Positions 1 to 64,000 of a DNA stretch of 64,000 nt are shown piece by piece (within the stretch, counting starts at the first letter, position 1; every line of letters begins with the position of its first letter). Where the stretch lies: positions 434,001 to 498,000 of the forward strand of contig NZ_JAHVXI010000002.1 in assembly GCF_021032705.1 (NCBI RefSeq). The letters are read 5' to 3'. The stretch is from Psychroserpens luteolus. GTDB lineage: Bacteria; Bacteroidota; Bacteroidia; Flavobacteriales; Flavobacteriaceae. The notes beneath the pieces were generated by a model. The model was not told where the DNA came from. It saw only the letters and a list, made by a program, of their open reading frames with translations, and did no database searches. The translations under genes were made by a program, and so were the position numbers.

Positions 1-22
1 TAACTTTTTATAGATAAATAAC

Positions 23-50
23 TTGTTTTTTAAATATTATTGTATATTTG
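23..50 (+). promoter_or_regulatory. Flavobacterial-type promoter for the first small gene
   Basis: A TTG at 23-25 is followed after 17 bases by TATATTTG at 43-50. This matches the known Bacteroidetes/Flavobacterium housekeeping pattern TTG-N17-23-TAnnTTTG. The predicted start point lies about 20 bases before the ATG at 79. Confidence 0.6.
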
Positions 51-78
51 AACACCAAATCAAGACAAACTTAGTTTA

Positions 79-315
79 ATGCTAACTACTTATACTTCAA
101 ATATTTCCCTTGTAAGCACGATGCAACTTACCATAGTTCTTATCGTGACCGCTTCTATTTTTTTAATATTCATTGCTATAGCTATTATAAAAATGTATAA
201 GTTAAAGGCAGAAAACAAAAGATTAACAGATAACAGTTTTTATAAATCTGAAATAGATAAAAGCTATCAAGATTTCACTGATGGTCATTTATATGACAAT
301 AATGACAACAGCTAG
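79..315 (+). CDS. Small single-pass membrane protein, unknown function
   Basis: This 78-residue protein has one strong hydrophobic segment at about residues 17-37 (TIVLIVTASIFLIFIAIAII), then a lysine-rich junction and a polar acidic tail. An internal ATG at 121 would give a 64-residue form beginning just before the membrane segment; I keep 79 because it fits the promoter at 23-50. The stop is followed after 3 bases by a second small membrane ORF, so the two are probably one transcript ending at the hairpin at 462-492. I do not recognise the family. The membrane segment followed by a charged helix recalls small stress-related membrane peptides, but no function can be assigned. Confidence 0.6.
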   Translation: MLTTYTSNISLVSTMQLTIVLIVTASIFLIFIAIAIIKMYKLKAENKRLTDNSFYKSEIDKSYQDFTDGHLYDNNDNS

Positions 316-318
316 AAG

Positions 319-462
319 ATGGATACCAATCTTTCGAAAATTACTACAATATTATCCATAGCCATAGTTACTATACTAGGGTTATTAATTTTAAACCTCG
401 TTAAAGTTTATTCATTAAAAAAGGAAAACGAAAAACTTAAAAAACAAATAAAAGAGCAATAA
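319..462 (+). CDS. Very small membrane protein with coiled-coil tail
   Basis: This 47-residue ORF begins with ATG 3 bases after the preceding stop. Residues about 7-30 are hydrophobic (ITTILSIAIVTILGLLILNL) and residues about 31-47 are Lys/Glu-rich with heptad-like Leu spacing (SLKKENEKLKKQIKEQ). It has the same plan as the upstream protein, a transmembrane helix followed by a K/E helix, so the two may be related or act together. A strong terminator begins at its stop codon. The length is near the noise level, but the clear membrane segment, tight spacing and terminator argue that it is real. Confidence 0.55.
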   Translation: MDTNLSKITTILSIAIVTILGLLILNLVKVYSLKKENEKLKKQIKEQ

Positions 463-492
463 AAAAAGCCAGCAACAACTGCTGGCTTTTTT
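462..492. terminator. Bidirectional intrinsic terminator
   Basis: A perfect 13-bp inverted repeat at 462-474 and 480-492 (core GCCAGCA/TGCTGGC) is flanked by A and T runs with a 5-base loop. It can stop the small membrane genes on the plus strand and ettA on the minus strand. Confidence 0.85.
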
Positions 493-520
493 AGTTTTAT
501 AGGATAGATATAAAGTGTAT

Positions 521-2212
521 TTATCTTACTAATTTTTTATACTTGATACGCTTAGGCATTAAATCACCTCCTAAACGTTTCTTTTTATTCTCTTCATAAT
601 CTGAGAAACTTCCTTCAAAGAAATAGACTTGACTATCCCCTTCAAAAGCTAGTATGTGTGTGCAAATACGATCTAAGAACCACCTGTCGTGAGAAATCAC
701 CACAGCACATCCTGCAAAATTTTCTAAGCCTTCCTCTAGCGCTCTTAACGTATTGACATCAAGATCGTTAGTTGGCTCATCTAAAAGTAATACATTACCT
801 TCTTCTTTAAGCGTCATTGCCAAATGTAAGCGGTTACGTTCTCCTCCTGACAGCAAACTTACTTTCTTATTTTGTTCGCTACCTGAGAAATTAAAACGAC
901 TTAGATACGCTCTAGAATTCACCTGTTTTCCACCCATCATGACCAACTCCTGCTCATCACTAAAGTTTTGCCAAATTGTTTTTTCCGGGTCAATATTAGA
1001 GTGCGATTGATCAACGTAAGCAATTTTTGCTGTTTCACCAACCTCAAACTCTCCTTTATCTGGTGTTTCTTCACCCATTATCATTCTAAAAATAGTGGTT
1101 TTACCAGCACCATTTGGTCCAATGACACCAACGATTCCAGCTTGAGGCAAATTAAAGTTTAGGTCTTCATATAATAGCTTATCATCATAGCCTTTACTTA
1201 CACCTTTAGCTTCAATAACATTTGTGCCCAATCGTGGTCCGTTTGGAATATAAATCTCTAATTTCTCATCAAGCTGTTTTTGATCTTGACTCATGAGTTT
1301 ATCATAATTCTTTAAACGCGCTTTTTGCTTCGTCTGTCGACCTTTAGCACCTTGTCGTACCCATTCTAACTCTCGCTCTAAGGTTTTTTGGCGCTTAGAT
1401 GCAGTTTTACTTTCCTGAGCCATACGTTTGGATTTTTGATCTAACCAAGACGAATAGTTGCCTTTCCATGGAATACCTTCTCCTCTATCCAACTCTAAAA
1501 TCCATCCAGCAACATTATCTAAGAAATATCTATCATGAGTAACAGCAATTACAGTTCCTTTATATTGTGCTAAATGGTGCTCTAACCAATGTACAGATTC
1601 TGCATCTAAATGGTTGGTAGGCTCGTCTAATAGCAACACATCTGGTTCTTGTAGTAATAAACGACATAAAGCAACACGTCGACGTTCACCACCAGATAGC
1701 ACAGCAATCTTTTTGTCACCATCTGGAGTTCGTAAAGCATCCATAGCAATTTCCAACTTGGTATCTAATTCCCAGGCATTAGCCGCATCAATTTGATCCT
1801 GAAGTTCGGCTTGACGATTCATGAGTTTTTCCATTTTATCTGGATCGCTGTAGACTTCCTCCAAACCAAACTGATCATTAATGCTATTATACTCATCAAG
1901 AATAGCTACCGTTTCCGCAGCACCTTCACGAACCACATCCATCACTGTTTTTTCATCATCAAGTTTTGGTTCTTGTTCTAAGTATCCAACAGAATAATCT
2001 TGTGAAAACACAACGTCTCCTTGATAGTTTTTATCTACACCTGCAATAATTTTAAGCAATGTTGATTTACCGGAACCATTAAGTCCTAAGATTCCAATCT
2101 TAGCTCCGTAGAAGAAGCTTAAATAAATATTTTTAAGTACTGGTGTATTTGCAGATTGAAATGTCTTTGTAACACCAGACATTGAGAAGATTACCTTTTT
2201 ATCGTCACTCAT
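521..2212 (-). CDS. ettA: Energy-dependent translational throttle protein EttA (ABC-F ATPase)
   Basis: This 563-residue soluble protein has two ABC ATPase domains in tandem and no membrane segments, the ABC-F plan. Walker A motifs are GLNGSGKST (from residue 43) and GPNGAGKTT (about residue 363). Signature motifs are LSGGERRR and LSGGERNR, and both Walker B motifs read LLLDEPTN. A basic, Arg/Lys-rich linker joins the halves, as expected for the P-site tRNA interaction motif. Length and motifs match EttA, which binds the ribosomal E site and gates the first elongation steps according to energy state. The start ATG overlaps the stop of the small membrane gene upstream (TAATG), so translation is probably coupled. 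Confidence 0.93.
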   Translation of the reverse strand: MSDDKKVIFSMSGVTKTFQSANTPVLKNIYLSFFYGAKIGILGLNGSGKSTLLKIIAGVDKNYQGDVVFSQDYSVGYLEQEPKLDDEKTVMDVVREGAAETVAILDEYNSINDQFGLEEVYSDPDKMEKLMNRQAELQDQIDAANAWELDTKLEIAMDALRTPDGDKKIAVLSGGERRRVALCRLLLQEPDVLLLDEPTNHLDAESVHWLEHHLAQYKGTVIAVTHDRYFLDNVAGWILELDRGEGIPWKGNYSSWLDQKSKRMAQESKTASKRQKTLERELEWVRQGAKGRQTKQKARLKNYDKLMSQDQKQLDEKLEIYIPNGPRLGTNVIEAKGVSKGYDDKLLYEDLNFNLPQAGIVGVIGPNGAGKTTIFRMIMGEETPDKGEFEVGETAKIAYVDQSHSNIDPEKTIWQNFSDEQELVMMGGKQVNSRAYLSRFNFSGSEQNKKVSLLSGGERNRLHLAMTLKEEGNVLLLDEPTNDLDVNTLRALEEGLENFAGCAVVISHDRWFLDRICTHILAFEGDSQVYFFEGSFSDYEENKKKRLGGDLMPKRIKYKKLVR

Positions 2213-2394
2213 TATACTCTTCCTTTTAAAGCGTTAAACACCCAAGCAATAGCAAAAAATCCAATACCAACGGCTGCAAATCCCCAACCAGCAACTTCAT
2301 CATATCGAAAGGCACCTAATGCTATTAAACCTAATCCTACTATTACCATAATTGTGGTGGCCCATGCCAGCACAGTATTTTTATTCATAGCCAT
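2212..2394 (-). CDS. Small two-helix membrane protein (CAL67264-like)
   Basis: This 60-residue protein consists almost entirely of two hydrophobic helices, at about residues 8-27 and 34-55, with GLGLIALGAF and GWGFAAVGIGF glycine patterns. I recall small Flavobacteriia proteins of this type annotated as the CAL67264 family; the match is from memory. Its stop overlaps the ettA start by one base, so both are probably one transcript. Function is unknown. Confidence 0.7.
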   Translation of the reverse strand: MAMNKNTVLAWATTIMVIVGLGLIALGAFRYDEVAGWGFAAVGIGFFAIAWVFNALKGRV

Positions 2395-2450
2395 ATTTTT
2401 TCTTAATTTTAGATAGTTAGTCTAAACACAAATATCGTGATTTTAAACTA

Positions 2451-2483
2451 AAAAAAAGCATTCTGTGACAGAATGCTTTTTTT
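2451..2483 (-). terminator. Intrinsic terminator of the pirin/MarR operon
   Basis: A perfect 15-bp inverted repeat at 2451-2465 and 2469-2483 (core GCATTCTG/CAGAATGC) has a 3-base loop and flanking A/T runs. It lies 24 bases beyond the stop of the last pirin gene on the minus strand. Confidence 0.85.
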
Positions 2484-2506
2484 CGCTACTAACCAATTAT
2501 AGTGGA

Positions 2507-3223
2507 TTAGTTCATAGGAACCTCAACGATAATCAATTCGGAATCTTTAGTCGCTTTAATGTCAATATTTTCTGTTTCAGAAATACCAATAGCATCTCTA
2601 TTGACAAGTGTATTATTGGCAATTTCAATTTCACCATCTACTACAAATACATAAAAGCCATTTTGACCAGATTTCACTTGTAGATCAATACTCTTTTGTG
2701 CATCCAGATTTGTTCTGTAGATATAGGCTTGCTGACTAATAGGTAAGGCCTGACCTACCAATTTATCTTTAGGCGCCACTACTGTTTGAAGTTTATTTTT
2801 CTTGTCTTCGGAAGGAAAAACACGTTGTTCATAATTTGGGGCAACGCTCATTTGCTCTGGAATAATCCATAATTGAAGAAAATTAACTTCGTCTGTTTTG
2901 CTGTCATTAAATTCAGAATGTGTTAATCCCGTTCCAGCACTCATTACCTGGACTTCACCGACTTCGATGGCGCGCTTATTTCCCATACTATCTTTATGCG
3001 ATAAGGCGCCTTTTAATGGAATAGAAATGATTTCCATATTTTGATGCGGATGTGTTCCAAATCCCATTTTTGGTTTAACCACGTCATCATTCAAAACACG
3101 AAGTGCTCCAAAATTCATACGCTCTTGATTTTGATAACTCGCAAAACTAAACGTATGATGCGATTTTAACCATCCGTGATCTGCAAATCCTCTGGTATCT
3201 GCTTTGTGAACTATTGCTTTCAT
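2507..3223 (-). CDS. Pirin family protein (bicupin, YhhW type)
   Basis: This 238-residue protein has the pirin N-terminal cupin. The metal-binding signature FGTHPHQNMEIISIPLKG supplies two histidines, and GTGLTHSEFN supplies the later His/Glu pair. The length matches YhhW-like pirins, some of which have quercetin 2,3-dioxygenase activity; the physiological substrate is not known. It is the last gene of the FMN reductase-acetyltransferase-MarR-pirin-pirin operon, 15 bases after the other pirin. The context suggests defence against quinones or other electrophiles (inference). Confidence 0.88.
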   Translation of the reverse strand: MKAIVHKADTRGFADHGWLKSHHTFSFASYQNQERMNFGALRVLNDDVVKPKMGFGTHPHQNMEIISIPLKGALSHKDSMGNKRAIEVGEVQVMSAGTGLTHSEFNDSKTDEVNFLQLWIIPEQMSVAPNYEQRVFPSEDKKNKLQTVVAPKDKLVGQALPISQQAYIYRTNLDAQKSIDLQVKSGQNGFYVFVVDGEIEIANNTLVNRDAIGISETENIDIKATKDSELIIVEVPMN

Positions 3224-3238
3224 AATGTTTGTTTTTTA

Positions 3239-4111
3239 TTAATTGGCTGGAAGAAATCCCATCTTACCCATTTGGTAATCTCGCATGGCTTCCAATAATT
3301 CTGTTTGTGAATTCATAACATAAGGTCCGTATGTTGCAACTTGCTCTTTAATTGGTTCACCAGATAAGAACAACAATTTACTATCTGTTTCTGCCTTGAT
3401 AGAAAAACCATCTCCATCCTGATGAAACTCCATTAATTGGTTTTTATCTAATTCAATAGATTCAACATCATTTACAGTTACTTTTCCGTGAAGGAGATAC
3501 AACATACCATGATGCTTATTAGAATAGGCGATTGTTTGTTCTCCTCCAGCTTTAGCATCAATCATGAAGGCATTTACAGCTGTTTGTGTTGCTATTTTAC
3601 CAAAAGAGTTTTGTAGTTCTCCAGCGATAATTCTGGTTTCTACATTCTTATCTTCGGAAATAATCACATTAAACTCTTCATGCTTAGCATGCTGATAATT
3701 AGCTTGCATCATTTTTTTCTCTGCGGGAAGATTTAACCACAATTGAATGCCTTCGATTACTCCTCCCTTTTCAACTAGTGCTTTCGTCGGCCCTTCAGCA
3801 TGAATAATACCTCGTCCTGCAGTTGTCCATTGTACATCACCAGCTTTTACAACACTTTCATGACCTAACGAATCACGATGTAATTGTTCGCCTTGTACTA
3901 AAAATGTAACAGGTTCAAACCCTCTGTGAGGGTGTGGCCCAAGATCAAACGGGTTATTTGCTTTTGAAATTTCGTAAGGTCCATAGTGATGTAATAATAT
4001 AAATGGATCTATCATTTCGATAGCTTGTGTTGGAAATGGTTGTCGCAGTCTAATAGGCCCCATATTTACGAAATGGCTCTTACCTGCCCTTTTTATTGTA
4101 TTTAATTTCAT
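3239..4111 (-). CDS. Pirin family protein (longer paralogue)
   Basis: This 290-residue pirin carries the cupin metal motif DLGPHPHRGFEPVTFLVQG and the second-site motif GRGIIHAEGP. It is about 50 residues longer than its neighbour and has the C-terminal pirin domain ending GKMGFLPAN. The 58-base gap upstream, which separates it from the MarR gene, contains a perfect 22-bp palindrome (4131-4152) that is probably a MarR operator. This gene pair may therefore also be controlled separately from the operon's main promoter. Confidence 0.9.
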   Translation of the reverse strand: MKLNTIKRAGKSHFVNMGPIRLRQPFPTQAIEMIDPFILLHHYGPYEISKANNPFDLGPHPHRGFEPVTFLVQGEQLHRDSLGHESVVKAGDVQWTTAGRGIIHAEGPTKALVEKGGVIEGIQLWLNLPAEKKMMQANYQHAKHEEFNVIISEDKNVETRIIAGELQNSFGKIATQTAVNAFMIDAKAGGEQTIAYSNKHHGMLYLLHGKVTVNDVESIELDKNQLMEFHQDGDGFSIKAETDSKLLFLSGEPIKEQVATYGPYVMNSQTELLEAMRDYQMGKMGFLPAN

Positions 4112-4130
4112 TTTTATATCCTTTCATTTC

Positions 4131-4152
4131 AATAGTTTCCATGGAAACTATT
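4131..4152. promoter_or_regulatory. Perfect palindrome, probable MarR operator O2
   Basis: The 22 bases are a perfect palindrome with half-site AATAGTTTCCA. The right half (TGGAAACTATT) matches the half-site AGGAAACTATT upstream of the operon's first gene (5477-5500) at 10 of 11 positions. The site lies between the MarR gene and the two pirins. The size and symmetry fit a dimeric winged-helix repressor. Confidence 0.7.
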
Positions 4153-4169
4153 TGGTTAAAAAAATACGA

Positions 4170-4610
4170 TCATCGCATTTTATCTAGCAGATCACTTAAT
4201 TGTTCTGCTTCTTTTTCATTTAAATTTTTAAGAAGGTCCTTATTGAAATTCTTTGGAATAGATTCTAATAAAGCAATACCTTCTTTAGTAATTGCTATCT
4301 TGACAACACGTCTATCATGTGCTGAAGGCAATCGTTCTATATAATCCTTCGCGCAAAGTTTATCCATCAAGCGTGTTGCATTTGGTGAGCGTTCTAGCAT
4401 TCTGTCTTTAATAGTCTGAACATTTAATGGCTCACCAGCTCCTTTTAAAATTCTTAGAATATTATACTGTTGCGGAGAAATACCATAATCTTTAAAAAAT
4501 TCATTTTGACAACTAGTAATCCAATTAGCTGTGTAGATAATATTGAGCATGGCTTTCACTCTATTATTTTCAAACTTAGAATTGATATCTTTTGCTAAAT
4601 CTCCCATCAT
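4170..4610 (-). CDS. MarR family transcriptional regulator
   Basis: This 146-residue protein has the MarR winged-helix layout. The helix-turn-helix is in the region PQQYNILRILKGAGEPLNVQTIKDRM, the recognition segment is RSPNATRLMDKLCAKDYIER, and the wing is HDRRVVKIAITKEG. It is the third gene of the operon and very likely represses it through the palindromes at 5477-5500 and 4131-4152. Related MarR proteins near FMN reductases and pirins often respond to quinones or oxidants; there is no conserved Cys pair from which to predict the signal. The start gives a normal family length and lies 7 bases after the acetyltransferase stop. Confidence 0.88.
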   Translation of the reverse strand: MMGDLAKDINSKFENNRVKAMLNIIYTANWITSCQNEFFKDYGISPQQYNILRILKGAGEPLNVQTIKDRMLERSPNATRLMDKLCAKDYIERLPSAHDRRVVKIAITKEGIALLESIPKNFNKDLLKNLNEKEAEQLSDLLDKMR

Positions 4611-4617
4611 TTAAATT

Positions 4618-4899
4618 TTAAAATAAAACATCACTATATTCAGTTCGCTTTTTGAATACTGCTGCAGCAAAAGGACATAAAGGCAAGATCTTAATTTGTT
4701 GCTCCCTTGCATAGTCAACAGAGGCTTCAACTAATCTATAGCCAACACCTTGACCTTTTAAAGATGAATCAACCTCGGTATGATCAATAATAATCTTATC
4801 TGCTCCAGCATGACTGTAGGTCATTAATCCTTTTTCAACACCATCAACTTCATAATAAAAGCGTCCTTTATTTCCTGTATCTGTGTGCTTTATATCCAT
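4618..4899 (-). CDS. Short GNAT-type N-acetyltransferase (YjdJ-like)
   Basis: This 93-residue protein matches the small single-domain GCN5-related family. It has YYEVDGVEKGLMTY, then IDHTEVDSSLKGQGVGYRLVEASVDYAR with the acetyl-CoA binding loop (KGQGVGYRL), then ILPLCPFAAAVFKK. The substrate is unknown. It lies 3 bases after the FMN reductase and 7 bases before the MarR gene in the same operon. Confidence 0.85.
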   Translation of the reverse strand: MDIKHTDTGNKGRFYYEVDGVEKGLMTYSHAGADKIIIDHTEVDSSLKGQGVGYRLVEASVDYAREQQIKILPLCPFAAAVFKKRTEYSDVLF

Positions 4900-4902
4900 A
4901 AC

Positions 4903-5433
4903 TTATAAACTGTTTTGAAATTGTTTAACTTCTTCAGTCAATTGCGCATTCAATTCTTCATTGATTAGTGTTCCGTCTTGAAAGTTTGTACCAAAAGAAG
5001 GCAAAGAAAAAGCGCCTACTATGTTTCCTCCCATATAAGGGAAACGTCCTTTGGCAATTTCTAAAACTGTAGCACCTCCTCTACCTCCAGGCGATGTAGC
5101 CATTAATAGCATTGGTTTATCACTCCATAATTTACCATCAATACGTGACATCCAGTCAAAAATATTTTTAAAAACTGTTGCATAAGCTCCATTATGTTCA
5201 GCCAATGATAAAATAATACCGTTGGAAGATTTGATATACTCTAAAAATTTATGCGCATTGTCGGGAATACCATGTTCTATTTCATAATCAATTCCGTATA
5301 AAGGCAATTCAAAATCATTCAAATCTAAAACGTTTACTTCAGTATCTTCAACCAGAGTTGTTGCATAAATTGCTAGTTCTTTGTTAATTGAATTTTTACT
5401 ATTGCTTCCAGCAAATGCTATTATTTTTTTCAT
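4903..5433 (-). CDS. NAD(P)H-dependent FMN reductase / quinone reductase-like flavodoxin-fold protein
   Basis: The start is taken at MKKIIAFAGSNSKNSIN (5433); the reading frame extends 8 codons further upstream, but those would overlap the predicted transcription start. The 176-residue product has the flavodoxin-like FMN_red fold with phosphate loop GSNSKNSIN near the N terminus, SLAEHNGAYATVFKNIFDWMS, and MLLMATSPGGRGG. Such enzymes reduce FMN, quinones or azo compounds using NAD(P)H. It is the first gene of a MarR-controlled operon, supporting a role in quinone or electrophile stress (inference). Confidence 0.85.
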   Translation of the reverse strand: MKKIIAFAGSNSKNSINKELAIYATTLVEDTEVNVLDLNDFELPLYGIDYEIEHGIPDNAHKFLEYIKSSNGIILSLAEHNGAYATVFKNIFDWMSRIDGKLWSDKPMLLMATSPGGRGGATVLEIAKGRFPYMGGNIVGAFSLPSFGTNFQDGTLINEELNAQLTEEVKQFQNSL

Positions 5434-5454
5434 AGGTCTTATTGTTTGATGGTA

Positions 5455-5462
5455 CAAATATA
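5455..5462 (-). promoter_or_regulatory. -7 box of the MarR operon promoter
   Basis: On the minus strand the bases read TATATTTG, a perfect TAnnTTTG box, ending 21 bases before the chosen start at 5433. The position supports that start and places the palindrome at 5477-5500 over the upstream promoter element. Confidence 0.6.
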
Positions 5463-5476
5463 CAATAAAAAAACTA

Positions 5477-5500
5477 TATATTCCTAGGAAACTATTTCCA
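5477..5500. promoter_or_regulatory. Probable MarR operator O1 overlapping the promoter
   Basis: This imperfect palindrome is centred on TTCCTAGGAA, with right arm AGGAAACTATT nearly identical to the arm of the perfect palindrome at 4131-4152. Its left arm matches the other site at about 7 of 11 positions. It sits where the -33 element should be, so binding would block polymerase. Confidence 0.65.
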
Positions 5501-5576
5501 TGTTATCAATTTTAACAAATTATTCACTTTTTAATCCGTTATGGGTTTCGTAAATTCGTAGGAAATAAAATACACT

Positions 5577-7205
5577 ATGGATTTAAACTTCAATAAAAAC
5601 GAAGATCATAATAAATTACTCCTTTCAGATTTAAAAAAACGCTTAGCTCAGGTTAAACTTGGTGGTGGTGAAAAACGTATAGAAAAGCATCACTCCAAAG
5701 GTAAAATGACAGCAAGAGAACGTATCGATTATCTTCTTGATGCTAAAGCATCTTCTGTAGAAATTGGTGCATTTGCTGGAGACGACATGTATAAAGAACA
5801 TGGTGGTTGTCCATCTGGTGGTGTGGTCGTTAAAATAGGTTATGTCAAAGGAAAACAATGTATCGTTGTTGCCAATGATGCTACAGTAAAGGCTGGAGCT
5901 TGGTTTCCAATTACAGGCAAAAAGAATTTAAGAGCTCAAGAAATTGCAATTGAAAATAGACTTCCAATAATATACCTAGTGGATTCGGCTGGTGTATATT
6001 TACCAATGCAAGATGAAATTTTTCCCGATAAAGAACATTTTGGGCGCATATTTAGAAACAATGCCGTGATGAGCAGTATGGGGATTACACAAATTGCTGC
6101 TGTTATGGGAAGTTGCGTCGCTGGTGGTGCTTATTTACCTATTATGAGTGATGAAGCTTTAATAGTAGATAAAACGGGAAGTATTTTCTTAGCAGGAAGT
6201 TATCTTGTAAAAGCCGCTATAGGAGAAACCATCGATAATGAGACATTAGGAGGTGCGACAACTCATTGCGAAATTTCAGGAGTTACAGATTATAAGGCAA
6301 AAGATGATAAAGACGCTCTAGAAACCATACAGCGTTTAATGGATAAAATTGGCCATTATGATAAAGCTGGTTTTAACCGTGTTGCTACGAAAAAACCTAG
6401 TGAGAAACCAGAAGACATCTTTGGTATATTACCGCGTTCAAGAGCAGATCAATATGATATGAGAGAGATTATCAAACGTTTAGTTGATAAGTCTGAATTT
6501 GATGAATATAAAGAAGGCTATGGTCAAACTATTATCACTGCTTATGCGCGTATTGATGGCTGGGCTGTAGGTATTGTAGCCAATCAGCGTAAGCTGGTAA
6601 AAACCAAAAAAGGTGAAATGCAATTTGGTGGCGTAATCTATAATGATAGTGCCGATAAGGCAACACGTTTTATTGCGAATTGTAACCAAAAGAAAATTCC
6701 TTTAGTCTTTTTGCAAGACGTAACTGGATTTATGGTTGGTAGCAAATCTGAGCATGGTGGAATTATTAAAGATGGTGCTAAAATGGTAAATGCTGTGAGC
6801 AATTCTGTGGTTCCTAAGTTTACCATTGTGATTGGAAATAGTTACGGAGCTGGAAATTATGCCATGTGTGGAAAAGCCTATGACCCAAGATTAATTGTGG
6901 CTTGGCCTAGTGCCGAATTAGCAGTAATGAGTGGAAATAGTGCCGCAAAAGTACTGTTACAAATAGAAAAAGCTTCACTAGAAAAACAAGGTGAAAAAAT
7001 TACACCTGAAAAAGAAAAAGAACTTTTTGATAAAATTAAAAACAGATATGACAATCAAGTATCTCCATATTATGCGGCTGCTCGTATTTGGACAGACGCT
7101 GTTATTAATCCGTTAGACACTAGAACATGGATTAGTATGGGAATAGAAGCGGCTAACCACGCTCCTATTGAAAGACCTTTTAATATGGGTGTATTACAGG
7201 TTTAA
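5577..7205 (+). CDS. Acyl-CoA carboxylase carboxyltransferase (beta) subunit, methylcrotonyl-CoA type
   Basis: This 542-residue protein has two crotonase-fold carboxyltransferase halves. Characteristic segments are KGKMTARERIDYLLD, VVANDATVKAGAWFPITGKK, YLVDSAGVYLPMQDEIFPD and the oxyanion-region glycines in GNSYGAGNYAMCGKAYDPR. The closest family I recognise is the methylcrotonyl-CoA carboxylase beta subunit of leucine breakdown, although propionyl-CoA or geranyl-CoA carboxylase relatives look similar. No biotin carboxylase alpha subunit is adjacent, so the partner must be encoded elsewhere. The gene is followed after one base by the secreted paralogue pair. Confidence 0.88.
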   Translation: MDLNFNKNEDHNKLLLSDLKKRLAQVKLGGGEKRIEKHHSKGKMTARERIDYLLDAKASSVEIGAFAGDDMYKEHGGCPSGGVVVKIGYVKGKQCIVVANDATVKAGAWFPITGKKNLRAQEIAIENRLPIIYLVDSAGVYLPMQDEIFPDKEHFGRIFRNNAVMSSMGITQIAAVMGSCVAGGAYLPIMSDEALIVDKTGSIFLAGSYLVKAAIGETIDNETLGGATTHCEISGVTDYKAKDDKDALETIQRLMDKIGHYDKAGFNRVATKKPSEKPEDIFGILPRSRADQYDMREIIKRLVDKSEFDEYKEGYGQTIITAYARIDGWAVGIVANQRKLVKTKKGEMQFGGVIYNDSADKATRFIANCNQKKIPLVFLQDVTGFMVGSKSEHGGIIKDGAKMVNAVSNSVVPKFTIVIGNSYGAGNYAMCGKAYDPRLIVAWPSAELAVMSGNSAAKVLLQIEKASLEKQGEKITPEKEKELFDKIKNRYDNQVSPYYAAARIWTDAVINPLDTRTWISMGIEAANHAPIERPFNMGVLQV

Positions 7206-7206
7206 T

Positions 7207-8028
7207 ATGAAGTCTTTTTTTACTACAACATTCTTGTTTCTTTTTCTATCCTCAACCTCGTTTTCGCAAATGGATGTTACGCAAATATTGAAAGCGAAAG
7301 ATACTTTTGAACTAAGAACAAATCCTACTTTTAAAAGTGATAGTTTAGTGATTGTTAAACGAAAAACTATCATTGACCCTAGTAAATATGCTACAAATAA
7401 TAAATTCGATATAAAAACACTCAATAGATATAGAGTCTCAGTTTTTTATTATACAAATTCTAAAACAAATCACACCTATTATGCTAAGCAGTGGAATGTT
7501 CCTATTCTTATATATATAGATAAATCATTCCCTAAACAATTAAAAAAATCTCTAAAGCAGTTTTTATCTCGTTTTGATTCTGTAGATAATTTGAATATTT
7601 CGATAACCAGTAACATAAATAAAGCAAATTATTATGTAAAACCTACTAAAAAGTTATTTACAAATAACAGCTATAAGTTTAAAAATGAAACTGATAAAAA
7701 GAATTTTGCTTTTAATAATGGTGATTATACTATACTTTCATCTGGAGATGAAAAAATAAAAGGCTGCATACTAGAACTAAACACCCATTTGGAAGTGGAC
7801 ATCAAAATCTTAGAAAGTAATCTAAAACAGTTATTCTTTCTAAGTTTGGGGAGGTTTTTTGTTATACATCGTGACAAAGACATTTCTAGTTATTTATGTC
7901 CTACTTATCAATTTCAAGGTCATATTAGCCCATCAGATTTGAACATATTAAAAATACATTACAATTACATTTATGAATTTCCGGTAAGTGACACCGAATT
8001 TTCGAAACTCACAAAACTCAAACAATGA
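7207..8028 (+). CDS. Secreted protein of unknown function, DUF2927-like (copy 1)
   Basis: The start is taken at MKSFFTTTFLFLFLSSTSFS, a signal peptide, one base after the preceding stop; a longer frame reaches into the carboxylase gene and is not credible. The 273-residue product is paralogous to the next gene. Shared features are a W-x-P-hydrophobic strand (WNVPILIYID) followed by a Lys-rich helix, an ESNLKQLFFLSLGRFF helix, and a C-terminal LNILKIHYNY segment. This pattern recalls DUF2927, a family with a degenerate zincin-like appearance (from memory). It overlaps the next gene by 4 bases (ATGA), indicating coupled expression. Confidence 0.75.
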   Translation: MKSFFTTTFLFLFLSSTSFSQMDVTQILKAKDTFELRTNPTFKSDSLVIVKRKTIIDPSKYATNNKFDIKTLNRYRVSVFYYTNSKTNHTYYAKQWNVPILIYIDKSFPKQLKKSLKQFLSRFDSVDNLNISITSNINKANYYVKPTKKLFTNNSYKFKNETDKKNFAFNNGDYTILSSGDEKIKGCILELNTHLEVDIKILESNLKQLFFLSLGRFFVIHRDKDISSYLCPTYQFQGHISPSDLNILKIHYNYIYEFPVSDTEFSKLTKLKQ

Positions 8029-8903
8029 AATATATAACAACTACACTATTTTTATGTTGTTATTTCTTTTCAGTAGCTCAAACTGAAAGGAAACCAATAA
8101 AAACTAGGCAGTATATCCCATTATCATCATGGAAGAAAATCTACAAGAAGCCTTTGACCAAACAAGACTCTATGAATTTTGTCATAAAAGGCAAGGATAC
8201 TTTGGTTATGCTTACTTCTGTACCAAGACCAAATGGTGCATTTGTACCTTATGAGTACAAAGACTCTACATTTTTAAGTTATTACACAAAAATCGCTTTT
8301 AGATTAAAAAATGATAGTACAGATAAGAAGCAGACAATGAAATACTGGAAGCAACCATTGAGAGTGTTTATTACAGGAAGCTTTTCAGGTAAAGTAGAAA
8401 GAGACTTTAAAAAGTTTGCGAAATCTACAATTAATCATATCGATTCTCTTCAAATTAAGTTTGTAAACAAAGTAGAAGATTCCAACTTCATTGTTTATTC
8501 TCATGAGGATTATGACTATGAATCAAAAATAAACAAGAAAAGCAACTCAGCTTATTATATGCATTGGAGTAAGAGCAACAAAATAACTAAGTTCGCCATG
8601 CGTATTAATACATCTCATTATTTTAGCGACAAATTAAGATTGATGGAAATTAAACGTTATTTTATTCAATCATTAGGCTATTTTAAAACAATTGATGAAT
8701 TCTCTTGTGATAGTTATTTTTCTCTCTGTAATTCAAAAGAAAAACAATTGACCTCATTAGATATAGAGCTTTTAAAATACCACTATTCATATGGCATTTG
8801 TAAGGGAACAGACTTACACACATTTTTAGATCAACACAAAAAAGCCAAAGAAATGCTTAGGCTAAACCCTAAAAATAAGATGAATTTTATTCATCCTGAA
8901 TAG
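8025..8903 (+). CDS. Secreted protein of unknown function, DUF2927-like (copy 2)
   Basis: This 292-residue protein has an N-terminal signal peptide (MKYITTTLFLCCYFFSVAQ). It aligns with the previous protein over most of its length: YWKQPLRVFITGSFSG matches QWNVPILIYIDKSFPK, MEIKRYFIQSLGYF matches ESNLKQLFFLSLGRFF, and LTSLDIELLKYHYSYGI matches PSDLNILKIHYNYIYEF. The E-x5-QSLG helix and LTxLDxxLLxxxY tail are what I remember from DUF2927. I see no zinc-binding HExxH. The tandem is a gene duplication; function is unknown. Confidence 0.75.
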   Translation: MKYITTTLFLCCYFFSVAQTERKPIKTRQYIPLSSWKKIYKKPLTKQDSMNFVIKGKDTLVMLTSVPRPNGAFVPYEYKDSTFLSYYTKIAFRLKNDSTDKKQTMKYWKQPLRVFITGSFSGKVERDFKKFAKSTINHIDSLQIKFVNKVEDSNFIVYSHEDYDYESKINKKSNSAYYMHWSKSNKITKFAMRINTSHYFSDKLRLMEIKRYFIQSLGYFKTIDEFSCDSYFSLCNSKEKQLTSLDIELLKYHYSYGICKGTDLHTFLDQHKKAKEMLRLNPKNKMNFIHPE

Positions 8904-8942
8904 TCAACCCAAATTAATAATTAAGGTTAAACAATATCAAAA

Positions 8943-10220
8943 GTGAGTACAAAAAAAACTAGATCAACTATCTTTATTATCATTTTATTGATATTAGCGG
9001 CTGAAGCTGTTTTTATTTTACCTTTTGTTTTACAGCGTATTTTTAGAACTACTTTTCTCGAGTCTTTTGGTATAAGTCAATTTGAAATAGGAAGTTGTTT
9101 TTCCGCTTACGGAACCGTTGCACTTTTTTCTTATTTATTTGGTGGTCCATTAGCAGATAAGTTTCGACCTCATATACTTATGTCTGTAGCCTTAATGCTT
9201 ACTGCACTTGGTGGCTTATATCTTGCAACATATCCATCGCTTGGCAATCTACATATACTCTACGGTTTTTGGGGATTTACTACTATTTTCTTGTTTTGGG
9301 CAGCTATGATCAAAGCGACCAGAATTTGGGGAGGATCTAATAAACAAGGCATTGCCTTTGGGTTTTTAGATGGTGGACGTGGCTTAGTTGCTGCTATATT
9401 TGGATCTGCTGGTGTACTAATCTTTTCATTGTTCATTACAAAAGATATTGAGCTTACCTCTGTAGCTGAACGTCGAGAAGCTTTTAAACATGTTATTACC
9501 TACACTTCTTTTGCGGTAATGGTAATTGCGCTTTTAGTTTTTTTCTTTTTGAGATTTAAAACCAATGATACTGTAAAAACAGAACCTGCAAAAAAAACCA
9601 TCACGTTAGACAACTTTAAACTTATAATAAAGTACAAATCTGTTTGGTTGCTCATGATCATTATTTTATGTGCCTATTACGGTTATAAAATGACAGATCT
9701 TTTTAGTCTATATGCCGAAGAAGTTATGCTCTATAATAAGATTGAAGCCGCAACTATTGGCACATACCTTCTTTATATGAGACCAGTTATTGGAGTCGTC
9801 ATTGGTTTATTAGCCGATCGTACACGAGCTTCTTTGTGGATTATCATTGGCTTTTTATTAATGACCCTTACTAGTCTTATTTTTGCTTCAGGTATTATTA
9901 GTGATAACACTACACTATTATTTATATTATCCATAGGAACTATGGCCTTAGGTGTCTATTCGGCAAGAGTACTCTACTTCGCAGTTCTAGAAGAAGCAAA
10001 AATTCCATTAGCAGTCACTGGAACTGCTGTTGGTTTTATTTCAGTTGTTGGTTACACTCCAGATATTTTTGCTGGATTATTATATGGATATTTCTTAAGT
10101 GCTTACGAAGGCTTAGAAATAGGACATCAAATTGCATTTGGTATCATGGCTGGATTTACCTTGATTGGATGTATCGCTTCAATTATGCTATACAGGCATA
10201 CAAAGTCAAAGACAGGCTAA
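8943..10220 (+). CDS. MFS transporter, substrate unknown
   Basis: This 425-residue protein starts with GTG and has about 12 transmembrane helices. The loop 2-3 motif of the major facilitator superfamily is present as GGPLADKFRP, and a second copy in the C-terminal half reads GLLADRTRASLW. A charged cytoplasmic loop at about residues 205-225 separates the two six-helix halves. The substrate cannot be read from the sequence. Its end overlaps the convergent M24 peptidase gene by 4 bases. Confidence 0.85.
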   Translation: MSTKKTRSTIFIIILLILAAEAVFILPFVLQRIFRTTFLESFGISQFEIGSCFSAYGTVALFSYLFGGPLADKFRPHILMSVALMLTALGGLYLATYPSLGNLHILYGFWGFTTIFLFWAAMIKATRIWGGSNKQGIAFGFLDGGRGLVAAIFGSAGVLIFSLFITKDIELTSVAERREAFKHVITYTSFAVMVIALLVFFFLRFKTNDTVKTEPAKKTITLDNFKLIIKYKSVWLLMIIILCAYYGYKMTDLFSLYAEEVMLYNKIEAATIGTYLLYMRPVIGVVIGLLADRTRASLWIIIGFLLMTLTSLIFASGIISDNTTLLFILSIGTMALGVYSARVLYFAVLEEAKIPLAVTGTAVGFISVVGYTPDIFAGLLYGYFLSAYEGLEIGHQIAFGIMAGFTLIGCIASIMLYRHTKSKTG

Positions 10221-11554
10221 TTACCTTGATGTGATTTTAGTCTAGGGATTGTTAGCAACTTTGTTTGACGACCATTAACGTAACGAAAACCGTTTTCTCC
10301 ATAAAACCCAGCTTCCTCTAACATTACTCGTATATCACGTTTCCATTCTGGTATGGTCACTGTTGTGTTTAATTCAATCGCATAAACAGTATTAGGATAT
10401 AAAGGATAATCGCCTGCTCCTTCAACTCCATTTTGAGAATCCCACATCCCTATGGTTGGGCCAGACGAATGTCCATAACTTCCTAAAGGATGGGTATAAA
10501 TTGAAGGTCTTAACCCTGCTTCTTTTGCTGCCTTTAATGATTTCAACAAAATATCATTACCCGTTTTTCCAGTTTCAAAATTAGACGTAAAAATATCTTG
10601 AACGCGGTTCCCTTCCTTTAGAGCTTCTACCAAAAATTGAGGTGGCTTTGTTTCATTAGGTTTTAACACATAAGCCAATTCTTGACAATCTGTATTGAGC
10701 CTTAAATAGGTAATTCCGAAATCGCAATGCACCAAATCGCCAGGCAGAATAACTTGTCGCTCAGGTCGATCAGAAAACGAATATAGATGTCCTTTTAAAT
10801 CATCTTTAGATCGCTGAACATCAACTGTAGGATGAAACCATGTTTGCAGTCCTAGATCTGTTACTTTTTGGCGCATCCACCATTCTACATCAGATGTAGT
10901 CGTTATGCCTGGTGTAATCACTTTCTCTGAAAACGCCTCGGCAATAATATCATGTGTAATATCTACCAATTGATTATAGATAATCATTTCTCTATCTGTT
11001 CTGGTTTCTATCCATGCAATAGCCAATTTTTCGGCAGAAACTACTTTGTTTTTATAAGCATTAGGAAGTACTTGCATGAATTCGTCATAATCAGTTTTAT
11101 CTAGTCCGTCTGCTATATTAAAATGTGTCGAATAATTTAATCCTATATTTTTAGGATCTCGTTCTTCTATAAGTTCTACTAAGCGTTGCCACTGATCTGG
11201 CTGTTTTTCTTTATCCCATGCAGAAACGATATGATCTCCAAAATTATAGCGTGCGACAGCCAACTTCTCGACGCTATTCCTTTGCTTATCTCTGTAAAAC
11301 ACAATGATAGTCCTACGTCTGGCATTTAACCAAGTTGCAGGCAACATTGTTTTTAGAACGGGATCTTCATTATATTCTCTCGATATTAGAATCCACATGT
11401 CTAAATTGGTTCGATCCATTAAATCAGGTAAAACAGTGTTGAAGCGATCTGCCAGAATTTCGTCAATAACTGTGGCTTGTTCCTTTACTGATAAGACTTG
11501 TTGTGCATTACTTTGAAAAACGGCAAGCAGTACAATCAGAATTGTTTTTTTCAT
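10217..11554 (-). CDS. Secreted M24 family metallopeptidase (Xaa-Pro aminopeptidase-like)
   Basis: The start is taken at MKKTILIVLLAVFQSNAQ (11554), which gives a clean signal peptide; six further upstream codons are possible. The 445-residue enzyme has an N-terminal creatinase-like domain and a C-terminal pita-bread domain. Candidate metal ligands are the Asp residues in HCDFGITYLRLNTD, the His in THPLGSYGHSSGPTIG, and Glu in IELNTTV and EEAGFYGENG. The family removes N-terminal residues next to proline. Export to the periplasm suggests scavenging of proline-containing peptides. Confidence 0.82.
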   Translation of the reverse strand: MKKTILIVLLAVFQSNAQQVLSVKEQATVIDEILADRFNTVLPDLMDRTNLDMWILISREYNEDPVLKTMLPATWLNARRRTIIVFYRDKQRNSVEKLAVARYNFGDHIVSAWDKEKQPDQWQRLVELIEERDPKNIGLNYSTHFNIADGLDKTDYDEFMQVLPNAYKNKVVSAEKLAIAWIETRTDREMIIYNQLVDITHDIIAEAFSEKVITPGITTTSDVEWWMRQKVTDLGLQTWFHPTVDVQRSKDDLKGHLYSFSDRPERQVILPGDLVHCDFGITYLRLNTDCQELAYVLKPNETKPPQFLVEALKEGNRVQDIFTSNFETGKTGNDILLKSLKAAKEAGLRPSIYTHPLGSYGHSSGPTIGMWDSQNGVEGAGDYPLYPNTVYAIELNTTVTIPEWKRDIRVMLEEAGFYGENGFRYVNGRQTKLLTIPRLKSHQGN

Positions 11555-11623
11555 AGGTTTAGATATATCCACTAAAAATATGGAATTTAAAGGTAATCTA
11601 CCGATACAAAACTAACAGAGCTA

Positions 11624-12691
11624 CTAAGATGTTCCCAAAATAGCCTCTAAGGTCTTTTGTCGTTGCAGCTTTCCTGTTTCAGTTTGGATAAACTTTGAAA
11701 TATGATAGACAGATTTGGGCACCTCAAACTTTTTTAAATTTTCAAACACTGAAGGTTCTAACATATTAGAGTCACTTTCTAATACAAGAACAACTTTTTG
11801 CCCAAGGTCTTTGTCGGCTTCCGAAGTAATAAAAAAACGTGTTTCGATTTTACCTTGAAGCTTTGCCTCTATTAATTCAGGAAATAATTTCACACCACCA
11901 GAATTGATCATATTATCAAAACGACCAATAATATCGAATTCTGTTTTTGATATCATCTCTACAATATCATTTGTGATTATTTTTTCATCAGACAGTTTTT
12001 TAGCATCTATAATTAAACAACTTCTATCATCTGTAGATATTTGGATATCTCGTAACACTTGAAAATGTGCATTATCAGAGTTTCTATTAAGTTGTCTTAC
12101 TGCAATGTGACTAACCGTTTCAGTCATTCCATAGGTTTCAAAGACTTTTGCTTTTACATTATAAAGTTTTGATTTTAGTACTTTAGACACTGAGGCTCCT
12201 CCAACTATTAGTGTTTTAATATGTGCTAAACGCTGCAACGAGTTTTTAAGTTGCAACGGAATCATCGCACAGAAATCGTAGTGCTTTAAATTATCATAAG
12301 CAGGTATCGTAGAAGGAGACACCAAATCCAATTCAAGTCCTAGTATCATAGCTCTAACGAGCATCATTTTACCTGCTATATACTGGCTTGGTAAACAATG
12401 TAATGCCTTATCTCCTGGTTGTAATCCAAAAAAATCGCCAGTCATTATTGCCGAATTTACCATGGCCTGTTTTTTAAGCATTATCGTTTTTGGCAATCCT
12501 GTCGAACCAGAGGTATTCACCAAAACATGGTCTTTATCATCTATCCAGTCTAATAGAAAATTGCCAATTACTTGCTCATAGTCGTCACCTTCCTTAACTA
12601 AACTGTAGGCTATCTCTTTAAGTTCTTCATGATTGTAATGGATACCATTTAGCTTAAATTTTAAATGTATTTTATCAAACTTAGGTGTCAT
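11624..12691 (-). CDS. menE: o-Succinylbenzoate-CoA ligase (short form)
   Basis: This 355-residue AMP-forming acyl-CoA synthetase has the phosphate-binding P-loop VNTSGSTGLPKTIMLKK, the adenine motif FETYGMTETVSHIAV, and the hinge region IGRFDNMINSGGVKLFPE. The C-terminal lysine region is TETGKLQRQKTLEA. It is about 100 residues shorter than E. coli MenE, which I recall as normal for Bacteroidetes. Its place downstream of menC on the same strand identifies it as MenE, which activates o-succinylbenzoate with CoA. It is 19 bases from the CPBP protease gene. Confidence 0.87.
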   Translation of the reverse strand: MTPKFDKIHLKFKLNGIHYNHEELKEIAYSLVKEGDDYEQVIGNFLLDWIDDKDHVLVNTSGSTGLPKTIMLKKQAMVNSAIMTGDFFGLQPGDKALHCLPSQYIAGKMMLVRAMILGLELDLVSPSTIPAYDNLKHYDFCAMIPLQLKNSLQRLAHIKTLIVGGASVSKVLKSKLYNVKAKVFETYGMTETVSHIAVRQLNRNSDNAHFQVLRDIQISTDDRSCLIIDAKKLSDEKIITNDIVEMISKTEFDIIGRFDNMINSGGVKLFPELIEAKLQGKIETRFFITSEADKDLGQKVVLVLESDSNMLEPSVFENLKKFEVPKSVYHISKFIQTETGKLQRQKTLEAILGTS

Positions 12692-12710
12692 AAAATAAAA
12701 TTATGGAATG

Positions 12711-13655
12711 TTATTCACCTATAATTTTGTAGTCTTCCTGAGCAGGTTCAATAACTCTACCAAATAAATTGGTTTTCCAGTTACGCCATTTATACTTTTT
12801 GGCGAATATGAATAGAATAATTGGGTATATCACTAAAATAGGAATTAAAATCTCAGAAACTTGATTGGTAGCTTCTTCAGCAGTATATCTAAAAATGGCA
12901 TCTGTTTGCAAAGCAGACCAATCTGAAGTCACTAATAAAGCAGCTAACAAATTATTTCCTAAATGAAAACCTAAAGCCAATTCTAAGCCATCATCCATTA
13001 AGGTCATAATACCAAGCATTAAACCTGTTCCAATGTAAAATATCATAATAATCGGCCCCATTTCATCCACTTCAGGGTTTCCACCATGAAGCACTCCAAA
13101 TAGTACTGATGTTAATATTAAAGGAAACCATCTGTTCTTTACTACAACAGCAAGTTGTTGCATCAAATAGCCTCTAAACAAATATTCTTCTAAACCAATT
13201 TGAAGAGGAAATAAAAGCAAACTCACAATAACCAATATGGTAAATTTTACAGGATCCAATTGGAACTCAACGAATGAAGGGTCTGAAAAGTAACTAAATG
13301 CAAATAGTCCAAGTGTGATTACAACAATAAGCGAAAATGAAAAGAAAGCACGTTTCCAGTCTATTTTATTTCGTGCTGTAGTTAACGACTTAAGGCTTCT
13401 TTTGTGTAAAAATTTAACCAATAAAAATAAAAGCAGCAATAGCACTGCAAAAGGCAATAAGTTAACAGCCAGCCAAAAGTTTTTACTAGGCACCAACTCT
13501 AACATTTTTTTTTGTTCTTCTATAACATCAAAACCATCTCCAAAAAATATTAAAAAAATAAGATTAAATATAAAGAGACCTGATACAATTAAAACTGTCA
13601 AAATCACTTTCCATGCTTCATTTTCTCCCTTGTAGGCTTGTTGTAAATAATTCAT
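12711..13655 (-). CDS. CPBP family intramembrane glutamic protease-like protein
   Basis: This 314-residue membrane protein has about eight hydrophobic segments. The CPBP/Abi motifs are intact: EExxxR in LEEYLFRGYL, FxxxH in FGVLHGG, and HxxxN in HLGNNLL. The family includes Rce1-like prenyl-protein endopeptidases and bacteriocin self-immunity proteins; the substrate here is unknown. It lies 2 bases after menC and 19 bases before menE, so it is cotranscribed with menaquinone genes. This may be only positional. Confidence 0.85.
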   Translation of the reverse strand: MNYLQQAYKGENEAWKVILTVLIVSGLFIFNLIFLIFFGDGFDVIEEQKKMLELVPSKNFWLAVNLLPFAVLLLLLFLLVKFLHKRSLKSLTTARNKIDWKRAFFSFSLIVVITLGLFAFSYFSDPSFVEFQLDPVKFTILVIVSLLLFPLQIGLEEYLFRGYLMQQLAVVVKNRWFPLILTSVLFGVLHGGNPEVDEMGPIIMIFYIGTGLMLGIMTLMDDGLELALGFHLGNNLLAALLVTSDWSALQTDAIFRYTAEEATNQVSEILIPILVIYPIILFIFAKKYKWRNWKTNLFGRVIEPAQEDYKIIGE

Positions 13656-13657
13656 AG

Positions 13658-14692
13658 TTAAATATTAAAATTCCAAGATGTATGCTTTTCGTAACGCAAT
13701 GTACCATTTTTTACTACTAATGGCGAATCAAAATTATTGGTAAATAAACTACCTGTTCCCAGACCTTGTGGTAAATCATTATTAAGGATATAAGTCCATT
13801 GTGCTATGGCATTCAAACCAATATTGCTCTCTAAAGCACTTGTAATCCACCAACCAATTTGTTGTTGATCTGCGAGATCTATCCAATTTTGACTTCCTCT
13901 AAAACCTCCAACTAAAGTGGGTTTTAAAATGATATACTGCGGATTAATACTTTCAAGTAAATCCTTTTTTTTCTTGTTTGAAAATACACCAATTAATTCT
14001 TCATCTAAAGCAATAGCCAAAGGCGTGTTCTCACATAATTGAGCCATATTTTCCCATTGTCCTTGTTTAATTGGCTGTTCGATTGAATGCAAATCAAATT
14101 CGGATAATCGCTTTAACTTTTCTAACGCTTCATCTGGAGAAAAAGCACCATTGGCATCAACTCGTAACTCGATATCACTTGCCGAAAACTCTTTCCTAAT
14201 AGATTTCAACAGATTTAATTCGGTTTCAAAATCTATAGCTCCAATTTTCATTTTAATACAATTGAAACCAGCATTAAGTTTTTTGGTGATTTGACTTTTC
14301 ATAAAATCTTCACTTCCCATCCAAATAAGTCCATTAATGGCTATAGATGCATGACCTTTTGTAAATTCCGAAGGAAACAAATCAAAACTAGAATCACTAG
14401 ACAAAGACTTGAATGCCATTTCCAATCCAAATTGAATACTAGGATATGTAACAAGCTCATCCAATAGGACTTCCAATCCCAAATTAATATGCTCACAAGT
14501 CCATTGCAATTTTGACTCAAACTCTGGTCTATCATCGCAACTCAGACCTTTAAACATTCCACATTCGCCTATGCCAATTTTACCCTGATCATTAAGAATA
14601 ATGAACCAAGTTTCCTTAGATTTCAATATCCCTCTAGAAGTGCCACTAGCTTTTTTAAAATTGAGTGTATACGGTTTGTAAGTTGCAATCAT
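13658..14692 (-). CDS. menC: o-Succinylbenzoate synthase
   Basis: This 344-residue enolase-superfamily protein has the muconate-lactonizing-type barrel. The KxK catalytic motif is in CIKMKIGA, metal ligands are Asp in RVDANGAF, Glu in SIEQP and Asp/Glu in LDEEL, and the second catalytic lysine is in ILKPTLVGGF. It dehydrates SHCHC to o-succinylbenzoate, the step before MenE. The context with menE downstream confirms the assignment. Confidence 0.9.
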   Translation of the reverse strand: MIATYKPYTLNFKKASGTSRGILKSKETWFIILNDQGKIGIGECGMFKGLSCDDRPEFESKLQWTCEHINLGLEVLLDELVTYPSIQFGLEMAFKSLSSDSSFDLFPSEFTKGHASIAINGLIWMGSEDFMKSQITKKLNAGFNCIKMKIGAIDFETELNLLKSIRKEFSASDIELRVDANGAFSPDEALEKLKRLSEFDLHSIEQPIKQGQWENMAQLCENTPLAIALDEELIGVFSNKKKKDLLESINPQYIILKPTLVGGFRGSQNWIDLADQQQIGWWITSALESNIGLNAIAQWTYILNNDLPQGLGTGSLFTNNFDSPLVVKNGTLRYEKHTSWNFNI

Positions 14693-14764
14693 AGTTTATG
14701 AATTCAGTAAATGAATTCGCTACAAAAATACTAAATCTAAGAGCAAGATGTATGATGATTGTTA

Positions 14765-15454
14765 TTAGAAATTATGATGAAAACTCAATTGGAGTTGCGC
14801 TTTTCCAACGCCATTTGTTTTTTGATTCATCCAACCCAATTGAAATTTCATACCTGGTTTCAGTACATAACCAATACCAAGATAGGTACGATTGCGATCA
14901 AAAAACTCGACCTCTCTATTGTCTCCAATATCGCGCTGACCATTAACAAATAATTCATTGTATAATGCAGCATATATAGCGCCTTTTTCTAAAGCACTCT
15001 TATTAAAGGGTACATTCATAAATAGGTTATAACGATATCTAGTTCTGAAATCCTGATCTTCTACAAAACGCTGCTCATATCTAAAGCGATGCGTAAGATA
15101 TACACGATTTCCTAATTTGTGAGGCAAAAGTGCTTCCTGATAGATTCTACTCTCAGTTGATGTATCATCACTATCTCCAAATGTTCCAGTTGTAATGTGA
15201 GCATAACCTAATGTGAATTTTGCATTTACGCCTTTAGGTCTGTAAGTAACTCCTGAACGCAGCAGCAATTGTTCTAAATCGCCACCCAAGTTCCAATTAC
15301 GATATTGAACATCGCCTTGAATTCCAAATTGACTTTCTTTAAATTTATGATCGAAAAAATACATATACCAAGCACCTGTTTTACCAGATTCTACTTGAGC
15401 CATAGATTTTACCGAAATGAATAAAATAATAAGTAAGGTTAGTTTTAATTTCAT
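14765..15454 (-). CDS. DUF2490 domain outer-membrane protein
   Basis: This 229-residue protein has a signal peptide (MKLKLTLLIILFISVKSMAQ) and alternating polar/hydrophobic strands typical of a beta-barrel, ending in an aromatic residue (LQLSFHHNF). The pattern GAWYMYFFDHKF, HRFRYEQRF and YLGIGYVLKPGMKFQLGWMNQ matches what I remember of DUF2490. A TAATTTTG box on the minus strand at 15473-15480 is a likely -7 element. Confidence 0.8.
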   Translation of the reverse strand: MKLKLTLLIILFISVKSMAQVESGKTGAWYMYFFDHKFKESQFGIQGDVQYRNWNLGGDLEQLLLRSGVTYRPKGVNAKFTLGYAHITTGTFGDSDDTSTESRIYQEALLPHKLGNRVYLTHRFRYEQRFVEDQDFRTRYRYNLFMNVPFNKSALEKGAIYAALYNELFVNGQRDIGDNREVEFFDRNRTYLGIGYVLKPGMKFQLGWMNQKTNGVGKAQLQLSFHHNF

Positions 15455-15472
15455 AGTTTGTTAACTTCATTG

Positions 15473-15480
15473 CAAAATTA
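15473..15480 (-). promoter_or_regulatory. -7 box upstream of the DUF2490 gene
   Basis: The minus strand reads TAATTTTG, a perfect TAnnTTTG match, 18 bases before the ATG at 15454. An imperfect inverted repeat CTGTA-N4-TACAG lies upstream at 15512-15525 and could bind a regulator. Confidence 0.45.
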
Positions 15481-15568
15481 ATATCTATAAGTTTTGCTTA
15501 AAAATTGAAAACTGTAAATATACAGATTTTTCACAATTTTGTACTTTAGCTAAAACCGAAAGAGACTC

Positions 15569-16477
15569 ATGCACGATCCCAATTTTCCAAATATCATATT
15601 ATTTGCTATTCCTTTTTTTATAGCCGCTATGTTATTGGAATTGTATGTTACAATAAAGCAGGACATTAAGACTTATGAAACAAAAGATGCCTTCTCCTCT
15701 ATTGCTATGGGATTAGGTAATGTTTTTCTAGGTTTTTTTAGTAAAGCCATTGTATTGGTTGCTTTTTTCTTCATCTATGAAAATTTTAGGTTGTTTACCA
15801 TTCCTATTGTTTGGTGGAGCTTCATACTTATTTTCTTTGCTGATGATCTAGCTTATTATTGGTTTCATCGTATATCTCATGAATGTCGATTATTTTGGGC
15901 ATCACATGTCGTACATCACTCATCACAACACTACAATTTAAGCACAGCGTTGCGCCAAACATGGTCTGGTGGTTTTTATTCTTTTGTCTTTTGGCTTTGG
16001 TTACCACTTTTAGGGTTTCATCCCGGAATGATACTCCTACAGATGTCTATAAGTTTATTATATCAATTTTGGATACATACCGAAACCATAAACAAAATGC
16101 CACGCTGGTTTGAAGCGATTTTTAACACACCATCGCATCATCGTGTTCATCATGGCAGAAACCCATTGTACTTGGATAGAAATCACGCAGGTATTTTAAT
16201 TATTTGGGATAAATTGTTTGGCACATTTCAACCCGAATTAGAAGATGAAAAAGTAGTCTATGGCTTAGTTAAAAATATACGTACATATAATCCAATAAAA
16301 ATTGCATTTATTGAATGGGTACATATGTTTAAAGATGCCTTTTCTGGTCGGAAATCGCTAAAAAACAGAATTCTATATCTTCTTAAGCCACCTGGCTGGA
16401 AACATGATGGTACTGGTAAAATATCTGAAGACCTTAGAAATGAATGGCTAACTAAACATACGAAACATGACGTTTAA
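15569..16477 (+). CDS. Sterol desaturase / fatty acid hydroxylase family protein
   Basis: This 302-residue membrane protein has the histidine clusters of the di-iron fatty acid hydroxylase superfamily: HRISHE and HVVHHSSQH in the first part and HRVHHGRN in the second. Four or five hydrophobic segments surround them. Such enzymes hydroxylate or desaturate lipids or carotenoids in the membrane; the substrate here is unknown. It overlaps the following short-chain dehydrogenase by 11 bases, suggesting that the two enzymes act on the same lipid. Confidence 0.88.
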   Translation: MHDPNFPNIILFAIPFFIAAMLLELYVTIKQDIKTYETKDAFSSIAMGLGNVFLGFFSKAIVLVAFFFIYENFRLFTIPIVWWSFILIFFADDLAYYWFHRISHECRLFWASHVVHHSSQHYNLSTALRQTWSGGFYSFVFWLWLPLLGFHPGMILLQMSISLLYQFWIHTETINKMPRWFEAIFNTPSHHRVHHGRNPLYLDRNHAGILIIWDKLFGTFQPELEDEKVVYGLVKNIRTYNPIKIAFIEWVHMFKDAFSGRKSLKNRILYLLKPPGWKHDGTGKISEDLRNEWLTKHTKHDV

Positions 16478-17258
16478 CGATAAAACAATTTGGATTACTG
16501 GAGCTTCCAGTGGTATTGGAAAAAGTTTGGCTATTGCATTATCAAAATACGACTGTAGTTTAATACTTTCCTCAAGAAGAACCGATGAATTAGCTAAGGT
16601 CAAGTCGCTTTGTCATGAACCCAATAGAGTTCATGTACTTCCTTTAGATCTCGCTAATATTAATCATATGGAGTTTAAAACAAATGAGGCCATTTCCATC
16701 TTTGGAAGGATTGATGTTTTAGTTAATAATGGTGGCATTAGTCAACGCTCAGCAATTATTGACACATCTATTGATGTGGACCGAAAACTGATGGAAATAG
16801 ACTACTTAGGAACTGTAGCCTTATCTAAAGCCATATTGCCTCATTTTATTGACAATCAATCAGGCCATTATGTGGTAGTATCCAGTTTAATGGGAAAATT
16901 TAGCTCTGCTTATCGATCGGCATATTGTGGTGCCAAACATGCGCTTCACGGTTTTTTTGATGCGTTACGTATAGAACACGACAAAGACAACATTAAAGTT
17001 ACAATGATTTGTCCTGGTTTTGTGAATACTAACGTAGCTCGTAACGCCTTAACAGGAAACGGAAGCAAACAAGGTTATCAAGATGAGATGACCGAAAATG
17101 GTTTAGACGTTAACGTCTTTGTAAAAAAGATGATTAAGGCCATACGTAAAGAAAAATATGAAGCTTATATCGGTAAGTTTGAAAAATTTGGTGTTTACGT
17201 GAAACGCTTATCTCCACGTTTAATTCATAAGTTAGTGATGAGAAGTAAAGTAAAATAG
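16467..17258 (+). CDS. SDR family oxidoreductase
   Basis: This 263-residue classical short-chain dehydrogenase has the cofactor motif TGASSGIGK near the N terminus, NNGG at the end of beta-4, catalytic Ser in VVSSLMG and the YxxxK motif YCGAKHA, followed by CPGFVNT. The basic RRTDE turn suggests NADP(H). It overlaps the sterol desaturase gene by 11 bases; a hydroxylase plus dehydrogenase pair would oxidise a lipid alcohol (inference). The gene ends 1 base before a convergent methyltransferase gene. Confidence 0.88.
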   Translation: MTFNDKTIWITGASSGIGKSLAIALSKYDCSLILSSRRTDELAKVKSLCHEPNRVHVLPLDLANINHMEFKTNEAISIFGRIDVLVNNGGISQRSAIIDTSIDVDRKLMEIDYLGTVALSKAILPHFIDNQSGHYVVVSSLMGKFSSAYRSAYCGAKHALHGFFDALRIEHDKDNIKVTMICPGFVNTNVARNALTGNGSKQGYQDEMTENGLDVNVFVKKMIKAIRKEKYEAYIGKFEKFGVYVKRLSPRLIHKLVMRSKVK

Positions 17259-17259
17259 T

Positions 17260-18078
17260 CTAGACTTTTTCAGCAATCACCTCTATCAAAATCGGACAAA
17301 ACAAGGTTGTGTTTTTGTTTTGTTCTAAATCTTTAAAATCGCTTAAAGCCTGCTCAACATCTACTTGAGACAAATAGCCAGCATCTATTAATCTGGGAAA
17401 ATAACTGTGATAAAATGATTTTGGCCATTGCCAAACTAAATTGTCTGGTGTTGCTAATTTTGACATGAGTCGTTTACTGGTCACCTTCATTCCTAAATCT
17501 TCAAAAATTCTGGGTAATTCTCTACCTATATCTATTTCGCCATCTTGTTCTTTAAAGCTCTGTAAACAACCAGCAATAGCTTTTTCAATACCTGCTTTAC
17601 GAGGCTCTATACTATGCGTCTGCCAATCGTAATATTCATGCAGCACCATTTTTCCACCAGGTTTAAGGGCTTGTTTTACTTTGCCTAAAATTTCCTTGAC
17701 ATTAGGTACCCAAGCCATTGCCCAGCGACAGTACATGCCATCTAGGCTATTAGGTTCTAAGTTCATATCATTAAAGTCAGCTTGGACAGCATCAATCTGT
17801 AGTCCGTATTGTAAATTAATTCGATTTAAAAAATTAATAAAATGTTCAGAGCGATCTATACCAATCACCTTACCAGAATTACCAACCACAAAGGCAAGTT
17901 CTTTAGAGCAGAAACCTGGTCCGCAACCCAAATCCAAAATAGTTTGTCCTGCAGTAAAACCTGCTAATTCCCAACCTTTATGCGCTTCGGAAGCCCAAAC
18001 TTGATGCTGTAATCCCAGCCGATGTAATTCTTCCTGATCTGTTCCTAAAATGTACGCGTCTTGTTCTTTCAATGTCAT
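17260..18078 (-). CDS. Class I SAM-dependent methyltransferase
   Basis: This 272-residue protein has motif I as ILDLGCGPGFCSKELA, an acidic ribose-binding residue in VIGIDRSEHF, and post-I segments AVQADFNDM and LKPGGKMVLHEYYDW. The substrate is unknown. Although it lies among menaquinone genes it lacks the features I associate with MenG/UbiE, so I do not call it the demethylmenaquinone methyltransferase. It precedes nothing on its own strand but the convergent SDR gene. Confidence 0.82.
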   Translation of the reverse strand: MTLKEQDAYILGTDQEELHRLGLQHQVWASEAHKGWELAGFTAGQTILDLGCGPGFCSKELAFVVGNSGKVIGIDRSEHFINFLNRINLQYGLQIDAVQADFNDMNLEPNSLDGMYCRWAMAWVPNVKEILGKVKQALKPGGKMVLHEYYDWQTHSIEPRKAGIEKAIAGCLQSFKEQDGEIDIGRELPRIFEDLGMKVTSKRLMSKLATPDNLVWQWPKSFYHSYFPRLIDAGYLSQVDVEQALSDFKDLEQNKNTTLFCPILIEVIAEKV

Positions 18079-18088
18079 TTATTTAAGA

Positions 18089-18766
18089 TTATAGTTCAAT
18101 GCTTTCGCCAATGTCTAAAAGCATTAAGTCTTTGCCTTTATCGAAGAATTTACGCTTGGCAGCTTCATGGTCAATTTCAATATAACCAAAGGTATCAAAA
18201 TGATACCCTAGGACTTTATCACATTGAACAAAATCACTCGCATGTATGGCTTCTTCGATTCCCATGGTAAAATTATCACCAATAGGTAAAATGGCTAAGT
18301 CTAATTTAGTAAATAAGGGAATGAGTTTCATATCCATAGTAAGGGCAGTATCTCCAGCGATATAGATGTTTTTGTGCTCACCTTCAATTACGAACCCTCC
18401 AGGTTGTCCGCCATAGCTACCATCTGGAAATGATGATGTATGAATGGCATTAACATATTTAACAGTACCAAATTCAAAATCCCATTGACCACCATGATTC
18501 ATGGGGTGATTTTCTAAGCCCAGCTTATCAAAATGGGTTGCAATTTCAAAATTTGAAACAACAACAGCACCTGTGCGCTTAGTAATGGCTTCAACATCTA
18601 GAATATGATCTTGATGTGCGTGCGTGACCAATATATAATCGGCTTCAAGGGATTCAATGTTAATATGAGAGGCTTTAGGATTTCCTGAAATAAATGGATC
18701 AATAAGAATATTGATGTCAGCAATTTTTAGTCCTAGACTTGCATGACCATAAAATGTAATTTGCAT
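18089..18766 (-). CDS. UPF0173-type metal-dependent hydrolase (metallo-beta-lactamase fold)
   Basis: The start is taken at MQITFYGHASLGLK (18766). The open frame runs 55 codons further upstream, but that part has no family similarity and would contain the menA terminator at 18820-18856. The 225-residue protein has the HAHQDHILD metal motif, NHGGQWDFEFG, YIAGDTAL and a final GYHFDTFGYIEID histidine. The family matches YtkL-like hydrolases of unknown substrate. Confidence 0.88.
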   Translation of the reverse strand: MQITFYGHASLGLKIADINILIDPFISGNPKASHINIESLEADYILVTHAHQDHILDVEAITKRTGAVVVSNFEIATHFDKLGLENHPMNHGGQWDFEFGTVKYVNAIHTSSFPDGSYGGQPGGFVIEGEHKNIYIAGDTALTMDMKLIPLFTKLDLAILPIGDNFTMGIEEAIHASDFVQCDKVLGYHFDTFGYIEIDHEAAKRKFFDKGKDLMLLDIGESIEL

Positions 18767-18819
18767 TGTTGGTTGACTTAAAAATGATTGGATATAAAAA
18801 ACTGAAACTAAAATACGAA

Positions 18820-18856
18820 AAAACTCAGACAGATTTGAAGAAATTGTCTGAGTTTT
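18820..18856 (-). terminator. Intrinsic terminator downstream of menA
   Basis: A 12-bp perfect inverted repeat at 18820-18831 and 18845-18856 (AAAACTCAGACA and its complement) has a 13-base loop. On the minus strand it is followed by a T-rich run and lies about 110 bases past the menA stop. Confidence 0.75.
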
Positions 18857-18967
18857 AAAGCCCCAAATTTTATTGCCAACATAATAGCAAATAAATGCCG
18901 ACCTACAAAATTTCAGAATAAATATAAGCATTAATTATTTGAAAACCAAATAATTATGTTAAATAAT

Positions 18968-19879
18968 CTATAAAATATAACCTACTCCTAATAGTGCTGA
19001 AAACAAAAAAGTTGTTAAAGCTAGAACTTTTAACTGCGGATCAAACTCTTTGGGTGTCTTCGTTTTATTCACCTTAACAATGTGTAATACCAATGGAATA
19101 TAAGCGATATAAAACAAGAAATTATAAAAATTTGAGAAGTACAATATTGAAAATACAAATGAGAAAGCTATAGCTAAAACAATGAGCGTGATATGATAGG
19201 TCTTAGCTCTTGTTTTTCCAAGCTTAACCGCTAGCGTATCCTTACCAGCTTCCTTATCAGAATCAATGTCTCTCATATTATTGAGGTTCAAAACTCCCAT
19301 ACTTAAGAGACCAAGAGACACAGCAGGTAAAAACACGTGATGGTCAATATGTTTGGTATATAGAAAATAACTACCAATAACGCTTAACATTCCGAAGAAC
19401 ACAAAAACAAATATATCTCCTAAGCCTTTGTAGCCATAGGGTGAGCTTCCTACGGTATAATTTATTGCTGCATAGACTGACAAGCCAGACAATAAAAAAA
19501 ACAATAAGGCATATAGAAAATATTTACTTCCAAAGGACACAAAAATAAGGCCAACAGTGAGTACAATAACAACAAGAATATTCATTTTGATCCCATCAAA
19601 CATTTCTTCTGGTGTTATAGTTCCGCTTTGAATAGCGCGTTCAGGTCCGATTCTGCTATCATTATCTGTTCCGCGGACACCATCTCCATAATCGTTAGCT
19701 AAGTTTGAAAGTATTTGTAAGCTTATTGTCAACAATATGGCGAACGTCATAATGATACTATCAAAGTAGCCATTGTAATGTGCAAAACAAGATCCAATGA
19801 TAATACCAGATACCGACAGTGGTAACGTACGTAATCTAAAGGCTGACAACCAAGGTTTTAATTTTTTAAACATAAACAA
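18968..19879 (-). CDS. menA: 1,4-Dihydroxy-2-naphthoate polyprenyltransferase
   Basis: This 303-residue UbiA-superfamily membrane protein has about nine hydrophobic helices. The two Asp-rich motifs that bind Mg-diphosphate are NDYGDGVRGTD and RDIDSDKEAGKDTL. It attaches the polyprenyl chain to DHNA. It follows menB by 9 bases, so the two are cotranscribed from the menB promoter, ending at the hairpin at 18820-18856. Confidence 0.93.
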   Translation of the reverse strand: MFMFKKLKPWLSAFRLRTLPLSVSGIIIGSCFAHYNGYFDSIIMTFAILLTISLQILSNLANDYGDGVRGTDNDSRIGPERAIQSGTITPEEMFDGIKMNILVVIVLTVGLIFVSFGSKYFLYALLFFLLSGLSVYAAINYTVGSSPYGYKGLGDIFVFVFFGMLSVIGSYFLYTKHIDHHVFLPAVSLGLLSMGVLNLNNMRDIDSDKEAGKDTLAVKLGKTRAKTYHITLIVLAIAFSFVFSILYFSNFYNFLFYIAYIPLVLHIVKVNKTKTPKEFDPQLKVLALTTFLFSALLGVGYIL

Positions 19880-19888
19880 GCTTTTGAT

Positions 19889-20728
19889 TTACGGAATCCA
19901 TTTTTTATCAAAATTAGGTTTACGTTTTTCTAAAAACGCATCACGACCTTCCTTAGCTTCTTCAGTCATATAAGCCAATCTTGTGGCTTCACCAGCAAAT
20001 ACTTGCTGACCAACCATTCCATCATCTGTTAAATTCATAGCAAATTTTAACATCTTTATTGAGGTTGGTGATTTTGCCAATATCTCTTGAGCCCATTCAT
20101 AGGCTGTATCTTCCAACTCATCGTGCGGAATCACTGCATTTACCATTCCCATATCGCAAGCCTCTTGCGCAGAGTAGTTTCTTCCTAGGAAAAATATTTC
20201 ACGTGCCTTTTTTTGTCCGACCATTTTTGCCAAATAAGCAGAACCATATCCACCGTCAAAACTAGTGACATCTGCATCAGTTTGTTTAAAAATAGCATGC
20301 TCCTTACTAGCCAAGGTTAAGTCGCAAACCACATGAAGACTATGGCCTCCTCCTACTGCCCATCCAGGAACAACAGCAATAACGGCTTTTGGCATAAAAC
20401 GAATTAAGCGTTGCACTTCAAGAATATTTAAGCGATGATAACCATCATCTCCAACATACCCTTGATGTCCTCTAGCTTTTTGATCTCCTCCTGAACAGAA
20501 ACTCCAAATGCCATCTTTGGTAGATGGTCCTTCAGCTGATAATAAAACTACTCCAATAGTTACGTCTTCATTTGCATCATAAAACGCATCATATAATTCA
20601 CTTGTAGTTTTTGGACGAAACGCATTTCTAACATTTGGACGATTGAATGCTATTCGTGCTACACCATTACATTTTTTGTATGTAATATCTTGATATTCTT
20701 TAGCAATAATCCAGTTCGCTTTACTCAT
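19889..20728 (-). CDS. menB: 1,4-Dihydroxy-2-naphthoyl-CoA synthase
   Basis: This 279-residue crotonase-fold enzyme has the oxyanion-hole segments SFCSGGDQKARG and GWAVGGGHSLHVVCD, and the MenB-specific SFDGGYGSAYLA. The key position after KQT is Asp (Asp151), not the Gly of bicarbonate-dependent type I enzymes. This predicts a type II MenB that carries its own catalytic carboxylate. It cyclises o-succinylbenzoyl-CoA to DHNA-CoA. A TATTTTTG box lies 17 bases upstream, and the C1 peptidase gene diverges 54 bases away. Confidence 0.94.
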   Translation of the reverse strand: MSKANWIIAKEYQDITYKKCNGVARIAFNRPNVRNAFRPKTTSELYDAFYDANEDVTIGVVLLSAEGPSTKDGIWSFCSGGDQKARGHQGYVGDDGYHRLNILEVQRLIRFMPKAVIAVVPGWAVGGGHSLHVVCDLTLASKEHAIFKQTDADVTSFDGGYGSAYLAKMVGQKKAREIFFLGRNYSAQEACDMGMVNAVIPHDELEDTAYEWAQEILAKSPTSIKMLKFAMNLTDDGMVGQQVFAGEATRLAYMTEEAKEGRDAFLEKRKPNFDKKWIP

Positions 20729-20744
20729 TATTTATTATTTTAGT

Positions 20745-20752
20745 CAAAAATA
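20745..20752 (-). promoter_or_regulatory. -7 box of the menB-menA promoter
   Basis: The minus strand reads TATTTTTG, a perfect TAnnTTTG element, 17 bases before the menB ATG, in the 54-base gap shared with the divergent C1 peptidase gene. Confidence 0.5.
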
Positions 20753-20782
20753 AATCATTTTATAGAAACGAATCCCATTACC

Positions 20783-21889
20783 ATGAAAAATAATAGTCTA
20801 CTTATCATTTTACTTTTTATTAGTGTTTTTAGTTTTTCTCAAGACTATAAATTTGAAACAACCATTGACTTAGAAGCTACAGATGTGATTAGTCAAGGTA
20901 ATACAGGAACTTGTTGGAGTTTTTCAGCATCTTCATTTCTAGAAAGTGAAGTGATGCGATTAACAGGCAAACAAATTGACTTATCTGAAATGTACTCAGT
21001 TAGGCATACCTATTCACAAAAAGCTTGGAATTATGTTATGCGACAAGGGAAAACACAATTTAGTCAAGGTGGTTTAGCCCATGACGTTATCAATAGTATT
21101 GCTGAACATGGTATTGTACCAAATGATGCTTACTCTGGCTTAATTGAAGGTAAGAAAGGTCATAATCATTCTAAAATGGTAGATTCTTTAAAAACCATTC
21201 TAAAGACCTATTTAGCAGATACCAAAACCTATCCTACTAATTGGAGAAAAGACATAGAAAACACACTAGATCACTATTTAGGTGATGATATTACTTCATT
21301 CACTTATGATGGTAAGACCTATACACCACAGTCGTTTTTAGAAATGACAACTATTAATCCTGATGACTATGTCACAATCACATCTTTCACACACCAGCCT
21401 TACTATTCAAATTTCATTTTAAACATCCCAGATAACTTTTCTAATGGTGATTTTTATAACGTGACCTTAGATGAACTCGTTACTGCAGCTAACCATGCAT
21501 TACAAAATGGATTTAGTATCGAATTAGATTGTGATGTAAGTGAAAAGACATTTTCAGCTAAACATGGTCTGGCCATTGTACCTGCCAATGATGATACTAG
21601 TGCTTTACTAAAGGTAAGTCCAGAAAAAGATATTACTGCGGCCTATAGACAGCAAGAGTTTGAAAACTTTAATACCACAGACGATCATTTGATGCATATT
21701 ACTGGAATGCTAAAAGATCAAAATGGAACATCATATTATAAAGTGAAAAATTCATGGGGAAAAAATGGCTTAGGTAATGATGGCTATATCTACATGAGTG
21801 AAGCGTACTTTAAATTGAAAACCATATCTATAATGGTACATAAAGATGCGTTGCCAAGTAATCTAAAAGCCAAATTACTTATTAAATAA
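20783..21889 (+). CDS. Secreted C1 (papain-like) cysteine peptidase, bleomycin hydrolase/PepC type
   Basis: This 368-residue protein has a signal peptide (MKNNSLLIILLFISVFSFSQ). The catalytic Cys is in SQGNTGTCWSFSASSFLESE, the His in DDHLMHITGM and the Asn in YKVKNSWGKNG, completing the papain triad. The order and spacing resemble aminopeptidase C/bleomycin hydrolase, but export is unusual for the cytoplasmic hexameric members. It probably degrades peptides in the periplasm or outside. Confidence 0.87.
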   Translation: MKNNSLLIILLFISVFSFSQDYKFETTIDLEATDVISQGNTGTCWSFSASSFLESEVMRLTGKQIDLSEMYSVRHTYSQKAWNYVMRQGKTQFSQGGLAHDVINSIAEHGIVPNDAYSGLIEGKKGHNHSKMVDSLKTILKTYLADTKTYPTNWRKDIENTLDHYLGDDITSFTYDGKTYTPQSFLEMTTINPDDYVTITSFTHQPYYSNFILNIPDNFSNGDFYNVTLDELVTAANHALQNGFSIELDCDVSEKTFSAKHGLAIVPANDDTSALLKVSPEKDITAAYRQQEFENFNTTDDHLMHITGMLKDQNGTSYYKVKNSWGKNGLGNDGYIYMSEAYFKLKTISIMVHKDALPSNLKAKLLIK

Positions 21890-22065
21890 GTATCCAAATC
21901 AGTTTTTACTAAAAATTATAGTTTTAGGACATCCAAAACTTGAAACTAATACGTATATCCCATTCGGTATCATTTTTATGTGACTTTTTTGAAGTAGTTG
22001 TGTCTTATTATAGGCATCAATATAAAATGTCAAAAAATTAGTCACAAATAAACATATTTAGGGAT

Positions 22066-22497
22066 ATGAACATTATAAATTCAAATGTAGCCTCACAAGT
22101 TGTGAAGCAAACTCAATCTGAAGTAGGAACACTCCATTTTTTTAATCATATAGCTGTTGTTGAATTCAATGAAGGTACACATGTAGATTTGAGTAGTGCG
22201 AAAAAAACAATCAATGATGTATTTGAATATTTTGGTAATGAGAAGCCTTTTGGCTTTGTTGCTAATAGAGTCAATTCGTATTCTATATCATTGATGGATG
22301 TTCCTGAAGTTAAGTCTATTTTCCCAAACTTAGTAGCGTATGGTGTTGTAAGTCATAATCAAGCTGGACGCATGAATGCAGAAATTGAAAACAATTTTTG
22401 TTCTACCTATGATATCGTATTCGACAATCTATATGAAGGTTTAAATACCATTCACAATAGAGTTCTTGAACAAATTAACTTATTATCACTCAACTAA
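22066..22497 (+). CDS. Conserved-looking hypothetical protein
   Basis: This 143-residue soluble protein has no signal peptide or membrane helix. It alternates strands and helices: HFFNHIAVVEFNEGTHVDL, then a helix with KKTINDVFEYFG, then PFGFVANRVNSYSIS, then a helix-rich end. This layout resembles the STAS/SpoIIAA-like fold, but I cannot confirm it. The 176-base gap upstream is AT-rich with no clear promoter box. The end overlaps the convergent cvfB by 12 bases. Function is unknown. Confidence 0.65.
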   Translation: MNIINSNVASQVVKQTQSEVGTLHFFNHIAVVEFNEGTHVDLSSAKKTINDVFEYFGNEKPFGFVANRVNSYSISLMDVPEVKSIFPNLVAYGVVSHNQAGRMNAEIENNFCSTYDIVFDNLYEGLNTIHNRVLEQINLLSLN

Positions 22498-23322
22498 TCT
22501 AATTCCGTCAGATTCTATAGTAATCAGACGTTGTTTGTAAAGAGTACCTATCGCTTTTTTAAAGGTTTTTTTACTCATTTGCAACTCGCGCTTGATTTCA
22601 TCTGGATTAGATTTATCGTTAAGAGGCAAAAATCCATCACGACTATCTTCAAGTTGTTGCATCACGATATCGGCATTAGGTTCTATCTTACGATACCCGA
22701 TTTTTCCAAGAACAATATCAAGTTTATTATCATGTCGCACTTTTTTCACATAACCTTTTAGACGATCACCTACACTAATATCTTTAAAAATATCTTCAGA
22801 AAAAATCAAGCCCAAATGCTGATTATTAACAATCACATTCATACCAAGTTCAGAAGGGTGAGATACAATTAAATCAACTTCATCAAACTGTTGAACTGTC
22901 AAATCTTTATTATCTAAAAACCGGTTAGTTTTACTTGAAGCCACTAATCTATCTGTTTCTTCATCAAGATAGCAATACACCAAATACCAACCACCTGCTT
23001 TCATTTTAAAGGCTTGTTCTTTAAATGGGCAAAACAATTCTTTTACCATTCCCCAATCTAAAAACGCACCATGAGATGTGACCTGATTACAACGTAATAA
23101 AGCAAAATCATCACGAATGATATAAGGCTCATCAGTTACAGCAACTGGGCGTTCTTCATTGTCCAAGTATACAAACACTTCGATTTCTTCCCAAATTTGA
23201 AACGATTCGGGTATATACCGATTAGGTAGCAATACTTCATTACCTTCCTTATCTGCTAAATATAGTCCTTGATCAGTTTCTCGAATGATGTCAAGTGTGT
23301 TATAGTCTCCAATTATTATCAT
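22486..23322 (-). CDS. cvfB: S1-like RNA-binding protein CvfB
   Basis: This 278-residue protein matches the CvfB/YitL plan: successive S1-like domains (first LDIIRETDQGLYLADKEGNE, third VNNQHLGLIFSEDIFKDISVGDRLKGYVKKV) and a C-terminal winged helix (MSKKTFKKAIGTLYKQRLI). CvfB proteins bind RNA; in staphylococci they affect virulence gene expression. A TATCTTTG box on the minus strand at 23327-23334 ends only 5 bases before the start, so the mRNA may be nearly leaderless or the true start slightly downstream. Confidence 0.85.
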   Translation of the reverse strand: MIIIGDYNTLDIIRETDQGLYLADKEGNEVLLPNRYIPESFQIWEEIEVFVYLDNEERPVAVTDEPYIIRDDFALLRCNQVTSHGAFLDWGMVKELFCPFKEQAFKMKAGGWYLVYCYLDEETDRLVASSKTNRFLDNKDLTVQQFDEVDLIVSHPSELGMNVIVNNQHLGLIFSEDIFKDISVGDRLKGYVKKVRHDNKLDIVLGKIGYRKIEPNADIVMQQLEDSRDGFLPLNDKSNPDEIKRELQMSKKTFKKAIGTLYKQRLITIESDGIRLVE

Positions 23323-23359
23323 GCGTCAAAGATACAGATATTAGTATTGAGACCTAAAA

Positions 23360-23394
23360 AAAGCGTTACAATTCTAATAGAATAATAACGCTTT
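23360..23394 (-). terminator. Terminator of the DUF2853 gene
   Basis: Outer 9-bp arms AAAGCGTTA/TAACGCTTT (23360-23368 and 23386-23394) and inner arms ATTCT/AGAAT form a hairpin that on the minus strand is followed by a T run. It is 23 bases beyond the DUF2853 stop. Confidence 0.75.
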
Positions 23395-23416
23395 ACTATG
23401 TTTTAAAAATCTAAGA

Positions 23417-23755
23417 CTAGTAAGCCGATTCTTTTTTAAAGTGTTTTGTCAACATGTAGTATACAACAGCTCTGTATTTATTTCTATTAGACTTTCCGTA
23501 TGTATCCATAACAGAAGCAATACCTTTATCTAAATCTACGCTATCTTTTAGTCCCAACTTCTTGATTAAGAAATTATTTTTCACAGTAGCTAATTCAGAT
23601 TCATCAGATCCTGAAACTGTTGCAGCATCAGCATTATAAATTGATGGTCCGCAACCAATCGTGACTTTGGTTAGTAAATCCATATCTGCATCCATACCAC
23701 ATTTATCTTTCAAATCTGCAGCATACTTTGCAATTAATTCGTCTCTTTTACTCAT
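23417..23755 (-). CDS. DUF2853 family protein
   Basis: This 112-residue helical protein begins MSKRDELIAKYAADLKDKCG and carries VTIGCGPSIYNADAATVSG and GLKDSVDLDKGIASVMDTYG, which I recognise as DUF2853. The family is small, soluble and of unknown function; a structure of a bacterial member is known but no activity. It stands alone between cvfB and menD with its own terminator. Confidence 0.85.
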   Translation of the reverse strand: MSKRDELIAKYAADLKDKCGMDADMDLLTKVTIGCGPSIYNADAATVSGSDESELATVKNNFLIKKLGLKDSVDLDKGIASVMDTYGKSNRNKYRAVVYYMLTKHFKKESAY

Positions 23756-23839
23756 CTTAGTTGTATTTTTTAGGTTAATAAATTATTGGTCTATAAATAT
23801 AGCCAATTATTAGACACATAAAAAGAGCTCACGTCACAT

Positions 23840-25600
23840 TTATCGTACATATTTGAAATAATCTAATAAAATAGAATCGTTTTCTGTTCTTGGTGTAAAT
23901 ATTTCTAAAAGTCGCGGCGTATTAGATTTTTTATAAAACGTCTTTAAGTTTTCTCTTAATTCAATTTCATTGTTAGCCGTTGTATAATCTATGTGGTACA
24001 TTTCACACAATTGCTTTGCGGTAAGATCGTGTTTTGTCTCAAAGAAATAATCAAAATTCTCTGTGTTTTTATGTCCTGGAAGGATTCTAAAAATACCACC
24101 TCCTTGATTATTGATAAGGATAATTCTAAAACTATTCGGAATATAAGTATTCCACAATGCATTACTGTCATAAAAGAAACTCAAATCACCAGTAATAAAT
24201 GTCGTTTGTTTTTGGCTAACTGCCGCACAGCCAACTGCCGTAGAGGTGCTGCCATCTATTCCACTAGTCCCTCTATTACAGTAAACTTCAACTGACGGAT
24301 TTAAATTAAATAATTGTGCATAACGCACTGTCGAACTATTACCTAATTGCAAGATCGTTTTATTTGGCAACGATTTCAACACCAAGCTAAATACTGTAAA
24401 ATCACTAAAGCCAATATGCTTAATATACTCTAGATGTTTTTTACTTCGGTGTCGTTTAACTGTCATCCAGGTATCAAAATAATTGCTTTTGATCACAGGC
24501 TTAATCTTTGGCAAAAACGCTGAAAAGAAATCATTAGGTTGCGCTACAATGTGTTTATCTAGGCAAAAAAATGTATCGTTTGCTTTTTTCACATCAATAT
24601 GCCAATGGTGTTTGGGTTGATACTGTCTCAAAAAAGCTTTTATCTTCTTAGACACCACAAGACCACCTAAAGTGATTAATATATCTGGTTGTAATGCTTT
24701 AAAATTGGCATTCTCTAAGGGTGCTATGATTTTATCAATACTTGGAAAAAACTTGGCGTGATGAAGATTGGAGGTCGTTTCAGTAAATACAATAACGCTA
24801 TCATCATCTGCTAATTTGTCTAGCCATTGTTGCTCAATTTGATTAGGTGGTAACACACCTACTAAAATCATTTTTTTTGTAGACACATCCCAGTCATTAA
24901 TACAGTTCTTTAATTCAGTTTGATCAATTGTAGGACGCGTAAAACTAATATCATTGGACTTAGGTTGTATTGTTAATTCATTTACCGTTTCATATAATGG
25001 TTCATCAAAAGGCACATTAATATGTACAGGTCCATTTTTAAACCAAGCTGTATTGAAAGCTTTGTTCAGTTCAGTTTCATTGAAAGATTGAATATCTTGT
25101 TGTAACCCCAAAAAGCGTTCGAGTTTATTCTCTATACTTTTAAAAATTGGAAGCTCTTCTTTTGTAGCAAATCCATTTTCTACTTTTAAGTCCAACTTTA
25201 AATTTGCCGAATATAAGATATGATTCTCATAAACATTCTTTTGATTTATGGTTTGACCATCACCAATTCCTATTAAATGCTTAGGTCGATCTGCAGATAG
25301 CACAACTAAAGGAATATCGCTATAAAATGCTTCAGAAATTGCCGGATAATAATTGAGCAAGGCGCTTCCTGAAGTACAAATGACTACTGCAGGTTCATGA
25401 AGTCGCTGGGCAATTCCTAACGCAAAAAAAGCTGCGCATCGCTCATCAACAATGCTATAACAATTGAAAAAACTATCATTTGTAAAACCAATCGTTAATG
25501 GCGCATTTCTACTCCCAGGGGAAATTACAATATGTCTAATATTTTTGAGTTTACACAACTGTACTACAGTTTGTGCAAGCGGAATTTTAGGGTACTTCAT
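23840..25600 (-). CDS. menD: SEPHCHC synthase (2-succinyl-5-enolpyruvyl-6-hydroxy-3-cyclohexene-1-carboxylate synthase)
   Basis: This 586-residue thiamine-diphosphate enzyme starts with the PYR domain segment VISPGSRNAPLTIGF and CTSGSALLNYYPAISEA. The C-terminal ThDP-binding motif is in GDLSFFYDSNALWNT through NNQGGGIFRILPG. It condenses isochorismate with 2-oxoglutarate, the first committed step of the classical menaquinone pathway. A TAACTTTG box at 25608-25615 on the minus strand is very close to the start. menF and the thioesterase lie further upstream on the same strand, separated by the plus-strand tricorn gene. Confidence 0.93.
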   Translation of the reverse strand: MKYPKIPLAQTVVQLCKLKNIRHIVISPGSRNAPLTIGFTNDSFFNCYSIVDERCAAFFALGIAQRLHEPAVVICTSGSALLNYYPAISEAFYSDIPLVVLSADRPKHLIGIGDGQTINQKNVYENHILYSANLKLDLKVENGFATKEELPIFKSIENKLERFLGLQQDIQSFNETELNKAFNTAWFKNGPVHINVPFDEPLYETVNELTIQPKSNDISFTRPTIDQTELKNCINDWDVSTKKMILVGVLPPNQIEQQWLDKLADDDSVIVFTETTSNLHHAKFFPSIDKIIAPLENANFKALQPDILITLGGLVVSKKIKAFLRQYQPKHHWHIDVKKANDTFFCLDKHIVAQPNDFFSAFLPKIKPVIKSNYFDTWMTVKRHRSKKHLEYIKHIGFSDFTVFSLVLKSLPNKTILQLGNSSTVRYAQLFNLNPSVEVYCNRGTSGIDGSTSTAVGCAAVSQKQTTFITGDLSFFYDSNALWNTYIPNSFRIILINNQGGGIFRILPGHKNTENFDYFFETKHDLTAKQLCEMYHIDYTTANNEIELRENLKTFYKKSNTPRLLEIFTPRTENDSILLDYFKYVR

Positions 25601-25662
25601 CTAATTACAAAGTTATTTAAATTAGGTGTCAAAAAAAACAAGATTCGAAACAATTAATTTAC

Positions 25663-25670
25663 TAACTTTC
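25663..25670 (+). promoter_or_regulatory. Probable -7 box for the tricorn-like protease gene
   Basis: TAACTTTC matches TAnnTTTG at 7 of 8 positions, 26 bases before the ATG at 25697. The upstream TTG element is not clear. Confidence 0.35.
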
Positions 25671-25696
25671 ACCTCGTTATAATCAAATCAATAAAC

Positions 25697-28600
25697 ATGA
25701 AAATTAATTCCCTCATTTTTCTTCTTAGTTCATTTTTTATACTGAATACAACTACTGCACAACAAAATGACAATCTATGGTTGCGTCATACTTCTATTTC
25801 TCCTAATGGAAGTCAAATTGCATTTACATACAATGCCGATATATATGTGGTCTCTGTGAATGGAGGGAAAGCTACGCGCTTAACAACAAATAGTGCTTAT
25901 GATACGAAACCTGTTTGGTCTCATGACGGACAGCAGATTGCATTTGCTTCAAATAGACATGGTAATTTTGATGTGTTTGTGATGTCATCTACCGGAACAA
26001 ACGTGAAACGATTGACCTTCCACTCTGCCGATGATATGCCAACGGACTTCTCTCAAAACAATGATGCCGTTTGGTTTAATAGCATAAGATTAGATGATCA
26101 AAACTCATTATTGTTTCACAGATTAGGTGAATTATACAGCGTGACTTTAGATGCCACTACACCCAAGCAACTTTCCAGTTTTCCTGCTTATGAGGCTAAA
26201 AACAATAATAAAGGTGATTTTATTTTTGAAGAGATAAAAGGTTATGAAGATGAATGGCGTAAGCATCATACATCTTCGGTAACTAGAGATATTTGGATCA
26301 AAACTAAATCTGGTCAATACACGAAACTATCTAATTATAAAGGTGAGAATCGAAATCCTGTGTTTGGTTCAGGAGATACATTTTACTATCTGTCAGAAAA
26401 ATCTGGAACATTTAATGTCTATAAATCTAGTTTTTCTAATCCAGAACAAGCCACACAAATATCAGATTTCAAAATGCATCCTGTAAGACATCTTTCGATT
26501 GCAAATAATGATGTTTTGGCCTATAGTTTCAATGGGACAATTTATACACAGAATCCTGGTGAATCACCAAAAAAAATTGCGGTTAATATTGGTGGAGACC
26601 AATCGTTAATGGACAATGAACTCCTTTTTGTTAACGGAAATGTGACAGACATGGTGCCTTCTCCAAATGGAAAGGAACTAATTTTTATTCATAGAGGAGA
26701 TGTCTTCGTAACATCAACAGACGGTAGTTTAACTAGACGTCTCACCGAAACTCCAGAACAAGAACGCAGTATCGATATTAGTCCTGATGGCAGAACCATT
26801 GTTTATGCAGGAGAGCGTAATAATAGTTGGAACCTTTATACACAGACAATTACAAATGATGACGAAAAATACTTTTTAAATGCCATAGAACTTAAGGAAG
26901 ATGTGTTATTGGCAGATAAGACTGAAAGTTTTCAGCCAAAGTTTTCTCCTACTGGTGAAGATATTGCCTACTTAGAAGAACGTACAAAATTGAGAACCAT
27001 TAATCTAAAAAGTAAAAAAATAACTGTTATTCATAATGGCGAAAAGCACTTCTCTTATTCCGATGGTGACCAAGAGTATGAATGGAGTCCTGATGGAAAA
27101 TGGCTAGCCATTACATTTTATCCAAATCAGTATTGGTTTGGGGAAATAGGCATTTTAAAAGCAGACGGAACGGGAGATCTCATCAATGTGTCAAAAAGTG
27201 GTTTTAGCGATTTCACGCCTAAGTGGTCTTTAGATGGTTCTATTTTATACTGGGCTTCAGACAGAAATGGAATGCATAGTGTAGCAAAAACCGGTCCCTC
27301 TCAACTAGATGTATATGGTGTGTTTTTAACACAAAAAGCGTATGATAAATTTAAACTAAATAAAGATGAATTTTCGTTTTTAGTAGATGATAAAAAGGAG
27401 GAGGATAAAAAAGAAGACGATAAAGACTCTAAAAAAGACAAAAAAGAAGATGCTAAGGATAAAAAACCAAAATTAAAACCAATAGTCATAGAGTTTGACA
27501 ACCTTCATAAACGTAAAGCAAAGTTATCCTTATTTTCTACACGCTTGTCTGATATGCTAATCACAAAAGACTCAAAATCGCTACTATACTTGGGGCGCGT
27601 TGACAATCAAGCCGATCTATGGAAGCTTGATCTGCGAACAAGAGAAATTAAATCTTTAGGGAAGTTTGGACGTGGTGGTTCTATGGTATTTGGAAAAGAT
27701 GCTAAAGAAGTATTTATTTTAAGTCGTGGACGAATTGCCAAAGTAAATGTAGGTTCTGGTAAGCGTAAATCGGTTGGTATAAAAGATGAGATGTCTTTTA
27801 ATTTATCGGCAGAGCGCTTGTATTTAATGGATCATGTATCTCGCCAAGTAAAGAAAAAGTTCTTAGATCCTAATTTACATGGAGCACCTTGGGATGCCTT
27901 ATCTAAAAACTATAAAAAGTTTGTACCACATCTTAATAATGATTACGATTTTAAAGATATTTTGGGAGAATTATTAGGAGAGCTTAATGCTTCGCATACA
28001 GGAGCTCGTTTTAGATCTCCAAATATAAAAGGTGATCAAACGGCATCTTTAGGGATTTTTATCGATAAAAGTTATAAAGGTGACGGACTTAGAATTTCTG
28101 AGGTTATAGAAGGAAGTCCTTTGGTGAATAGTGATAAGAAAGTTAAGACTGGAGTTATTATTGAAGCTATTAATGGAGAGCCTATTACCAAAAACATTAA
28201 TCATTACAGTTTATTAAATCGAAAGGCTGGTGATGCTATTACTATTTCTTATTATAACCCATCAACAAAAGATCGATGGAAAGAGCGCGTGAAACCTATA
28301 ACCATTGGTGCAGAAAATGAATTGCGCTATCAACGTTGGATCAAGAAAAATCGTGAAATGGTTCATAAACTATCTAACAATCAAATAGGTTATATGCATA
28401 TTCGTAGTATGAGTGATGGAAGTTTTAGAGAGTTTTTAGAAGAAGTTATGGGAGATGAAGTGAATAAAAAAGCACTAGTTGTAGATACACGTTTTAATGG
28501 TGGCGGTGATTTGGTAGATGATGTTACAACGTTTTTAAGTGGTAAGAAATATATGGAGTTTCAAAATGGAGGAAAGGTTGTTGGTATAGAATCTCAGCGA

Positions 28601-28930
28601 CGTTGGACAAAACCAAGTATCATGCTTATGGGAGAGTCGAACTATTCGGATGCACATTGTACACCAGCTGGTTATAAAGATTTAAAAATTGGAAAATTAG
28701 TAGGTATGCCTGTGCCTGGAACTTGCAGTTTTGTTTGGTGGGAACGCATTCAAAATGGAATTGTATTTGGAATACCCAATATGCAGGTGTTGGATATTGA
28801 AGGTGATGTTCTAGAGAATAAAGAACTTATGCCAGATATTCAAGTTAAAAACGGTTTTGATAATATTACTAACGGAAAAGATGAACAAATAGAAGCTGCT
28901 GTTACTGAGTTATTGAAATCGATTGATTAA
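25697..28930 (+). CDS. Secreted tricorn-like S41 family peptidase
   Basis: This 1077-residue protein has a signal peptide (MKINSLIFLLSSFFILNTTTAQ), then TolB/WD-like beta-propeller repeats (SPNGSQIAFTYNADIYVVS, WSHDGQQIAFASNRHG, SPDGRTIVYAGER), a PDZ domain (about residues 780-850) and a C-terminal S41 domain. The tricorn tetrad appears conserved: Ser766-His767 in NASHTG, Ser984 in NYSDAH and Glu1040 in LENKELMPDI. Residues 564-595 form a Lys/Asp/Glu-rich low-complexity linker between propeller and protease parts. It is likely a periplasmic peptide-degrading machine. Confidence 0.9.
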   Translation: MKINSLIFLLSSFFILNTTTAQQNDNLWLRHTSISPNGSQIAFTYNADIYVVSVNGGKATRLTTNSAYDTKPVWSHDGQQIAFASNRHGNFDVFVMSSTGTNVKRLTFHSADDMPTDFSQNNDAVWFNSIRLDDQNSLLFHRLGELYSVTLDATTPKQLSSFPAYEAKNNNKGDFIFEEIKGYEDEWRKHHTSSVTRDIWIKTKSGQYTKLSNYKGENRNPVFGSGDTFYYLSEKSGTFNVYKSSFSNPEQATQISDFKMHPVRHLSIANNDVLAYSFNGTIYTQNPGESPKKIAVNIGGDQSLMDNELLFVNGNVTDMVPSPNGKELIFIHRGDVFVTSTDGSLTRRLTETPEQERSIDISPDGRTIVYAGERNNSWNLYTQTITNDDEKYFLNAIELKEDVLLADKTESFQPKFSPTGEDIAYLEERTKLRTINLKSKKITVIHNGEKHFSYSDGDQEYEWSPDGKWLAITFYPNQYWFGEIGILKADGTGDLINVSKSGFSDFTPKWSLDGSILYWASDRNGMHSVAKTGPSQLDVYGVFLTQKAYDKFKLNKDEFSFLVDDKKEEDKKEDDKDSKKDKKEDAKDKKPKLKPIVIEFDNLHKRKAKLSLFSTRLSDMLITKDSKSLLYLGRVDNQADLWKLDLRTREIKSLGKFGRGGSMVFGKDAKEVFILSRGRIAKVNVGSGKRKSVGIKDEMSFNLSAERLYLMDHVSRQVKKKFLDPNLHGAPWDALSKNYKKFVPHLNNDYDFKDILGELLGELNASHTGARFRSPNIKGDQTASLGIFIDKSYKGDGLRISEVIEGSPLVNSDKKVKTGVIIEAINGEPITKNINHYSLLNRKAGDAITISYYNPSTKDRWKERVKPITIGAENELRYQRWIKKNREMVHKLSNNQIGYMHIRSMSDGSFREFLEEVMGDEVNKKALVVDTRFNGGGDLVDDVTTFLSGKKYMEFQNGGKVVGIESQRRWTKPSIMLMGESNYSDAHCTPAGYKDLKIGKLVGMPVPGTCSFVWWERIQNGIVFGIPNMQVLDIEGDVLENKELMPDIQVKNGFDNITNGKDEQIEAAVTELLKSID

Positions 28931-28958
28931 TTATGACTATTAAACTAATTTAGTAAGA

Positions 28959-29309
28959 ATGCCCAAAACTCAATATCGCGTTTATGTTGTAGAACTATCT
29001 AAACGTGTCTTTACTGAAAATGCTAAGTTTCGAGCAGCTAATCCGCAATTTAATGGTGTACTACAATGTTTGTATGTTGGGATGACTAGCAAAACACCTA
29101 AAGAACGATTTATGCAGCACAAAACTGGTTATAGGAATAAGAAGGGTTATAAGCTTTCTTCTAATATTGTAGAAAAATATGGTAACTATTTAAGACCCAG
29201 TCTATACAATCATATTGAACCTATGGCTACACGTGCAGAAGCTTTAAAAATGGAAGAAACCTTAGCATTAGAGTTAAGGAGACAGAAATATGCTGTTTGG
29301 TATAACTAG
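28959..29309 (+). CDS. GIY-YIG-like nuclease domain protein
   Basis: This 116-residue protein has the two strands of a GIY-YIG fold as YRVYVVEL and CLYVGMTS, followed by the helix TPKERFMQHKTGY, with Arg and His in the usual places, and a candidate catalytic Glu in RAEALKMEETLALELRRQ. Small stand-alone members are usually of unknown role and may be structure-specific nucleases. It follows the tricorn gene by 28 bases and ends overlapping the convergent menF by 4 bases. Confidence 0.7.
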   Translation: MPKTQYRVYVVELSKRVFTENAKFRAANPQFNGVLQCLYVGMTSKTPKERFMQHKTGYRNKKGYKLSSNIVEKYGNYLRPSLYNHIEPMATRAEALKMEETLALELRRQKYAVWYN

Positions 29310-30421
29310 CTCAGAACAGATACCATTGTCTGCGTTTTTTTAACGGTTTCCTCCCACTCTTCTTGAGCATTAGAGTCTCTAGTTACTCCGCCACCAACGT
29401 AAACAAGTGCTTGTTGGTCTTTAATTTGCATACAGCGTAAATTTACAAATAACTCACTTGTGGTTTTAATAGTTGTATATGCATTGTTCTCTACGTTACG
29501 CTTATTTGTATTCCTAGTTTTAGACTTTTTTATATTTAATTCTCCTAAAAATCCAGTGTAGAATTCGCGATTATAATGTTCATTACTTAAAATAAAATCT
29601 TTTGCTTTGGTTTTAGGCAAACCACAAACGGCAGGTGTTGGATGTAATGAAAATATAACCTCTTTCAAGTTAGATGGTTTTAGTACACCGGAAATTTGAG
29701 ATTTTAAATGTAATAACTTACCTGCTTTTATGGTCTTGGGATTAGACACATATAATTGTTCAACATGAGGCTCTAGTTCCTTCACTATATAGTCTGTAAC
29801 TAGTTGCTGTTCATATTTGTTTTTTTTGTTCCATGCTACATCAACAGAATCTTTATAAGATTGTGTTCCAGCTAAAGACATGGTATTAAAACGTCGTCCT
29901 TCAGTACTTAAAAGTGTTTCTGGTGTAGCTCCTAACCACAGACCTACTTTTGGATGGTACCATAAATATACAAATGCTTCGTGATACCTTTTGAGTAACT
30001 TCTGAAATAGTTCTATAGGATTTTCTTCTGAAACAGGAATGACTTTAACCCGAGATAACACGATCTTTTGTAACGCATCATTTAGAATTGTATCAATCCC
30101 TTTTTGTACTAATTCTATATGCTGAACATCATGAATTTCATCTAAATGATCTTTTGCATTGCGGTGTTCAACTTCTGAATTTGTAACAGTGTCTAAAGTC
30201 ATTACTTTTGATAATTCCGAAGGAAAAATAACTGTAGCATCCTGAGAATCAAAAGGTGAAAATACAAATCCGCTCTCATTAAAATCATCAACAACGTGTA
30301 AAGTAGAGTCCTCTTGAAATATTGCATTTAAGCTCACATTATTGGGCTTTCGATACACAACAAAAGGCAATTGAGATTTGAAATGTGAGTCAATATGCGA
30401 AAAGAACTTGCTTGGCTCCAT
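29306..30421 (-). CDS. menF: Isochorismate synthase
   Basis: This 371-residue chorismate-utilising enzyme contains QKIVLSRVKVIPV with the conserved Lys, LWLGATPETLL, FNTMSLAGTQ, HLKSQISGVLK, LHPTPAVCGLPK and NLRCMQIKDQQALVYVGGGVTRDSNAQEEWEET. This order is typical of the MenF/EntC/DhbC group. It lacks the N-terminal regulatory part of anthranilate synthases. It is 3 bases downstream of the thioesterase gene, which supports a menaquinone role rather than siderophore synthesis. Confidence 0.9.
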   Translation of the reverse strand: MEPSKFFSHIDSHFKSQLPFVVYRKPNNVSLNAIFQEDSTLHVVDDFNESGFVFSPFDSQDATVIFPSELSKVMTLDTVTNSEVEHRNAKDHLDEIHDVQHIELVQKGIDTILNDALQKIVLSRVKVIPVSEENPIELFQKLLKRYHEAFVYLWYHPKVGLWLGATPETLLSTEGRRFNTMSLAGTQSYKDSVDVAWNKKNKYEQQLVTDYIVKELEPHVEQLYVSNPKTIKAGKLLHLKSQISGVLKPSNLKEVIFSLHPTPAVCGLPKTKAKDFILSNEHYNREFYTGFLGELNIKKSKTRNTNKRNVENNAYTTIKTTSELFVNLRCMQIKDQQALVYVGGGVTRDSNAQEEWEETVKKTQTMVSVLS

Positions 30422-30424
30422 TTC

Positions 30425-30850
30425 CTATTTATTTTTAGGAAGGGAAATAGTAGACAACCTACAGATAGAAACCAAGTTATCATGGTCATCTGTGATTCTA
30501 ATATCTAATAACTGTGTTGTTCTACCTTTGTGTAAAAAAGTAGCCTTGGCATACACATGCCCTTCAGAAACACTCTTTAAATGATTGGCTGTTATTTCTA
30601 ATCCGCGTACAAACATATTCTCAATATCCATAAACATATGTGATGCAAAACTACCTACACTTTCAGCTAAAGCGGCAGTTGCACCACCATGCAACACTCC
30701 ATCTGGTTGATAAACCCTAGAATTTACAGGCATTCTGGCAACTAGGAAATTTTCACCGTAATCTACCATTTCAATATTTAAGGTTTCCATTAAGGTGTTT
30801 TTACAAACCGAATTTGCATGAGCTAACACGTCTTCTTTAGATAATTGCAT
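30425..30850 (-). CDS. menI: Hotdog-fold thioesterase, likely DHNA-CoA thioesterase
   Basis: This 141-residue PaaI-like hotdog protein has the catalytic helix region DGVLHGGATAALAESVGSFAS with the expected Glu and LHGG motif. Immediate coupling to menF (3 bases) points to hydrolysis of DHNA-CoA, the MenI step, though PaaI thioesterases are alike in sequence. The symbol is assigned by context. Confidence 0.78.
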   Translation of the reverse strand: MQLSKEDVLAHANSVCKNTLMETLNIEMVDYGENFLVARMPVNSRVYQPDGVLHGGATAALAESVGSFASHMFMDIENMFVRGLEITANHLKSVSEGHVYAKATFLHKGRTTQLLDIRITDDHDNLVSICRLSTISLPKNK

Positions 30851-30900
30851 AGAAATACTGTATTTTTAAAGTCGAATATATTCAACAACAAAAATACGAA

Positions 30901-31536
30901 ATGAATTCTACAGAAAAGGAAATTTCTTATACCATTACCAATAGTTATTCCACCTTAAATGAATTAACATCATCAACAAAAAATGTATGGTTTGTATGCC
31001 ACGGAATGGGGTATTTAAGTCGTTATTTCCTGAAATATTTCAAAGTACTTAATGCTAATGAAAACTATATCATAGCACCACAAGCACAAAGCAAATATTA
31101 TATGCCTCCAAAATTTAAACATGTTGGTGCTAGTTGGTTGACTCGAGAAAACACTATAGCGGAAACAAAAAATGTCATGACATATTTTGATTCTGTTTTT
31201 GAGGTTGAACAAATTCCTGAGGAAAAAAACTTGATTATTTTGGGCTATTCTCAAGGTGTTAGCGTAGCTATGCGATATTTAGCAAAACGACAATTACAAT
31301 GTTCGCAACTGATATTACATTCTGGTGGAATTCCGGTAGAATTAGTTCCTACAGATTTTGATTATTTCACAGGAAAAACGAAACTCATATATGGCACTAA
31401 TGATGAATTCCTTAATGAAGAGCGCATTCAACAAGAGCGATCTAAAGCCGAAAAATTATTTGGCAATAACCTAGATATCATATCCTTTGAAGGTATTCAT
31501 GAAGTAAACACAAAACTTATTTCCACTTTTGTATGA
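30901..31536 (+). CDS. Alpha/beta hydrolase (carboxylesterase/phospholipase type)
   Basis: This 211-residue protein has an oxyanion region WFVCHGMGY and the nucleophile elbow GYSQG, with Ser117. The catalytic Asp is probably in YGTNDEFL and the His in FEGIHEVN, completing a triad. The size and motif resemble YpfH-like esterases. It diverges from the MenI-like/menF pair across 50 bases. Since no recognisable menH is present in the window, it is one candidate for that step, but its motif is not MenH-like. Confidence 0.8.
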   Translation: MNSTEKEISYTITNSYSTLNELTSSTKNVWFVCHGMGYLSRYFLKYFKVLNANENYIIAPQAQSKYYMPPKFKHVGASWLTRENTIAETKNVMTYFDSVFEVEQIPEEKNLIILGYSQGVSVAMRYLAKRQLQCSQLILHSGGIPVELVPTDFDYFTGKTKLIYGTNDEFLNEERIQQERSKAEKLFGNNLDIISFEGIHEVNTKLISTFV

Positions 31537-31541
31537 AATCA

Positions 31542-31568
31542 AAAAGCAGCCATAAAATGGCCGCTTTT
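31542..31568 (+). terminator. Terminator after the alpha/beta hydrolase gene
   Basis: Arms AAAAGCAGCC (31542-31551) and GGCCGCTTTT (31559-31568) pair with one mismatch and a 7-base loop, followed by a T-containing run. It starts 6 bases past the stop. Confidence 0.65.
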
Positions 31569-31647
31569 CTCAATTAATAATTAATTATTTGCTATTAAAT
31601 CAATTATACCTTATTTCTTGTTTGAACACATAATTTTCTTTATCACT

Positions 31648-31797
31648 CTACCTAGTATTAGGCGGTATGTAACTATTGTAGTTAATACATTGATTATAAG
31701 TTAACCTGAAATTGCTCCTCCTAACAAATTCCTGTCCATTTTGAGCATCATCGATTGAGTCATTTAGATCTTTTAATCCAAATCTGTACAACTTCAC
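31648..31797 (-). pseudogene. Possible gene remnant, 3' part
   Basis: A 49-codon open stretch beginning with GTG reads KLYRFGLKDLNDSIDDAQNG and RSNFRLTYNQCINYNSYIPP before a stop. Its composition looks like real protein. It lies in a 685-base region (31537-32221) without an intact gene. With the open stretch at 31985-32128 on the same strand it may be what is left of one gene broken by stops and frameshifts. The alternative is chance or small independent ORFs. Confidence 0.3.
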
Positions 31798-31984
31798 AGA
31801 GAATATCTATTTGTAAAAAAGACAACTGAAACCTTAATAAAAACACTATCGTAAGCGCTATTTCTTTTTAATCTTAAACAATTGCTTGAATTAATAGCAT
31901 ACAAATTCATAATGAAATTGGCTTAATTAATAAACCATTACACTATAGATACTACTCGTGTAGACGTTGGGTTGATGTGAGCTA

Positions 31985-32128
31985 TTAATCAACCGTAATT
32001 AAAATATTATTATTATACTGGTTTTCTCTACCAAACCAGCTATATGGAAGTTTAAAGATAAATGTATTACACTCATGTCTGTAATTAAATCGTTGAAATA
32101 CAATCTTTTGATGAGGAAATGTATTTAG
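31985..32128 (-). pseudogene. Possible gene remnant, 5' part
   Basis: A 47-codon open stretch between stops reads FPHQKIVFQRFNYRHECNTF and KLPYSWFGRENQYNNNILIT. It has no start codon but a natural amino-acid mix. A shorter fragment, SHQPNVYTSSIYSVMVY, follows on the same strand in another frame near 31925-31980. No parent family is recognised. Confidence 0.25.
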
Positions 32129-32221
32129 TTACACACCACATCCTGTATGCTAGTCATAATTTTATTTTCGGCAATAATGAATTTTTGAATACTTTTACTT
32201 TTCAATTTAAGTTTAAGATTT

Positions 32222-32794
32222 ATGCAAATTTATTCTCTTGAAAATGAGCGTGTTAAATTAGCGCCTCTTACTTTGAGCAACTATCATAATTTAATTGATA
32301 TTGCTCAAGAAAAAGACCTTATCAACTATTCTCCTAGTGATATTTCTTCTCCAGAAAAATTAGAGAACTATGTCAATATTGCCTTAGATGGTTATCAAAA
32401 TAAAGCAACCATACCATTTATCATTTTTGACAAAGACAAACAGCAATATGCTGGAAGTACACGTTTTGGTTTGATTAATTGGGAAAACAAAGTTTTACAT
32501 ATTGGTTGGACATGGATTGGTCATGAGTTTCAAGGTACTGGATTAAACCTGCATATGAAATTTTTAATGCTTCAGTATGCGTTTGAAACTTTGGCATTTG
32601 AAAAGGTAGAATTCAGAATTGATGAGCGCAATCAAAAATCGAGAAAAGCTGTTGAAAAAATTGGTGCCACACTTGAAGGCATCTTGCGAAAAGATACTAT
32701 CATGAATGATGGGTTTAGACGGAGTACTTGCTGCTATGGAATTTTAAAAGAAGAATGGAAAACTATTAGATCTGAAGTTTTTAGCGCACTATAG
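32222..32794 (+). CDS. GNAT family N-acetyltransferase (RimJ/RimL-like)
   Basis: This 190-residue protein has the Acetyltransf_3 layout: NERVKLAPLTLSNYHNL at the N terminus, HIGWTWIGHEFQGTGLNLHM as the acetyl-CoA loop region, and FRIDERNQKSRKAVEKIGATLEGILRKD in the C-terminal half. Relatives acetylate ribosomal protein N termini or small amines. It ends 1 base before the convergent sigma factor gene. Confidence 0.85.
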   Translation: MQIYSLENERVKLAPLTLSNYHNLIDIAQEKDLINYSPSDISSPEKLENYVNIALDGYQNKATIPFIIFDKDKQQYAGSTRFGLINWENKVLHIGWTWIGHEFQGTGLNLHMKFLMLQYAFETLAFEKVEFRIDERNQKSRKAVEKIGATLEGILRKDTIMNDGFRRSTCCYGILKEEWKTIRSEVFSAL

Positions 32795-32795
32795 A

Positions 32796-34043
32796 CTATT
32801 GCTCTTCTTTTAACCAGTTTGATTTTTTCTTATCTAAAAAACTTCTCTCAAGAACATTCGTAACAATTTCTAAGGCCTTGTCGATATGCTTTAGGGCATT
32901 TTTTAAATCATTTATTTCTGCATAATAATCTGCTTTGGCCGCATAATATAAATATGCGCGTTGCTCTAAATCTTTAGGATTGAGTTGTTCAAAATACGCA
33001 TTAGCTTTTTTATAGTTTCCGTTTTGGATACAAATAACTGCTAAGGTGAGTAGATGTGATGGCATAGGTTGTAGTTGATAAAGCGCTTCATACCATTGCG
33101 AAATTTTGTCCCAATTGGTAGCTTCAAAAGTTCTAGCTCGGAAATGTTCTGCTGCAATGGCTGCTTCGTAGTGGTAGCTTGAAAATTCCTCGGTCTCAAC
33201 TGCCTTATTCATCATAGTATTTCCTAATTCGATTAAAGGAAAGTGCCATAGGGTTCTATCCTGATTTTTCAAATCCAACAACTCATTTTCAGAATTAATC
33301 TTAGCATCCAATCGAGATGAATGAAAACACATTAATGCAAATAGTGCATAAACCTTTGGAAAACGCATTGTTTTTTGTTTCAATAATAATTGACATAAGC
33401 GCATTGCTTCACCACAGAGATCCGTACGTATTAATTGTTCTTTTGTATTAGAATGAAAGCCCTCATTAAATATAAGATATAGGACTTCCATAACACTCTC
33501 TAAGCGATCGTAAAGCATTTTCCCTTGCGGAATATTAAATTTTAAATCTGCTTTTTGTATTGATTTACGCGCTCTAGAAAGGCGTTTTTTTATTGTATCT
33601 TCTTTAGTTAATAATGCTGAGGCAATTTCTTTGATACTAAAACCTGATACTGTTTTTAAAGCAAAAGAAATACGATCACGAGCATCTAACTTTGGGTGAC
33701 ATGCCGTAAAGATCATTCGAAGTTGTGCATCTTCAATCTCGTTATCTAAAAACAGGTCATTAATGGCAATTGCATGTGTACCCTGAGTAAGGTTTGGAAG
33801 AAGGTTCCTTTCGGTCTTGAGTTTTCTAAAAATATCTATAACTCTATGCTTGGCAGACTGTGTTAACCAAGCTTCAGGGTTTTCAGGTTGTTTTAATCGC
33901 CAACTAAGGCTTGCTTTTAAGAATGTATCTTGAACAGCGTCTTCAATAAGATCAAGATGTTTGAGTCCAAAAATACGTGTTAAAACAGAGACCATCTTTC
34001 CACTATGATGGCGAAACAGATGGTCTATGTTTTTTGACTCCAT
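32796..34043 (-). CDS. ECF42-type RNA polymerase sigma factor with C-terminal TPR-like extension
   Basis: This 415-residue protein has sigma-70 region 2 (LDLIEDAVQDTFLKASLSW) and region 4 (FSIKEIASALLTKEDTIKKRLSRARKSIQ) in the first 190 residues. A long C-terminal extension of the DUF6596/TPR type follows. Its partner, a YciI/DGPF-like protein, is directly upstream with a 1-base overlap. This pairing and architecture define the ECF42 group, which has no classical anti-sigma factor and is thought to be controlled by the extension itself. Confidence 0.9.
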   Translation of the reverse strand: MESKNIDHLFRHHSGKMVSVLTRIFGLKHLDLIEDAVQDTFLKASLSWRLKQPENPEAWLTQSAKHRVIDIFRKLKTERNLLPNLTQGTHAIAINDLFLDNEIEDAQLRMIFTACHPKLDARDRISFALKTVSGFSIKEIASALLTKEDTIKKRLSRARKSIQKADLKFNIPQGKMLYDRLESVMEVLYLIFNEGFHSNTKEQLIRTDLCGEAMRLCQLLLKQKTMRFPKVYALFALMCFHSSRLDAKINSENELLDLKNQDRTLWHFPLIELGNTMMNKAVETEEFSSYHYEAAIAAEHFRARTFEATNWDKISQWYEALYQLQPMPSHLLTLAVICIQNGNYKKANAYFEQLNPKDLEQRAYLYYAAKADYYAEINDLKNALKHIDKALEIVTNVLERSFLDKKKSNWLKEEQ

Positions 34044-34390
34044 TAGCGATCAAATACCATTACTTCACGAATCTCAACTGTTCCACCTAAATCATAGTCT
34101 GGAAAGTCTTGAGCTATTTGTTGTACCGCATCAAAATCTTTGGCTTCAACTGTATAGTAACCACCAACGATTTCTTTAACTTCTGCAGATGTTACATCTG
34201 TAACTGTTCTATTTTCTCCTGTAATACGTCTTATTTGGGATGTTAGTGCCTCACCTCCTCGCAGTATTCCAGCTTGTTCCATTTTGTTTCCCCAAGCAAA
34301 CCATTTTCCCATTCGGTTTTGAAGTTCTTCAGGAGATAGTCCTAAATCGGCATAATCAGCGCCAATAAAAATCATCATAAAATTTTTCAT
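34043..34390 (-). CDS. YciI/DGPF-domain protein, partner of ECF42 sigma
   Basis: This 115-residue protein carries the YCII-related fold: MKNFMMIFIGADY at the start, RMGKWFAWGNKMEQAGILRGGEALT in the middle and GGYYTVEAKDFDAVQQIAQDFP near the end. Such proteins are encoded next to ECF42 sigma factors and are probable targets. The stop overlaps the sigma start by one base, so they are translated together. Confidence 0.88.
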   Translation of the reverse strand: MKNFMMIFIGADYADLGLSPEELQNRMGKWFAWGNKMEQAGILRGGEALTSQIRRITGENRTVTDVTSAEVKEIVGGYYTVEAKDFDAVQQIAQDFPDYDLGGTVEIREVMVFDR

Positions 34391-34544
34391 AATCTTAAAA
34401 ATTAAATTGTTTATATATGTAAGACGTATTCAATTAATAAAAAGGGACAACTTTTATAAAAATAATCAATATAGAGTATTGAGCAAGTTTGGAAAAGTGA
34501 TTCTTTTATTTTCATGTTACTTTTGAAATATTAAGATTAGATAA

Positions 34545-35405
34545 ATGAGTTCGAAAAAAACAAACCTAGCATTTTATGAAGAGCGGTTAAATATCATCAT
34601 AGAATATATACAAGCCAATTTAGATCGAAAAATTGATATTAAAACTCTAGCAGAGATTTCACATTTTTCCCCATTTCATTTTCATCGCATTAGCAGAGCT
34701 TTATTGGGAGAACCTATTGGAGCATTTATTTCAAGAATGCGCGTGGAAACTGCGGCAAAGCTCCTTTGCTTTTCGAAATCTTCTATTGAAGAAATTGCTT
34801 ATACAGTAGGTTTTGAGTCGCCTTCATCTTTATCAAAAAAATTTAAATCCCACTTTGGTGTATCTCCCTCTACATATAGAACAACAAAAAATCATACAAT
34901 CAAAAAATCGACACTTATGACACGAGAATTGAACATTAAAAAACCAAAAATTTTAAACTTAGAAGACAATAATTGCCTGTATTACAGAATGCAAGGCGCT
35001 TATCAAACATTAGATTATGCTAGTGCTTGGGAAAAACTTTGGGCGCAAATAAAGGCACAAAAACTATTTACAAAAGGTATACAAATGTTTGGATTACCAT
35101 ATGATGACCCAAATGTTACTCCAGCCGATAAGCTACGATATGATGCTTGCTTAATTATTCATAGAAATGCTGAGGCGGTTGGTGATATTGGTGTAAAAAC
35201 ACTTAAAGGCGGAAAGTTTGCTGTCTTTTTATACCAAGGGAGTTATAAATATTTTGCTGATGTATATAATTATATGTTTGAAGAATGGCTCATTAATACA
35301 GATTACGAACTTCGTGACGAACCTGTTAGAGAGCGCTATATAAGTCATCCTGATCGTGTTGCTGAAAACAAATTAAAAACTGAATTTTACATTCCTATAA
35401 AATAG
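34545..35405 (+). CDS. AraC family regulator with GyrI-like effector domain
   Basis: This 286-residue protein has two AraC-type helix-turn-helix units in residues about 10-115 (LAEISHFSPFHFHRI and IEEIAYTVGFESPSSLSKKF) followed by a GyrI-like ligand-binding domain (about 130-286). This Rob/SoxS-like plan is used for sensing small hydrophobic drugs. It diverges from the YciI-ECF42 pair. TACTTTTG at 34518-34525 is a probable -7 box. Confidence 0.88.
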   Translation: MSSKKTNLAFYEERLNIIIEYIQANLDRKIDIKTLAEISHFSPFHFHRISRALLGEPIGAFISRMRVETAAKLLCFSKSSIEEIAYTVGFESPSSLSKKFKSHFGVSPSTYRTTKNHTIKKSTLMTRELNIKKPKILNLEDNNCLYYRMQGAYQTLDYASAWEKLWAQIKAQKLFTKGIQMFGLPYDDPNVTPADKLRYDACLIIHRNAEAVGDIGVKTLKGGKFAVFLYQGSYKYFADVYNYMFEEWLINTDYELRDEPVRERYISHPDRVAENKLKTEFYIPIK

Positions 35406-35413
35406 ATAATACT

Positions 35414-35450
35414 TAAATGCCCCAAGCATTAAACATGCTTGGGGCATTTA
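35414..35450. terminator. Bidirectional terminator
   Basis: Perfect 16-bp arms at 35414-35429 and 35435-35450 (core GCCCCAAGCAT) with a 5-base loop lie between the convergent AraC-GyrI and YtxH genes and can serve both. Confidence 0.85.
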
Positions 35451-35468
35451 CCATACATCTCAAATAGA

Positions 35469-35789
35469 TTAACTGGTTTTTTGTAATGTTTTGTTTTTTT
35501 CTTTTAAAATAGCTAATTGCTTTTCTACAAATGTGATTGCTTGTTCTGTTTTGTAACTCGTTTTAGAGGCAAAATCTCCAAATTTTTGTTTAAATTTTTC
35601 CTTACCTGAAGATGCTGCTTTAGATACATCCTCTTTAACTTCTGAAAAATCTTTAACTATTTGATCTTTTATATCCTTTCCCTCTTTTTTAAGTTTAGCT
35701 CTTGTAACACTTCCTTTTTCTGGTGCTAATAACACTCCTGCAGCTGTTCCTATTAATACACCCAATACTATGGCTCCTTTATGAATCAT
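35469..35789 (-). CDS. YtxH domain protein
   Basis: This 106-residue protein starts with a Gly-rich hydrophobic segment (GAIVLGVLIGTAAGVLLAPEKG) followed by a long Lys/Glu amphipathic helix, the YtxH/gas-vesicle GvpP-like layout. The LLAPEKGS motif is characteristic. Members are general-stress membrane-associated proteins of unknown activity. Confidence 0.85.
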   Translation of the reverse strand: MIHKGAIVLGVLIGTAAGVLLAPEKGSVTRAKLKKEGKDIKDQIVKDFSEVKEDVSKAASSGKEKFKQKFGDFASKTSYKTEQAITFVEKQLAILKEKNKTLQKTS

Positions 35790-35918
35790 CCTGTTTATAT
35801 TTTAATGATTAAACGTTGTTTTATTTATATGTCTTAGAATTTCAGTTTTTGTTACAAACAAATTAAAAATCAAGTATTTAAGTTAAATTCAATAAATAAA
35901 TAAATAAATAGACAGAAC

Positions 35919-36866
35919 CTACGTGGTTAAATTTGTAACAATAGCTTTTACAGGTAGAATTTCTTTGGTATGTTCAATACTAGGTCCAGCCACCCAAACA
36001 GTTTTGTATGTTGCTTTTTTTGCTGCATTTTCGGTTGCTTTCATTCCTATTGAAAATCGCACCATTTTAACCCACTTTTTGAGTTTTCTGTTTTTGTTAA
36101 GAAGGTTCTCGATCCATGTTGCTTTGGTACCAATTTTTTGAACATAAGGCGTATTGATTACGGTACATGGAGTTCCAGAAATGCGTTCGGTCATAATAAT
36201 ATCTTCGGCTCCATAATCGACGCAAGCTTGTTTATACTCATCTGTAACACCTGCCTCTTCTGAGGCAATAAATGGGCTACCAACAGAAACACCTTCAGCA
36301 CCATAGCTCAGCATTTTATCAATATCTGCTTTACATCCAACACCACCAGCAGAAATAACAGGAATAGATAAGTTCTCATTTAATTGCTTGATTAATTCTT
36401 CAGGAGATAAATTTCCGCGATGACCACCTGCTTCATTATTAACAGCTATAGCAGCATCTGCCCCTAAGCCTTCAACCTTTTTAGCAAATCGCAAATCGGT
36501 AACATCACAAAATACTTTTATTCCAACAGCGTGTGCTTGATTTATGGTTTCTTCAGGACTCCCAAGAGATGTTATAATAAAGTCACAACCTTCTTCACAT
36601 AGCACTTCTAATTGTCCTTTATATTTGATATTCGATTTGTTGACAATTAAATTAAACCCGAATGAGCCTCCTTCTACTTTATTCGCTTTTAATTCCCTAA
36701 TTGCAGCTCTTAACTCATCTAAAGTTCTATAGTTTAACGCAGGAATACATCCAGCAATACCACTTTTCATAGCTTCAGTAACCATAGCTACATTAGACAC
36801 TAAAAACATTGGTGCCTGTATGATTGGATATTTAATTTTTAGAAGTTGAGTGAGTCTAGTTTCCAT
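35919..36866 (-). CDS. Nitronate monooxygenase (2-nitropropane dioxygenase-like)
   Basis: This 315-residue FMN-dependent TIM-barrel protein has YPIIQAPMFLVSN at the start, a candidate catalytic His in NNEAGGHRGNL, and phosphate-binding glycines in ISAGGVGCKADIDKMLSYGAEGVSVGSPF. The family oxidises toxic nitronates such as propionate-3-nitronate. A tetranucleotide run of five AATA units (35891-35910) lies just past its stop. It is a single-gene unit. Confidence 0.86.
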   Translation of the reverse strand: METRLTQLLKIKYPIIQAPMFLVSNVAMVTEAMKSGIAGCIPALNYRTLDELRAAIRELKANKVEGGSFGFNLIVNKSNIKYKGQLEVLCEEGCDFIITSLGSPEETINQAHAVGIKVFCDVTDLRFAKKVEGLGADAAIAVNNEAGGHRGNLSPEELIKQLNENLSIPVISAGGVGCKADIDKMLSYGAEGVSVGSPFIASEEAGVTDEYKQACVDYGAEDIIMTERISGTPCTVINTPYVQKIGTKATWIENLLNKNRKLKKWVKMVRFSIGMKATENAAKKATYKTVWVAGPSIEHTKEILPVKAIVTNLTT

Positions 36867-36923
36867 ATATTGAGTATTGTGAAAGACAAATATAATAAAA
36901 TATTATGCACGCATAACACTTTG

Positions 36924-38153
36924 TCAATCTAAGAACCTATAATAACCACATTTTAAATAGGCGCCTTCAGAAAATCCAATAGGATGATCACTATCATGCT
37001 GTGTTTTTTGTACGATAGAAAATGGACGTCTTGTAGACTTTAACGTCTGTTCATTACCATCATAAAAAGCAGTAGCTGTGACTCTAGACGAACAAGATGC
37101 CAAAACCAACAAACCTTCTCTAGCTGTCAATTGTTCACCTAATCGTGCGAGTTGAGCGTATTTTTTCTTTGCCAATTGAATTTCTGATTGTTGCTTAGCA
37201 AAACTTGGAGGGTCAATAACAACAACATCATAAGTTTTACCTTCAGAAATAAGTTGCTCCAAAATTTTAAAAGCATCTCCAGCTAGTGTATAATGCTTTC
37301 CAGAATACGTATTTAGTTTACCATTTTGTTTTGCAATCTCAAGAGCTTGTGAACTAATATCTAAGCTTGTGACTTCATTCGCGCCATTTGCCAAAGCATG
37401 TACTGAAAATCCACCAGCATAAGAAAACACATCCAAGACAGTTTTCCCTTTACTCAACAAACCTACTTGCCTTCTGTTTTCCCTATGGTCCAAAAAGTAA
37501 CCTGTTTTATGACCTTTAATCACATTAGCAGAAAAACTGACACCGTGCTCTATAAATTCAATGACTTCATTATCTAGTGTTCCGTAAATGACATCACCGT
37601 CTTTTAATTGATGAGCCTCAGAGTTTTGCAAGCCACGGCTCAATCGTAATACAACTGCATCACAGTTTGATGTAGCAATTAAACTTTCTAAGATTGTTTT
37701 AAGGTAAGGGAGCCAAATTTCTGAATAAAGTTTAACCACTAAAACAGCATCATATACATCAGCAATGAGCGATGGAAAACCATCATTCTCACCAAAAATT
37801 AACCGATAACTTGTTGTATTAGTTTTTAATAGTGTTAATCGTTTTTTATAGGCATACTGAATCTTCCGAAGAAAAAATTCATCATTAATTGTCACCGATT
37901 TACTATCGTTATAAATCATTTTGATTCTAATAGGCGACTTAGCATCATACAACCCTATACCAATCATGGCGTTCTTTCGCTTTCCGAAGATAATGGCTAA
38001 ATCACCTGTTTTCGCATCGGCATTGATTTTAGTAATACTATCAGAAAACACCCAAGGATGTCCTTGTTGCACATAATTTTCGCCTTTTGTGGTGAGTTTA
38101 ACCGCTAAACGATTGGGTTTTCTATTTGATATTGAATGGTTTAAATCTAACAT
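36924..38153 (-). CDS. Class I SAM-dependent rRNA methyltransferase, RlmI-like
   Basis: This 409-residue protein has an N-terminal PUA-type domain (QQGHPWVFSDSITKI) and a Rossmann methyltransferase domain with motif I VLDVFSYAGGFSVHALANGA, and motif IV VVVIDPPSFAK. The layout matches RlmI, which forms m5C1962 in 23S rRNA. The C terminus retains SCSSRV with the Cys expected for m5C chemistry. Confidence 0.87.
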   Translation of the reverse strand: MLDLNHSISNRKPNRLAVKLTTKGENYVQQGHPWVFSDSITKINADAKTGDLAIIFGKRKNAMIGIGLYDAKSPIRIKMIYNDSKSVTINDEFFLRKIQYAYKKRLTLLKTNTTSYRLIFGENDGFPSLIADVYDAVLVVKLYSEIWLPYLKTILESLIATSNCDAVVLRLSRGLQNSEAHQLKDGDVIYGTLDNEVIEFIEHGVSFSANVIKGHKTGYFLDHRENRRQVGLLSKGKTVLDVFSYAGGFSVHALANGANEVTSLDISSQALEIAKQNGKLNTYSGKHYTLAGDAFKILEQLISEGKTYDVVVIDPPSFAKQQSEIQLAKKKYAQLARLGEQLTAREGLLVLASCSSRVTATAFYDGNEQTLKSTRRPFSIVQKTQHDSDHPIGFSEGAYLKCGYYRFLD

Positions 38154-38202
38154 GTATTACTATTGAAATGAAGTTGGAAAATACAAAAACACAATTAATA
38201 TC

Positions 38203-38233
38203 TTGAGATCTTCACAATAATACTATAACTTTA
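38203..38233 (+). promoter_or_regulatory. Promoter of the T9SS lectin-like gene
   Basis: TTG at 38203-38205 is followed after 20 bases by TAACTTTA at 38226-38233, a 7 of 8 match to TAnnTTTG. The gene starts 32 bases downstream. Confidence 0.5.
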
Positions 38234-38265
38234 AAATATTATTAGTCTAACTTAATCAACCAATC

Positions 38266-39918
38266 ATGAAAAAAAAATTACTATTCGCCTTACTGTTTTT
38301 ATTTAGCACACCTATTTTATTGGCCCAAGGTATTTTTGATAGTAGCATCCATACTGCTGTCAACTTTGGTAGTGTAAATTCTCCAGGCGGAGAAGCTGTA
38401 CAAAATGTTATTGATCAAAACTCCAATACGAAATTCTTAGATTTTAATGCTTTTGATGGTATTGGATTTGATGTAGATTTGTTAGGAGACTCCAAAATAG
38501 CAGTAGCTATAGAATTCGTTACAGCAAATGATGCTCCTGAAAGAGACCCTACAGATTATGAAGTATTTGGTTCCAACGATGGAACAAGTTATACAAGTAT
38601 TGCCACTGGTAATATACCTTGTATCTCAGATCGTTTTTTTTCAAGAACATTCTCATTTACTAATACCGCAGCATATACATATTATAGGGTAAATTTTACT
38701 GGAACTTGTGCTGCTAGTAGCATAAATCAAATAGCCGATGTGCAACTTTATGAAACTATAGGTGCCGCACCAGTTATTAACTGTCCTAGTGATATTAATG
38801 TAAACAATGACGTTGGTGTATGCGGTGCACTTGTAAATTATTCTATAACAGCTAATGATACAGAAGATGGCGTTTTAACTCCTACAATTACTTCTGGGTT
38901 AGCATCTGGAGAGACCTTTCCAGTTGGAATCACCCAAGTTTTTGCTAGTGTTACAGATAGCGATAATAATACTGTAAGCTGTACTTTTATAGTAACAGTA
39001 ACCGATACAGAATTACCAGTTGCAAATTGCCCAAGTGATATTACTCAAACCGCTGTAAATTTTGGTGACACCAGTGCAGTTGTAAACTACAGTCTAAGTC
39101 CAACCGATAATTGTGATCTTATTAATCCGCTAACCGGATTTACGCCATTGGCAAACATCAATAACAAAGCCTATTATTTATCAGACGCTACGTTCACACC
39201 TCAAGATGCCTTTGCCGATGCTTTGCTACAAGGTGGCTTTGTGGGTACGATAAGAAATAGTTCAGACAATGATTTACTGGTCAATGCTATTAGTACAATT
39301 GGAGCTGCAGGAAATACATTAATTGGCTTCAATGATTTAGCAACAGAAGGTGATTTTGTATGGCAAAGTGGAGATTCGGCGACATTTAACAATTGGAATG
39401 CCGGTGAACCAAATAATGCAGGGAACGAAGATTATGTTGTTGTGCAATCTAATGGTGGTTGGAATGATGTTACTAATGGTACTACTTTTAGGTATCTTTT
39501 AGAAATTGATTATATGCCTTTACAAACAGCCGGTTTACCAAGCGGAAGTGATTTTCCAATAGGTACAACTACAAATACATTTGATGTTATAGATATTTCA
39601 GGTAACTCAGTTTCATGTTCTTTTGATATCACTGTTGACGAAAACCTAAGTGTTGATGATAATATATTTAATAGAAATATACTTATATATCCTAATCCAA
39701 CAAACACTGTTATCACTTTACAAGCAAATACATCAGCATCTATAGATGATGTAAGGATAATAGATTTAAATGGAAGAATTCTACAAGTATTTACCAATAT
39801 TGAATTCGTAGAATCAGAAAAACAATTTGATGTCTCTCAATTATCTGCAGGTCTTTATTTCATGTCTGTGAGAAGTGAAGATGGTCGATCTGTATTAAAA
39901 CAATTTATAAAACAATAA
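38266..39918 (+). CDS. T9SS-exported HYR/C-type lectin protein
   Basis: This 550-residue protein has a signal peptide, a discoidin-like N-terminal region (about 25-160), HYR domain 1 (about 169-248, ending with SCTFIVTVTD), HYR domain 2 beginning at about 250, and a C-terminal type IX sorting domain (about 471-550; ILIYPNPTNTVITLQ through SAGLYFMSV). A C-type lectin-like domain (about 299-415) with EPN and WND motifs sits inside HYR domain 2, whose second half resumes as GLPSGSDFPIGTTT. It is likely a surface glycan-binding or adhesion protein. It has its own promoter and terminator. Confidence 0.87.
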   Translation: MKKKLLFALLFLFSTPILLAQGIFDSSIHTAVNFGSVNSPGGEAVQNVIDQNSNTKFLDFNAFDGIGFDVDLLGDSKIAVAIEFVTANDAPERDPTDYEVFGSNDGTSYTSIATGNIPCISDRFFSRTFSFTNTAAYTYYRVNFTGTCAASSINQIADVQLYETIGAAPVINCPSDINVNNDVGVCGALVNYSITANDTEDGVLTPTITSGLASGETFPVGITQVFASVTDSDNNTVSCTFIVTVTDTELPVANCPSDITQTAVNFGDTSAVVNYSLSPTDNCDLINPLTGFTPLANINNKAYYLSDATFTPQDAFADALLQGGFVGTIRNSSDNDLLVNAISTIGAAGNTLIGFNDLATEGDFVWQSGDSATFNNWNAGEPNNAGNEDYVVVQSNGGWNDVTNGTTFRYLLEIDYMPLQTAGLPSGSDFPIGTTTNTFDVIDISGNSVSCSFDITVDENLSVDDNIFNRNILIYPNPTNTVITLQANTSASIDDVRIIDLNGRILQVFTNIEFVESEKQFDVSQLSAGLYFMSVRSEDGRSVLKQFIKQ

Positions 39919-39941
39919 TAGGAGAATTATATATGTAATAA

Positions 39942-39973
39942 AAAAACGCAATCATGAATTTGATTGCGTTTTT
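39942..39973 (+). terminator. Intrinsic terminator after the T9SS lectin gene
   Basis: Perfect 13-bp arms at 39942-39954 and 39961-39973 (core ACGCAATCA/TGATTGCGT) with a 6-base loop and T run, 23 bases past the stop. It could also serve dnaK from the other side. Confidence 0.8.
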
Positions 39974-39997
39974 AATGTTAAGTAATTATTCTCTTGT

Positions 39998-40025
39998 GAG
40001 ATGCTGAAACAAGTTCAGCATGACG
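39998..40025. repeat. REP-like intergenic hairpin element
   Basis: The unit contains ATGCTGAA and TTCAGCAT arms (40001-40008 and 40014-40021) around ACAAG, followed by GACG. I remember nearly identical elements scattered between genes in many flavobacterial genomes. Only one copy is in this window, 7 bases from the dnaK stop. Confidence 0.55.
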
Positions 40026-40031
40026 GTATTG

Positions 40032-41939
40032 TTATTTCACTTCTTCGAAGTCTACATCTTCCACATCATTTCCTTCTGTTTGTCCATTCTGACTTGCATC
40101 TGGTCCTGGTGCTTCTGCTCCACCTTGCTGTGCTTCGGCTTGTGCTTTGTACATTTCTTCAGAAGCTACTTTCCAAGCTTCATTGATTTTTTCTAAAGCT
40201 GGTTCTATAATAGCGACATCTTTAGTTTCATAAGCTTTCTTTAATTCTTCAAGTGCTTCCTCGATTGGCTTTTTCTTATCATCAGATAATTTATCACCAA
40301 ATTCTTTAAGTTGATTTTCTGTTTGGAAAATCATAGCATCTGCTTGATTTAATTTATCAGCCGTTTCTTTTGCTTTAGCGTCTGCATCTGCATTTGCTTC
40401 AGCCTCTTGCTTCATTTTAGTGATTTCTTCTTCTGTTAACCCTGAAGATGCTTCAATTCTGATATCTTGTTTTTTACCAGTTGCTTTATCTTCAGCAGAT
40501 ACTTTAATGATACCATTAGCATCAATATCAAAAATCACTTCAATCTGAGGCACACCTCTTTGTGCTGGCGGAATTCCATCCAAATGGAAACGACCAATTG
40601 TTTTATTGTCTGCTGCCATTGGGCGTTCACCTTGTAATACGTGAATTTCTACCGATGGCTGATTATCTGCTGCTGTTGAGAATACTTGTGATTTCTTAGT
40701 TGGAATTGTTGTATTGGCTTCAATTAACTTGGTCATTACATTACCCATAGTTTCAATACCAAGAGATAATGGAGTTACATCTAATAGAAGAACGTCTTTT
40801 ACATCTCCTGTTAATACACCACCTTGAATTCCTGCTCCTAGAGACACAACTTCATCTGGATTTACACCTTTACTTGGTGTTTTTCCAAAGAATTTTTCAA
40901 CAGCTGCTTGAACTGCTGGAATACGTGTTGAACCACCTACTAATATAACTTCGTCAATATCACTCTTAGATAAACCTGCAGCTTTTAATGCCGATTCACA
41001 TGGCTCAATTGTACGTTTTACTAAATCATCAATTAATTGTTCAAACTTTGAACGTGTTAATGTACGAACTAAGTGTTTTGGTCCACTAGCTGTAGCAGTA
41101 ACATATGGTAAATTAATTTCTGTTTGAGCTGAAGATGATAATTCGATCTTCGCTTTTTCAGAAGCTTCTTTTAAACGTTGTAATGCCATTGGATCTTTAC
41201 GTAAGTCAATACCTTCTTCAGTATTAAACTCTTCAGCCAACCAGTTAATGATTTTCTCATCAACGTCATCACCACCTAAATGCGTATCTCCATCAGTAGA
41301 TAATACTTCAAATACACCATCTCCTAATTCTAAGATAGATACATCATGTGTTCCTCCACCAAAATCGAATACGACGATTTTTTGATCTATTCCTTTTTTG
41401 TCTAAACCATAAGCTAAAGCTGCTGCAGTAGGCTCATTAATAATTCTACGAACTTTTAAACCTGCGATCTCTCCTGCTTCTTTAGTTGCTTGACGTTGAG
41501 AATCATTAAAATAAGCTGGTACTGTAATTACAGCTTCACTTACCGATGTTCCTAAGTAATCTTCAGCTGTTTTCTTCATTTTTTGAAGCACCATAGCCGA
41601 TAATTCTTGAGGTGTATATAAACGACCATCAATATCAACTCTTGGCGTATCATTGTCTCCTTTTACCACTTTATAAGGTACACGTTCTGCTTCTTTTTTA
41701 GATTCAGAATATTTATTACCCATAAAACGTTTAATAGAATAAACTGTTTTTGTTGGGTTAGTTACCGCTTGTCTTTTCGCTGGATCACCAACTTTAATTT
41801 CACCACCTTCAACAAAGGCAATAACAGAAGGTGTTGTTCTTTTACCTTCAGCGTTTGGGATAACCACTGGCTCATTACCTTCCATCACCGAAACGCAAGA
41901 GTTTGTAGTTCCTAAATCGATTCCAATAATCTTACTCAT
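40032..41939 (-). CDS. dnaK: Molecular chaperone DnaK (Hsp70)
   Basis: This 635-residue protein begins with the Hsp70 signature [12 protein letters not shown] and contains [28 protein letters not shown] and the substrate-domain region [17 protein letters not shown]. The C-terminal tail ends in the acidic [11 protein letters not shown] motif. It is a complete, normal-length DnaK. dnaJ and grpE are not adjacent. Its upstream region carries a set of TGACA motifs. Confidence 0.97.
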
Positions 41940-41984
41940 AATTTTATATTTTGTGTTTTTATTTCCTTTGCTTCGGAAATGTTA

Positions 41985-42051
41985 TGTCATTTTAAATTCG
42001 TTATCTATATGACAATGATTATGCCATGACAAAAAATATGACATGATGTCA
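41985..42051. promoter_or_regulatory. Cluster of TGACA/TGTCA motifs between dnaK and a Crp/Fnr gene
   Basis: Five TGACA pentamers occur on either strand, at 41985 (TGTCA), 42010, 42027, 42039 and 42047 (TGTCA). The last two form a perfect TGACAT-G-ATGTCA palindrome (42039-42051). The region is shared by dnaK and the divergent Crp/Fnr gene. The density suggests operators, but the protein that binds is unknown. Confidence 0.4.
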
Positions 42052-42125
42052 CAACTCTGTAAATACAAATTCAGTAAAAAAAGTATATCTTTAAATTGAC
42101 ATAATTATATACCAACCCTCTGCCT

Positions 42126-42707
42126 ATGATTGATTATTACGATGTTAATTTCAATTTCATGTGTTCTCTGCTACCTTTATCCAAGAAAACCTATGATAAA
42201 CTCTACGCTATTGCCAAATTAAAAGAATTCAAAGCAGGTACCAAACTTGTAGATATTGGAGACATAGGCAAAAAACTCTATCTCATCAACAAAGGTGTTT
42301 TACGTTCTTATCTTATTATGGAAAATGGAAAGGAATTAACCAAGACCTTATTTACTCCAATTGAGTTTTTTACATCTTTTGCATCTATACTCACGAATAA
42401 GCCTTCTGAATTTATTCTTGAAACACTAACGGATTGTCATATTTATGAGATGAATTATGAAGAGTTTAGAGATTTGTGCAATACCGACATTAAAGTTTTA
42501 AAATTTTATACTAGATATTTAGAGTTTTTGTTTGTGGAAAATGAAAAGGTCTTCATTGAAATTTCTTCTATGAAAGCAAAGGAACGATACATTACACTTA
42601 AAAAGCGTATTCCGAATATTGATGATTTAATTCCGCAATATCAAATCGCCTCATACCTTAACATTACACCTGTTCAATTAAGTCGTATACGATCAAAACT
42701 TTATTGA
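42126..42707 (+). CDS. Crp/Fnr family transcriptional regulator
   Basis: This 193-residue protein has an N-terminal cyclic-nucleotide-binding-like beta-roll (LVDIGDIGKKLYLINKGVLRSYL) and a short C-terminal helix-turn-helix (YQIASYLNITPVQLSRIRSKL), the layout of flavobacterial Crp/Fnr regulators. The Arg/Glu pair needed for cAMP is not evident, and there is no Fe-S cysteine cluster. It diverges from dnaK and precedes the serine dehydratase gene by 65 bases. Confidence 0.82.
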   Translation: MIDYYDVNFNFMCSLLPLSKKTYDKLYAIAKLKEFKAGTKLVDIGDIGKKLYLINKGVLRSYLIMENGKELTKTLFTPIEFFTSFASILTNKPSEFILETLTDCHIYEMNYEEFRDLCNTDIKVLKFYTRYLEFLFVENEKVFIEISSMKAKERYITLKKRIPNIDDLIPQYQIASYLNITPVQLSRIRSKLY

Positions 42708-42742
42708 TATTACAAAATATGAGTCTATATCTTAATAAGAAT

Positions 42743-42750
42743 TATATTTG
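42743..42750 (+). promoter_or_regulatory. -7 box upstream of the serine dehydratase gene
   Basis: TATATTTG is a perfect TAnnTTTG match 22 bases before the ATG at 42773; no good TTG element is seen at the right distance. Confidence 0.45.
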
Positions 42751-42772
42751 CCAGACTAAATTGATATAAAAC

Positions 42773-44194
42773 ATGGAGTGTATTTCTGTTTTTGATATGC
42801 TTAAAATTGGAGTTGGCCCTTCCAGCTCTCATACATTGGGACCATGGCGTGCTGCCGAGCGTTGGATCAATGAACTTAAAACCGCAAAGAAGTTTGATAA
42901 GGTAGACAAAGTAACTGTTGATCTTTATGGTTCTCTTTCACTAACAGGAAAAGGACACGCAACAGATTATGCCGTGCTCCTAGGCTTAAGTGGTGCCGAC
43001 CCTGAACGTATTCCTGTTGAAACGATTGATGCTACTATTGCTACTATTAAAAACACCAAAACATTAGTTTTTAATAATGAAAAACCAATTGATTTTGATA
43101 TCAAAACCGATATTATTTTTAACAGAAAATTTTTACCATTTCATGCTAATGCTTTGACTTTTACAGCTACTATTAATGGTAGAAATTATAAATCTACCTT
43201 CTACTCTATAGGTGGTGGATTTGTTGTTAAAGAAGAGCGTACAAATCACAAGAAAAATTTTGAAATCAAATGTTCATTTCCGTATCCTATAGAAAAAGGT
43301 ACTGAACTTTTAAAGTTTTGCAAGGATTTAAATAAATCAATCTCTCAAGTCGTTTTAGAAAATGAAAAGTCTATTCATTCTGAAACTCATATCAACGCTG
43401 AACTTAAGAGAATTTGGGACACCATGTTAGAGTGTATGTATACAGGTTGTCATACTGAAGGTAATCTTCCTGGCGGACTCAATGTAAGACGTCGTGCCTA
43501 TGATATGCATCAAAGTTTAAAAGGTGAAACTGCGTATTCAAATCCTTTAGAATGGATTTATGCCATACGTAACACAGAAGTAAAATTTAGACAAATTTTG
43601 AAATGGGTGAGCTGTTTTGCGCTTGCAGTAAATGAAGTAAATGCATCTTTAGGTCGTGTGGTTACTGCACCAACCAATGGAAGTGCTGGAGTTATTCCTG
43701 CAGTATTAATGTATTATTTAGTGATTGAGAATCACGATGGCAACTTTGATGACATCAAACGATTTCTATTAGTTGCTGGTGAAATAGGAAGCATCTTTAA
43801 AAAAGGAGCAACCATAAGTGCTGCAATGGGTGGATGTCAAGCAGAAATTGGTGTATCTTCTGCAATGGCAGCAGGTGCACTTTGTGAACTTTCAGGAGGA
43901 ACGCCTGAACAAGTTTTAGTCGCTGCCGAAATTGCTATGGAACATCATTTGGGACTCACTTGCGATCCTATTGGCGGATTGGTTCAAATCCCTTGTATTG
44001 AGCGCAATGCAATGGGAGCTATAAAAGCTATCAACGCTTGCGAATTGGCTTTAGATACAGATCCAAACAATGTTAAAGTGCCTCTGGATAAAGTAGTCAA
44101 TACCATGTGGGAAACTGCTAAGGATATGAACACAAAGTACAAGGAAACTTCAGAAGGTGGTTTAGCTATTGGTGTAAATATGGCAGATTGCTAA
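42773..44194 (+). CDS. sdaA: L-serine ammonia-lyase (iron-sulfur type, single chain)
   Basis: This 473-residue protein fuses the beta (ASB) domain ([26 protein letters not shown]) with the alpha catalytic domain. The SSSHT substrate motif is intact. The 4Fe-4S cysteines are likely those in [16 protein letters not shown] and IPCIERN. It deaminates L-serine to pyruvate and ammonia. The length equals that of E. coli SdaA/SdaB. Confidence 0.93.
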
Positions 44195-44204
44195 ACCTAA
44201 ATAA

Positions 44205-44663
44205 TTAATCTTGCTTACAGTCGCGTCTTCGTGTATCTATCAAGTAAATAATTTTCCATGCTCCCTCTTGCTTGAATAATTGGAATGAATTGACGCCACA
44301 ATGACTAAAGTTTTTATCAAACCAAAAGTTATAAGGTGTCCAAGCATGTGCCATATCGCCATCCACTTGAATATTAAATCCTAGAAGTTCTTCCTTAAAT
44401 GTTTTTTCTTTGGGAATAGATACAATTGAATTTAAAAACTTTTTAAACTCAGACGTGTTTAAAACAGCTTTACCTTCTCTGTTTTTCCCAATAGATTGCA
44501 TTTTTATATCCTTGCCAACTGTTTCTAAAATGATCGTACTGTCCTGTTTATGAAAGCCTTCAAAAAAACGCTCGATAGTCGCTTTTACATTATCACTTTC
44601 TGAAGATTGAGAAAATGAAAATGACGTGATCATGATGGCAATAAAAAAGATATAATTTTTCAT
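44205..44663 (-). CDS. Secreted NTF2-like (SnoaL/DUF4440-type) protein
   Basis: This 152-residue protein has a signal peptide (MKNYIFFIAIMITSFSFSQ) and a cone-shaped NTF2-like fold: NVKATIERFFEGFHKQDSTIILETVGKD at the start and HCGVNSFQLFKQEGAWKIIYLIDTRR at the end. Such domains bind small hydrophobic ligands or act as enzymes; here the role is unknown. It is convergent with sdaA. Confidence 0.78.
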   Translation of the reverse strand: MKNYIFFIAIMITSFSFSQSSESDNVKATIERFFEGFHKQDSTIILETVGKDIKMQSIGKNREGKAVLNTSEFKKFLNSIVSIPKEKTFKEELLGFNIQVDGDMAHAWTPYNFWFDKNFSHCGVNSFQLFKQEGAWKIIYLIDTRRRDCKQD

Positions 44664-44768
44664 GTGTTTAAAATTTCAGTTAAATTATAAAATTAATAGT
44701 TTTTAGACGCTAGAATAAATAAAGTTTAACAAAACTCTGTATTTTTACACATAATTAATTTCCACACT

Positions 44769-45587
44769 ATGTCTGTAGCAAAAAAAGATTACAAAAGAAT
44801 CACAGTAAAGTCTCTTGTTGATATGAAAAAAAACAACGAGAAAATATCCATGCTTACTGCTTATGATTATACTATGGCCAAAATCGTTGATGAGGCTGGC
44901 GTTGATGTTATTTTAGTCGGAGATTCGGCAAGTAATGTGATGGCTGGACATGAAACCACTTTACCTATTACTTTAGATCAAATGATTTATCACGCGTCTT
45001 CGGTAGTAAGAGCTATTGACAGAGCCTTGGTTGTTGTTGACTTACCATTTGGAAGTTATCAAAGTGATCCCAAAGAAGCCTTACGCTCTGCTATTAGAAT
45101 TATGAAAGAATCTGGTGGTCATGCAGTGAAAATGGAAGGTGGCAAAGAGGTCAAAGAATCTATTAAACGTATTCTAAATGCTGGTATTCCTGTAATGGGA
45201 CATTTAGGATTAACTCCTCAATCCATATATAAATTTGGTACTTATACGGTTAGAGCTAAGGAAGAACAAGAAGCAAAGCAACTAAAAGAAGACGCCTTAA
45301 TGCTAGAAAAAGCAGGCTGTTTTGGAATTGTACTTGAGAAAATTCCTGCAAAACTAGCTCAAGAAGTTGCTGAAAGTGTATCGATACCTGTTATTGGTAT
45401 TGGTGCTGGTGCTGGAGTTGATGGTCAAGTTTTGGTTTTACATGATATGATTGGTATGACTCATGAGTTTAATCCTCGTTTCTTACGTCGCTACATGAAC
45501 CTTTACGAAGATATGACAACAGCGATTGGTCAATATGTTGATGACGTAAAAGCTGTTAGCTTTCCAAACGATAAAGAACAATATTAA
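44769..45587 (+). CDS. panB: 3-Methyl-2-oxobutanoate hydroxymethyltransferase
   Basis: This 272-residue TIM-barrel enzyme begins [19 protein letters not shown] and contains [48 protein letters not shown] and [14 protein letters not shown]. These match PanB, which adds a hydroxymethyl group from methylene-tetrahydrofolate in pantothenate synthesis. It precedes an RluA-type gene by 15 bases. Confidence 0.95.
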
Positions 45588-45602
45588 TTAACATCTCAAG
45601 AA

Positions 45603-46307
45603 TTGTCTAAAGGTAAGATCCTTTCAAATACATCTAATTTACAAGTACTCTACGAAGACAATCATATCATCATCGTAAATAAGCGTGCAGGTGATATTGT
45701 ACAAGGTGACAAAACTGGTGACAAGCCACTAAGCGATGTTGTCAAAGATTATATCAAAGACAAATACAATAAGCCAGGTAATGTCTATTTAGGTGTTGTA
45801 CACCGTCTCGACAGACCAACTACTGGTGTTGTATTGTTTTCTAAAACGAGTAAGGCTTTACCACGACTCAATAAACTGTTCGCTGAAAAAAAAGCAAATA
45901 AAACCTATTGGGCCATCGTAAAGAATCGTCCTAAAGTATCGCAAGACACTTTAATACATTGGCTCAAAAAAAATCCGAAAAACAATAAATCTACAGCCTA
46001 TCATAAAGAAATTAAAGACAGTAAAAAAGCCATTCTGCATTATAAACTGATTAAATCCTTAGATAATTATCATGTATTAGAAATTGAATTAGAAACTGGT
46101 AGACATCATCAAATTAGGAGTCAGTTGTCAACTATTGGATCTCCAATAAAAGGAGATTTAAAGTATGGTTTTGATCGTAGTAATAAAGATGCGAGTATTA
46201 GTTTACATGCAAGGCAATTACGGTTTATTCATCCTGTCTCAAAAGTTGAAATTGATGTTACTGCGCCATTTCCAAAAGATGCTATTTGGCAGGCTTGTGA
46301 GCATTAA
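45603..46307 (+). CDS. RluA family pseudouridine synthase
   Basis: This 234-residue protein appears to start with TTG, since no ATG lies between the panB stop and the start of homology (LQVLYEDNHIIIVNKRAGD). The catalytic Asp motif is VVHRLDRPTTGVVLFSKT, followed by TYWAIVKNRP and LETGRHHQIRSQL. There is no S4 domain. It modifies uridines in rRNA or tRNA; the site is not predictable. Its end overlaps the convergent histidine kinase gene by 4 bases. Confidence 0.9.
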   Translation: MSKGKILSNTSNLQVLYEDNHIIIVNKRAGDIVQGDKTGDKPLSDVVKDYIKDKYNKPGNVYLGVVHRLDRPTTGVVLFSKTSKALPRLNKLFAEKKANKTYWAIVKNRPKVSQDTLIHWLKKNPKNNKSTAYHKEIKDSKKAILHYKLIKSLDNYHVLEIELETGRHHQIRSQLSTIGSPIKGDLKYGFDRSNKDASISLHARQLRFIHPVSKVEIDVTAPFPKDAIWQACEH

Positions 46308-47125
46308 TCGTTAAATGGATATTTGATTGTAAGCTGAACACCTTCATTAGGCTGTGACGTCATATGAAAAGTCGCATTGATTAATTCGGCTCTACTTTTC
46401 ATATTAATAAGTCCTGATCCTTTTTCTGCGGAAACTACATCAAATCCATTACCATCATCAGAAGCAATTATAGTCAATTGATTGGGTGTATAATTTAAAA
46501 TAACTTTTAAACTATCGGCTTCAGAATATTTAACCGAATTAGAAAAGAACTCTTGAAGAATTCTAAAAATAATGATTTCATGCTTTTTCTCACTGAAATC
46601 CCGTTTTGAGCCTTTAACTTCCAGTTCTGCCGAAGTAAACTTCATACGCTTTAAACGGTTGAGTTCATTGCTGATAGATTCTTCAAACCCCATATTTAGG
46701 AGCACGTCATTATTCAAAGATTTAGATAATGCGCGCACTTCTTTCAGACTATCCTTAACAATATCTGATGTTTCCTGTACTTTAGACTTAATGTCTTCTG
46801 GGACTTTTGTCCCTAACATGTTGAGCTGCATGCTGGCATAAGCGAGTAATTGACCAACATTGTCGTGTAACTCCCATCCAACATGTTTTAAGGTTTGTTC
46901 TTGTATTTCGGTTTGTGTACGAGAAAGTTCTTCATCAAACACTTTTTGCTGTTCAATTTGATCTAAAAGCAGTTTGTTTTTTCGCTTTTGAAACGTCACA
47001 AAAAAAAGCACAACCATTACTGAAAGCAATAATAAAGCAAAAATAACATAGCCAATTAAAGCTAATTGTTCTTCATTTATTGCTTGCTCTTCTTGAGCGA
47101 ATACCAAAAACCAAAAGCAAAACAT
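46304..47125 (-). CDS. Membrane sensor histidine kinase (HisKA_3 type)
   Basis: This 273-residue protein starts with a signal-like segment (MFCFWFLVFAQ), then one transmembrane helix (LIGYVIFALLLLSVMVVLFF), a coiled coil and the HisKA_3 dimerisation box WELHDNVGQLLAYASMQLN with phospho-acceptor His87. The HATPase domain has ILQEFFSNSVKYSEA (N box) and ASDDGNGFD (G1 box). It overlaps the preceding membrane gene by 49 bases. No response regulator is encoded nearby, so the partner is elsewhere. A later start cannot be excluded. Confidence 0.87.
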   Translation of the reverse strand: MFCFWFLVFAQEEQAINEEQLALIGYVIFALLLLSVMVVLFFVTFQKRKNKLLLDQIEQQKVFDEELSRTQTEIQEQTLKHVGWELHDNVGQLLAYASMQLNMLGTKVPEDIKSKVQETSDIVKDSLKEVRALSKSLNNDVLLNMGFEESISNELNRLKRMKFTSAELEVKGSKRDFSEKKHEIIIFRILQEFFSNSVKYSEADSLKVILNYTPNQLTIIASDDGNGFDVVSAEKGSGLINMKSRAELINATFHMTSQPNEGVQLTIKYPFND

Positions 47126-47787
47126 AGGTAGGTAAAAATATTAATTAATAGTAATAATACTGCTCTAAACTCTATAAAATCCCTATTCATATCGTAAAAA
47201 TAAGCATCAAAAATAAATAGTGGTGTTACACATAAATACCATAGTAATAAAGCTACACTAATATAAAATGATGGTAATTTATAATAAATGAGTATGAATT
47301 CACTTTTCATCAATTCCACAAAGTAGAATACAACAAAAAGACAAACAATTATTGACGCTAATATGTTATCATAAGGTAATCCTTTTATAAAAAATGCATC
47401 TGTAAAAATATAGAAACATGTTGAAAACAATGTATAAAAAACAACAACCACTCTAATTATAAGCTTAAGAGACTTTGTTTTCAATAAGTCTGAATAGAAA
47501 ATTCCTAACAAACCAATAGTTAGTAAGGAATAAATATTATATAACCATCTATTCTCACAAAATACGCTATTTTTTAAGTTAATATACCATTGGTAATCAT
47601 AATTATTGAGCAACAACATTGAATAAGATCCTACCCACTCAACAATTACTGTCAACCACAAGTATTGAACAAAAATTTTGAGTGGGTAGTTTTTAGTTTT
47701 TCTTAGATAAATTGTACCAGACAAGGCAGCAATTAGCTCGACAGATTTTGTAATTGCTGAATAATTATTTAACAAAAACTCTTTCAA
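47077..47787 (-). CDS. Multi-pass membrane protein, probable sensor module
   Basis: This 236-residue protein has about seven hydrophobic helices, no recognisable enzymatic motif and a short basic C terminus (WYSLKKSKQ). Its gene overlaps the histidine kinase gene by 49 bases, so the two are coexpressed and may form a split sensor. I do not recognise the family. Confidence 0.72.
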   Translation of the reverse strand: MKEFLLNNYSAITKSVELIAALSGTIYLRKTKNYPLKIFVQYLWLTVIVEWVGSYSMLLLNNYDYQWYINLKNSVFCENRWLYNIYSLLTIGLLGIFYSDLLKTKSLKLIIRVVVVFYTLFSTCFYIFTDAFFIKGLPYDNILASIIVCLFVVFYFVELMKSEFILIYYKLPSFYISVALLLWYLCVTPLFIFDAYFYDMNRDFIEFRAVLLLLINIFTYLCFAFGFWYSLKKSKQ

Positions 47788-47802
47788 ATGTTTCTTTCTT
47801 TT

Positions 47803-48318
47803 TTATTGCGGATAATTCGCCGAAGGAGGAATCCCATTTCCACCATGATCTAGGCCACTACCTCCTGGTATATCACCATTCCCACCTTCTTGTTTGAGGT
47901 TGATCATATTACCTTCAGATTTGTTTAAATAGCCAGTTGGCACAAATAAGAATGTTGAATAACCTGGGCGATCAGCTAAAGCTGGACGTGCTCCAGGGTA
48001 TATTCGTATGCCATCCATAGTGTATCCTAATTCTCCTGCCTCTTTTTCAGCAAGTGTTAGGAAGTTGCGCAAGTCTTCTAAAGAATACCATGATGATCTG
48101 TTATCACCACCTTCAATGCCTCTAAAAACACTATCATTAATACTGTAATACCTTGGGTTGTAAGCTTCGGTTAATATTTTGATTTCTTCAGGTGAAATCA
48201 TACCTTTTGGTGTTGGTGTGTCACTCATACCGTCAACATTTTTAATATTATGAAAGTAAAAATACATGGCAATAGCGCCAATAACAATCCCTAAAATAAT
48301 TGGTCCTAATTTTTTCAT
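47803..48318 (-). CDS. Membrane-anchored hypothetical protein
   Basis: This 171-residue protein has an N-terminal transmembrane anchor (LGPIILGIVIGAIAMYFYF), then PKGMISPEEIKILTEAYNPR, YSLEDLRNFLTLAEKEAGE and GIRIYPGARP. The C terminus is rich in Gly, Asn and Pro. It is first in a three-gene unit with the seven-helix protein and the kinase (15 bases to the next gene). The unit suggests a signalling accessory; function is unknown. Confidence 0.7.
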   Translation of the reverse strand: MKKLGPIILGIVIGAIAMYFYFHNIKNVDGMSDTPTPKGMISPEEIKILTEAYNPRYYSINDSVFRGIEGGDNRSSWYSLEDLRNFLTLAEKEAGELGYTMDGIRIYPGARPALADRPGYSTFLFVPTGYLNKSEGNMINLKQEGGNGDIPGGSGLDHGGNGIPPSANYPQ

Positions 48319-48409
48319 AATTTGGTTAGTTTTGAATTAATTGTATCGTAATGTATTGAAAATCTAAATACAAAACCATTATTTATGTTAAAATTTAGGT
48401 TTTTTCTTA

Positions 48410-49258
48410 CTAATTTATACATTTAAACCGAATCATATCACCCAAAAACTTCTGAGATAACACATGAATTGAGGCTTCTGTAAGCTGCAAAATTCTTGGA
48501 TATCCACCTGTTACTTGACAGTCCCTCATTAAGACCATAAGCTGCCCCGAAGGTGTTAATTGTACTGTCCCTGGCAACACCAAAGATGTGATGATACCGT
48601 CTAAAGAATTATGCAAGGTTTCGTTAAATTGATATGCCATTCGGTTGCTATTCATAGAGATTGTAAACTCTTGATTAACTAACAACTCTTTCAAATGTGT
48701 ATCAAGTTTTTCATATTCAGGACCAATAGTTACCTCTATACTGTGCTTATAAAAATGTGTTGTATCAATTTTTATTGAAGAAAACATCTTCGAATCCACA
48801 TAATTTCTTCCTACAATTGGTAATACATCACCCTTTTTTAATCTTACATCATCAGTAATTCCCTTATACATACTTCTGCTATTCATAACCATTTTAGTTT
48901 GAAATCCTCCAGCAACGGCTATATAGGTTCTGCAGCCATACTCCCTTTTTCCAAAACTCAATACATCATTTACCTTGACCGAAATTTCAATATTGTTTCT
49001 AACAGGATTTCCGTTTATAGCAGGTTGCATTTGAGCTCCTGTAATACAAATTGAAGTGTCTGCATGAAATTTCAGTTTGGGTCCAACGATCGTAGATTCG
49101 ATAACTGCAGCATCACTAGGATTGCCTAAGATAGAATTTGCTAATGTATATGAATAGTTATCCATTGCTCCCGAAAACGGAATTCCAAATTCTTGGAAAC
49201 CCATTCTACCACTATCTTGAATAGTATCTAACAATCCAGCTTTAAGTAATTCAATCAT
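48410..49258 (-). CDS. pxpC: 5-Oxoprolinase subunit PxpC (biotin-dependent carboxyltransferase-like)
   Basis: The start is taken at MIELLKAGLLDTIQDSGR (49258), four codons inside the longest frame. The 282-residue protein carries GFQEFGIPFSGAMDNYSYTL, ITGAQMQPAINGNPV and the C-terminal GGYPRILQLTEAS. These match the PxpC/KipA family. With PxpA and PxpB it forms the bacterial ATP-dependent 5-oxoprolinase. It overlaps pxpB by 8 bases and is the last gene of the operon. Confidence 0.9.
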   Translation of the reverse strand: MIELLKAGLLDTIQDSGRMGFQEFGIPFSGAMDNYSYTLANSILGNPSDAAVIESTIVGPKLKFHADTSICITGAQMQPAINGNPVRNNIEISVKVNDVLSFGKREYGCRTYIAVAGGFQTKMVMNSRSMYKGITDDVRLKKGDVLPIVGRNYVDSKMFSSIKIDTTHFYKHSIEVTIGPEYEKLDTHLKELLVNQEFTISMNSNRMAYQFNETLHNSLDGIITSLVLPGTVQLTPSGQLMVLMRDCQVTGGYPRILQLTEASIHVLSQKFLGDMIRFKCIN

Positions 49259-49982
49259 CAACCACCTCACTTTCTAATTGATAGGCACCTGTCTCTATTT
49301 GCGTCAAAATAGTTTGATATTCGCTCCTGTCTATTGGAAAAAACTGAATTTTATCGCCTGAATTTGCAAAACACGGTCTGTCTTTGTTTAAATCAAAAAA
49401 CTCTAAAGGTGAATTCCCTATGATATGCCATCCTCCAGGACTCGCATTTGGATAGATTCCGGTTTGTTGCCCTCCTATGGCAACTGCTCCTTTTCTAACC
49501 TCTAATCTCGGACTCTTTTTCCTCGGAACATATAAGCGTTCATCCAATCCTCCCAAGTATAAAAAGCCTGGCAAAAAGCCAATAAAAAAAACCGTGTAAT
49601 CTGCTTTAGAATGCAAAGAAATAATGTCAGAAATTGAGTGCTTTTTTTCTTTGGAAATCTCATCTAAATCCAATCCAAATTCTTCGTCATAGCACACAGG
49701 AACCTTCCAACGTCTTGTGATACGTTTAGCCTTACTCGTTCTACTGAAATAAAGTCCTTTTAAGGTGGGTATTTCATCATAGATTTTATCAATAGTATAT
49801 TTATAAATAACTAATATCGAGTTGTATGCATTATTTATTTGAAGTATAGATTTAATATTTGAATTCTCTATGTGAGCTTTAAATATTAAGACGTCTTCAA
49901 GGATATTTAGAGCTATTTCGGCAGGCCATTCTATCAAAATAGAATGCTCAGAAAATGGTTTATATTTAAGTTCAAAATCCAT
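49251..49982 (-). CDS. pxpB: 5-Oxoprolinase subunit PxpB (KipI-like)
   Basis: The start is taken at ATG 49982 (MDFELKYKPFSEHSILIEW), 8 bases after pxpA; an upstream TTG at 49994 would only add four residues. The 243-residue cyclophilin-like protein has the family motifs VCYDEEFGLDLDEIS, FFIGFLPGFLYLGGLD, PRLEVRKGAVAIGGQQTGIYP and GGWHIIGNSPL. It pairs with PxpC in the oxoprolinase; the B. subtilis homologue KipI inhibits kinase KinA. Confidence 0.9.
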   Translation of the reverse strand: MDFELKYKPFSEHSILIEWPAEIALNILEDVLIFKAHIENSNIKSILQINNAYNSILVIYKYTIDKIYDEIPTLKGLYFSRTSKAKRITRRWKVPVCYDEEFGLDLDEISKEKKHSISDIISLHSKADYTVFFIGFLPGFLYLGGLDERLYVPRKKSPRLEVRKGAVAIGGQQTGIYPNASPGGWHIIGNSPLEFFDLNKDRPCFANSGDKIQFFPIDRSEYQTILTQIETGAYQLESEVVDD

Positions 49983-49990
49983 AACTGCTA

Positions 49991-50725
49991 TCAAGAAATT
50001 TCGATATTATTTTGTTTCAATCTATGAATTAAATGCTCTAAGTTTTGTACTACATTTTTGCCGTCTCCATGCACGCAAAACGTATCTGCTTTTAATACCA
50101 CTTCTACTCCATTTATCGCAGTCACTTTTTCATTTAAAACAATCTGGCTAACTTGCTCAAACATGATTTCCGCATCATGGATTAATGCATTTTCTTTGCG
50201 CCTTGATACTAAAGTCAAGTCTTGGTTGTAATTTCTATCAGCAAAAGCTTCAAACCTGACTTGCAACCCTACTTGAGAAGCTATGTCTGCAATAACCGAT
50301 TTATAAGGCGCATATAAAATCAAGTTCTTATCAATATCTTTAATCACACTAACTACGACCTGAGCTATTTCCTTGTTTACTGAAGCCTTATTATACAATG
50401 CGCCATGTGGTTTAACATGATGTAAACTAATATGCTTTTGGTCTAGGATGCTTTTTAAGCTTCTTATTTGATTATATATAGCGTTATAGAGTAATTCATC
50501 AGACATGTTCATTTCCTTTCGGCCAAAGTTCTCTCTATCTGGAAATGAAGGATGTGCTCCAATTTTAACTTCAAACTTTTGAGCCAAATCAGCAACAAAA
50601 CTCATTGTAGCCTCATCTCCTGCATGACCACCACAAGCAATATTGCATGAAGAAATTAAAGGCATAAGTAAATCTTCATTACCAATACCTTCTCCCAAAT
50701 CACAATTGATATCTACAAGAATCAT
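49991..50725 (-). CDS. pxpA: 5-Oxoprolinase subunit PxpA (LamB/YcsF)
   Basis: This 244-residue protein begins MILVDINCDLGEGIGNEDLL and contains SCNIACGGHAGDEATM, HPSFPDRENFGRK, HVKPHGALYNKA and CVHGDGKNV, the LamB/YcsF signature set. It is the third subunit of 5-oxoprolinase, which converts 5-oxoproline (a damage product of glutamine) to glutamate. The start overlaps the stop of the upstream transporter gene by one base. Confidence 0.93.
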   Translation of the reverse strand: MILVDINCDLGEGIGNEDLLMPLISSCNIACGGHAGDEATMSFVADLAQKFEVKIGAHPSFPDRENFGRKEMNMSDELLYNAIYNQIRSLKSILDQKHISLHHVKPHGALYNKASVNKEIAQVVVSVIKDIDKNLILYAPYKSVIADIASQVGLQVRFEAFADRNYNQDLTLVSRRKENALIHDAEIMFEQVSQIVLNEKVTAINGVEVVLKADTFCVHGDGKNVVQNLEHLIHRLKQNNIEIS

Positions 50726-51939
50726 TACAACAGATTAAACACTTTTAAAATACTCTTTATCCCTAAGAACAACGCTATTCCGAAGATAATGATTCCGAGA
50801 CCATTTTGCAGAACCGAATTCTTATGCTTACCAAGAATCGATGATTTATTCATGATCCAAATTAAAAACCCAGCAATAATAGGCAGTAATAAGCCATTAG
50901 CCACTTGAGCAAACTTTATAATTTCTATGGATTTAAATCCTACAGATGAAAATAACACACCTAAACCTAGAATAAACATCCAAACCGCTTTAAAACGAAC
51001 AGATTTCATATCTGACTTCCATCCTAGACATCCAGAAGCGACATATGCTGCTGCCAATGGTGCCGTAATGGCACTAGTAATACCAGCGGCAAATAAACCA
51101 ATAGATAAAAAATAGGATGCAAAATCGCCAAACAAAGGCTCTAAACCTTTGGCAAGATCTGCTGCTCCATTGACTTCATAGGTTTTTATTGCTGCAGCTG
51201 AAATAATAATACTCATCGAAACTATTCCTCCTAAAACAACAGCAATAATAGTATCTTTCCGAGCAAATTTTAGATCGGATTCTTTTTTCCATTTTTCCTT
51301 TACCAAAGCCGCATGAAGAAATAAATTATAAGGAACTACAGTTGTTCCTACCAATGCAATGACTGTCAACACACTTTCTCCAGAAAACTTTGGAATAAAT
51401 AATCCCTTAAATATATCAGTCAAATCAGGTTTTGTAACTATAGCAGTAATTAAAAACGCTAAACTCATTAAAATCACTAAAGTGATTAATGCTTTTTCTA
51501 AAACTTTATAATTTCCTATAAACAGTAACACAAAAGCAATAACACCAATTATCACGCTGTATACAGCGCTCGAATTAAATGATGAATTCCCAAATAATGC
51601 CTCCAGACCTAACACACTACCGCTTATATTTCCAGCTTCATACGCGGCATTTCCAACAACTATTGCCGACAAAATTAAAATGATAGCCAAAGTCCTAAAC
51701 AACGGATTTTTAATTTCAGTTCTAATCACTTCCGACAACCCTCTTTGGGATACAATACCTAAACGTGCCGACATTTCCTGCAAAACAATTGTTGCGAAAA
51801 TTGACAATAGCATTGCCCAAAGTAACGAAAACCCAAAGTTGACACCAGCAAGTGTGCAAACGGTTACTGTTCCTGGTCCGATAAAAGCAGCAGCAACCAA
51901 AGGTCCTGGACCAATATTTTTAAACCAGCTCTTAATCAC
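50725..51939 (-). CDS. Nramp-fold transporter lacking canonical metal ligands
   Basis: This 404-residue membrane protein has about 11 helices and the Nramp/LeuT arrangement. The helix-1 motif DPGN of metal transporters is GPGT here (residues 21-24), and the helix-6 MPH motif is VPY (residues 202-204). The metal-binding Asp, Asn and Met are therefore absent. It lies in the 5-oxoprolinase operon, like YcsG of B. subtilis, with a 1-base overlap to pxpA and 8 bases to DUF2891. Transport of 5-oxoproline or a related organic compound is more likely than of Mn/Fe (inference). Confidence 0.85.
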   Translation of the reverse strand: MIKSWFKNIGPGPLVAAAFIGPGTVTVCTLAGVNFGFSLLWAMLLSIFATIVLQEMSARLGIVSQRGLSEVIRTEIKNPLFRTLAIILILSAIVVGNAAYEAGNISGSVLGLEALFGNSSFNSSAVYSVIIGVIAFVLLFIGNYKVLEKALITLVILMSLAFLITAIVTKPDLTDIFKGLFIPKFSGESVLTVIALVGTTVVPYNLFLHAALVKEKWKKESDLKFARKDTIIAVVLGGIVSMSIIISAAAIKTYEVNGAADLAKGLEPLFGDFASYFLSIGLFAAGITSAITAPLAAAYVASGCLGWKSDMKSVRFKAVWMFILGLGVLFSSVGFKSIEIIKFAQVANGLLLPIIAGFLIWIMNKSSILGKHKNSVLQNGLGIIIFGIALFLGIKSILKVFNLL

Positions 51940-53053
51940 GTTCTACAGAATTTAAAGCATAAATTGCAAAACTTCCTAACCAGTGTCCGCCTTCATAACT
52001 ATCACCAACAATACTTGGCAACGAATAGTTAATGTGTTGATTGGCTATGTTTTTAAGATGACTGTATTCTGGTAAATCACGAGCAATTTCATTTAAACTC
52101 CATGCCCTTGAAAAATTCACGCCATCTAAGTGTACAAGCTTTCCATCTGTTCTGTCACTTACTTTTCCAGTAGTCATAGTAAAAGTATTGTCTTTTAACT
52201 GTGGAAGAAATGTGTTAATCCAAGTCTTAAAATCTTCGATTGGCAATACGCGTTTCATTAAAGCTGCTTCTTCAAGACAAGGTGATAGAAAATCAAACCC
52301 ACTTGGTTCCCAAGATAGCGGACAATCAGCATCATTACTATAGAAATCCTTAGCGCGTTGCTCGATCATAGACTTTAAAGGTTCATGTCCAACGGTTTTG
52401 GCATAATCGTAAGCAAATAAGAGTCCGAACGCCGTATTTGGATGTTCACCCACACGAATTGGGTAATTCAGTTTTGGTAAGAACTCTAAGTATTTGTTCA
52501 CAATTAAATCGGTTAGCGGTTGCAGATTAGCTTCTAATTCTCTCGCTAAAGGATCATCCCAAGTATGCAGTTCTTCTGCTAATTTTAAAAGCCAAGCCCA
52601 ACCATAGGTGCGTTCATATGTTCCATTATATTTTCCGAAGAAATAGGCCACTTCAGCTTTGATATTGGCTTCAGACATATTGCCAAGTAACATTTTCTTT
52701 GCTTTTTCAGCAGACTCTAACTCAGGAAATTGCTTTAACAAACTCACCAAACTCCAATGGCCATGAACAGCCGAATGCCAATCAAAGCAGCCATAAAACG
52801 CTGGATGTAAATCTTGAGGCGATTGTAAATCAGCATCGCTACCAATAGTTTGATTGAGTTTATTTGGATATTCAGTTTGAATGCAATGAATTGGCAATTG
52901 CGCCAAGCGATTGGCTTGCTCTAAATCGATTGTTGGGACCTGTACGTGTTCAATTTCTGGTTTAACTTCGGTAGTTTCAGTAGTATTTTTTTCCGAAGTA
53001 TTACAGCTAAAAAAGCATAACAGCAGAACGAATAGCAAACTATAAGATTTCAT
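51932..53053 (-). CDS. DUF2891 family lipoprotein
   Basis: This 373-residue protein has a lipoprotein signal ending FFSC (lipidated Cys at about residue 17), then ARLAQLPIHCIQTEYPNKL-like and HPAFYGCFDWHSAVHGHW segments that identify DUF2891. The HW and Trp-rich repeats suggest an alpha/alpha barrel related to glycan or sugar enzymes. It is the first gene of the five-gene unit DUF2891-transporter-pxpA-pxpB-pxpC, overlapping the transporter by 8 bases. Confidence 0.84.
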   Translation of the reverse strand: MKSYSLLFVLLLCFFSCNTSEKNTTETTEVKPEIEHVQVPTIDLEQANRLAQLPIHCIQTEYPNKLNQTIGSDADLQSPQDLHPAFYGCFDWHSAVHGHWSLVSLLKQFPELESAEKAKKMLLGNMSEANIKAEVAYFFGKYNGTYERTYGWAWLLKLAEELHTWDDPLARELEANLQPLTDLIVNKYLEFLPKLNYPIRVGEHPNTAFGLLFAYDYAKTVGHEPLKSMIEQRAKDFYSNDADCPLSWEPSGFDFLSPCLEEAALMKRVLPIEDFKTWINTFLPQLKDNTFTMTTGKVSDRTDGKLVHLDGVNFSRAWSLNEIARDLPEYSHLKNIANQHINYSLPSIVGDSYEGGHWLGSFAIYALNSVERD

Positions 53054-53077
53054 TTAAAAAGGTATGGGTTACTCAAG

Positions 53078-53109
53078 TAAAAGTACAATTAAAATGTTCG
53101 TTTTTTCAA
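53078..53109 (-). promoter_or_regulatory. Promoter of the DUF2891-pxp operon
   Basis: On the minus strand TTG (53107-53109) is followed after 21 bases by TACTTTTA (53078-53085), a 7 of 8 match to TAnnTTTG, 24 bases before the ATG at 53053. Confidence 0.5.
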
Positions 53110-53204
53110 CTTTTAAAAACTATACCTATGAATTTTATGAATAGTGCTTATATTTACTTGTAAATTGAAATCATATTTTTAATTAGCTATTAAACATCTG
53201 AACA

Positions 53205-55367
53205 ATGTCTACAGAGCCAAAAAGACAAAAGAAATGGGTTAAGACCTTAAAAATTCTAGCTGCTTATCTTGTTGCTGCTTGGACTTTTTTACAATTTGTA
53301 GATTGGGTTTTAAACCGTTATAACATTTCGCCACATTGGGTTGATGTTTTGCTGTGGCTATTTATTGGCATCATTCCTTCGCTTGCTATTTACCTGTATC
53401 ATCAAGAGCGCATTAATAAACGTATATTAAAGCTTCGTGAAAAAATACTCTTCCCTTTAAATATTGTTATCCTATGTATTGTCGTCTATTTTGGCTTCGG
53501 AAATAGTGACTTAGGCGCAACCACCAAGGAAATAAAATATACGAATGAAAGCGGACAAACGGAGAGCAAAACAATCACAAAAGAAGAATTTAGAATTGGC
53601 ATCCCGATTTTCGCTTTTGAAAATTTAACCAATGATGACGCTCAAGAATGGTTACGTTATGGTATTGGCAGACTGCTGTATCAAGATTTGACGCAAAACA
53701 AAAGTTTGAGTCCGGATTTTGCAGACATCTCCAATACAACATCCAAGATTAAAGAAGCCAGTTTGTTCTATGACTTTTATGTAGATGGCACGTTTAATAA
53801 AATAGGTGATGATTATGAAGTAAAGACGTTCATCAAAAAATCTACCAATGGAAAAACCTTGAAAGAGCAAACATTTAAAGGGCCAAATTTACTTGTACTA
53901 CTAGACGACATTAGTGTATTTATAACCAACCAGTCTGGTTTTGTAGAATCCAATACACTCAAGTATTTAGATTTTCCAATTAACGAGTTTATGAGCAATT
54001 CTATGGAAGCGCTCAAAGAATTTATTCACGGAAATTATAACAAAGCGACGTCTATAGATGAGCGATTTGCTATGGCTTATTTAGAAGATGCCAAACGCGC
54101 ATTGCGTTTTAACAGAGGGAAATTAGAAGCTCAAGACATTGCAGATAAAGCCTTTACCTATAGAAATAAATTACCATTGCAACGCCAGTTAGAAGTTAAT
54201 ATACAGCGCAATATCGCATATGAAAATTACGATTTAGCCGAAGAACAGGTAAAGCTTCAACTTGAAGTCGATCCAAATAACGACTTTTACAATCAGGTCC
54301 TATTTTCCATTTATGGCGAAACACGTCAAACTAAAAAATATCTGGAAACCACAGAGCGTTTATTTAGAAATGAACCTAACCCAGATAATGGCATTAACCT
54401 TGCCGTAGCATCTATGGTAGAAGGCGATGATGACCGACTGATAGCAGAGATTGAAAAATATGAAATTATCAATCCGTCGTTGAGTATATTCAAATTGCAG
54501 CCTTTATTATTTAAAGGCGAATTCTCAAAAGCCAAAACCCTATTAAAAGACATTAAAACCCTTCATCCTGGTTATAAAAACAGATGGCAGGTTTACGACA
54601 CGGCAATCGCTTACTTAGAAAAAAACAAGCTCGATATAGGACTCTATGACGATTTTGTTGGACGGTATCGTTACGATTACAACGAACAAACCCTAGACTT
54701 ATGGATTAAAAATAACAGAATCATAAGATACGTCAATAACCAGAATATGGCGCCTTTAATTCTTGCAGGACCAAAATCTATTGTTGGCGGATTTATAAAT
54801 AATCGCACATGGCGTTATGATTTGGTTTACAACCGTTCGGGAAAAGTGATTGCTATTAAAAATGCGCAGCATGACTACAAAAACTCTGTTTCGACTTGGT
54901 ATTGGAAAGAAGACCAAAGTATACTCCATGCACACGATGCCTTTGATCAAGGTAATTTAGATGAAGCCGAAAAGTTATATGAAATCGCTGTAAAAGAAAA
55001 TCCCGAACATGCATATCTCAAAAACATAGTTAAGTATTTACAATACAGAAAAGCAATGACTCCCGATTCGTTACAGCTTCAGAACAAACATTTTGAAGGC
55101 ACTTACGGTCCACGTAAGTTTTGGGTTGAAGACGGAAAGTTTTACTATAAGCGTAAGGAAGAAAATGTGAACTTACCAAAAGTAGAGCTCCTGCCAATTT
55201 CGGAGAACACCTATATGAACAATACGAAATTAGGAACGTTGATGACCTTCGAAACGACCGATGATGGCACACTAGCCTCTGTACCTTATTCATTTAACAC
55301 GGAGACCATGACATGGGATCGACTGACCGAGGAAACCAACAATTATTATTTGAAAGATAAAGATTAA
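53205..55367 (+). CDS. Membrane protein with TolB-like and TPR regions
   Basis: This 720-residue protein has a cytoplasmic N terminus and three hydrophobic segments within residues 15-110. A TolB-like/FlgO-like domain follows (FRIGIPIFAFENLTNDDAQEWLRYGIGRLL, then FYDFYVDGTFNKIGDDYEV). Several TPR-like helix pairs occupy about 275-470 and 570-625 (DQGNLDEAEKLYEIAVKENPEH). The plan resembles proteins that join a TolB-like domain to TPRs in adenylate cyclase-like regulators, but no catalytic domain is present. It lies just left of the cassette array. Confidence 0.75.
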   Translation: MSTEPKRQKKWVKTLKILAAYLVAAWTFLQFVDWVLNRYNISPHWVDVLLWLFIGIIPSLAIYLYHQERINKRILKLREKILFPLNIVILCIVVYFGFGNSDLGATTKEIKYTNESGQTESKTITKEEFRIGIPIFAFENLTNDDAQEWLRYGIGRLLYQDLTQNKSLSPDFADISNTTSKIKEASLFYDFYVDGTFNKIGDDYEVKTFIKKSTNGKTLKEQTFKGPNLLVLLDDISVFITNQSGFVESNTLKYLDFPINEFMSNSMEALKEFIHGNYNKATSIDERFAMAYLEDAKRALRFNRGKLEAQDIADKAFTYRNKLPLQRQLEVNIQRNIAYENYDLAEEQVKLQLEVDPNNDFYNQVLFSIYGETRQTKKYLETTERLFRNEPNPDNGINLAVASMVEGDDDRLIAEIEKYEIINPSLSIFKLQPLLFKGEFSKAKTLLKDIKTLHPGYKNRWQVYDTAIAYLEKNKLDIGLYDDFVGRYRYDYNEQTLDLWIKNNRIIRYVNNQNMAPLILAGPKSIVGGFINNRTWRYDLVYNRSGKVIAIKNAQHDYKNSVSTWYWKEDQSILHAHDAFDQGNLDEAEKLYEIAVKENPEHAYLKNIVKYLQYRKAMTPDSLQLQNKHFEGTYGPRKFWVEDGKFYYKRKEENVNLPKVELLPISENTYMNNTKLGTLMTFETTDDGTLASVPYSFNTETMTWDRLTEETNNYYLKDKD

Positions 55368-55509
55368 TTTATCTACCCACCTTCTCTATCGTTATTGCGG
55401 CATGTATGACTGCAAAAATAGGAGTTGTCAAATTTGTAAACAGGAACAAAATGTCCTGATTACGGGAGCATAGACCCCAAAAACGCGTATATTTATCTCT
55501 ATATAACCA

Positions 55510-55523
55510 GTTATGTGCAAATT
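55510..55523 (+). repeat. Head of module A, left boundary of the array
   Basis: GTTATGTGCAAATT here is complementary to the tail of the same module at 56167-56180 at 13 of 14 positions. No attC-like repeat lies to the left, so this joint may be an attI-like insertion point or a secondary site. ATAAC-CA-GTTAT symmetry surrounds the joint. Confidence 0.6.
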
Positions 55524-55535
55524 GAACAACCTGCA

Positions 55536-56165
55536 ATGAAAGTAATTTACCTAATAATTTTATCTCTTTTTATTTGTTCTTGTAATAGTCAAGAAAACTT
55601 CTACGAAATAGATAAGTCTATTGAAAATGATTTGAAAGTTAATAAAGAGGCAGATGAAATGAGCAAATTTGGAACTGGAAACCTATCATATTTTATTTTT
55701 TCAAATAGCAAAATGGAGAAAATGACTGATGAAAATGAACAATCTGACTTTGACTTTAAAAAAATGATTGATACTACAAACACATTACTCCGAAACGTTT
55801 GTCACTGTCAGCTTAAAAATGATACAATAAAAATTTCAGGTGGAATTTTTTATGGTGGTGGAATAGGATACCAAATGAAAATGACTAAAAATGAATTTAA
55901 CGGACAAATTGTACTCGCATCTGATTCAAAAACTTATAAAAAAACCAAAGATGGAGAATTTATTAAAGAACTTTACCTCGCTAGTGAACATCAAGATATT
56001 CGATTTTATGAAAAGCCTGAATTTAAGATTGACTCTATCTTAAAAGGAAAAATCATACTGACATCGGAAAATTATTATACTAAATCATCTGATGGGTTAG
56101 AAAAAGACCAAACAATAATGAAAATACTCTTCGAATGTAAATTGTCTGAATATGGTGGATTTTAA
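55536..56165 (+). CDS. Cassette A: lipoprotein of unknown function
   Basis: The start is taken at MKVIYLIILSLFICSC (55536), a lipoprotein-type signal with candidate lipid Cys in ICSCNSQ; a further upstream ATG at 55515 would add seven residues outside the signal. The 209-residue protein is Lys/Asp-rich with NVCHCQLKNDTIKISGGIFYGGGIGYQMKM and a C-terminal KGKIILTSENYY. I do not recognise the family. It begins 25 bases after the module head, and its stop is one base before the start of the tail repeat, typical compact cassette packing. Confidence 0.7.
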   Translation: MKVIYLIILSLFICSCNSQENFYEIDKSIENDLKVNKEADEMSKFGTGNLSYFIFSNSKMEKMTDENEQSDFDFKKMIDTTNTLLRNVCHCQLKNDTIKISGGIFYGGGIGYQMKMTKNEFNGQIVLASDSKTYKKTKDGEFIKELYLASEHQDIRFYEKPEFKIDSILKGKIILTSENYYTKSSDGLEKDQTIMKILFECKLSEYGGF

Positions 56166-56173
56166 AAATCTGC

Positions 56174-56391
56174 ACATAACAACGTGTATAATCAATTGCT
56201 TGATTATTGCCTACTCGGAAAATCCTACGGATTTTCCTCTGGTTTGTTTTCTTTTACTAATTTAGACCTAGCCAACGCAACAACTATTAAAGCTAGTAGA
56301 TTTTTGTTCGGCATTTTAAAAAAATGACGCCAACAAAAACGACCTAGGGAAAATAATCACCGAAGGTAAAACATACACGAACACGTTGTAC
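56174..56391 (+). repeat. attC-like site 1 (between modules A and B)
   Basis: The site runs from ACATAAC (R''-like) through AACGTGTATAATCAATTGCT, an inverted GAAAATCC/GGATTTTC hairpin (about 56218-56236), a TTTTACTAATTTAGACC segment, and CATACACGAACAC to GTTGTAC (R'-like, joint at 56385/56386). At 218 bases it is the longest of the set, with extra sequence in the right half. Confidence 0.75.
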
Positions 56392-56407
56392 AACATTACC
56401 AAGAACT

Positions 56408-56926
56408 ATGGGAATATTTGATTTTTGGAAGAAAAAACGAAACTTTGAATTGAATACCGAGGATGTTCCTGTTTACAAGAAAATAACGGTTGATTTACAG
56501 AATAAAACGCAGGCTGAAAAAGGAACTGTTGAAAAGTATTGGTTTGAGAACGAAAATATTGGACTAAAAAAAACTTTGTTTCATAGGATTTCAATTCCAT
56601 TAAAACCATTTGACTCTGGAATTGAATACGAATCGCAACCAGTTGAAACCATAATGAGTATTGAGTGGATGAATTTGAATTTACCTAATCCAGATGAATT
56701 GGATGGTATATCAATTAAAACCGATAAAGATTCTGAAATAGAAGCTTCCGTATATATTGGAAATGCTCATAATTCTTTTGATATTTTTATGCTGACTTTG
56801 AATAAAATTGACGAAAGAAATTACAGAGCAATCGGAAAAATAATGGTTGATTTCGAACACGAAATGGTTGCTAATAACGAGACTTTCGAATTTGACACAA
56901 CAATTGAGTTTAATAGAACTGAATAA
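56408..56926 (+). CDS. Cassette B: hypothetical protein
   Basis: This 172-residue soluble protein begins MGIFDFWKKKRNFELN. It continues with HRISIPLKPFDSGIEYESQP and IGNAHNSFDIFMLTLNKIDE, then a strand-rich end (AIGKIMVDFEHEMVANNETF). No signal peptide, membrane helix or known motif is seen. It starts 22 bases after the G|TT joint and ends 4 bases before the tail repeat. MGIFDFWKKK-type starts are common in small proteins of toxin-immunity neighbourhoods, but no function can be assigned. Confidence 0.68.
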   Translation: MGIFDFWKKKRNFELNTEDVPVYKKITVDLQNKTQAEKGTVEKYWFENENIGLKKTLFHRISIPLKPFDSGIEYESQPVETIMSIEWMNLNLPNPDELDGISIKTDKDSEIEASVYIGNAHNSFDIFMLTLNKIDERNYRAIGKIMVDFEHEMVANNETFEFDTTIEFNRTE

Positions 56927-56939
56927 TAAAAATAACGTT

Positions 56940-57124
56940 GCACAACAACGTGCATAGCCAATTGCTAGTTCTGTGTGTACTCGGACACGAACGCAGCGAA
57001 CTGGCGTTAGCAAGATCCTATGGATCTTCCTCTGGTTCGTTTTCTTTTGCTAACTTTAACCTAACCAACGCAACACACGAGCGAAGCGAACTGGCGAAGC
57101 AAACCATACACAAAACCGTTGTGC
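56940..57124 (+). repeat. attC-like site 2 (between modules B and C)
   Basis: R''-like GCACAAC (56940-56946) is followed by AACGTGCATAGCCAATTGCT, a palindrome around GATCCTATGGATC, TTTTCTTTTGCTAACTTTAACC and CATACACAAAACC before R'-like GTTGTGC (57118-57124). The outer boxes are perfectly complementary. Repeated GCGAACTGGCG motifs occur on both sides of the hairpin. Confidence 0.75.
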
Positions 57125-57138
57125 TTAATTTGAAAAAC

Positions 57139-57510
57139 ATGTTTTGGAAAGCGAAGAATAAACTTAAACCAAAAGAGGATTTTTATTCCAAAATAGAAAA
57201 TTACTATTTAGATAAAGCTTTGGGGAAGATCCCAAAAGACTTACTTAATGATTTATTCTCTTTAATTACAAGAGACCAATATAACTCATACGGAATCAAA
57301 TGGCATGATTATCCAAAATCACGAAAACGTTACTCTGAATTTAAAATAAGTGATCTTGAGCATCCATATACTCAAAATGATATTATAGTTTTCTTTAAAA
57401 AAAGAGATAAAGTAAATTATAAACTTTACTCTTCTTTATTGTTAAATATGTCAGAACAGGAGATAGTTGAATTCGAAATAAGACGTGAAGAATTCGAAAG
57501 TTATTTTTAA
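57139..57510 (+). CDS. Cassette C, gene 1: hypothetical protein
   Basis: The start is taken at MFWKAKNKLKPKEDFYSKIE (57139), 20 bases after the joint; the longer open frame from 56938 only reads through the repeat and is rejected. The 123-residue product is charged and soluble, with LGKIPKDLLNDLFSLITRDQ, GIKWHDYPKSRKRYSEFKIS and NMSEQEIVEFEIRREEFESY. No family is recognised. It is 6 bases before the second gene of the module, so the two are probably functionally linked. Confidence 0.6.
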   Translation: MFWKAKNKLKPKEDFYSKIENYYLDKALGKIPKDLLNDLFSLITRDQYNSYGIKWHDYPKSRKRYSEFKISDLEHPYTQNDIIVFFKKRDKVNYKLYSSLLLNMSEQEIVEFEIRREEFESYF

Positions 57511-57516
57511 ACACCT

Positions 57517-57873
57517 ATGAAAAAATTCTATAATATTCTAAAGAAAATGGAATTTCGGCCTGCAATGTGGACTGGAGAAACAAGTTTAAAAAGTATTAGA
57601 ATTTTTCTAAATGGATATTCTATAGCGCTTCGTGAGCATAATATTTTACAATCATCAGAAGAATTAGAAATAAACTTTCATGATTGGATTGCTAACAAAT
57701 TAGGATTCTATGAGTCAACTTCAGGTTGGCCCAATATGATTTTAGCAGTAACTATAGGTTTAAATCCAAAAAGCATAAAATGGGAAAATTATGATTCTAA
57801 AGTTACTAAGGAACAACATGAAAAATCAATCAAAAAGTTTTATGAACTACTTGAAGAATTCATGAACGAATAA
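57517..57873 (+). CDS. Cassette C, gene 2: hypothetical, immunity-like protein
   Basis: This 118-residue acidic, mostly helical protein has MKKMEFRPAMWTGETSLKSI-like start sequence, NFHDWIANKLGFYESTSGWP in the middle and KSIKKFYELLEEFMNE at the end. I recall small proteins with the F-x-W-x5-F-x4-S-x-GW pattern near toxin systems as putative immunity proteins, but the match is weak. The stop codon is directly at the start of the tail repeat. Confidence 0.62.
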   Translation: MKKFYNILKKMEFRPAMWTGETSLKSIRIFLNGYSIALREHNILQSSEELEINFHDWIANKLGFYESTSGWPNMILAVTIGLNPKSIKWENYDSKVTKEQHEKSIKKFYELLEEFMNE

Positions 57874-57880
57874 AAACTAA

Positions 57881-58011
57881 GCACAACAACGTGTATAATT
57901 AATACTCAACTTCTACTCCATTTAAAATTTATATCTTTAAACAACTGATTTGCTACCATTGAAAATCCTGCGGATTCTCAATCGCACAAACCATACGCAA
58001 ACACGTTGTAA
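57881..58011 (+). repeat. attC-like site 3 (between modules C and D)
   Basis: R''-like GCACAAC (57881-57887), AACGTGTATAATTAATACTC, hairpin GAAAATCCTGCGGATTCTC (57961-57979), CATACGCAAACAC and R'-like GTTGTAA (58005-58011). At 131 bases it is the shortest and closest in size to classical attC sites. Confidence 0.75.
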
Positions 58012-58014
58012 CCA

Positions 58015-58035
58015 ATGCAAAAAAATCATTACTGA
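58015..58035 (+). other. Six-codon leader ORF at the head of module D
   Basis: ATG within the cassette head encodes MQKNHY, and its TGA is directly followed by the ATG of the transporter gene (MQKSVF). Such a mini-ORF could deliver ribosomes to the next start by stop-start coupling, as known for ORF-11 in class 1 integrons. The resemblance of MQKNHY to MQKSVF suggests a small local duplication. Confidence 0.4.
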
Positions 58036-58830
58036 ATGCAAAAATCGGTATTTGAAATTACCAAAATGGATTGTCCTTCAGAAGAAAACCTAATCCGAAT
58101 GAAATTGGATGGAATTTCAGGTATTGCTAATTTAGATTTTGATATTCCCAACCGAAAATTAACCGTTTTTCACAGTGAAGAGAATGAATTAATCGAAAAG
58201 TCAATTCTTGAACTGAACTTGGGCGGAAAAAAAATCTTGACTGAGCAAACAGACCGAATAAATTTCAAAGAAAATGCAAACCAAAAAAAACTACTTTGGT
58301 CAGTACTTGCAATCAACTTTACTTTTTTTCTAATCGAAATGACAACTGGAATAATCTCAAAATCAATGGGATTAGTTGCGGATAGTTTAGATATGCTTGC
58401 CGACAGCTTTGTTTACGGAATTAGCCTGTTTGCAGTTGGAGGAACGCTGATTAGGAAAAAACGGATTGCCAAACTTGCTGGCTATTTTCAAATCATTTTA
58501 GCTGTTATTGGATTTATAGAAGTTTTAAGACGATTTTTCGGAGAAGAAAGACTTCCAGATTTTTCGACAATGATTATCGTTTCAATTTTTGCTCTTATCG
58601 CTAATGGAATTTGTCTTTATATATTACAAAAATCAAACAGTAAAGAAGAGGCGCATATGAAAGCAAGTATGATTTTTACTTCAAATGATGTTATTATTAA
58701 TTTAGGAGTAATAATCGCAGGTGTCCTTGTTAATTGGTTAAGTTCAAGTAAACCTGATTTAATTATTGGAACAATAGTTTTTGTTTTAGTTATTCAAGGT
58801 GCAATTCGAATTTTAAAACTTGGAAAGTAA
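58036..58830 (+). CDS. Cassette D: HMA-CDF cation transporter
   Basis: This 264-residue protein joins an N-terminal heavy-metal-associated-like domain (about 1-70; FEITKMDCPSEENLIRMKLD) to a cation diffusion facilitator-like membrane domain with about five or six helices (GLVADSLDMLADSFVYGISL contains the first metal site; MIFTSNDVIINLGVIIAGV the second). The HMA motif has only one Cys (MDCPSEE instead of MxCxxC). Relatives with this fusion occur in Bacteroidetes and are assumed to export metal ions. It is the only membrane transporter in the array. Confidence 0.85.
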   Translation: MQKSVFEITKMDCPSEENLIRMKLDGISGIANLDFDIPNRKLTVFHSEENELIEKSILELNLGGKKILTEQTDRINFKENANQKKLLWSVLAINFTFFLIEMTTGIISKSMGLVADSLDMLADSFVYGISLFAVGGTLIRKKRIAKLAGYFQIILAVIGFIEVLRRFFGEERLPDFSTMIIVSIFALIANGICLYILQKSNSKEEAHMKASMIFTSNDVIINLGVIIAGVLVNWLSSSKPDLIIGTIVFVLVIQGAIRILKLGK

Positions 58831-58840
58831 AAAGCACAGG

Positions 58841-59001
58841 TTATAACAACATGTATAATCAATTGCTCATTCTGTGTATACTCGGACACAAGCGTAGCGA
58901 ACTGGCGCAAGCAAAATCCTGCAGATTTCCTTAATGATCCGTTCCCTTTTACTATCTTAGACCTACCCATCGTAACTAAAGCATACACGAACACGTTGGC
59001 A
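58841..59001 (+). repeat. attC-like site 4 (between modules D and E)
   Basis: R''-like TTATAAC (58841-58847), AACATGTATAATCAATTGCT, GCGAACTGGCG, a partly decayed hairpin AAAATCCTGCAGATTTCC, CCTTTTACTATCTTAGACC and CATACACGAACAC before R'-like GTTGGCA (58995-59001). R'' pairs poorly with this R' but well with the head of module D. Confidence 0.75.
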
Positions 59002-59033
59002 ATAATTAATATCGATTGAGATAATTCATAAGA

Positions 59034-59885
59034 ATGAATCGTGAAATAATAGATATAAATGATTACACAATCTTGTTGGAAGAGGCTTCTACCGATACTA
59101 ATTTAATAGATTCATGTTTTTTTGACGAGCCTGTAATAGCTATCGCCTTTTATGGCGCAGGTGATGTTGGACTTAAGGTAAAATTTGATGGGAAAGCCAA
59201 AGAATTCCATCACACCAAAGGTATGGTACTATCATTTTATGCAGATAATATGGTAGAGTTTGAACATCATGTTTCCAAACTAAAATCGCTACAATGTTTA
59301 GTAATCGCTACAACAATAAAAAACATAGACAAATTACCTAATGGTGAAGGTCAATTCTTGGAACAATTTTTATATCAATTAATTCACCCAAAAGATCATT
59401 ATGTTGAAGGCCCAGTATTCAATATGAGCCCAGAAATGTTTCAATTAGTTGAACAGTTCTTCATCAATACTTACGAGGGTGAGATTAAAATGATGTTTTA
59501 TAAAAGTCATATCACAGCTTTACTTTCTCATTATTTTGGACAATTGGCAAAACAACAAAACACAACACTTAATACTTCGCAAATAGAAAAAATCAATCTT
59601 GCTCAAGAAATTTTATTATCCAATTTAGAAAACCCACCTTCCTTAACAGAATTGGCCAACAGGATTGGAACCAACACTAATAAGCTTAAAATAGAGTTTA
59701 AAGCACAGTTTGGCGTTCCTGTTTTCAAATACTTACAAAATGAACGCTTAAAAAAAGCCTATAGTTTAATTAAAAACGAACAAAAAACTATTCAAGAAGC
59801 CGCTTGGGCTGTAGGTTACGATAGTTTAGGTTCTTTCTCTAACGCTTTTGAAAGAAAGTTTGGCTACAGACCTAGCCAAGTATAA
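59034..59885 (+). CDS. Cassette E, gene 1: AraC family transcriptional regulator
   Basis: This 283-residue protein has an N-terminal effector domain (about 1-185) and a C-terminal AraC DNA-binding domain: LTELANRIGTNTNKLKIEFK as the first helix-turn-helix and IQEAAWAVGYDSLGSFSNAFERKFGYRPS as the second. It lies upstream of an NmrA-like gene in the same module. Two 20-bp direct repeats 21 bp apart in the gap between them are its probable binding sites, so module E appears to be a self-contained regulated unit. Confidence 0.87.
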   Translation: MNREIIDINDYTILLEEASTDTNLIDSCFFDEPVIAIAFYGAGDVGLKVKFDGKAKEFHHTKGMVLSFYADNMVEFEHHVSKLKSLQCLVIATTIKNIDKLPNGEGQFLEQFLYQLIHPKDHYVEGPVFNMSPEMFQLVEQFFINTYEGEIKMMFYKSHITALLSHYFGQLAKQQNTTLNTSQIEKINLAQEILLSNLENPPSLTELANRIGTNTNKLKIEFKAQFGVPVFKYLQNERLKKAYSLIKNEQKTIQEAAWAVGYDSLGSFSNAFERKFGYRPSQV

Positions 59886-59926
59886 AATTCTTTTCGAATA
59901 AATCATAATTCTTTTTGAATAAGTCA
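59886..59926 (+). promoter_or_regulatory. Tandem AraC-type operator repeats
   Basis: The repeat AATTCTTTTCGAATAAATCA (59886-59905) recurs at 59907-59926 as AATTCTTTTTGAATAAGTCA, 18 of 20 identical, at a 21-base period. Two-helical-turn spacing is typical of AraC-family half-sites. The repeats end 17 bases before the -7 box at 59944. Confidence 0.7.
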
Positions 59927-59943
59927 CTGGTTCACAGCTACAA

Positions 59944-59951
59944 TAGATTTG
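59944..59951 (+). promoter_or_regulatory. -7 box of the NmrA-like gene
   Basis: TAGATTTG is a perfect TAnnTTTG element, 25 bases before the ATG at 59977. No TTG element is found at normal spacing, consistent with an activator-dependent promoter using the repeats at 59886-59926. Confidence 0.6.
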
Positions 59952-59976
59952 TACCATAATTCAAAAAACAAAAATT

Positions 59977-60813
59977 ATGAAATCAAACATTTTAGTTATC
60001 GGAGGAACCGGAAAAACTGGTCGCCGAGTAGTCGAGCAATTACAAAACAAAGGAATTGAGCCAAGAATTGGTTCAAGAAATGCATCACCAAGCTTTGATT
60101 GGGACAATAAAAATACTTGGGTAGATGCCTTAAACGGCATTGAAAAAATGTATGTTACTTATTATCCTGACCTAGCAGTTCCAGGAGCTAAAGAAGCCAT
60201 AGAGAGTTTAACTCATTTAGCCATAGAATTAGGAGTAAAAAAAATGGTTTTACTTTCAGGAAAAGGTGAAACTGAAGCTGAAGCTTGTGAAAAAATTGTT
60301 ATGGATTCTGGCATAAATTACACGATCGTTCGAGCCTCGTGGTTTAACCAAAATTGGAGCGAAAGTTTCTTTTTAGACCCTATTCTTTCAGGAGAAGTGG
60401 CATTACCAATGTCTGATGTTTTAATTCCATTTGTAGATGCAAATGATATTGCAGAAGTAGCAGCAACTGTATTATTGGATGACACTTATAATAGTGAAAT
60501 TATTGAGGTAACTGGTCCAGAATTAATCACGTTTAAAGATGTTGTGAATATCATTTCAAGGACTAGTAATAGAAAATTAAACTTCTATGACATCACATTA
60601 GAACAGTATATTAATGGTATGAAGCAAATACAAATTCCTAATGATGTTGTTTGGTTAATCGAGTATTTATTTAGTCATGTTTTAACCAATCCAAAGAATC
60701 AACTGGTAGTTAATGATATTGAACGTGTTCTAGGCAGAAAAGCGAAAACATTTCTAGAATATGCACAAGAAACGGTTGAAACTGGGATTTGGAATCAAGT
60801 TGAAGTCCATTAA
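59977..60813 (+). CDS. Cassette E, gene 2: NmrA-like NAD(P)-binding protein
   Basis: This 278-residue atypical short-chain dehydrogenase has the N-terminal dinucleotide motif VIGGTGKTGRRVVEQL, then VKKMVLLSGKGE, YTIVRASWFNQNWSESF and FVDANDIAEVAATVLLDD, all typical of the NmrA/AzoB-like family. It may reduce a quinone or act as a redox sensor. Its stop codon overlaps the module tail. Expression is probably controlled by the preceding AraC regulator. Confidence 0.86.
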   Translation: MKSNILVIGGTGKTGRRVVEQLQNKGIEPRIGSRNASPSFDWDNKNTWVDALNGIEKMYVTYYPDLAVPGAKEAIESLTHLAIELGVKKMVLLSGKGETEAEACEKIVMDSGINYTIVRASWFNQNWSESFFLDPILSGEVALPMSDVLIPFVDANDIAEVAATVLLDDTYNSEIIEVTGPELITFKDVVNIISRTSNRKLNFYDITLEQYINGMKQIQIPNDVVWLIEYLFSHVLTNPKNQLVVNDIERVLGRKAKTFLEYAQETVETGIWNQVEVH

Positions 60814-60817
60814 CTAT

Positions 60818-60957
60818 TGTCAACAACGTGTATAGCTCATTGTGGCTGAATTACTTCGTCAGTTCGCTGCGCTCGTGTCATTGCAATTTGCTATCTTTCG
60901 GTTACGGCGGAAAATCAACTATGATTTTCCGCAACAAACCATATAAACACGCTGTAC
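60818..60957 (+). repeat. attC-like site 5 (between modules E and F)
   Basis: R''-like TGTCAAC (60818-60824), AACGTGTATAGCTCATTG, a long GCGGAAAATC-AACTAT-GATTTTCCGC hairpin (about 60907-60932), CAAACCATATAAACAC and a variant R' GCTGTAC (60951-60957). This is the only joint with GCT in place of GTT. Confidence 0.72.
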
Positions 60958-60969
60958 ATAATGCATAAA

Positions 60970-61791
60970 ATGAAAAAACTATCAATACTTCTTATTTCAG
61001 TCTTTTTGAGTAACCTATGTGTTTTCGGACAAAATGAGGTTGAAAGTTGGGAATCATATATAGCTTCTTACGAAGAAAATAAACCAGGATCTACTACTGT
61101 AAGAATGGATATCTTCAATCAAACTCCTATCCCAGAATATCAATATGTTCTAGTTACTGGAATCAAATACGAAAGTAAAAGAGAAGATGGATTTCCTGAA
61201 GATGAAACTTTTAAATTGTTGCACAAACTTGGAGATGAACTCGTTGAACTTATGAATAAAAACTCTGAGAATATTTTTGTTGGTTCGTTCATGTTTGAGT
61301 ATGAACGTCTTGAATACTTTTATATTAAAACAGATAATGGAATTGAAAATAAACTAAAAGAATTTTATAATTCAAATTATCCTAATCATGAACATTACAT
61401 AAATCTTAAGAAGGATACTAACTGGAGTTATTATAGAGAGTTTCTTTATCCTAGTCAGGAGATCATGGAATATCTTGGAGATCAACGGGTAGTCGAAACA
61501 TTAATTGAAGCTGGAGACAATTTAATCAAAGCTCGACGTGTTGATCATTGGGCTTACTTTAACGATGAATCAAAAATGGAATCCTTCAAAAAAGAAATCA
61601 AAAAATTGAATTTTAAAATTCAAAATTCAACAAAAACTGATGATGACTCTACTCCGTTCATGGTGCATTTTTATAGAGTTGACAAGGTTGACCTAGACAC
61701 CATTTATTCTATAACGTCCTCTTTGAGGGAATTGGCAATTTCATATGATGGTGATTACGATGGTTGGGAAACTTCAGTAGAAAAAGAATAA
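60970..61791 (+). CDS. Cassette F: secreted DUF695-RraB fusion protein
   Basis: The start is taken at MKKLSILLISVFLSNLCVFG (60970), a signal peptide; an ATG at 60961 lies inside the module head. The 273-residue protein has a DUF695-like N-terminal domain (SWESYIASYEENKPGSTTVR, then PEYQYVLVTGIKYESKREDG) and a C-terminal RraB-like domain (RRVDHWAYFNDESKMESFKK to YDGDYDGWETSV). RraB in E. coli binds RNase E in the cytoplasm; the signal peptide here makes that role unlikely. The stop codon overlaps the tail of the module. Confidence 0.78.
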   Translation: MKKLSILLISVFLSNLCVFGQNEVESWESYIASYEENKPGSTTVRMDIFNQTPIPEYQYVLVTGIKYESKREDGFPEDETFKLLHKLGDELVELMNKNSENIFVGSFMFEYERLEYFYIKTDNGIENKLKEFYNSNYPNHEHYINLKKDTNWSYYREFLYPSQEIMEYLGDQRVVETLIEAGDNLIKARRVDHWAYFNDESKMESFKKEIKKLNFKIQNSTKTDDDSTPFMVHFYRVDKVDLDTIYSITSSLRELAISYDGDYDGWETSVEKE

Positions 61792-61799
61792 CGCACTAT

Positions 61800-61930
61800 G
61801 CTCAACAACTTTTATAATCAATGCTTACCTCCTGCTTCATTTTTAATTATAAACTCAATCAGACCCAGAGTTTCTCAAAAAAAATACGATTAATAGATCT
61901 GATCGTTTTTTTCCATAAACACAATAACTT
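61800..61930 (+). repeat. Degenerate terminal repeat at the right end of the array
   Basis: GCTCAAC (61800-61806) is complementary to the head of module F as part of an 11 of 16 match. AACTTTTATAATCAATGCT follows, close to the AACGTGTATAATCAATTGCT of other sites. The right half is poorly conserved; CCATAAACAC at 61913-61922 may be what remains of CATACACGAACAC. No clear G|TT joint is seen. A T-rich hairpin at about 61877-61912 may act as a terminator. Confidence 0.5.
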
Positions 61931-61951
61931 TTAAAATTGTAACAACTTTTT

Positions 61952-61978
61952 GTGACATTTTTTTAAATACTCCGTTAT
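61952..61978 (+). promoter_or_regulatory. Possible ECF-type promoter of the sigma operon
   Basis: GTGACA (61952-61957) and CGTTAT (61973-61978) are separated by 15 bases upstream of the sigma gene, and no TAnnTTTG box is present. Self-controlled ECF promoters often have a CGT-containing -10. Assignment is tentative. Confidence 0.3.
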
Positions 61979-62008
61979 TATATAAACCAATCAAAGAAAA
62001 TGTAATTT

Positions 62009-62545
62009 TTGGAACGCCCAGAATTAATAAAAGCATGCAAACAGAATAATCTAAAAGCACAAATGCAAGTATATCAGATGTACAAGGATATGCTATATAA
62101 TGTGAGTTACAGGATTGTTAAAAATGAACACGATGCTCAGGATACTGTTCATGATGCCTTTATAAAAGCGTTTCAGAATATTTCTAAGTTAGAAAACGAT
62201 CTTAACCTTGGGCCTTGGTTAAAACGTATTGTAGTAAATAGCTCACTAGATTTTTTAAGACAAAAAAAGAAATTGGGCTGGCTACAAGAATCGTATGAAT
62301 TTACAGAATCTACTAAAGAAAATGACACCTATGAAGATGTTACACTTAAAGTAGAAGAAGTAAAAAAAGCTATAAACAATCTAAAAGACAAATACCGAAT
62401 TATTATGGTCCTGTACCTCATTGAAGATTATTCGCATAAAGAAATCGCAGAGCAGCTAGGACTTAAAGAAAGTACAGTACGCAACCAATACGTAAGAGGG
62501 AAACGTCTTTTAAAACAACAATTACAAAATAGCGTAGCATTATGA
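62009..62545 (+). CDS. ECF RNA polymerase sigma factor
   Basis: This 178-residue sigma-70 family protein has region 2 (YRIVKNEHDAQDTVHDAFIKAFQNI and GPWLKRIVVNSSLDFLR) and region 4 (KYRIIMVLYLIEDYSHKEIAEQLGLKESTVRNQYVRGKRLL). The start appears to be TTG at 62009, as no in-frame ATG precedes the homology. It overlaps the next gene, a probable anti-sigma factor, by 4 bases. Confidence 0.9.
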   Translation: MERPELIKACKQNNLKAQMQVYQMYKDMLYNVSYRIVKNEHDAQDTVHDAFIKAFQNISKLENDLNLGPWLKRIVVNSSLDFLRQKKKLGWLQESYEFTESTKENDTYEDVTLKVEEVKKAINNLKDKYRIIMVLYLIEDYSHKEIAEQLGLKESTVRNQYVRGKRLLKQQLQNSVAL

Positions 62546-63168
62546 GTTTAGAGACATTTGTAAAGGAAAATCAAAACGCTTTTGATGATAAATCAATGCC
62601 AAAAGCGGCTAGCTTAGATTTTGAGTCGAAACTTAAAAAAGAATTGCATCAAGACACTAGTAAAGTCAGACGTTTGCAGATAATAAGATATTTCTCTGTT
62701 GCAGCAAGTATAGCACTACTAGTCACTTTTGGGTATTGGTATCAGAATAGACAAGAGCATATTGAGAAAAGAGATAATCTGGTATTAGCGTTAGATGAGA
62801 GTGATACCAATAGTTCCCGCTTAGAAGCTATTTATGAGATTGAAGATCAGTTTGCAAATGAAAAGGAGGATGAAAAAATATTAAACGCCTTCTTTAAAAT
62901 TTTAAAAGCTGATTCTGATGCCAATTCTAAAGTCGCTGTGATAGATGCACTGTTAAAGTTTCCGGATAATGCAATAGTGAGGAGTCAACTCATTGATGCC
63001 TTAGGTAATGAAACAGAACCGTTAGTCCAGTTAAAACTCATAAAATCTGTAGCTACACTTAGAGAACAGCGTGCAAAGGCACCACTTAAAAAAATCATTG
63101 AAGATGAAGAATCTTTACCTTTAGTAAAAGGTAATGCTTCAGCTTTATTAGCCATGTTAAATCAATAA
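62542..63168 (+). CDS. Probable anti-sigma factor with HEAT-like repeats
   Basis: This 208-residue protein has a cytoplasmic N-terminal 50 residues, one transmembrane helix (FSVAASIALLVTFGYWY) and a periplasmic helical domain resembling HEAT repeats (DANSKVAVIDALLKFPDNAI, PLVQLKLIKSVATLREQRAK). Position directly after an ECF sigma gene with a 4-base overlap marks it as the likely anti-sigma factor. No zinc-binding ASD motif is visible, so this is inferred from context and topology. Confidence 0.75.
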   Translation: MSLETFVKENQNAFDDKSMPKAASLDFESKLKKELHQDTSKVRRLQIIRYFSVAASIALLVTFGYWYQNRQEHIEKRDNLVLALDESDTNSSRLEAIYEIEDQFANEKEDEKILNAFFKILKADSDANSKVAVIDALLKFPDNAIVRSQLIDALGNETEPLVQLKLIKSVATLREQRAKAPLKKIIEDEESLPLVKGNASALLAMLNQ

Positions 63169-63180
63169 AAACGAATAGAA

Positions 63181-64000
63181 ATGAAACATATAATCACAGT
63201 AATAGCACTACTTTTAATAGTTGGTGTAGGTAACGCTCAAGAGAAAGAAAAACGTATTAAGTTTAATAAGGGAACACTAAAAATATGTTCAAACTCACAT
63301 ATGACCATTAAAGGTTATGATGGTAATGAAGTTATCATAAAGAGTCTTAATGAATCACGCTTTTCCTATTATTATGACTTTGGAGACAAAGACGATAAGC
63401 TTATAGATTCCTTAGAAGAGTCATCAGACAATGCATTGGCGAAGAGTTACTATCTATTGTCTTCACACTATGAAGATAAGGAATTAGAGAAAGGCCTAAA
63501 ACCTTTAGGTAATAAGTCTACCAGTCCAGAGGATAATTTGTTTCTGGATATTACAGAAAAGCCAGGAGAATTAATCATTAAAGATTATAAGTATAACCAA
63601 TCAGGAAATAACAAATTATTGGGTTATACAACGAAGTCTTCGGATAATAATACTAATAAGAAATCTGATGAAAACTTTAGCACTTCATTAAGCGGTTTAG
63701 CTTCAATGAATAATAAATATGAAATTTTAATTCCTAATTCCATTAAATTATCATGGAATGTAGAAGATTGCTCTAAAAAGAATTCTAATACGTTTTTTAT
63801 GCGGACAACTTCAACTCCTTGGAAATTAACTGATTTTAAAGGAGACGTTGAGATTTCAACATCTTATAACTCCATAAGCTTAACCAATGTTAGCGGTCCT
63901 GTAATTGCTAATACTATTGGTGGAAATATCACTGTAGCGTTTGATAAAATTATGCCAACCAAGTTATATTCTTTAGTAAGCAACGATGGTTATATAGATA
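63181..64000 (+). CDS. DUF4097-like exported protein, truncated by the window end
   Basis: The ORF starts with ATG 12 bases after the preceding stop and is open for 273 codons to the last base, so it is 3' partial. A signal peptide (MKHIITVIALLLIVGVGNAQ) is followed by a beta-strand-rich region. The part SYNSISLTNVSGPVIANTIG resembles DUF4097, in which successive strands form a beta-helix. Genes of this kind often follow ECF/anti-sigma pairs in Bacteroidetes and are probably their targets. Confidence 0.8.
   Translation, partial: MKHIITVIALLLIVGVGNAQEKEKRIKFNKGTLKICSNSHMTIKGYDGNEVIIKSLNESRFSYYYDFGDKDDKLIDSLEESSDNALAKSYYLLSSHYEDKELEKGLKPLGNKSTSPEDNLFLDITEKPGELIIKDYKYNQSGNNKLLGYTTKSSDNNTNKKSDENFSTSLSGLASMNNKYEILIPNSIKLSWNVEDCSKKNSNTFFMRTTSTPWKLTDFKGDVEISTSYNSISLTNVSGPVIANTIGGNITVAFDKIMPTKLYSLVSNDGYID

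Follow-up and report, generated by a model that had tools for sequence, protein, structure and literature searches.

Combining the layout of a single cassette array with its counterparts in related genomes, we find that the analysed window, a 64,000-nucleotide stretch of the Psychroserpens luteolus genome (G000; 3.84 Mb in 56 contigs), very probably carries an array that belongs to an integron-like system by which Bacteroidota capture genes. On the sequence comparisons made here, the system is integron-like in its working, yet it is not an IntI integron. Its arrays begin at an attI-like site, often right after a tyrosine recombinase gene reading toward the array, the cassettes of relatives differ from the attI G|TT joint onward, and entire cassettes occur in duplicate and in changed order. 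The first-pass annotation left two readings, a cassette cluster without an integrase and a related Bacteroidetes cassette system, perhaps undescribed; of these the second is the better supported.

The array spans positions 55511-61930 of the window, entirely on the plus strand, and the six modules between related repeats were seen again with the repeat ends as first described. It is preceded by an attI-like leader (55430-55510) that comprises an apparent 3' remnant of a type-B integrase frame and the insertion site, with the joint at G55510|T55511; the GTTATGT formerly listed among the core boxes of the repeats is actually this joint. Cassette 1 (55511-56385) encodes a small hypothetical protein (55536-56165) followed by its site (56178-56385), and cassette 2 (56386-57118) a hypothetical protein (56408-56926) with a site at 56944-57118; neither protein has a Pfam match at E≤0.1 or an NCBIfam match at E≤1e-5. 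Cassette 3 (57119-58005; site 57885-58005) contains two hypothetical genes (57139-57510 and 57517-57873), for which nothing rises above the curated Pfam cut-offs, sub-threshold matches including DUF6761 for the second gene. Cassette 4 (58006-58995; site 58845-58995) carries the gene of a CDF-type cation-efflux protein whose N-terminus is HMA-like (58036-58830; Pfam Cation_efflux 2.6e-17, HMA under its cut-off), and homologues of this gene at 82-84% occur in the fetched array stretches of the relatives G006, G022, G002 (twice) and G005. Cassette 5 (58996-60951; site 60822-60951) combines an AraC-type regulator (59034-59885; HTH_18 1.2e-16) with an NmrA-family NAD(P)-binding protein (59977-60813; NmrA 2.4e-15). 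Cassette 6 (60952-61930, right limit uncertain) encodes a protein with DUF695 (5.1e-22) and RraB (1.7e-24) domains (60961-61791). Modules 3 and 5 thus have two genes each, and the five recognisable repeats are joined by a sixth, decayed copy after the last gene, which starts at 61804 with its left end still present and its right end placed by eye. The common right end ACACG|TTG was likewise confirmed, except that the fifth joint reads GCTG instead of GTTG.

The repeats, about 120-210 bases long in the window, behave as attC-like sites. The outer arm of each can base-pair with the beginning of its own cassette, and the imperfect palindrome would therefore be complete only once the cassette has been excised as a circle. 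In cassettes 1-5 the start pairs with the cassette's own end at 10-12 of 13 positions and with the next joint at 5-9 of 13 (12 vs 5, 11 vs 9, 12 vs 7, 10 vs 5 and 11 vs 7, respectively), three of the 13 positions being the constant GTT/AAC. The same holds for 266 cassettes of G002. With the G of G|TT numbered 1, positions 4-9 are complementary to the own end in 84-98% of cassettes vs 33-54% after shuffling. Over nine positions the own end scores 6.90 on average, the next joint 3.36 and shuffled ends 3.29, the next joint thus equalling chance; pairing resumes at positions 12-14, after a fixed mismatch at position 11. In stretches from eleven other relatives, 29 of 40 cassettes have at least 5/6 positions paired with their own end, vs 3 of 40 with the next joint. 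G000 and G006 give a weaker signal (own end at least 5/6 in 5/9 and 5/14 cassettes), perhaps because undetected sites merge neighbours. When folded, 55 of 60 sampled own-circle sites have their outer bases paired, with any partner counted, vs 19 of 60 linear sites, and the predicted folds often show a short bulge beside the joint. RNAalifold found no consensus stem or pair in linear sites, because the two arms there belong to different cassettes.

Classic core sites are rare: 269 of 271 G002 joints read GTTR, while GTTRRRY occurs in 20/271 and RYYYAAC ends in 19/271. An Rfam scan of the window array returned one match at E≤1, far under its gathering score, and none at gathering score came from 40 kb of the G002 array. 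Searching for further repeat copies, as initially advised, was productive. The left end AACAACGTGTATAA (at most one mismatch) occurs 26 times forward and four times in reverse in G000, compared with three and two for the backwards pattern. A sequence model trained on 20 sites of G000 finds 57 mostly clustered matches there at E≤1 (best 7.7e-30), including the 20 training sites, which match by construction.

The dynamics of cassettes are best seen in G002, where 280 sites extend across 263 kb, all 280 on one strand. The longest ORF runs along the site direction in 182 of 267 cassettes and against it in nine, and the remaining 76 have none of at least 60 aa. Seventy of the 267 cassettes fall into 19 duplicate families at ≥97%; in 92 of 95 duplicate pairs the neighbours are unrelated on either side, and a series of four cassettes is found again at 100% with its second and third members exchanged. 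A statement that duplicates start exactly at the joints had to be softened, since the underlying 88 of 95 within 2 bp came from cassettes pre-cut at the joints. In uncut sequence the start is within 2 bp of the joints in both copies for only one alignment out of 45; 25 start and 38 end within 20 bp of a joint, and most starts fall 14-24 bp ahead of it, in the conserved attC end that is alike in any case.

Seven copies of the leader are present in the fetched stretches of G000, six genome-wide with at most three mismatches. Judged by eye, the window leader is similar to the sequence that follows the type-B integrase gene in G002, and it is kept in G006 as far as the joint. Homology between G000 and G006 breaks off in six orthologous arrays at the attI joint or no more than about 20 bp from it: at five of these sites identity is 0.85-0.93 over the 400 bp before the joint and at baseline after it, and at the sixth the end of homology was taken from BLAST. 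In the comparison of relatives that the first-pass annotation had proposed, G006 therefore has different modules behind the same G|TT joints, and the outcome named there as adverse, the same six genes in the same order, was not seen in the single relative for which the orthologous locus was retrieved. One orientation and gain or loss by whole cassettes are thus found in the G002 array and the G000/G006 comparison. In four more distant relatives the neighbouring gene is present and the roughly 0.9-1.4 kb downstream flank contains no site match. That the orphan leader results from deletion of an integrase on the spot is unsupported at the window locus. An apparent identity of the first cassettes of contigs C52 and C32 was rejected, as they are alike only over about 110 bp at their starts.

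Beyond the genus, a perfect 6/6 first-cassette match was obtained in 18 of 24 named loci (those with a joint and more than 1.5 kb, out of 80) vs 4.2% of cross comparisons. Chains of sites occur in 22 of 34 named loci vs two of 34 reversed-sequence controls, and 12 of 34 have none; the reversed-sequence control was used alone because reverse complementation leaves the pairing rule unchanged, which makes a complement-strand control invalid. Where an attI-like site lies beside an integrase, the sequence suggests insertion at G|TT. The motif TAnnTTTG, the consensus that we took for the promoter (Pc) search, follows the integrase on the plus strand in 30 of 71 loci vs 6.9 in shuffled sequence (maximum 14), and on the minus strand in 10; some matches overlap the last codons of the integrase.

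The initial verdict that no integrase is present is true for the window array itself, yet the candidate integrase, which like the leader was missing from the first list of parts, is on another contig (G000:C52). Here the gene of a 375-aa tyrosine recombinase, the only integron-like recombinase found in G000, precedes an attI-like joint and an array that runs in its direction. The proposed genome search thus did find a tyrosine recombinase followed by an array, but not one of IntI type: none of the four recombinases found in G000, a genome whose set includes XerC- and XerD-like proteins, reaches the IntI cut-off of TIGR02249 (265 bits; 199.2 bits for P0002 and 198.3 for the G002 integrase). With the XerA-type model NF040815 (cut-off 220), P0002 lies above at 225 bits and the G002 integrase just below at 209.8. 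In the 152 matched frames that show both boxes (135 distinct proteins), box I Arg and box II His lie 88-90 residues apart, vs 131 in 11/11 IntI, and the IntI patch of roughly 42 residues is absent from this family (135 distinct proteins); between the two aligned parts, P0002 has 22 residues vs 65 in IntI4 (PDB 2a3v). About 100 aa precede the core-binding domain in most aligned members. Foldseek ranks XerA (5hxy) first and IntI4 (2a3v) second for the predicted AlphaFold structure, a moderate model (pLDDT 80.7, pTM 0.49) used for the fold match only. In a midpoint-rooted tree that carries a long-branch warning, the family is apart from the XerC and XerD of G000, and its placement beside IntI is suggestive only. 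The insertion absent here is called essential for integron function in PMC8138268, and several of the IntI residues named for extrahelical-base recognition in PMC3053210 fall in the absent stretch. Without the patch, this recombinase family would have to recognise its folded site differently.

Sites follow the integrase gene on its own strand in 15 of 18 fetched loci with more than 2 kb downstream; three of 18 gave no site match, and locus L067 has two weak opposite-strand matches. The integrase profile matches 152 of 295 genomes of the class Bacteroidia, compared with one of 295 for curated IntI. Among plasmids, 720 records match P0002 at E≤1e-15, all at less than 60% identity. Surveys of integrons rely on the IntI patch (for example PMC2426708) or on IntI profiles and attC models (PMC9024848), and no earlier description of this patchless cassette system was found in the literature searched.

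Several other explanations have to be weighed. Ordinary REP- or MITE-like intergenic repeats between stable genes would also be dispersed and similar, yet such repeats would hardly covary with the start of each cassette, keep a single orientation over the whole G002 array, flank duplicated and reordered units and be located after an integrase, and we regard this explanation as practically negligible. An ordinary IntI integron remnant (CALIN), with classic attC sites and an IntI that is lost or elsewhere, would follow the same logic of attI, attC, one orientation and G|TT joint, and no integrase adjoins the window array, as in a CALIN. However, an attI-like leader heads the window array and a candidate integrase lies on another contig, all four G000 recombinases stay under the TIGR02249 cut-off, curated IntI occurs in one of the 295 class genomes, the array-adjacent integrases lack the patch and the G002 joints and ends seldom fit the classic core sites, which makes a remnant of this type highly improbable. 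Scarcely more credible is a turnover of cassettes by the housekeeping XerC/XerD with the 375-aa recombinase as a bystander: G000 does encode XerC- and XerD-like proteins, but it is the 375-aa family that adjoins attI-like joints and cassette arrays and groups separately from the genome's own XerC and XerD.

A more serious contender is that the window array is a relic, whose type-B integrase is gone, whose attI is ignored by the type-A enzyme and which is changed by homologous recombination alone. The leader with what looks like the in-frame end of a former type-B integrase gene, the decayed last site and the lack of any near-identical cassette common to the attI-A array and the orphan arrays of G000 would agree with this, as would the failure to find a type-B integrase in a recombinase search of the 56 contigs, although that gene may be situated in an assembly gap. 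Against it, four orphan attI sites show baseline G000/G006 identity after the joint and 85-93% over the 400 bp before, and both genomes have a single P0002 match each (E≤1e-40), of type A. We consider the relic possible, but somewhat doubtful.

Under the favoured reading of an active integron-like system, the recombinase would cut cassettes out as circles, which would be inserted at attI by recombination between a folded single-stranded attC and a double-stranded attI, as with IntI, and a promoter in the attI region may express the first cassettes. The C52 recombinase would serve the window attI in trans, a proposal against which it counts that the integrase of G000 is of type A only and the window leader of type B. 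IntI integrons are known for spreading resistance genes. The system described here has in common with them, both the mobile class 1 integrons and the sedentary chromosomal superintegrons, a tyrosine recombinase with attI and a one-orientation array joined at G|TT, an attC completed only in the cassette circle, and very long chromosomal arrays. In contrast to IntI integrons, its integrase lacks the patch, has the N-terminal extension before the core-binding domain and is co-directional with the array, its joints in G002 consist of GTTR followed by free bases with the position-11 mismatch, and several attI-led arrays occur in one genome together with one candidate integrase.

Taken together, we think it probable that a second integron lineage exists beside IntI, with a patchless integrase common in Bacteroidia, its own attC code, proposed to consist of long arms that are self-complementary save for a fixed mismatch, and one integrase able to supply several dispersed attI-led arrays. 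If true, the IntI patch would be an addition of one branch and no requirement of integrons. Recognition of a folded single strand by a tyrosine recombinase without the IntI patch becomes directly testable, as does the question whether integrons predate this patch. If about half of the Bacteroidia carry the patchless integron, gene flow in Bacteroidota would include an important route that has been overlooked, and with it many cassette genes that are uncharacterised.

The array at 55511-61930 of the window has the anatomy proposed in the first-pass annotation: six gene modules on the plus strand, packed between related repeats, here called attC-like sites, one of which ends each cassette. The cassettes start at 55511, 56386, 57119, 58006, 58996 and 60952. 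All genes lie on the plus strand. Cassettes 1 and 2 each carry a single hypothetical gene and cassette 3 carries two; cassette 4 encodes a CDF cation-efflux protein whose N-terminus is HMA-like, cassette 5 an AraC regulator together with an NmrA-family protein, and cassette 6 a DUF695/RraB protein, downstream of which a decayed sixth site is found. The CDF gene has 82-84% counterparts in array stretches of four relatives (G006, G022, G002 and G005). Further copies of the repeat, for which the first-pass annotation proposed a search, occur elsewhere in the genome, where site matches cluster on contigs C11, C22, C32, C43 and C52.

In integrons, attC is split at insertion and its final bases move with the cassette start. 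The start of a cassette should therefore complement the end of that same cassette and not the start of the next one. Window cassettes 1-5 pair with their own end at 12, 11, 12, 10 and 11 of 13 positions versus 5, 9, 7, 5 and 7 of 13 with the next joint, the constant GTT/AAC supplying 3 of the 13. The relative G002 has a large array, of which 266 cassettes were scored (G of G|TT = position 1): positions 4-9 pair with the own end in 84-98% versus 33-54% after shuffling, and mean pairing over nine positions is 6.90 with the own end, 3.36 with the next joint and 3.29 shuffled, the next joint thus being at the shuffled level. Position 10 is paired in 51% (32% shuffled), position 11 is always unpaired (A in 266/266 starts, facing C in 236/266 ends), and positions 12-14 are paired again (91, 95 and 76% versus 70, 42 and 34% shuffled). 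Stretches of eleven other relatives gave at least 5/6 pairing with the own end in 29/40 cassettes and with the next in 3/40; the same script gave 5/9 and 1/9 for the source genome and 5/14 and 2/14 for G006, perhaps because undetected sites fuse adjacent cassettes in these two. When 60 sampled sites were folded as single-strand DNA, the outer bases were paired (with any partner) in 55/60 closed by their own start versus 19/60 linear. Start and end of a cassette thus covary.

The G002 array illustrates the scale that such systems reach. In this one-contig genome, the integrase (1836357-1837430) is followed by 280 sites from 1838279 to 2101561, all 280 on one strand, in a fetched stretch ending at 2104000. 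Seventy of the 267 delimited cassettes fall into 19 families at ≥97% identity, and in 92/95 duplicate pairs the neighbours on either side are unrelated; the run of cassettes 32-33-34-35 repeats 16 kb away at 100% in the order 32-34-33-35. In cassettes pre-cut at the joints, 88/95 pairs begin ≤2 bp from both joints. In uncut sequence (45 alignments, ≥350 bp, ≥97%), 1/45 does so in both copies, 25/45 starts and 38/45 ends fall within 20 bp of a joint, and most starts lie 14-24 bp upstream of it, within a part of the attC end that is conserved in any case. One family of about 557-597 bp has 27 copies at ≥97% spread through the array (e.g., 16772-17367 of fetched locus L053), and 76/267 cassettes lack any ORF of ≥60 aa. 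An Rfam scan of the first 40 kb gave no family at gathering score.

Cassette turnover from the joint onward is visible between the source genome and G006, which have flanks and leader in common at several loci. Four orphan attI sites (leaders that adjoin no integrase), the window array being the first of them, show identities of 0.85, 0.88, 0.92 and 0.93 over the 400 bp upstream of the joint; for the attI beside the integrase itself the value is 0.91. Past the joint, identity falls to 0.48-0.62 in the first 60 bp and 0.51-0.55 in the following 240 bp (unrelated pieces: 0.50-0.52). A comparison of relatives at the G|TT joints, as the first-pass annotation proposed, thus shows them to differ in their modules there. 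The BLAST match at the window array extends about 20 bp beyond the joint, and a sixth locus, on C43, is alike by BLAST. Two further leaders of the source genome, at C11:616k and C22:520k, have no orthologue among the fetched G006 loci (identity 0.58 and 0.61). Some cassettes are common to non-orthologous arrays of the two genomes. In G006, the segment that borders the window array on its right (61902-63500; L067:426-4020) sits a few kb upstream of that genome's integrase on a different contig, and the left flank lies elsewhere; this split is a rearrangement with its breakpoint within the array region.

The attI-like leader (55430..55510) directly precedes the first window module and occurs in seven copies in the fetched stretches of the source genome, and in six genome-wide at ≤3 mismatches. 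Compared by eye with the G002 stretch that follows the integrase, it looks like the apparent last codons and stop of a type-B integrase frame, followed by the insertion site (types A and B are named here). TAnnTTTG, a Bacteroidetes-type -7 motif, is enriched downstream of the integrase on the array-reading strand: 30/71 named loci have it there, versus 6.9 after shuffling (at most 14) and 10 when the opposite strand is read; a few matches overlap the last integrase codons.

Four proteins found in the source genome exceed the Phage_integrase cut-off: a XerD-like and a XerC-like protein, a third that carries a Phage_int_SAM_5 domain, and P0002 (375 aa, type A; C52:129984-131108). About 70 bases beyond the P0002 gene comes an attI-like joint, and from there an array runs on the same strand; a candidate tyrosine recombinase is thus present elsewhere in the genome, under the integron-integrase cut-off. 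With the XerA-type model NF040815, whose cut-off is 220 bits, P0002 reaches 225 and the G002 integrase 209.8; with the integron-integrase model, whose cut-off is 265, the two reach 199 and 198.3. In the alignment with IntI4 (PDB 2a3v), 22 P0002 residues versus 65 IntI4 residues separate two aligned parts. The spacing from box I arginine to box II histidine is 88-90 residues in 152 matched frames (135 distinct proteins, from partly overlapping integrase loci) versus 131 in 11/11 TIGR02249 proteins. The extrahelical-base contacts of VchIntIA named in PMC3053210 include K209, Y210, W219, P232, H240 and H241, all of which map, by the IntI4 alignment, to the stretch that has no P0002 counterpart. 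In a midpoint-rooted 72-row tree with long-branch warnings, one branch (support 89/86) splits off 60 new-family rows and another (support 100/99) 10 IntI rows, both separate from two Xer rows. The arrays are tied to this family: among 18 fetched integrase loci with >2 kb downstream, sites lie on the integrase strand in 15 and are absent from 3, and one of the 15 additionally has two weak matches in the opposite orientation. Two type-A integrases of G005 (C1:140097-141209 and 180302-181414) carry one in-frame stop each within the match, and a third, more distant match carries none. Plasmid tyrosine recombinases (e.g., of Acinetobacter and Persicobacter) show 41-58% identity to all or part of P0002.

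The site model (E≤0.1) matches 39/57 genomes including the source: 22/22 same-genus relatives (G013 and G017 weakly), 10/11 same-family genomes of other genera and 6/23 beyond the family, mostly weakly. The best 80 named-genome loci listed are, by record titles, all but six from Bacteroidota, with Winogradskyella, Arenibacter, Aquimarina, Algibacter, Pontibacter, Algoriphagus and Flavobacterium among them. Among the 24 listed loci in which a joint could be recognised and the downstream sequence exceeds 1.5 kb, 18 show a perfect 6/6 first-cassette match, versus 4.2% of cross comparisons. Chains of one to ten cassettes occur in 22/34 listed loci with over 2.5 kb downstream versus 2/34 reversed-sequence controls, and chains of two or more in 15/34. 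In a sample across the class Bacteroidia, where the best few candidates per genome were scored, the integrase profile (E≤1e-60) matches 152/295 genomes, a count of integrases and not of arrays, and curated IntI 1/295. In a phylum sample, curated IntI (TIGR02249) is above cut-off in 84/296 genomes; one of the 86 with any match is marked as this class. Five listed loci (L150, L155, L167, L173 and L193) carry related integrases, and an attI-like joint comes after some of these; the loci are from metagenome-assembled genomes labeled Desulfurellales, Nitrospirae, WOR-3, Deltaproteobacteria and Undinarchaeales, where misbinning may have occurred.

The system works like an integron, yet fails two defining features tested that IntI integrons possess, the IntI patch of roughly 42 residues and the RYYYAAC/GTTRRRY core sites. 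Cassettes would be excised as circles, recombination would involve the folded strand, insertion would take place at attI, and a promoter may reside within attI. That the C52 integrase serves the orphan attI sites in trans is, in our judgment, somewhat more likely than not. At the level of titles and abstract beginnings, the papers listed by the literature searches include none on this system, and none joining integrons with Winogradskyella was found; an earlier description in preprints or subscription papers is possible. PMC2426708, PMC9668308 and PMC8618304 do mention integrons in Bacteroidota or in the Bacteroidetes/Chlorobi group. The IntI insertion is called essential for integron function, yet incompletely conserved in an integron-like subgroup, in PMC8138268; patchless relatives have therefore been seen before as sequences. 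The first cassette after the C52 integrase (3328-7345 of fetched locus L006) encodes an HTH protein, a large methyltransferase and a type II restriction enzyme matched by PADLOC models, and such arrays can therefore carry defence systems.
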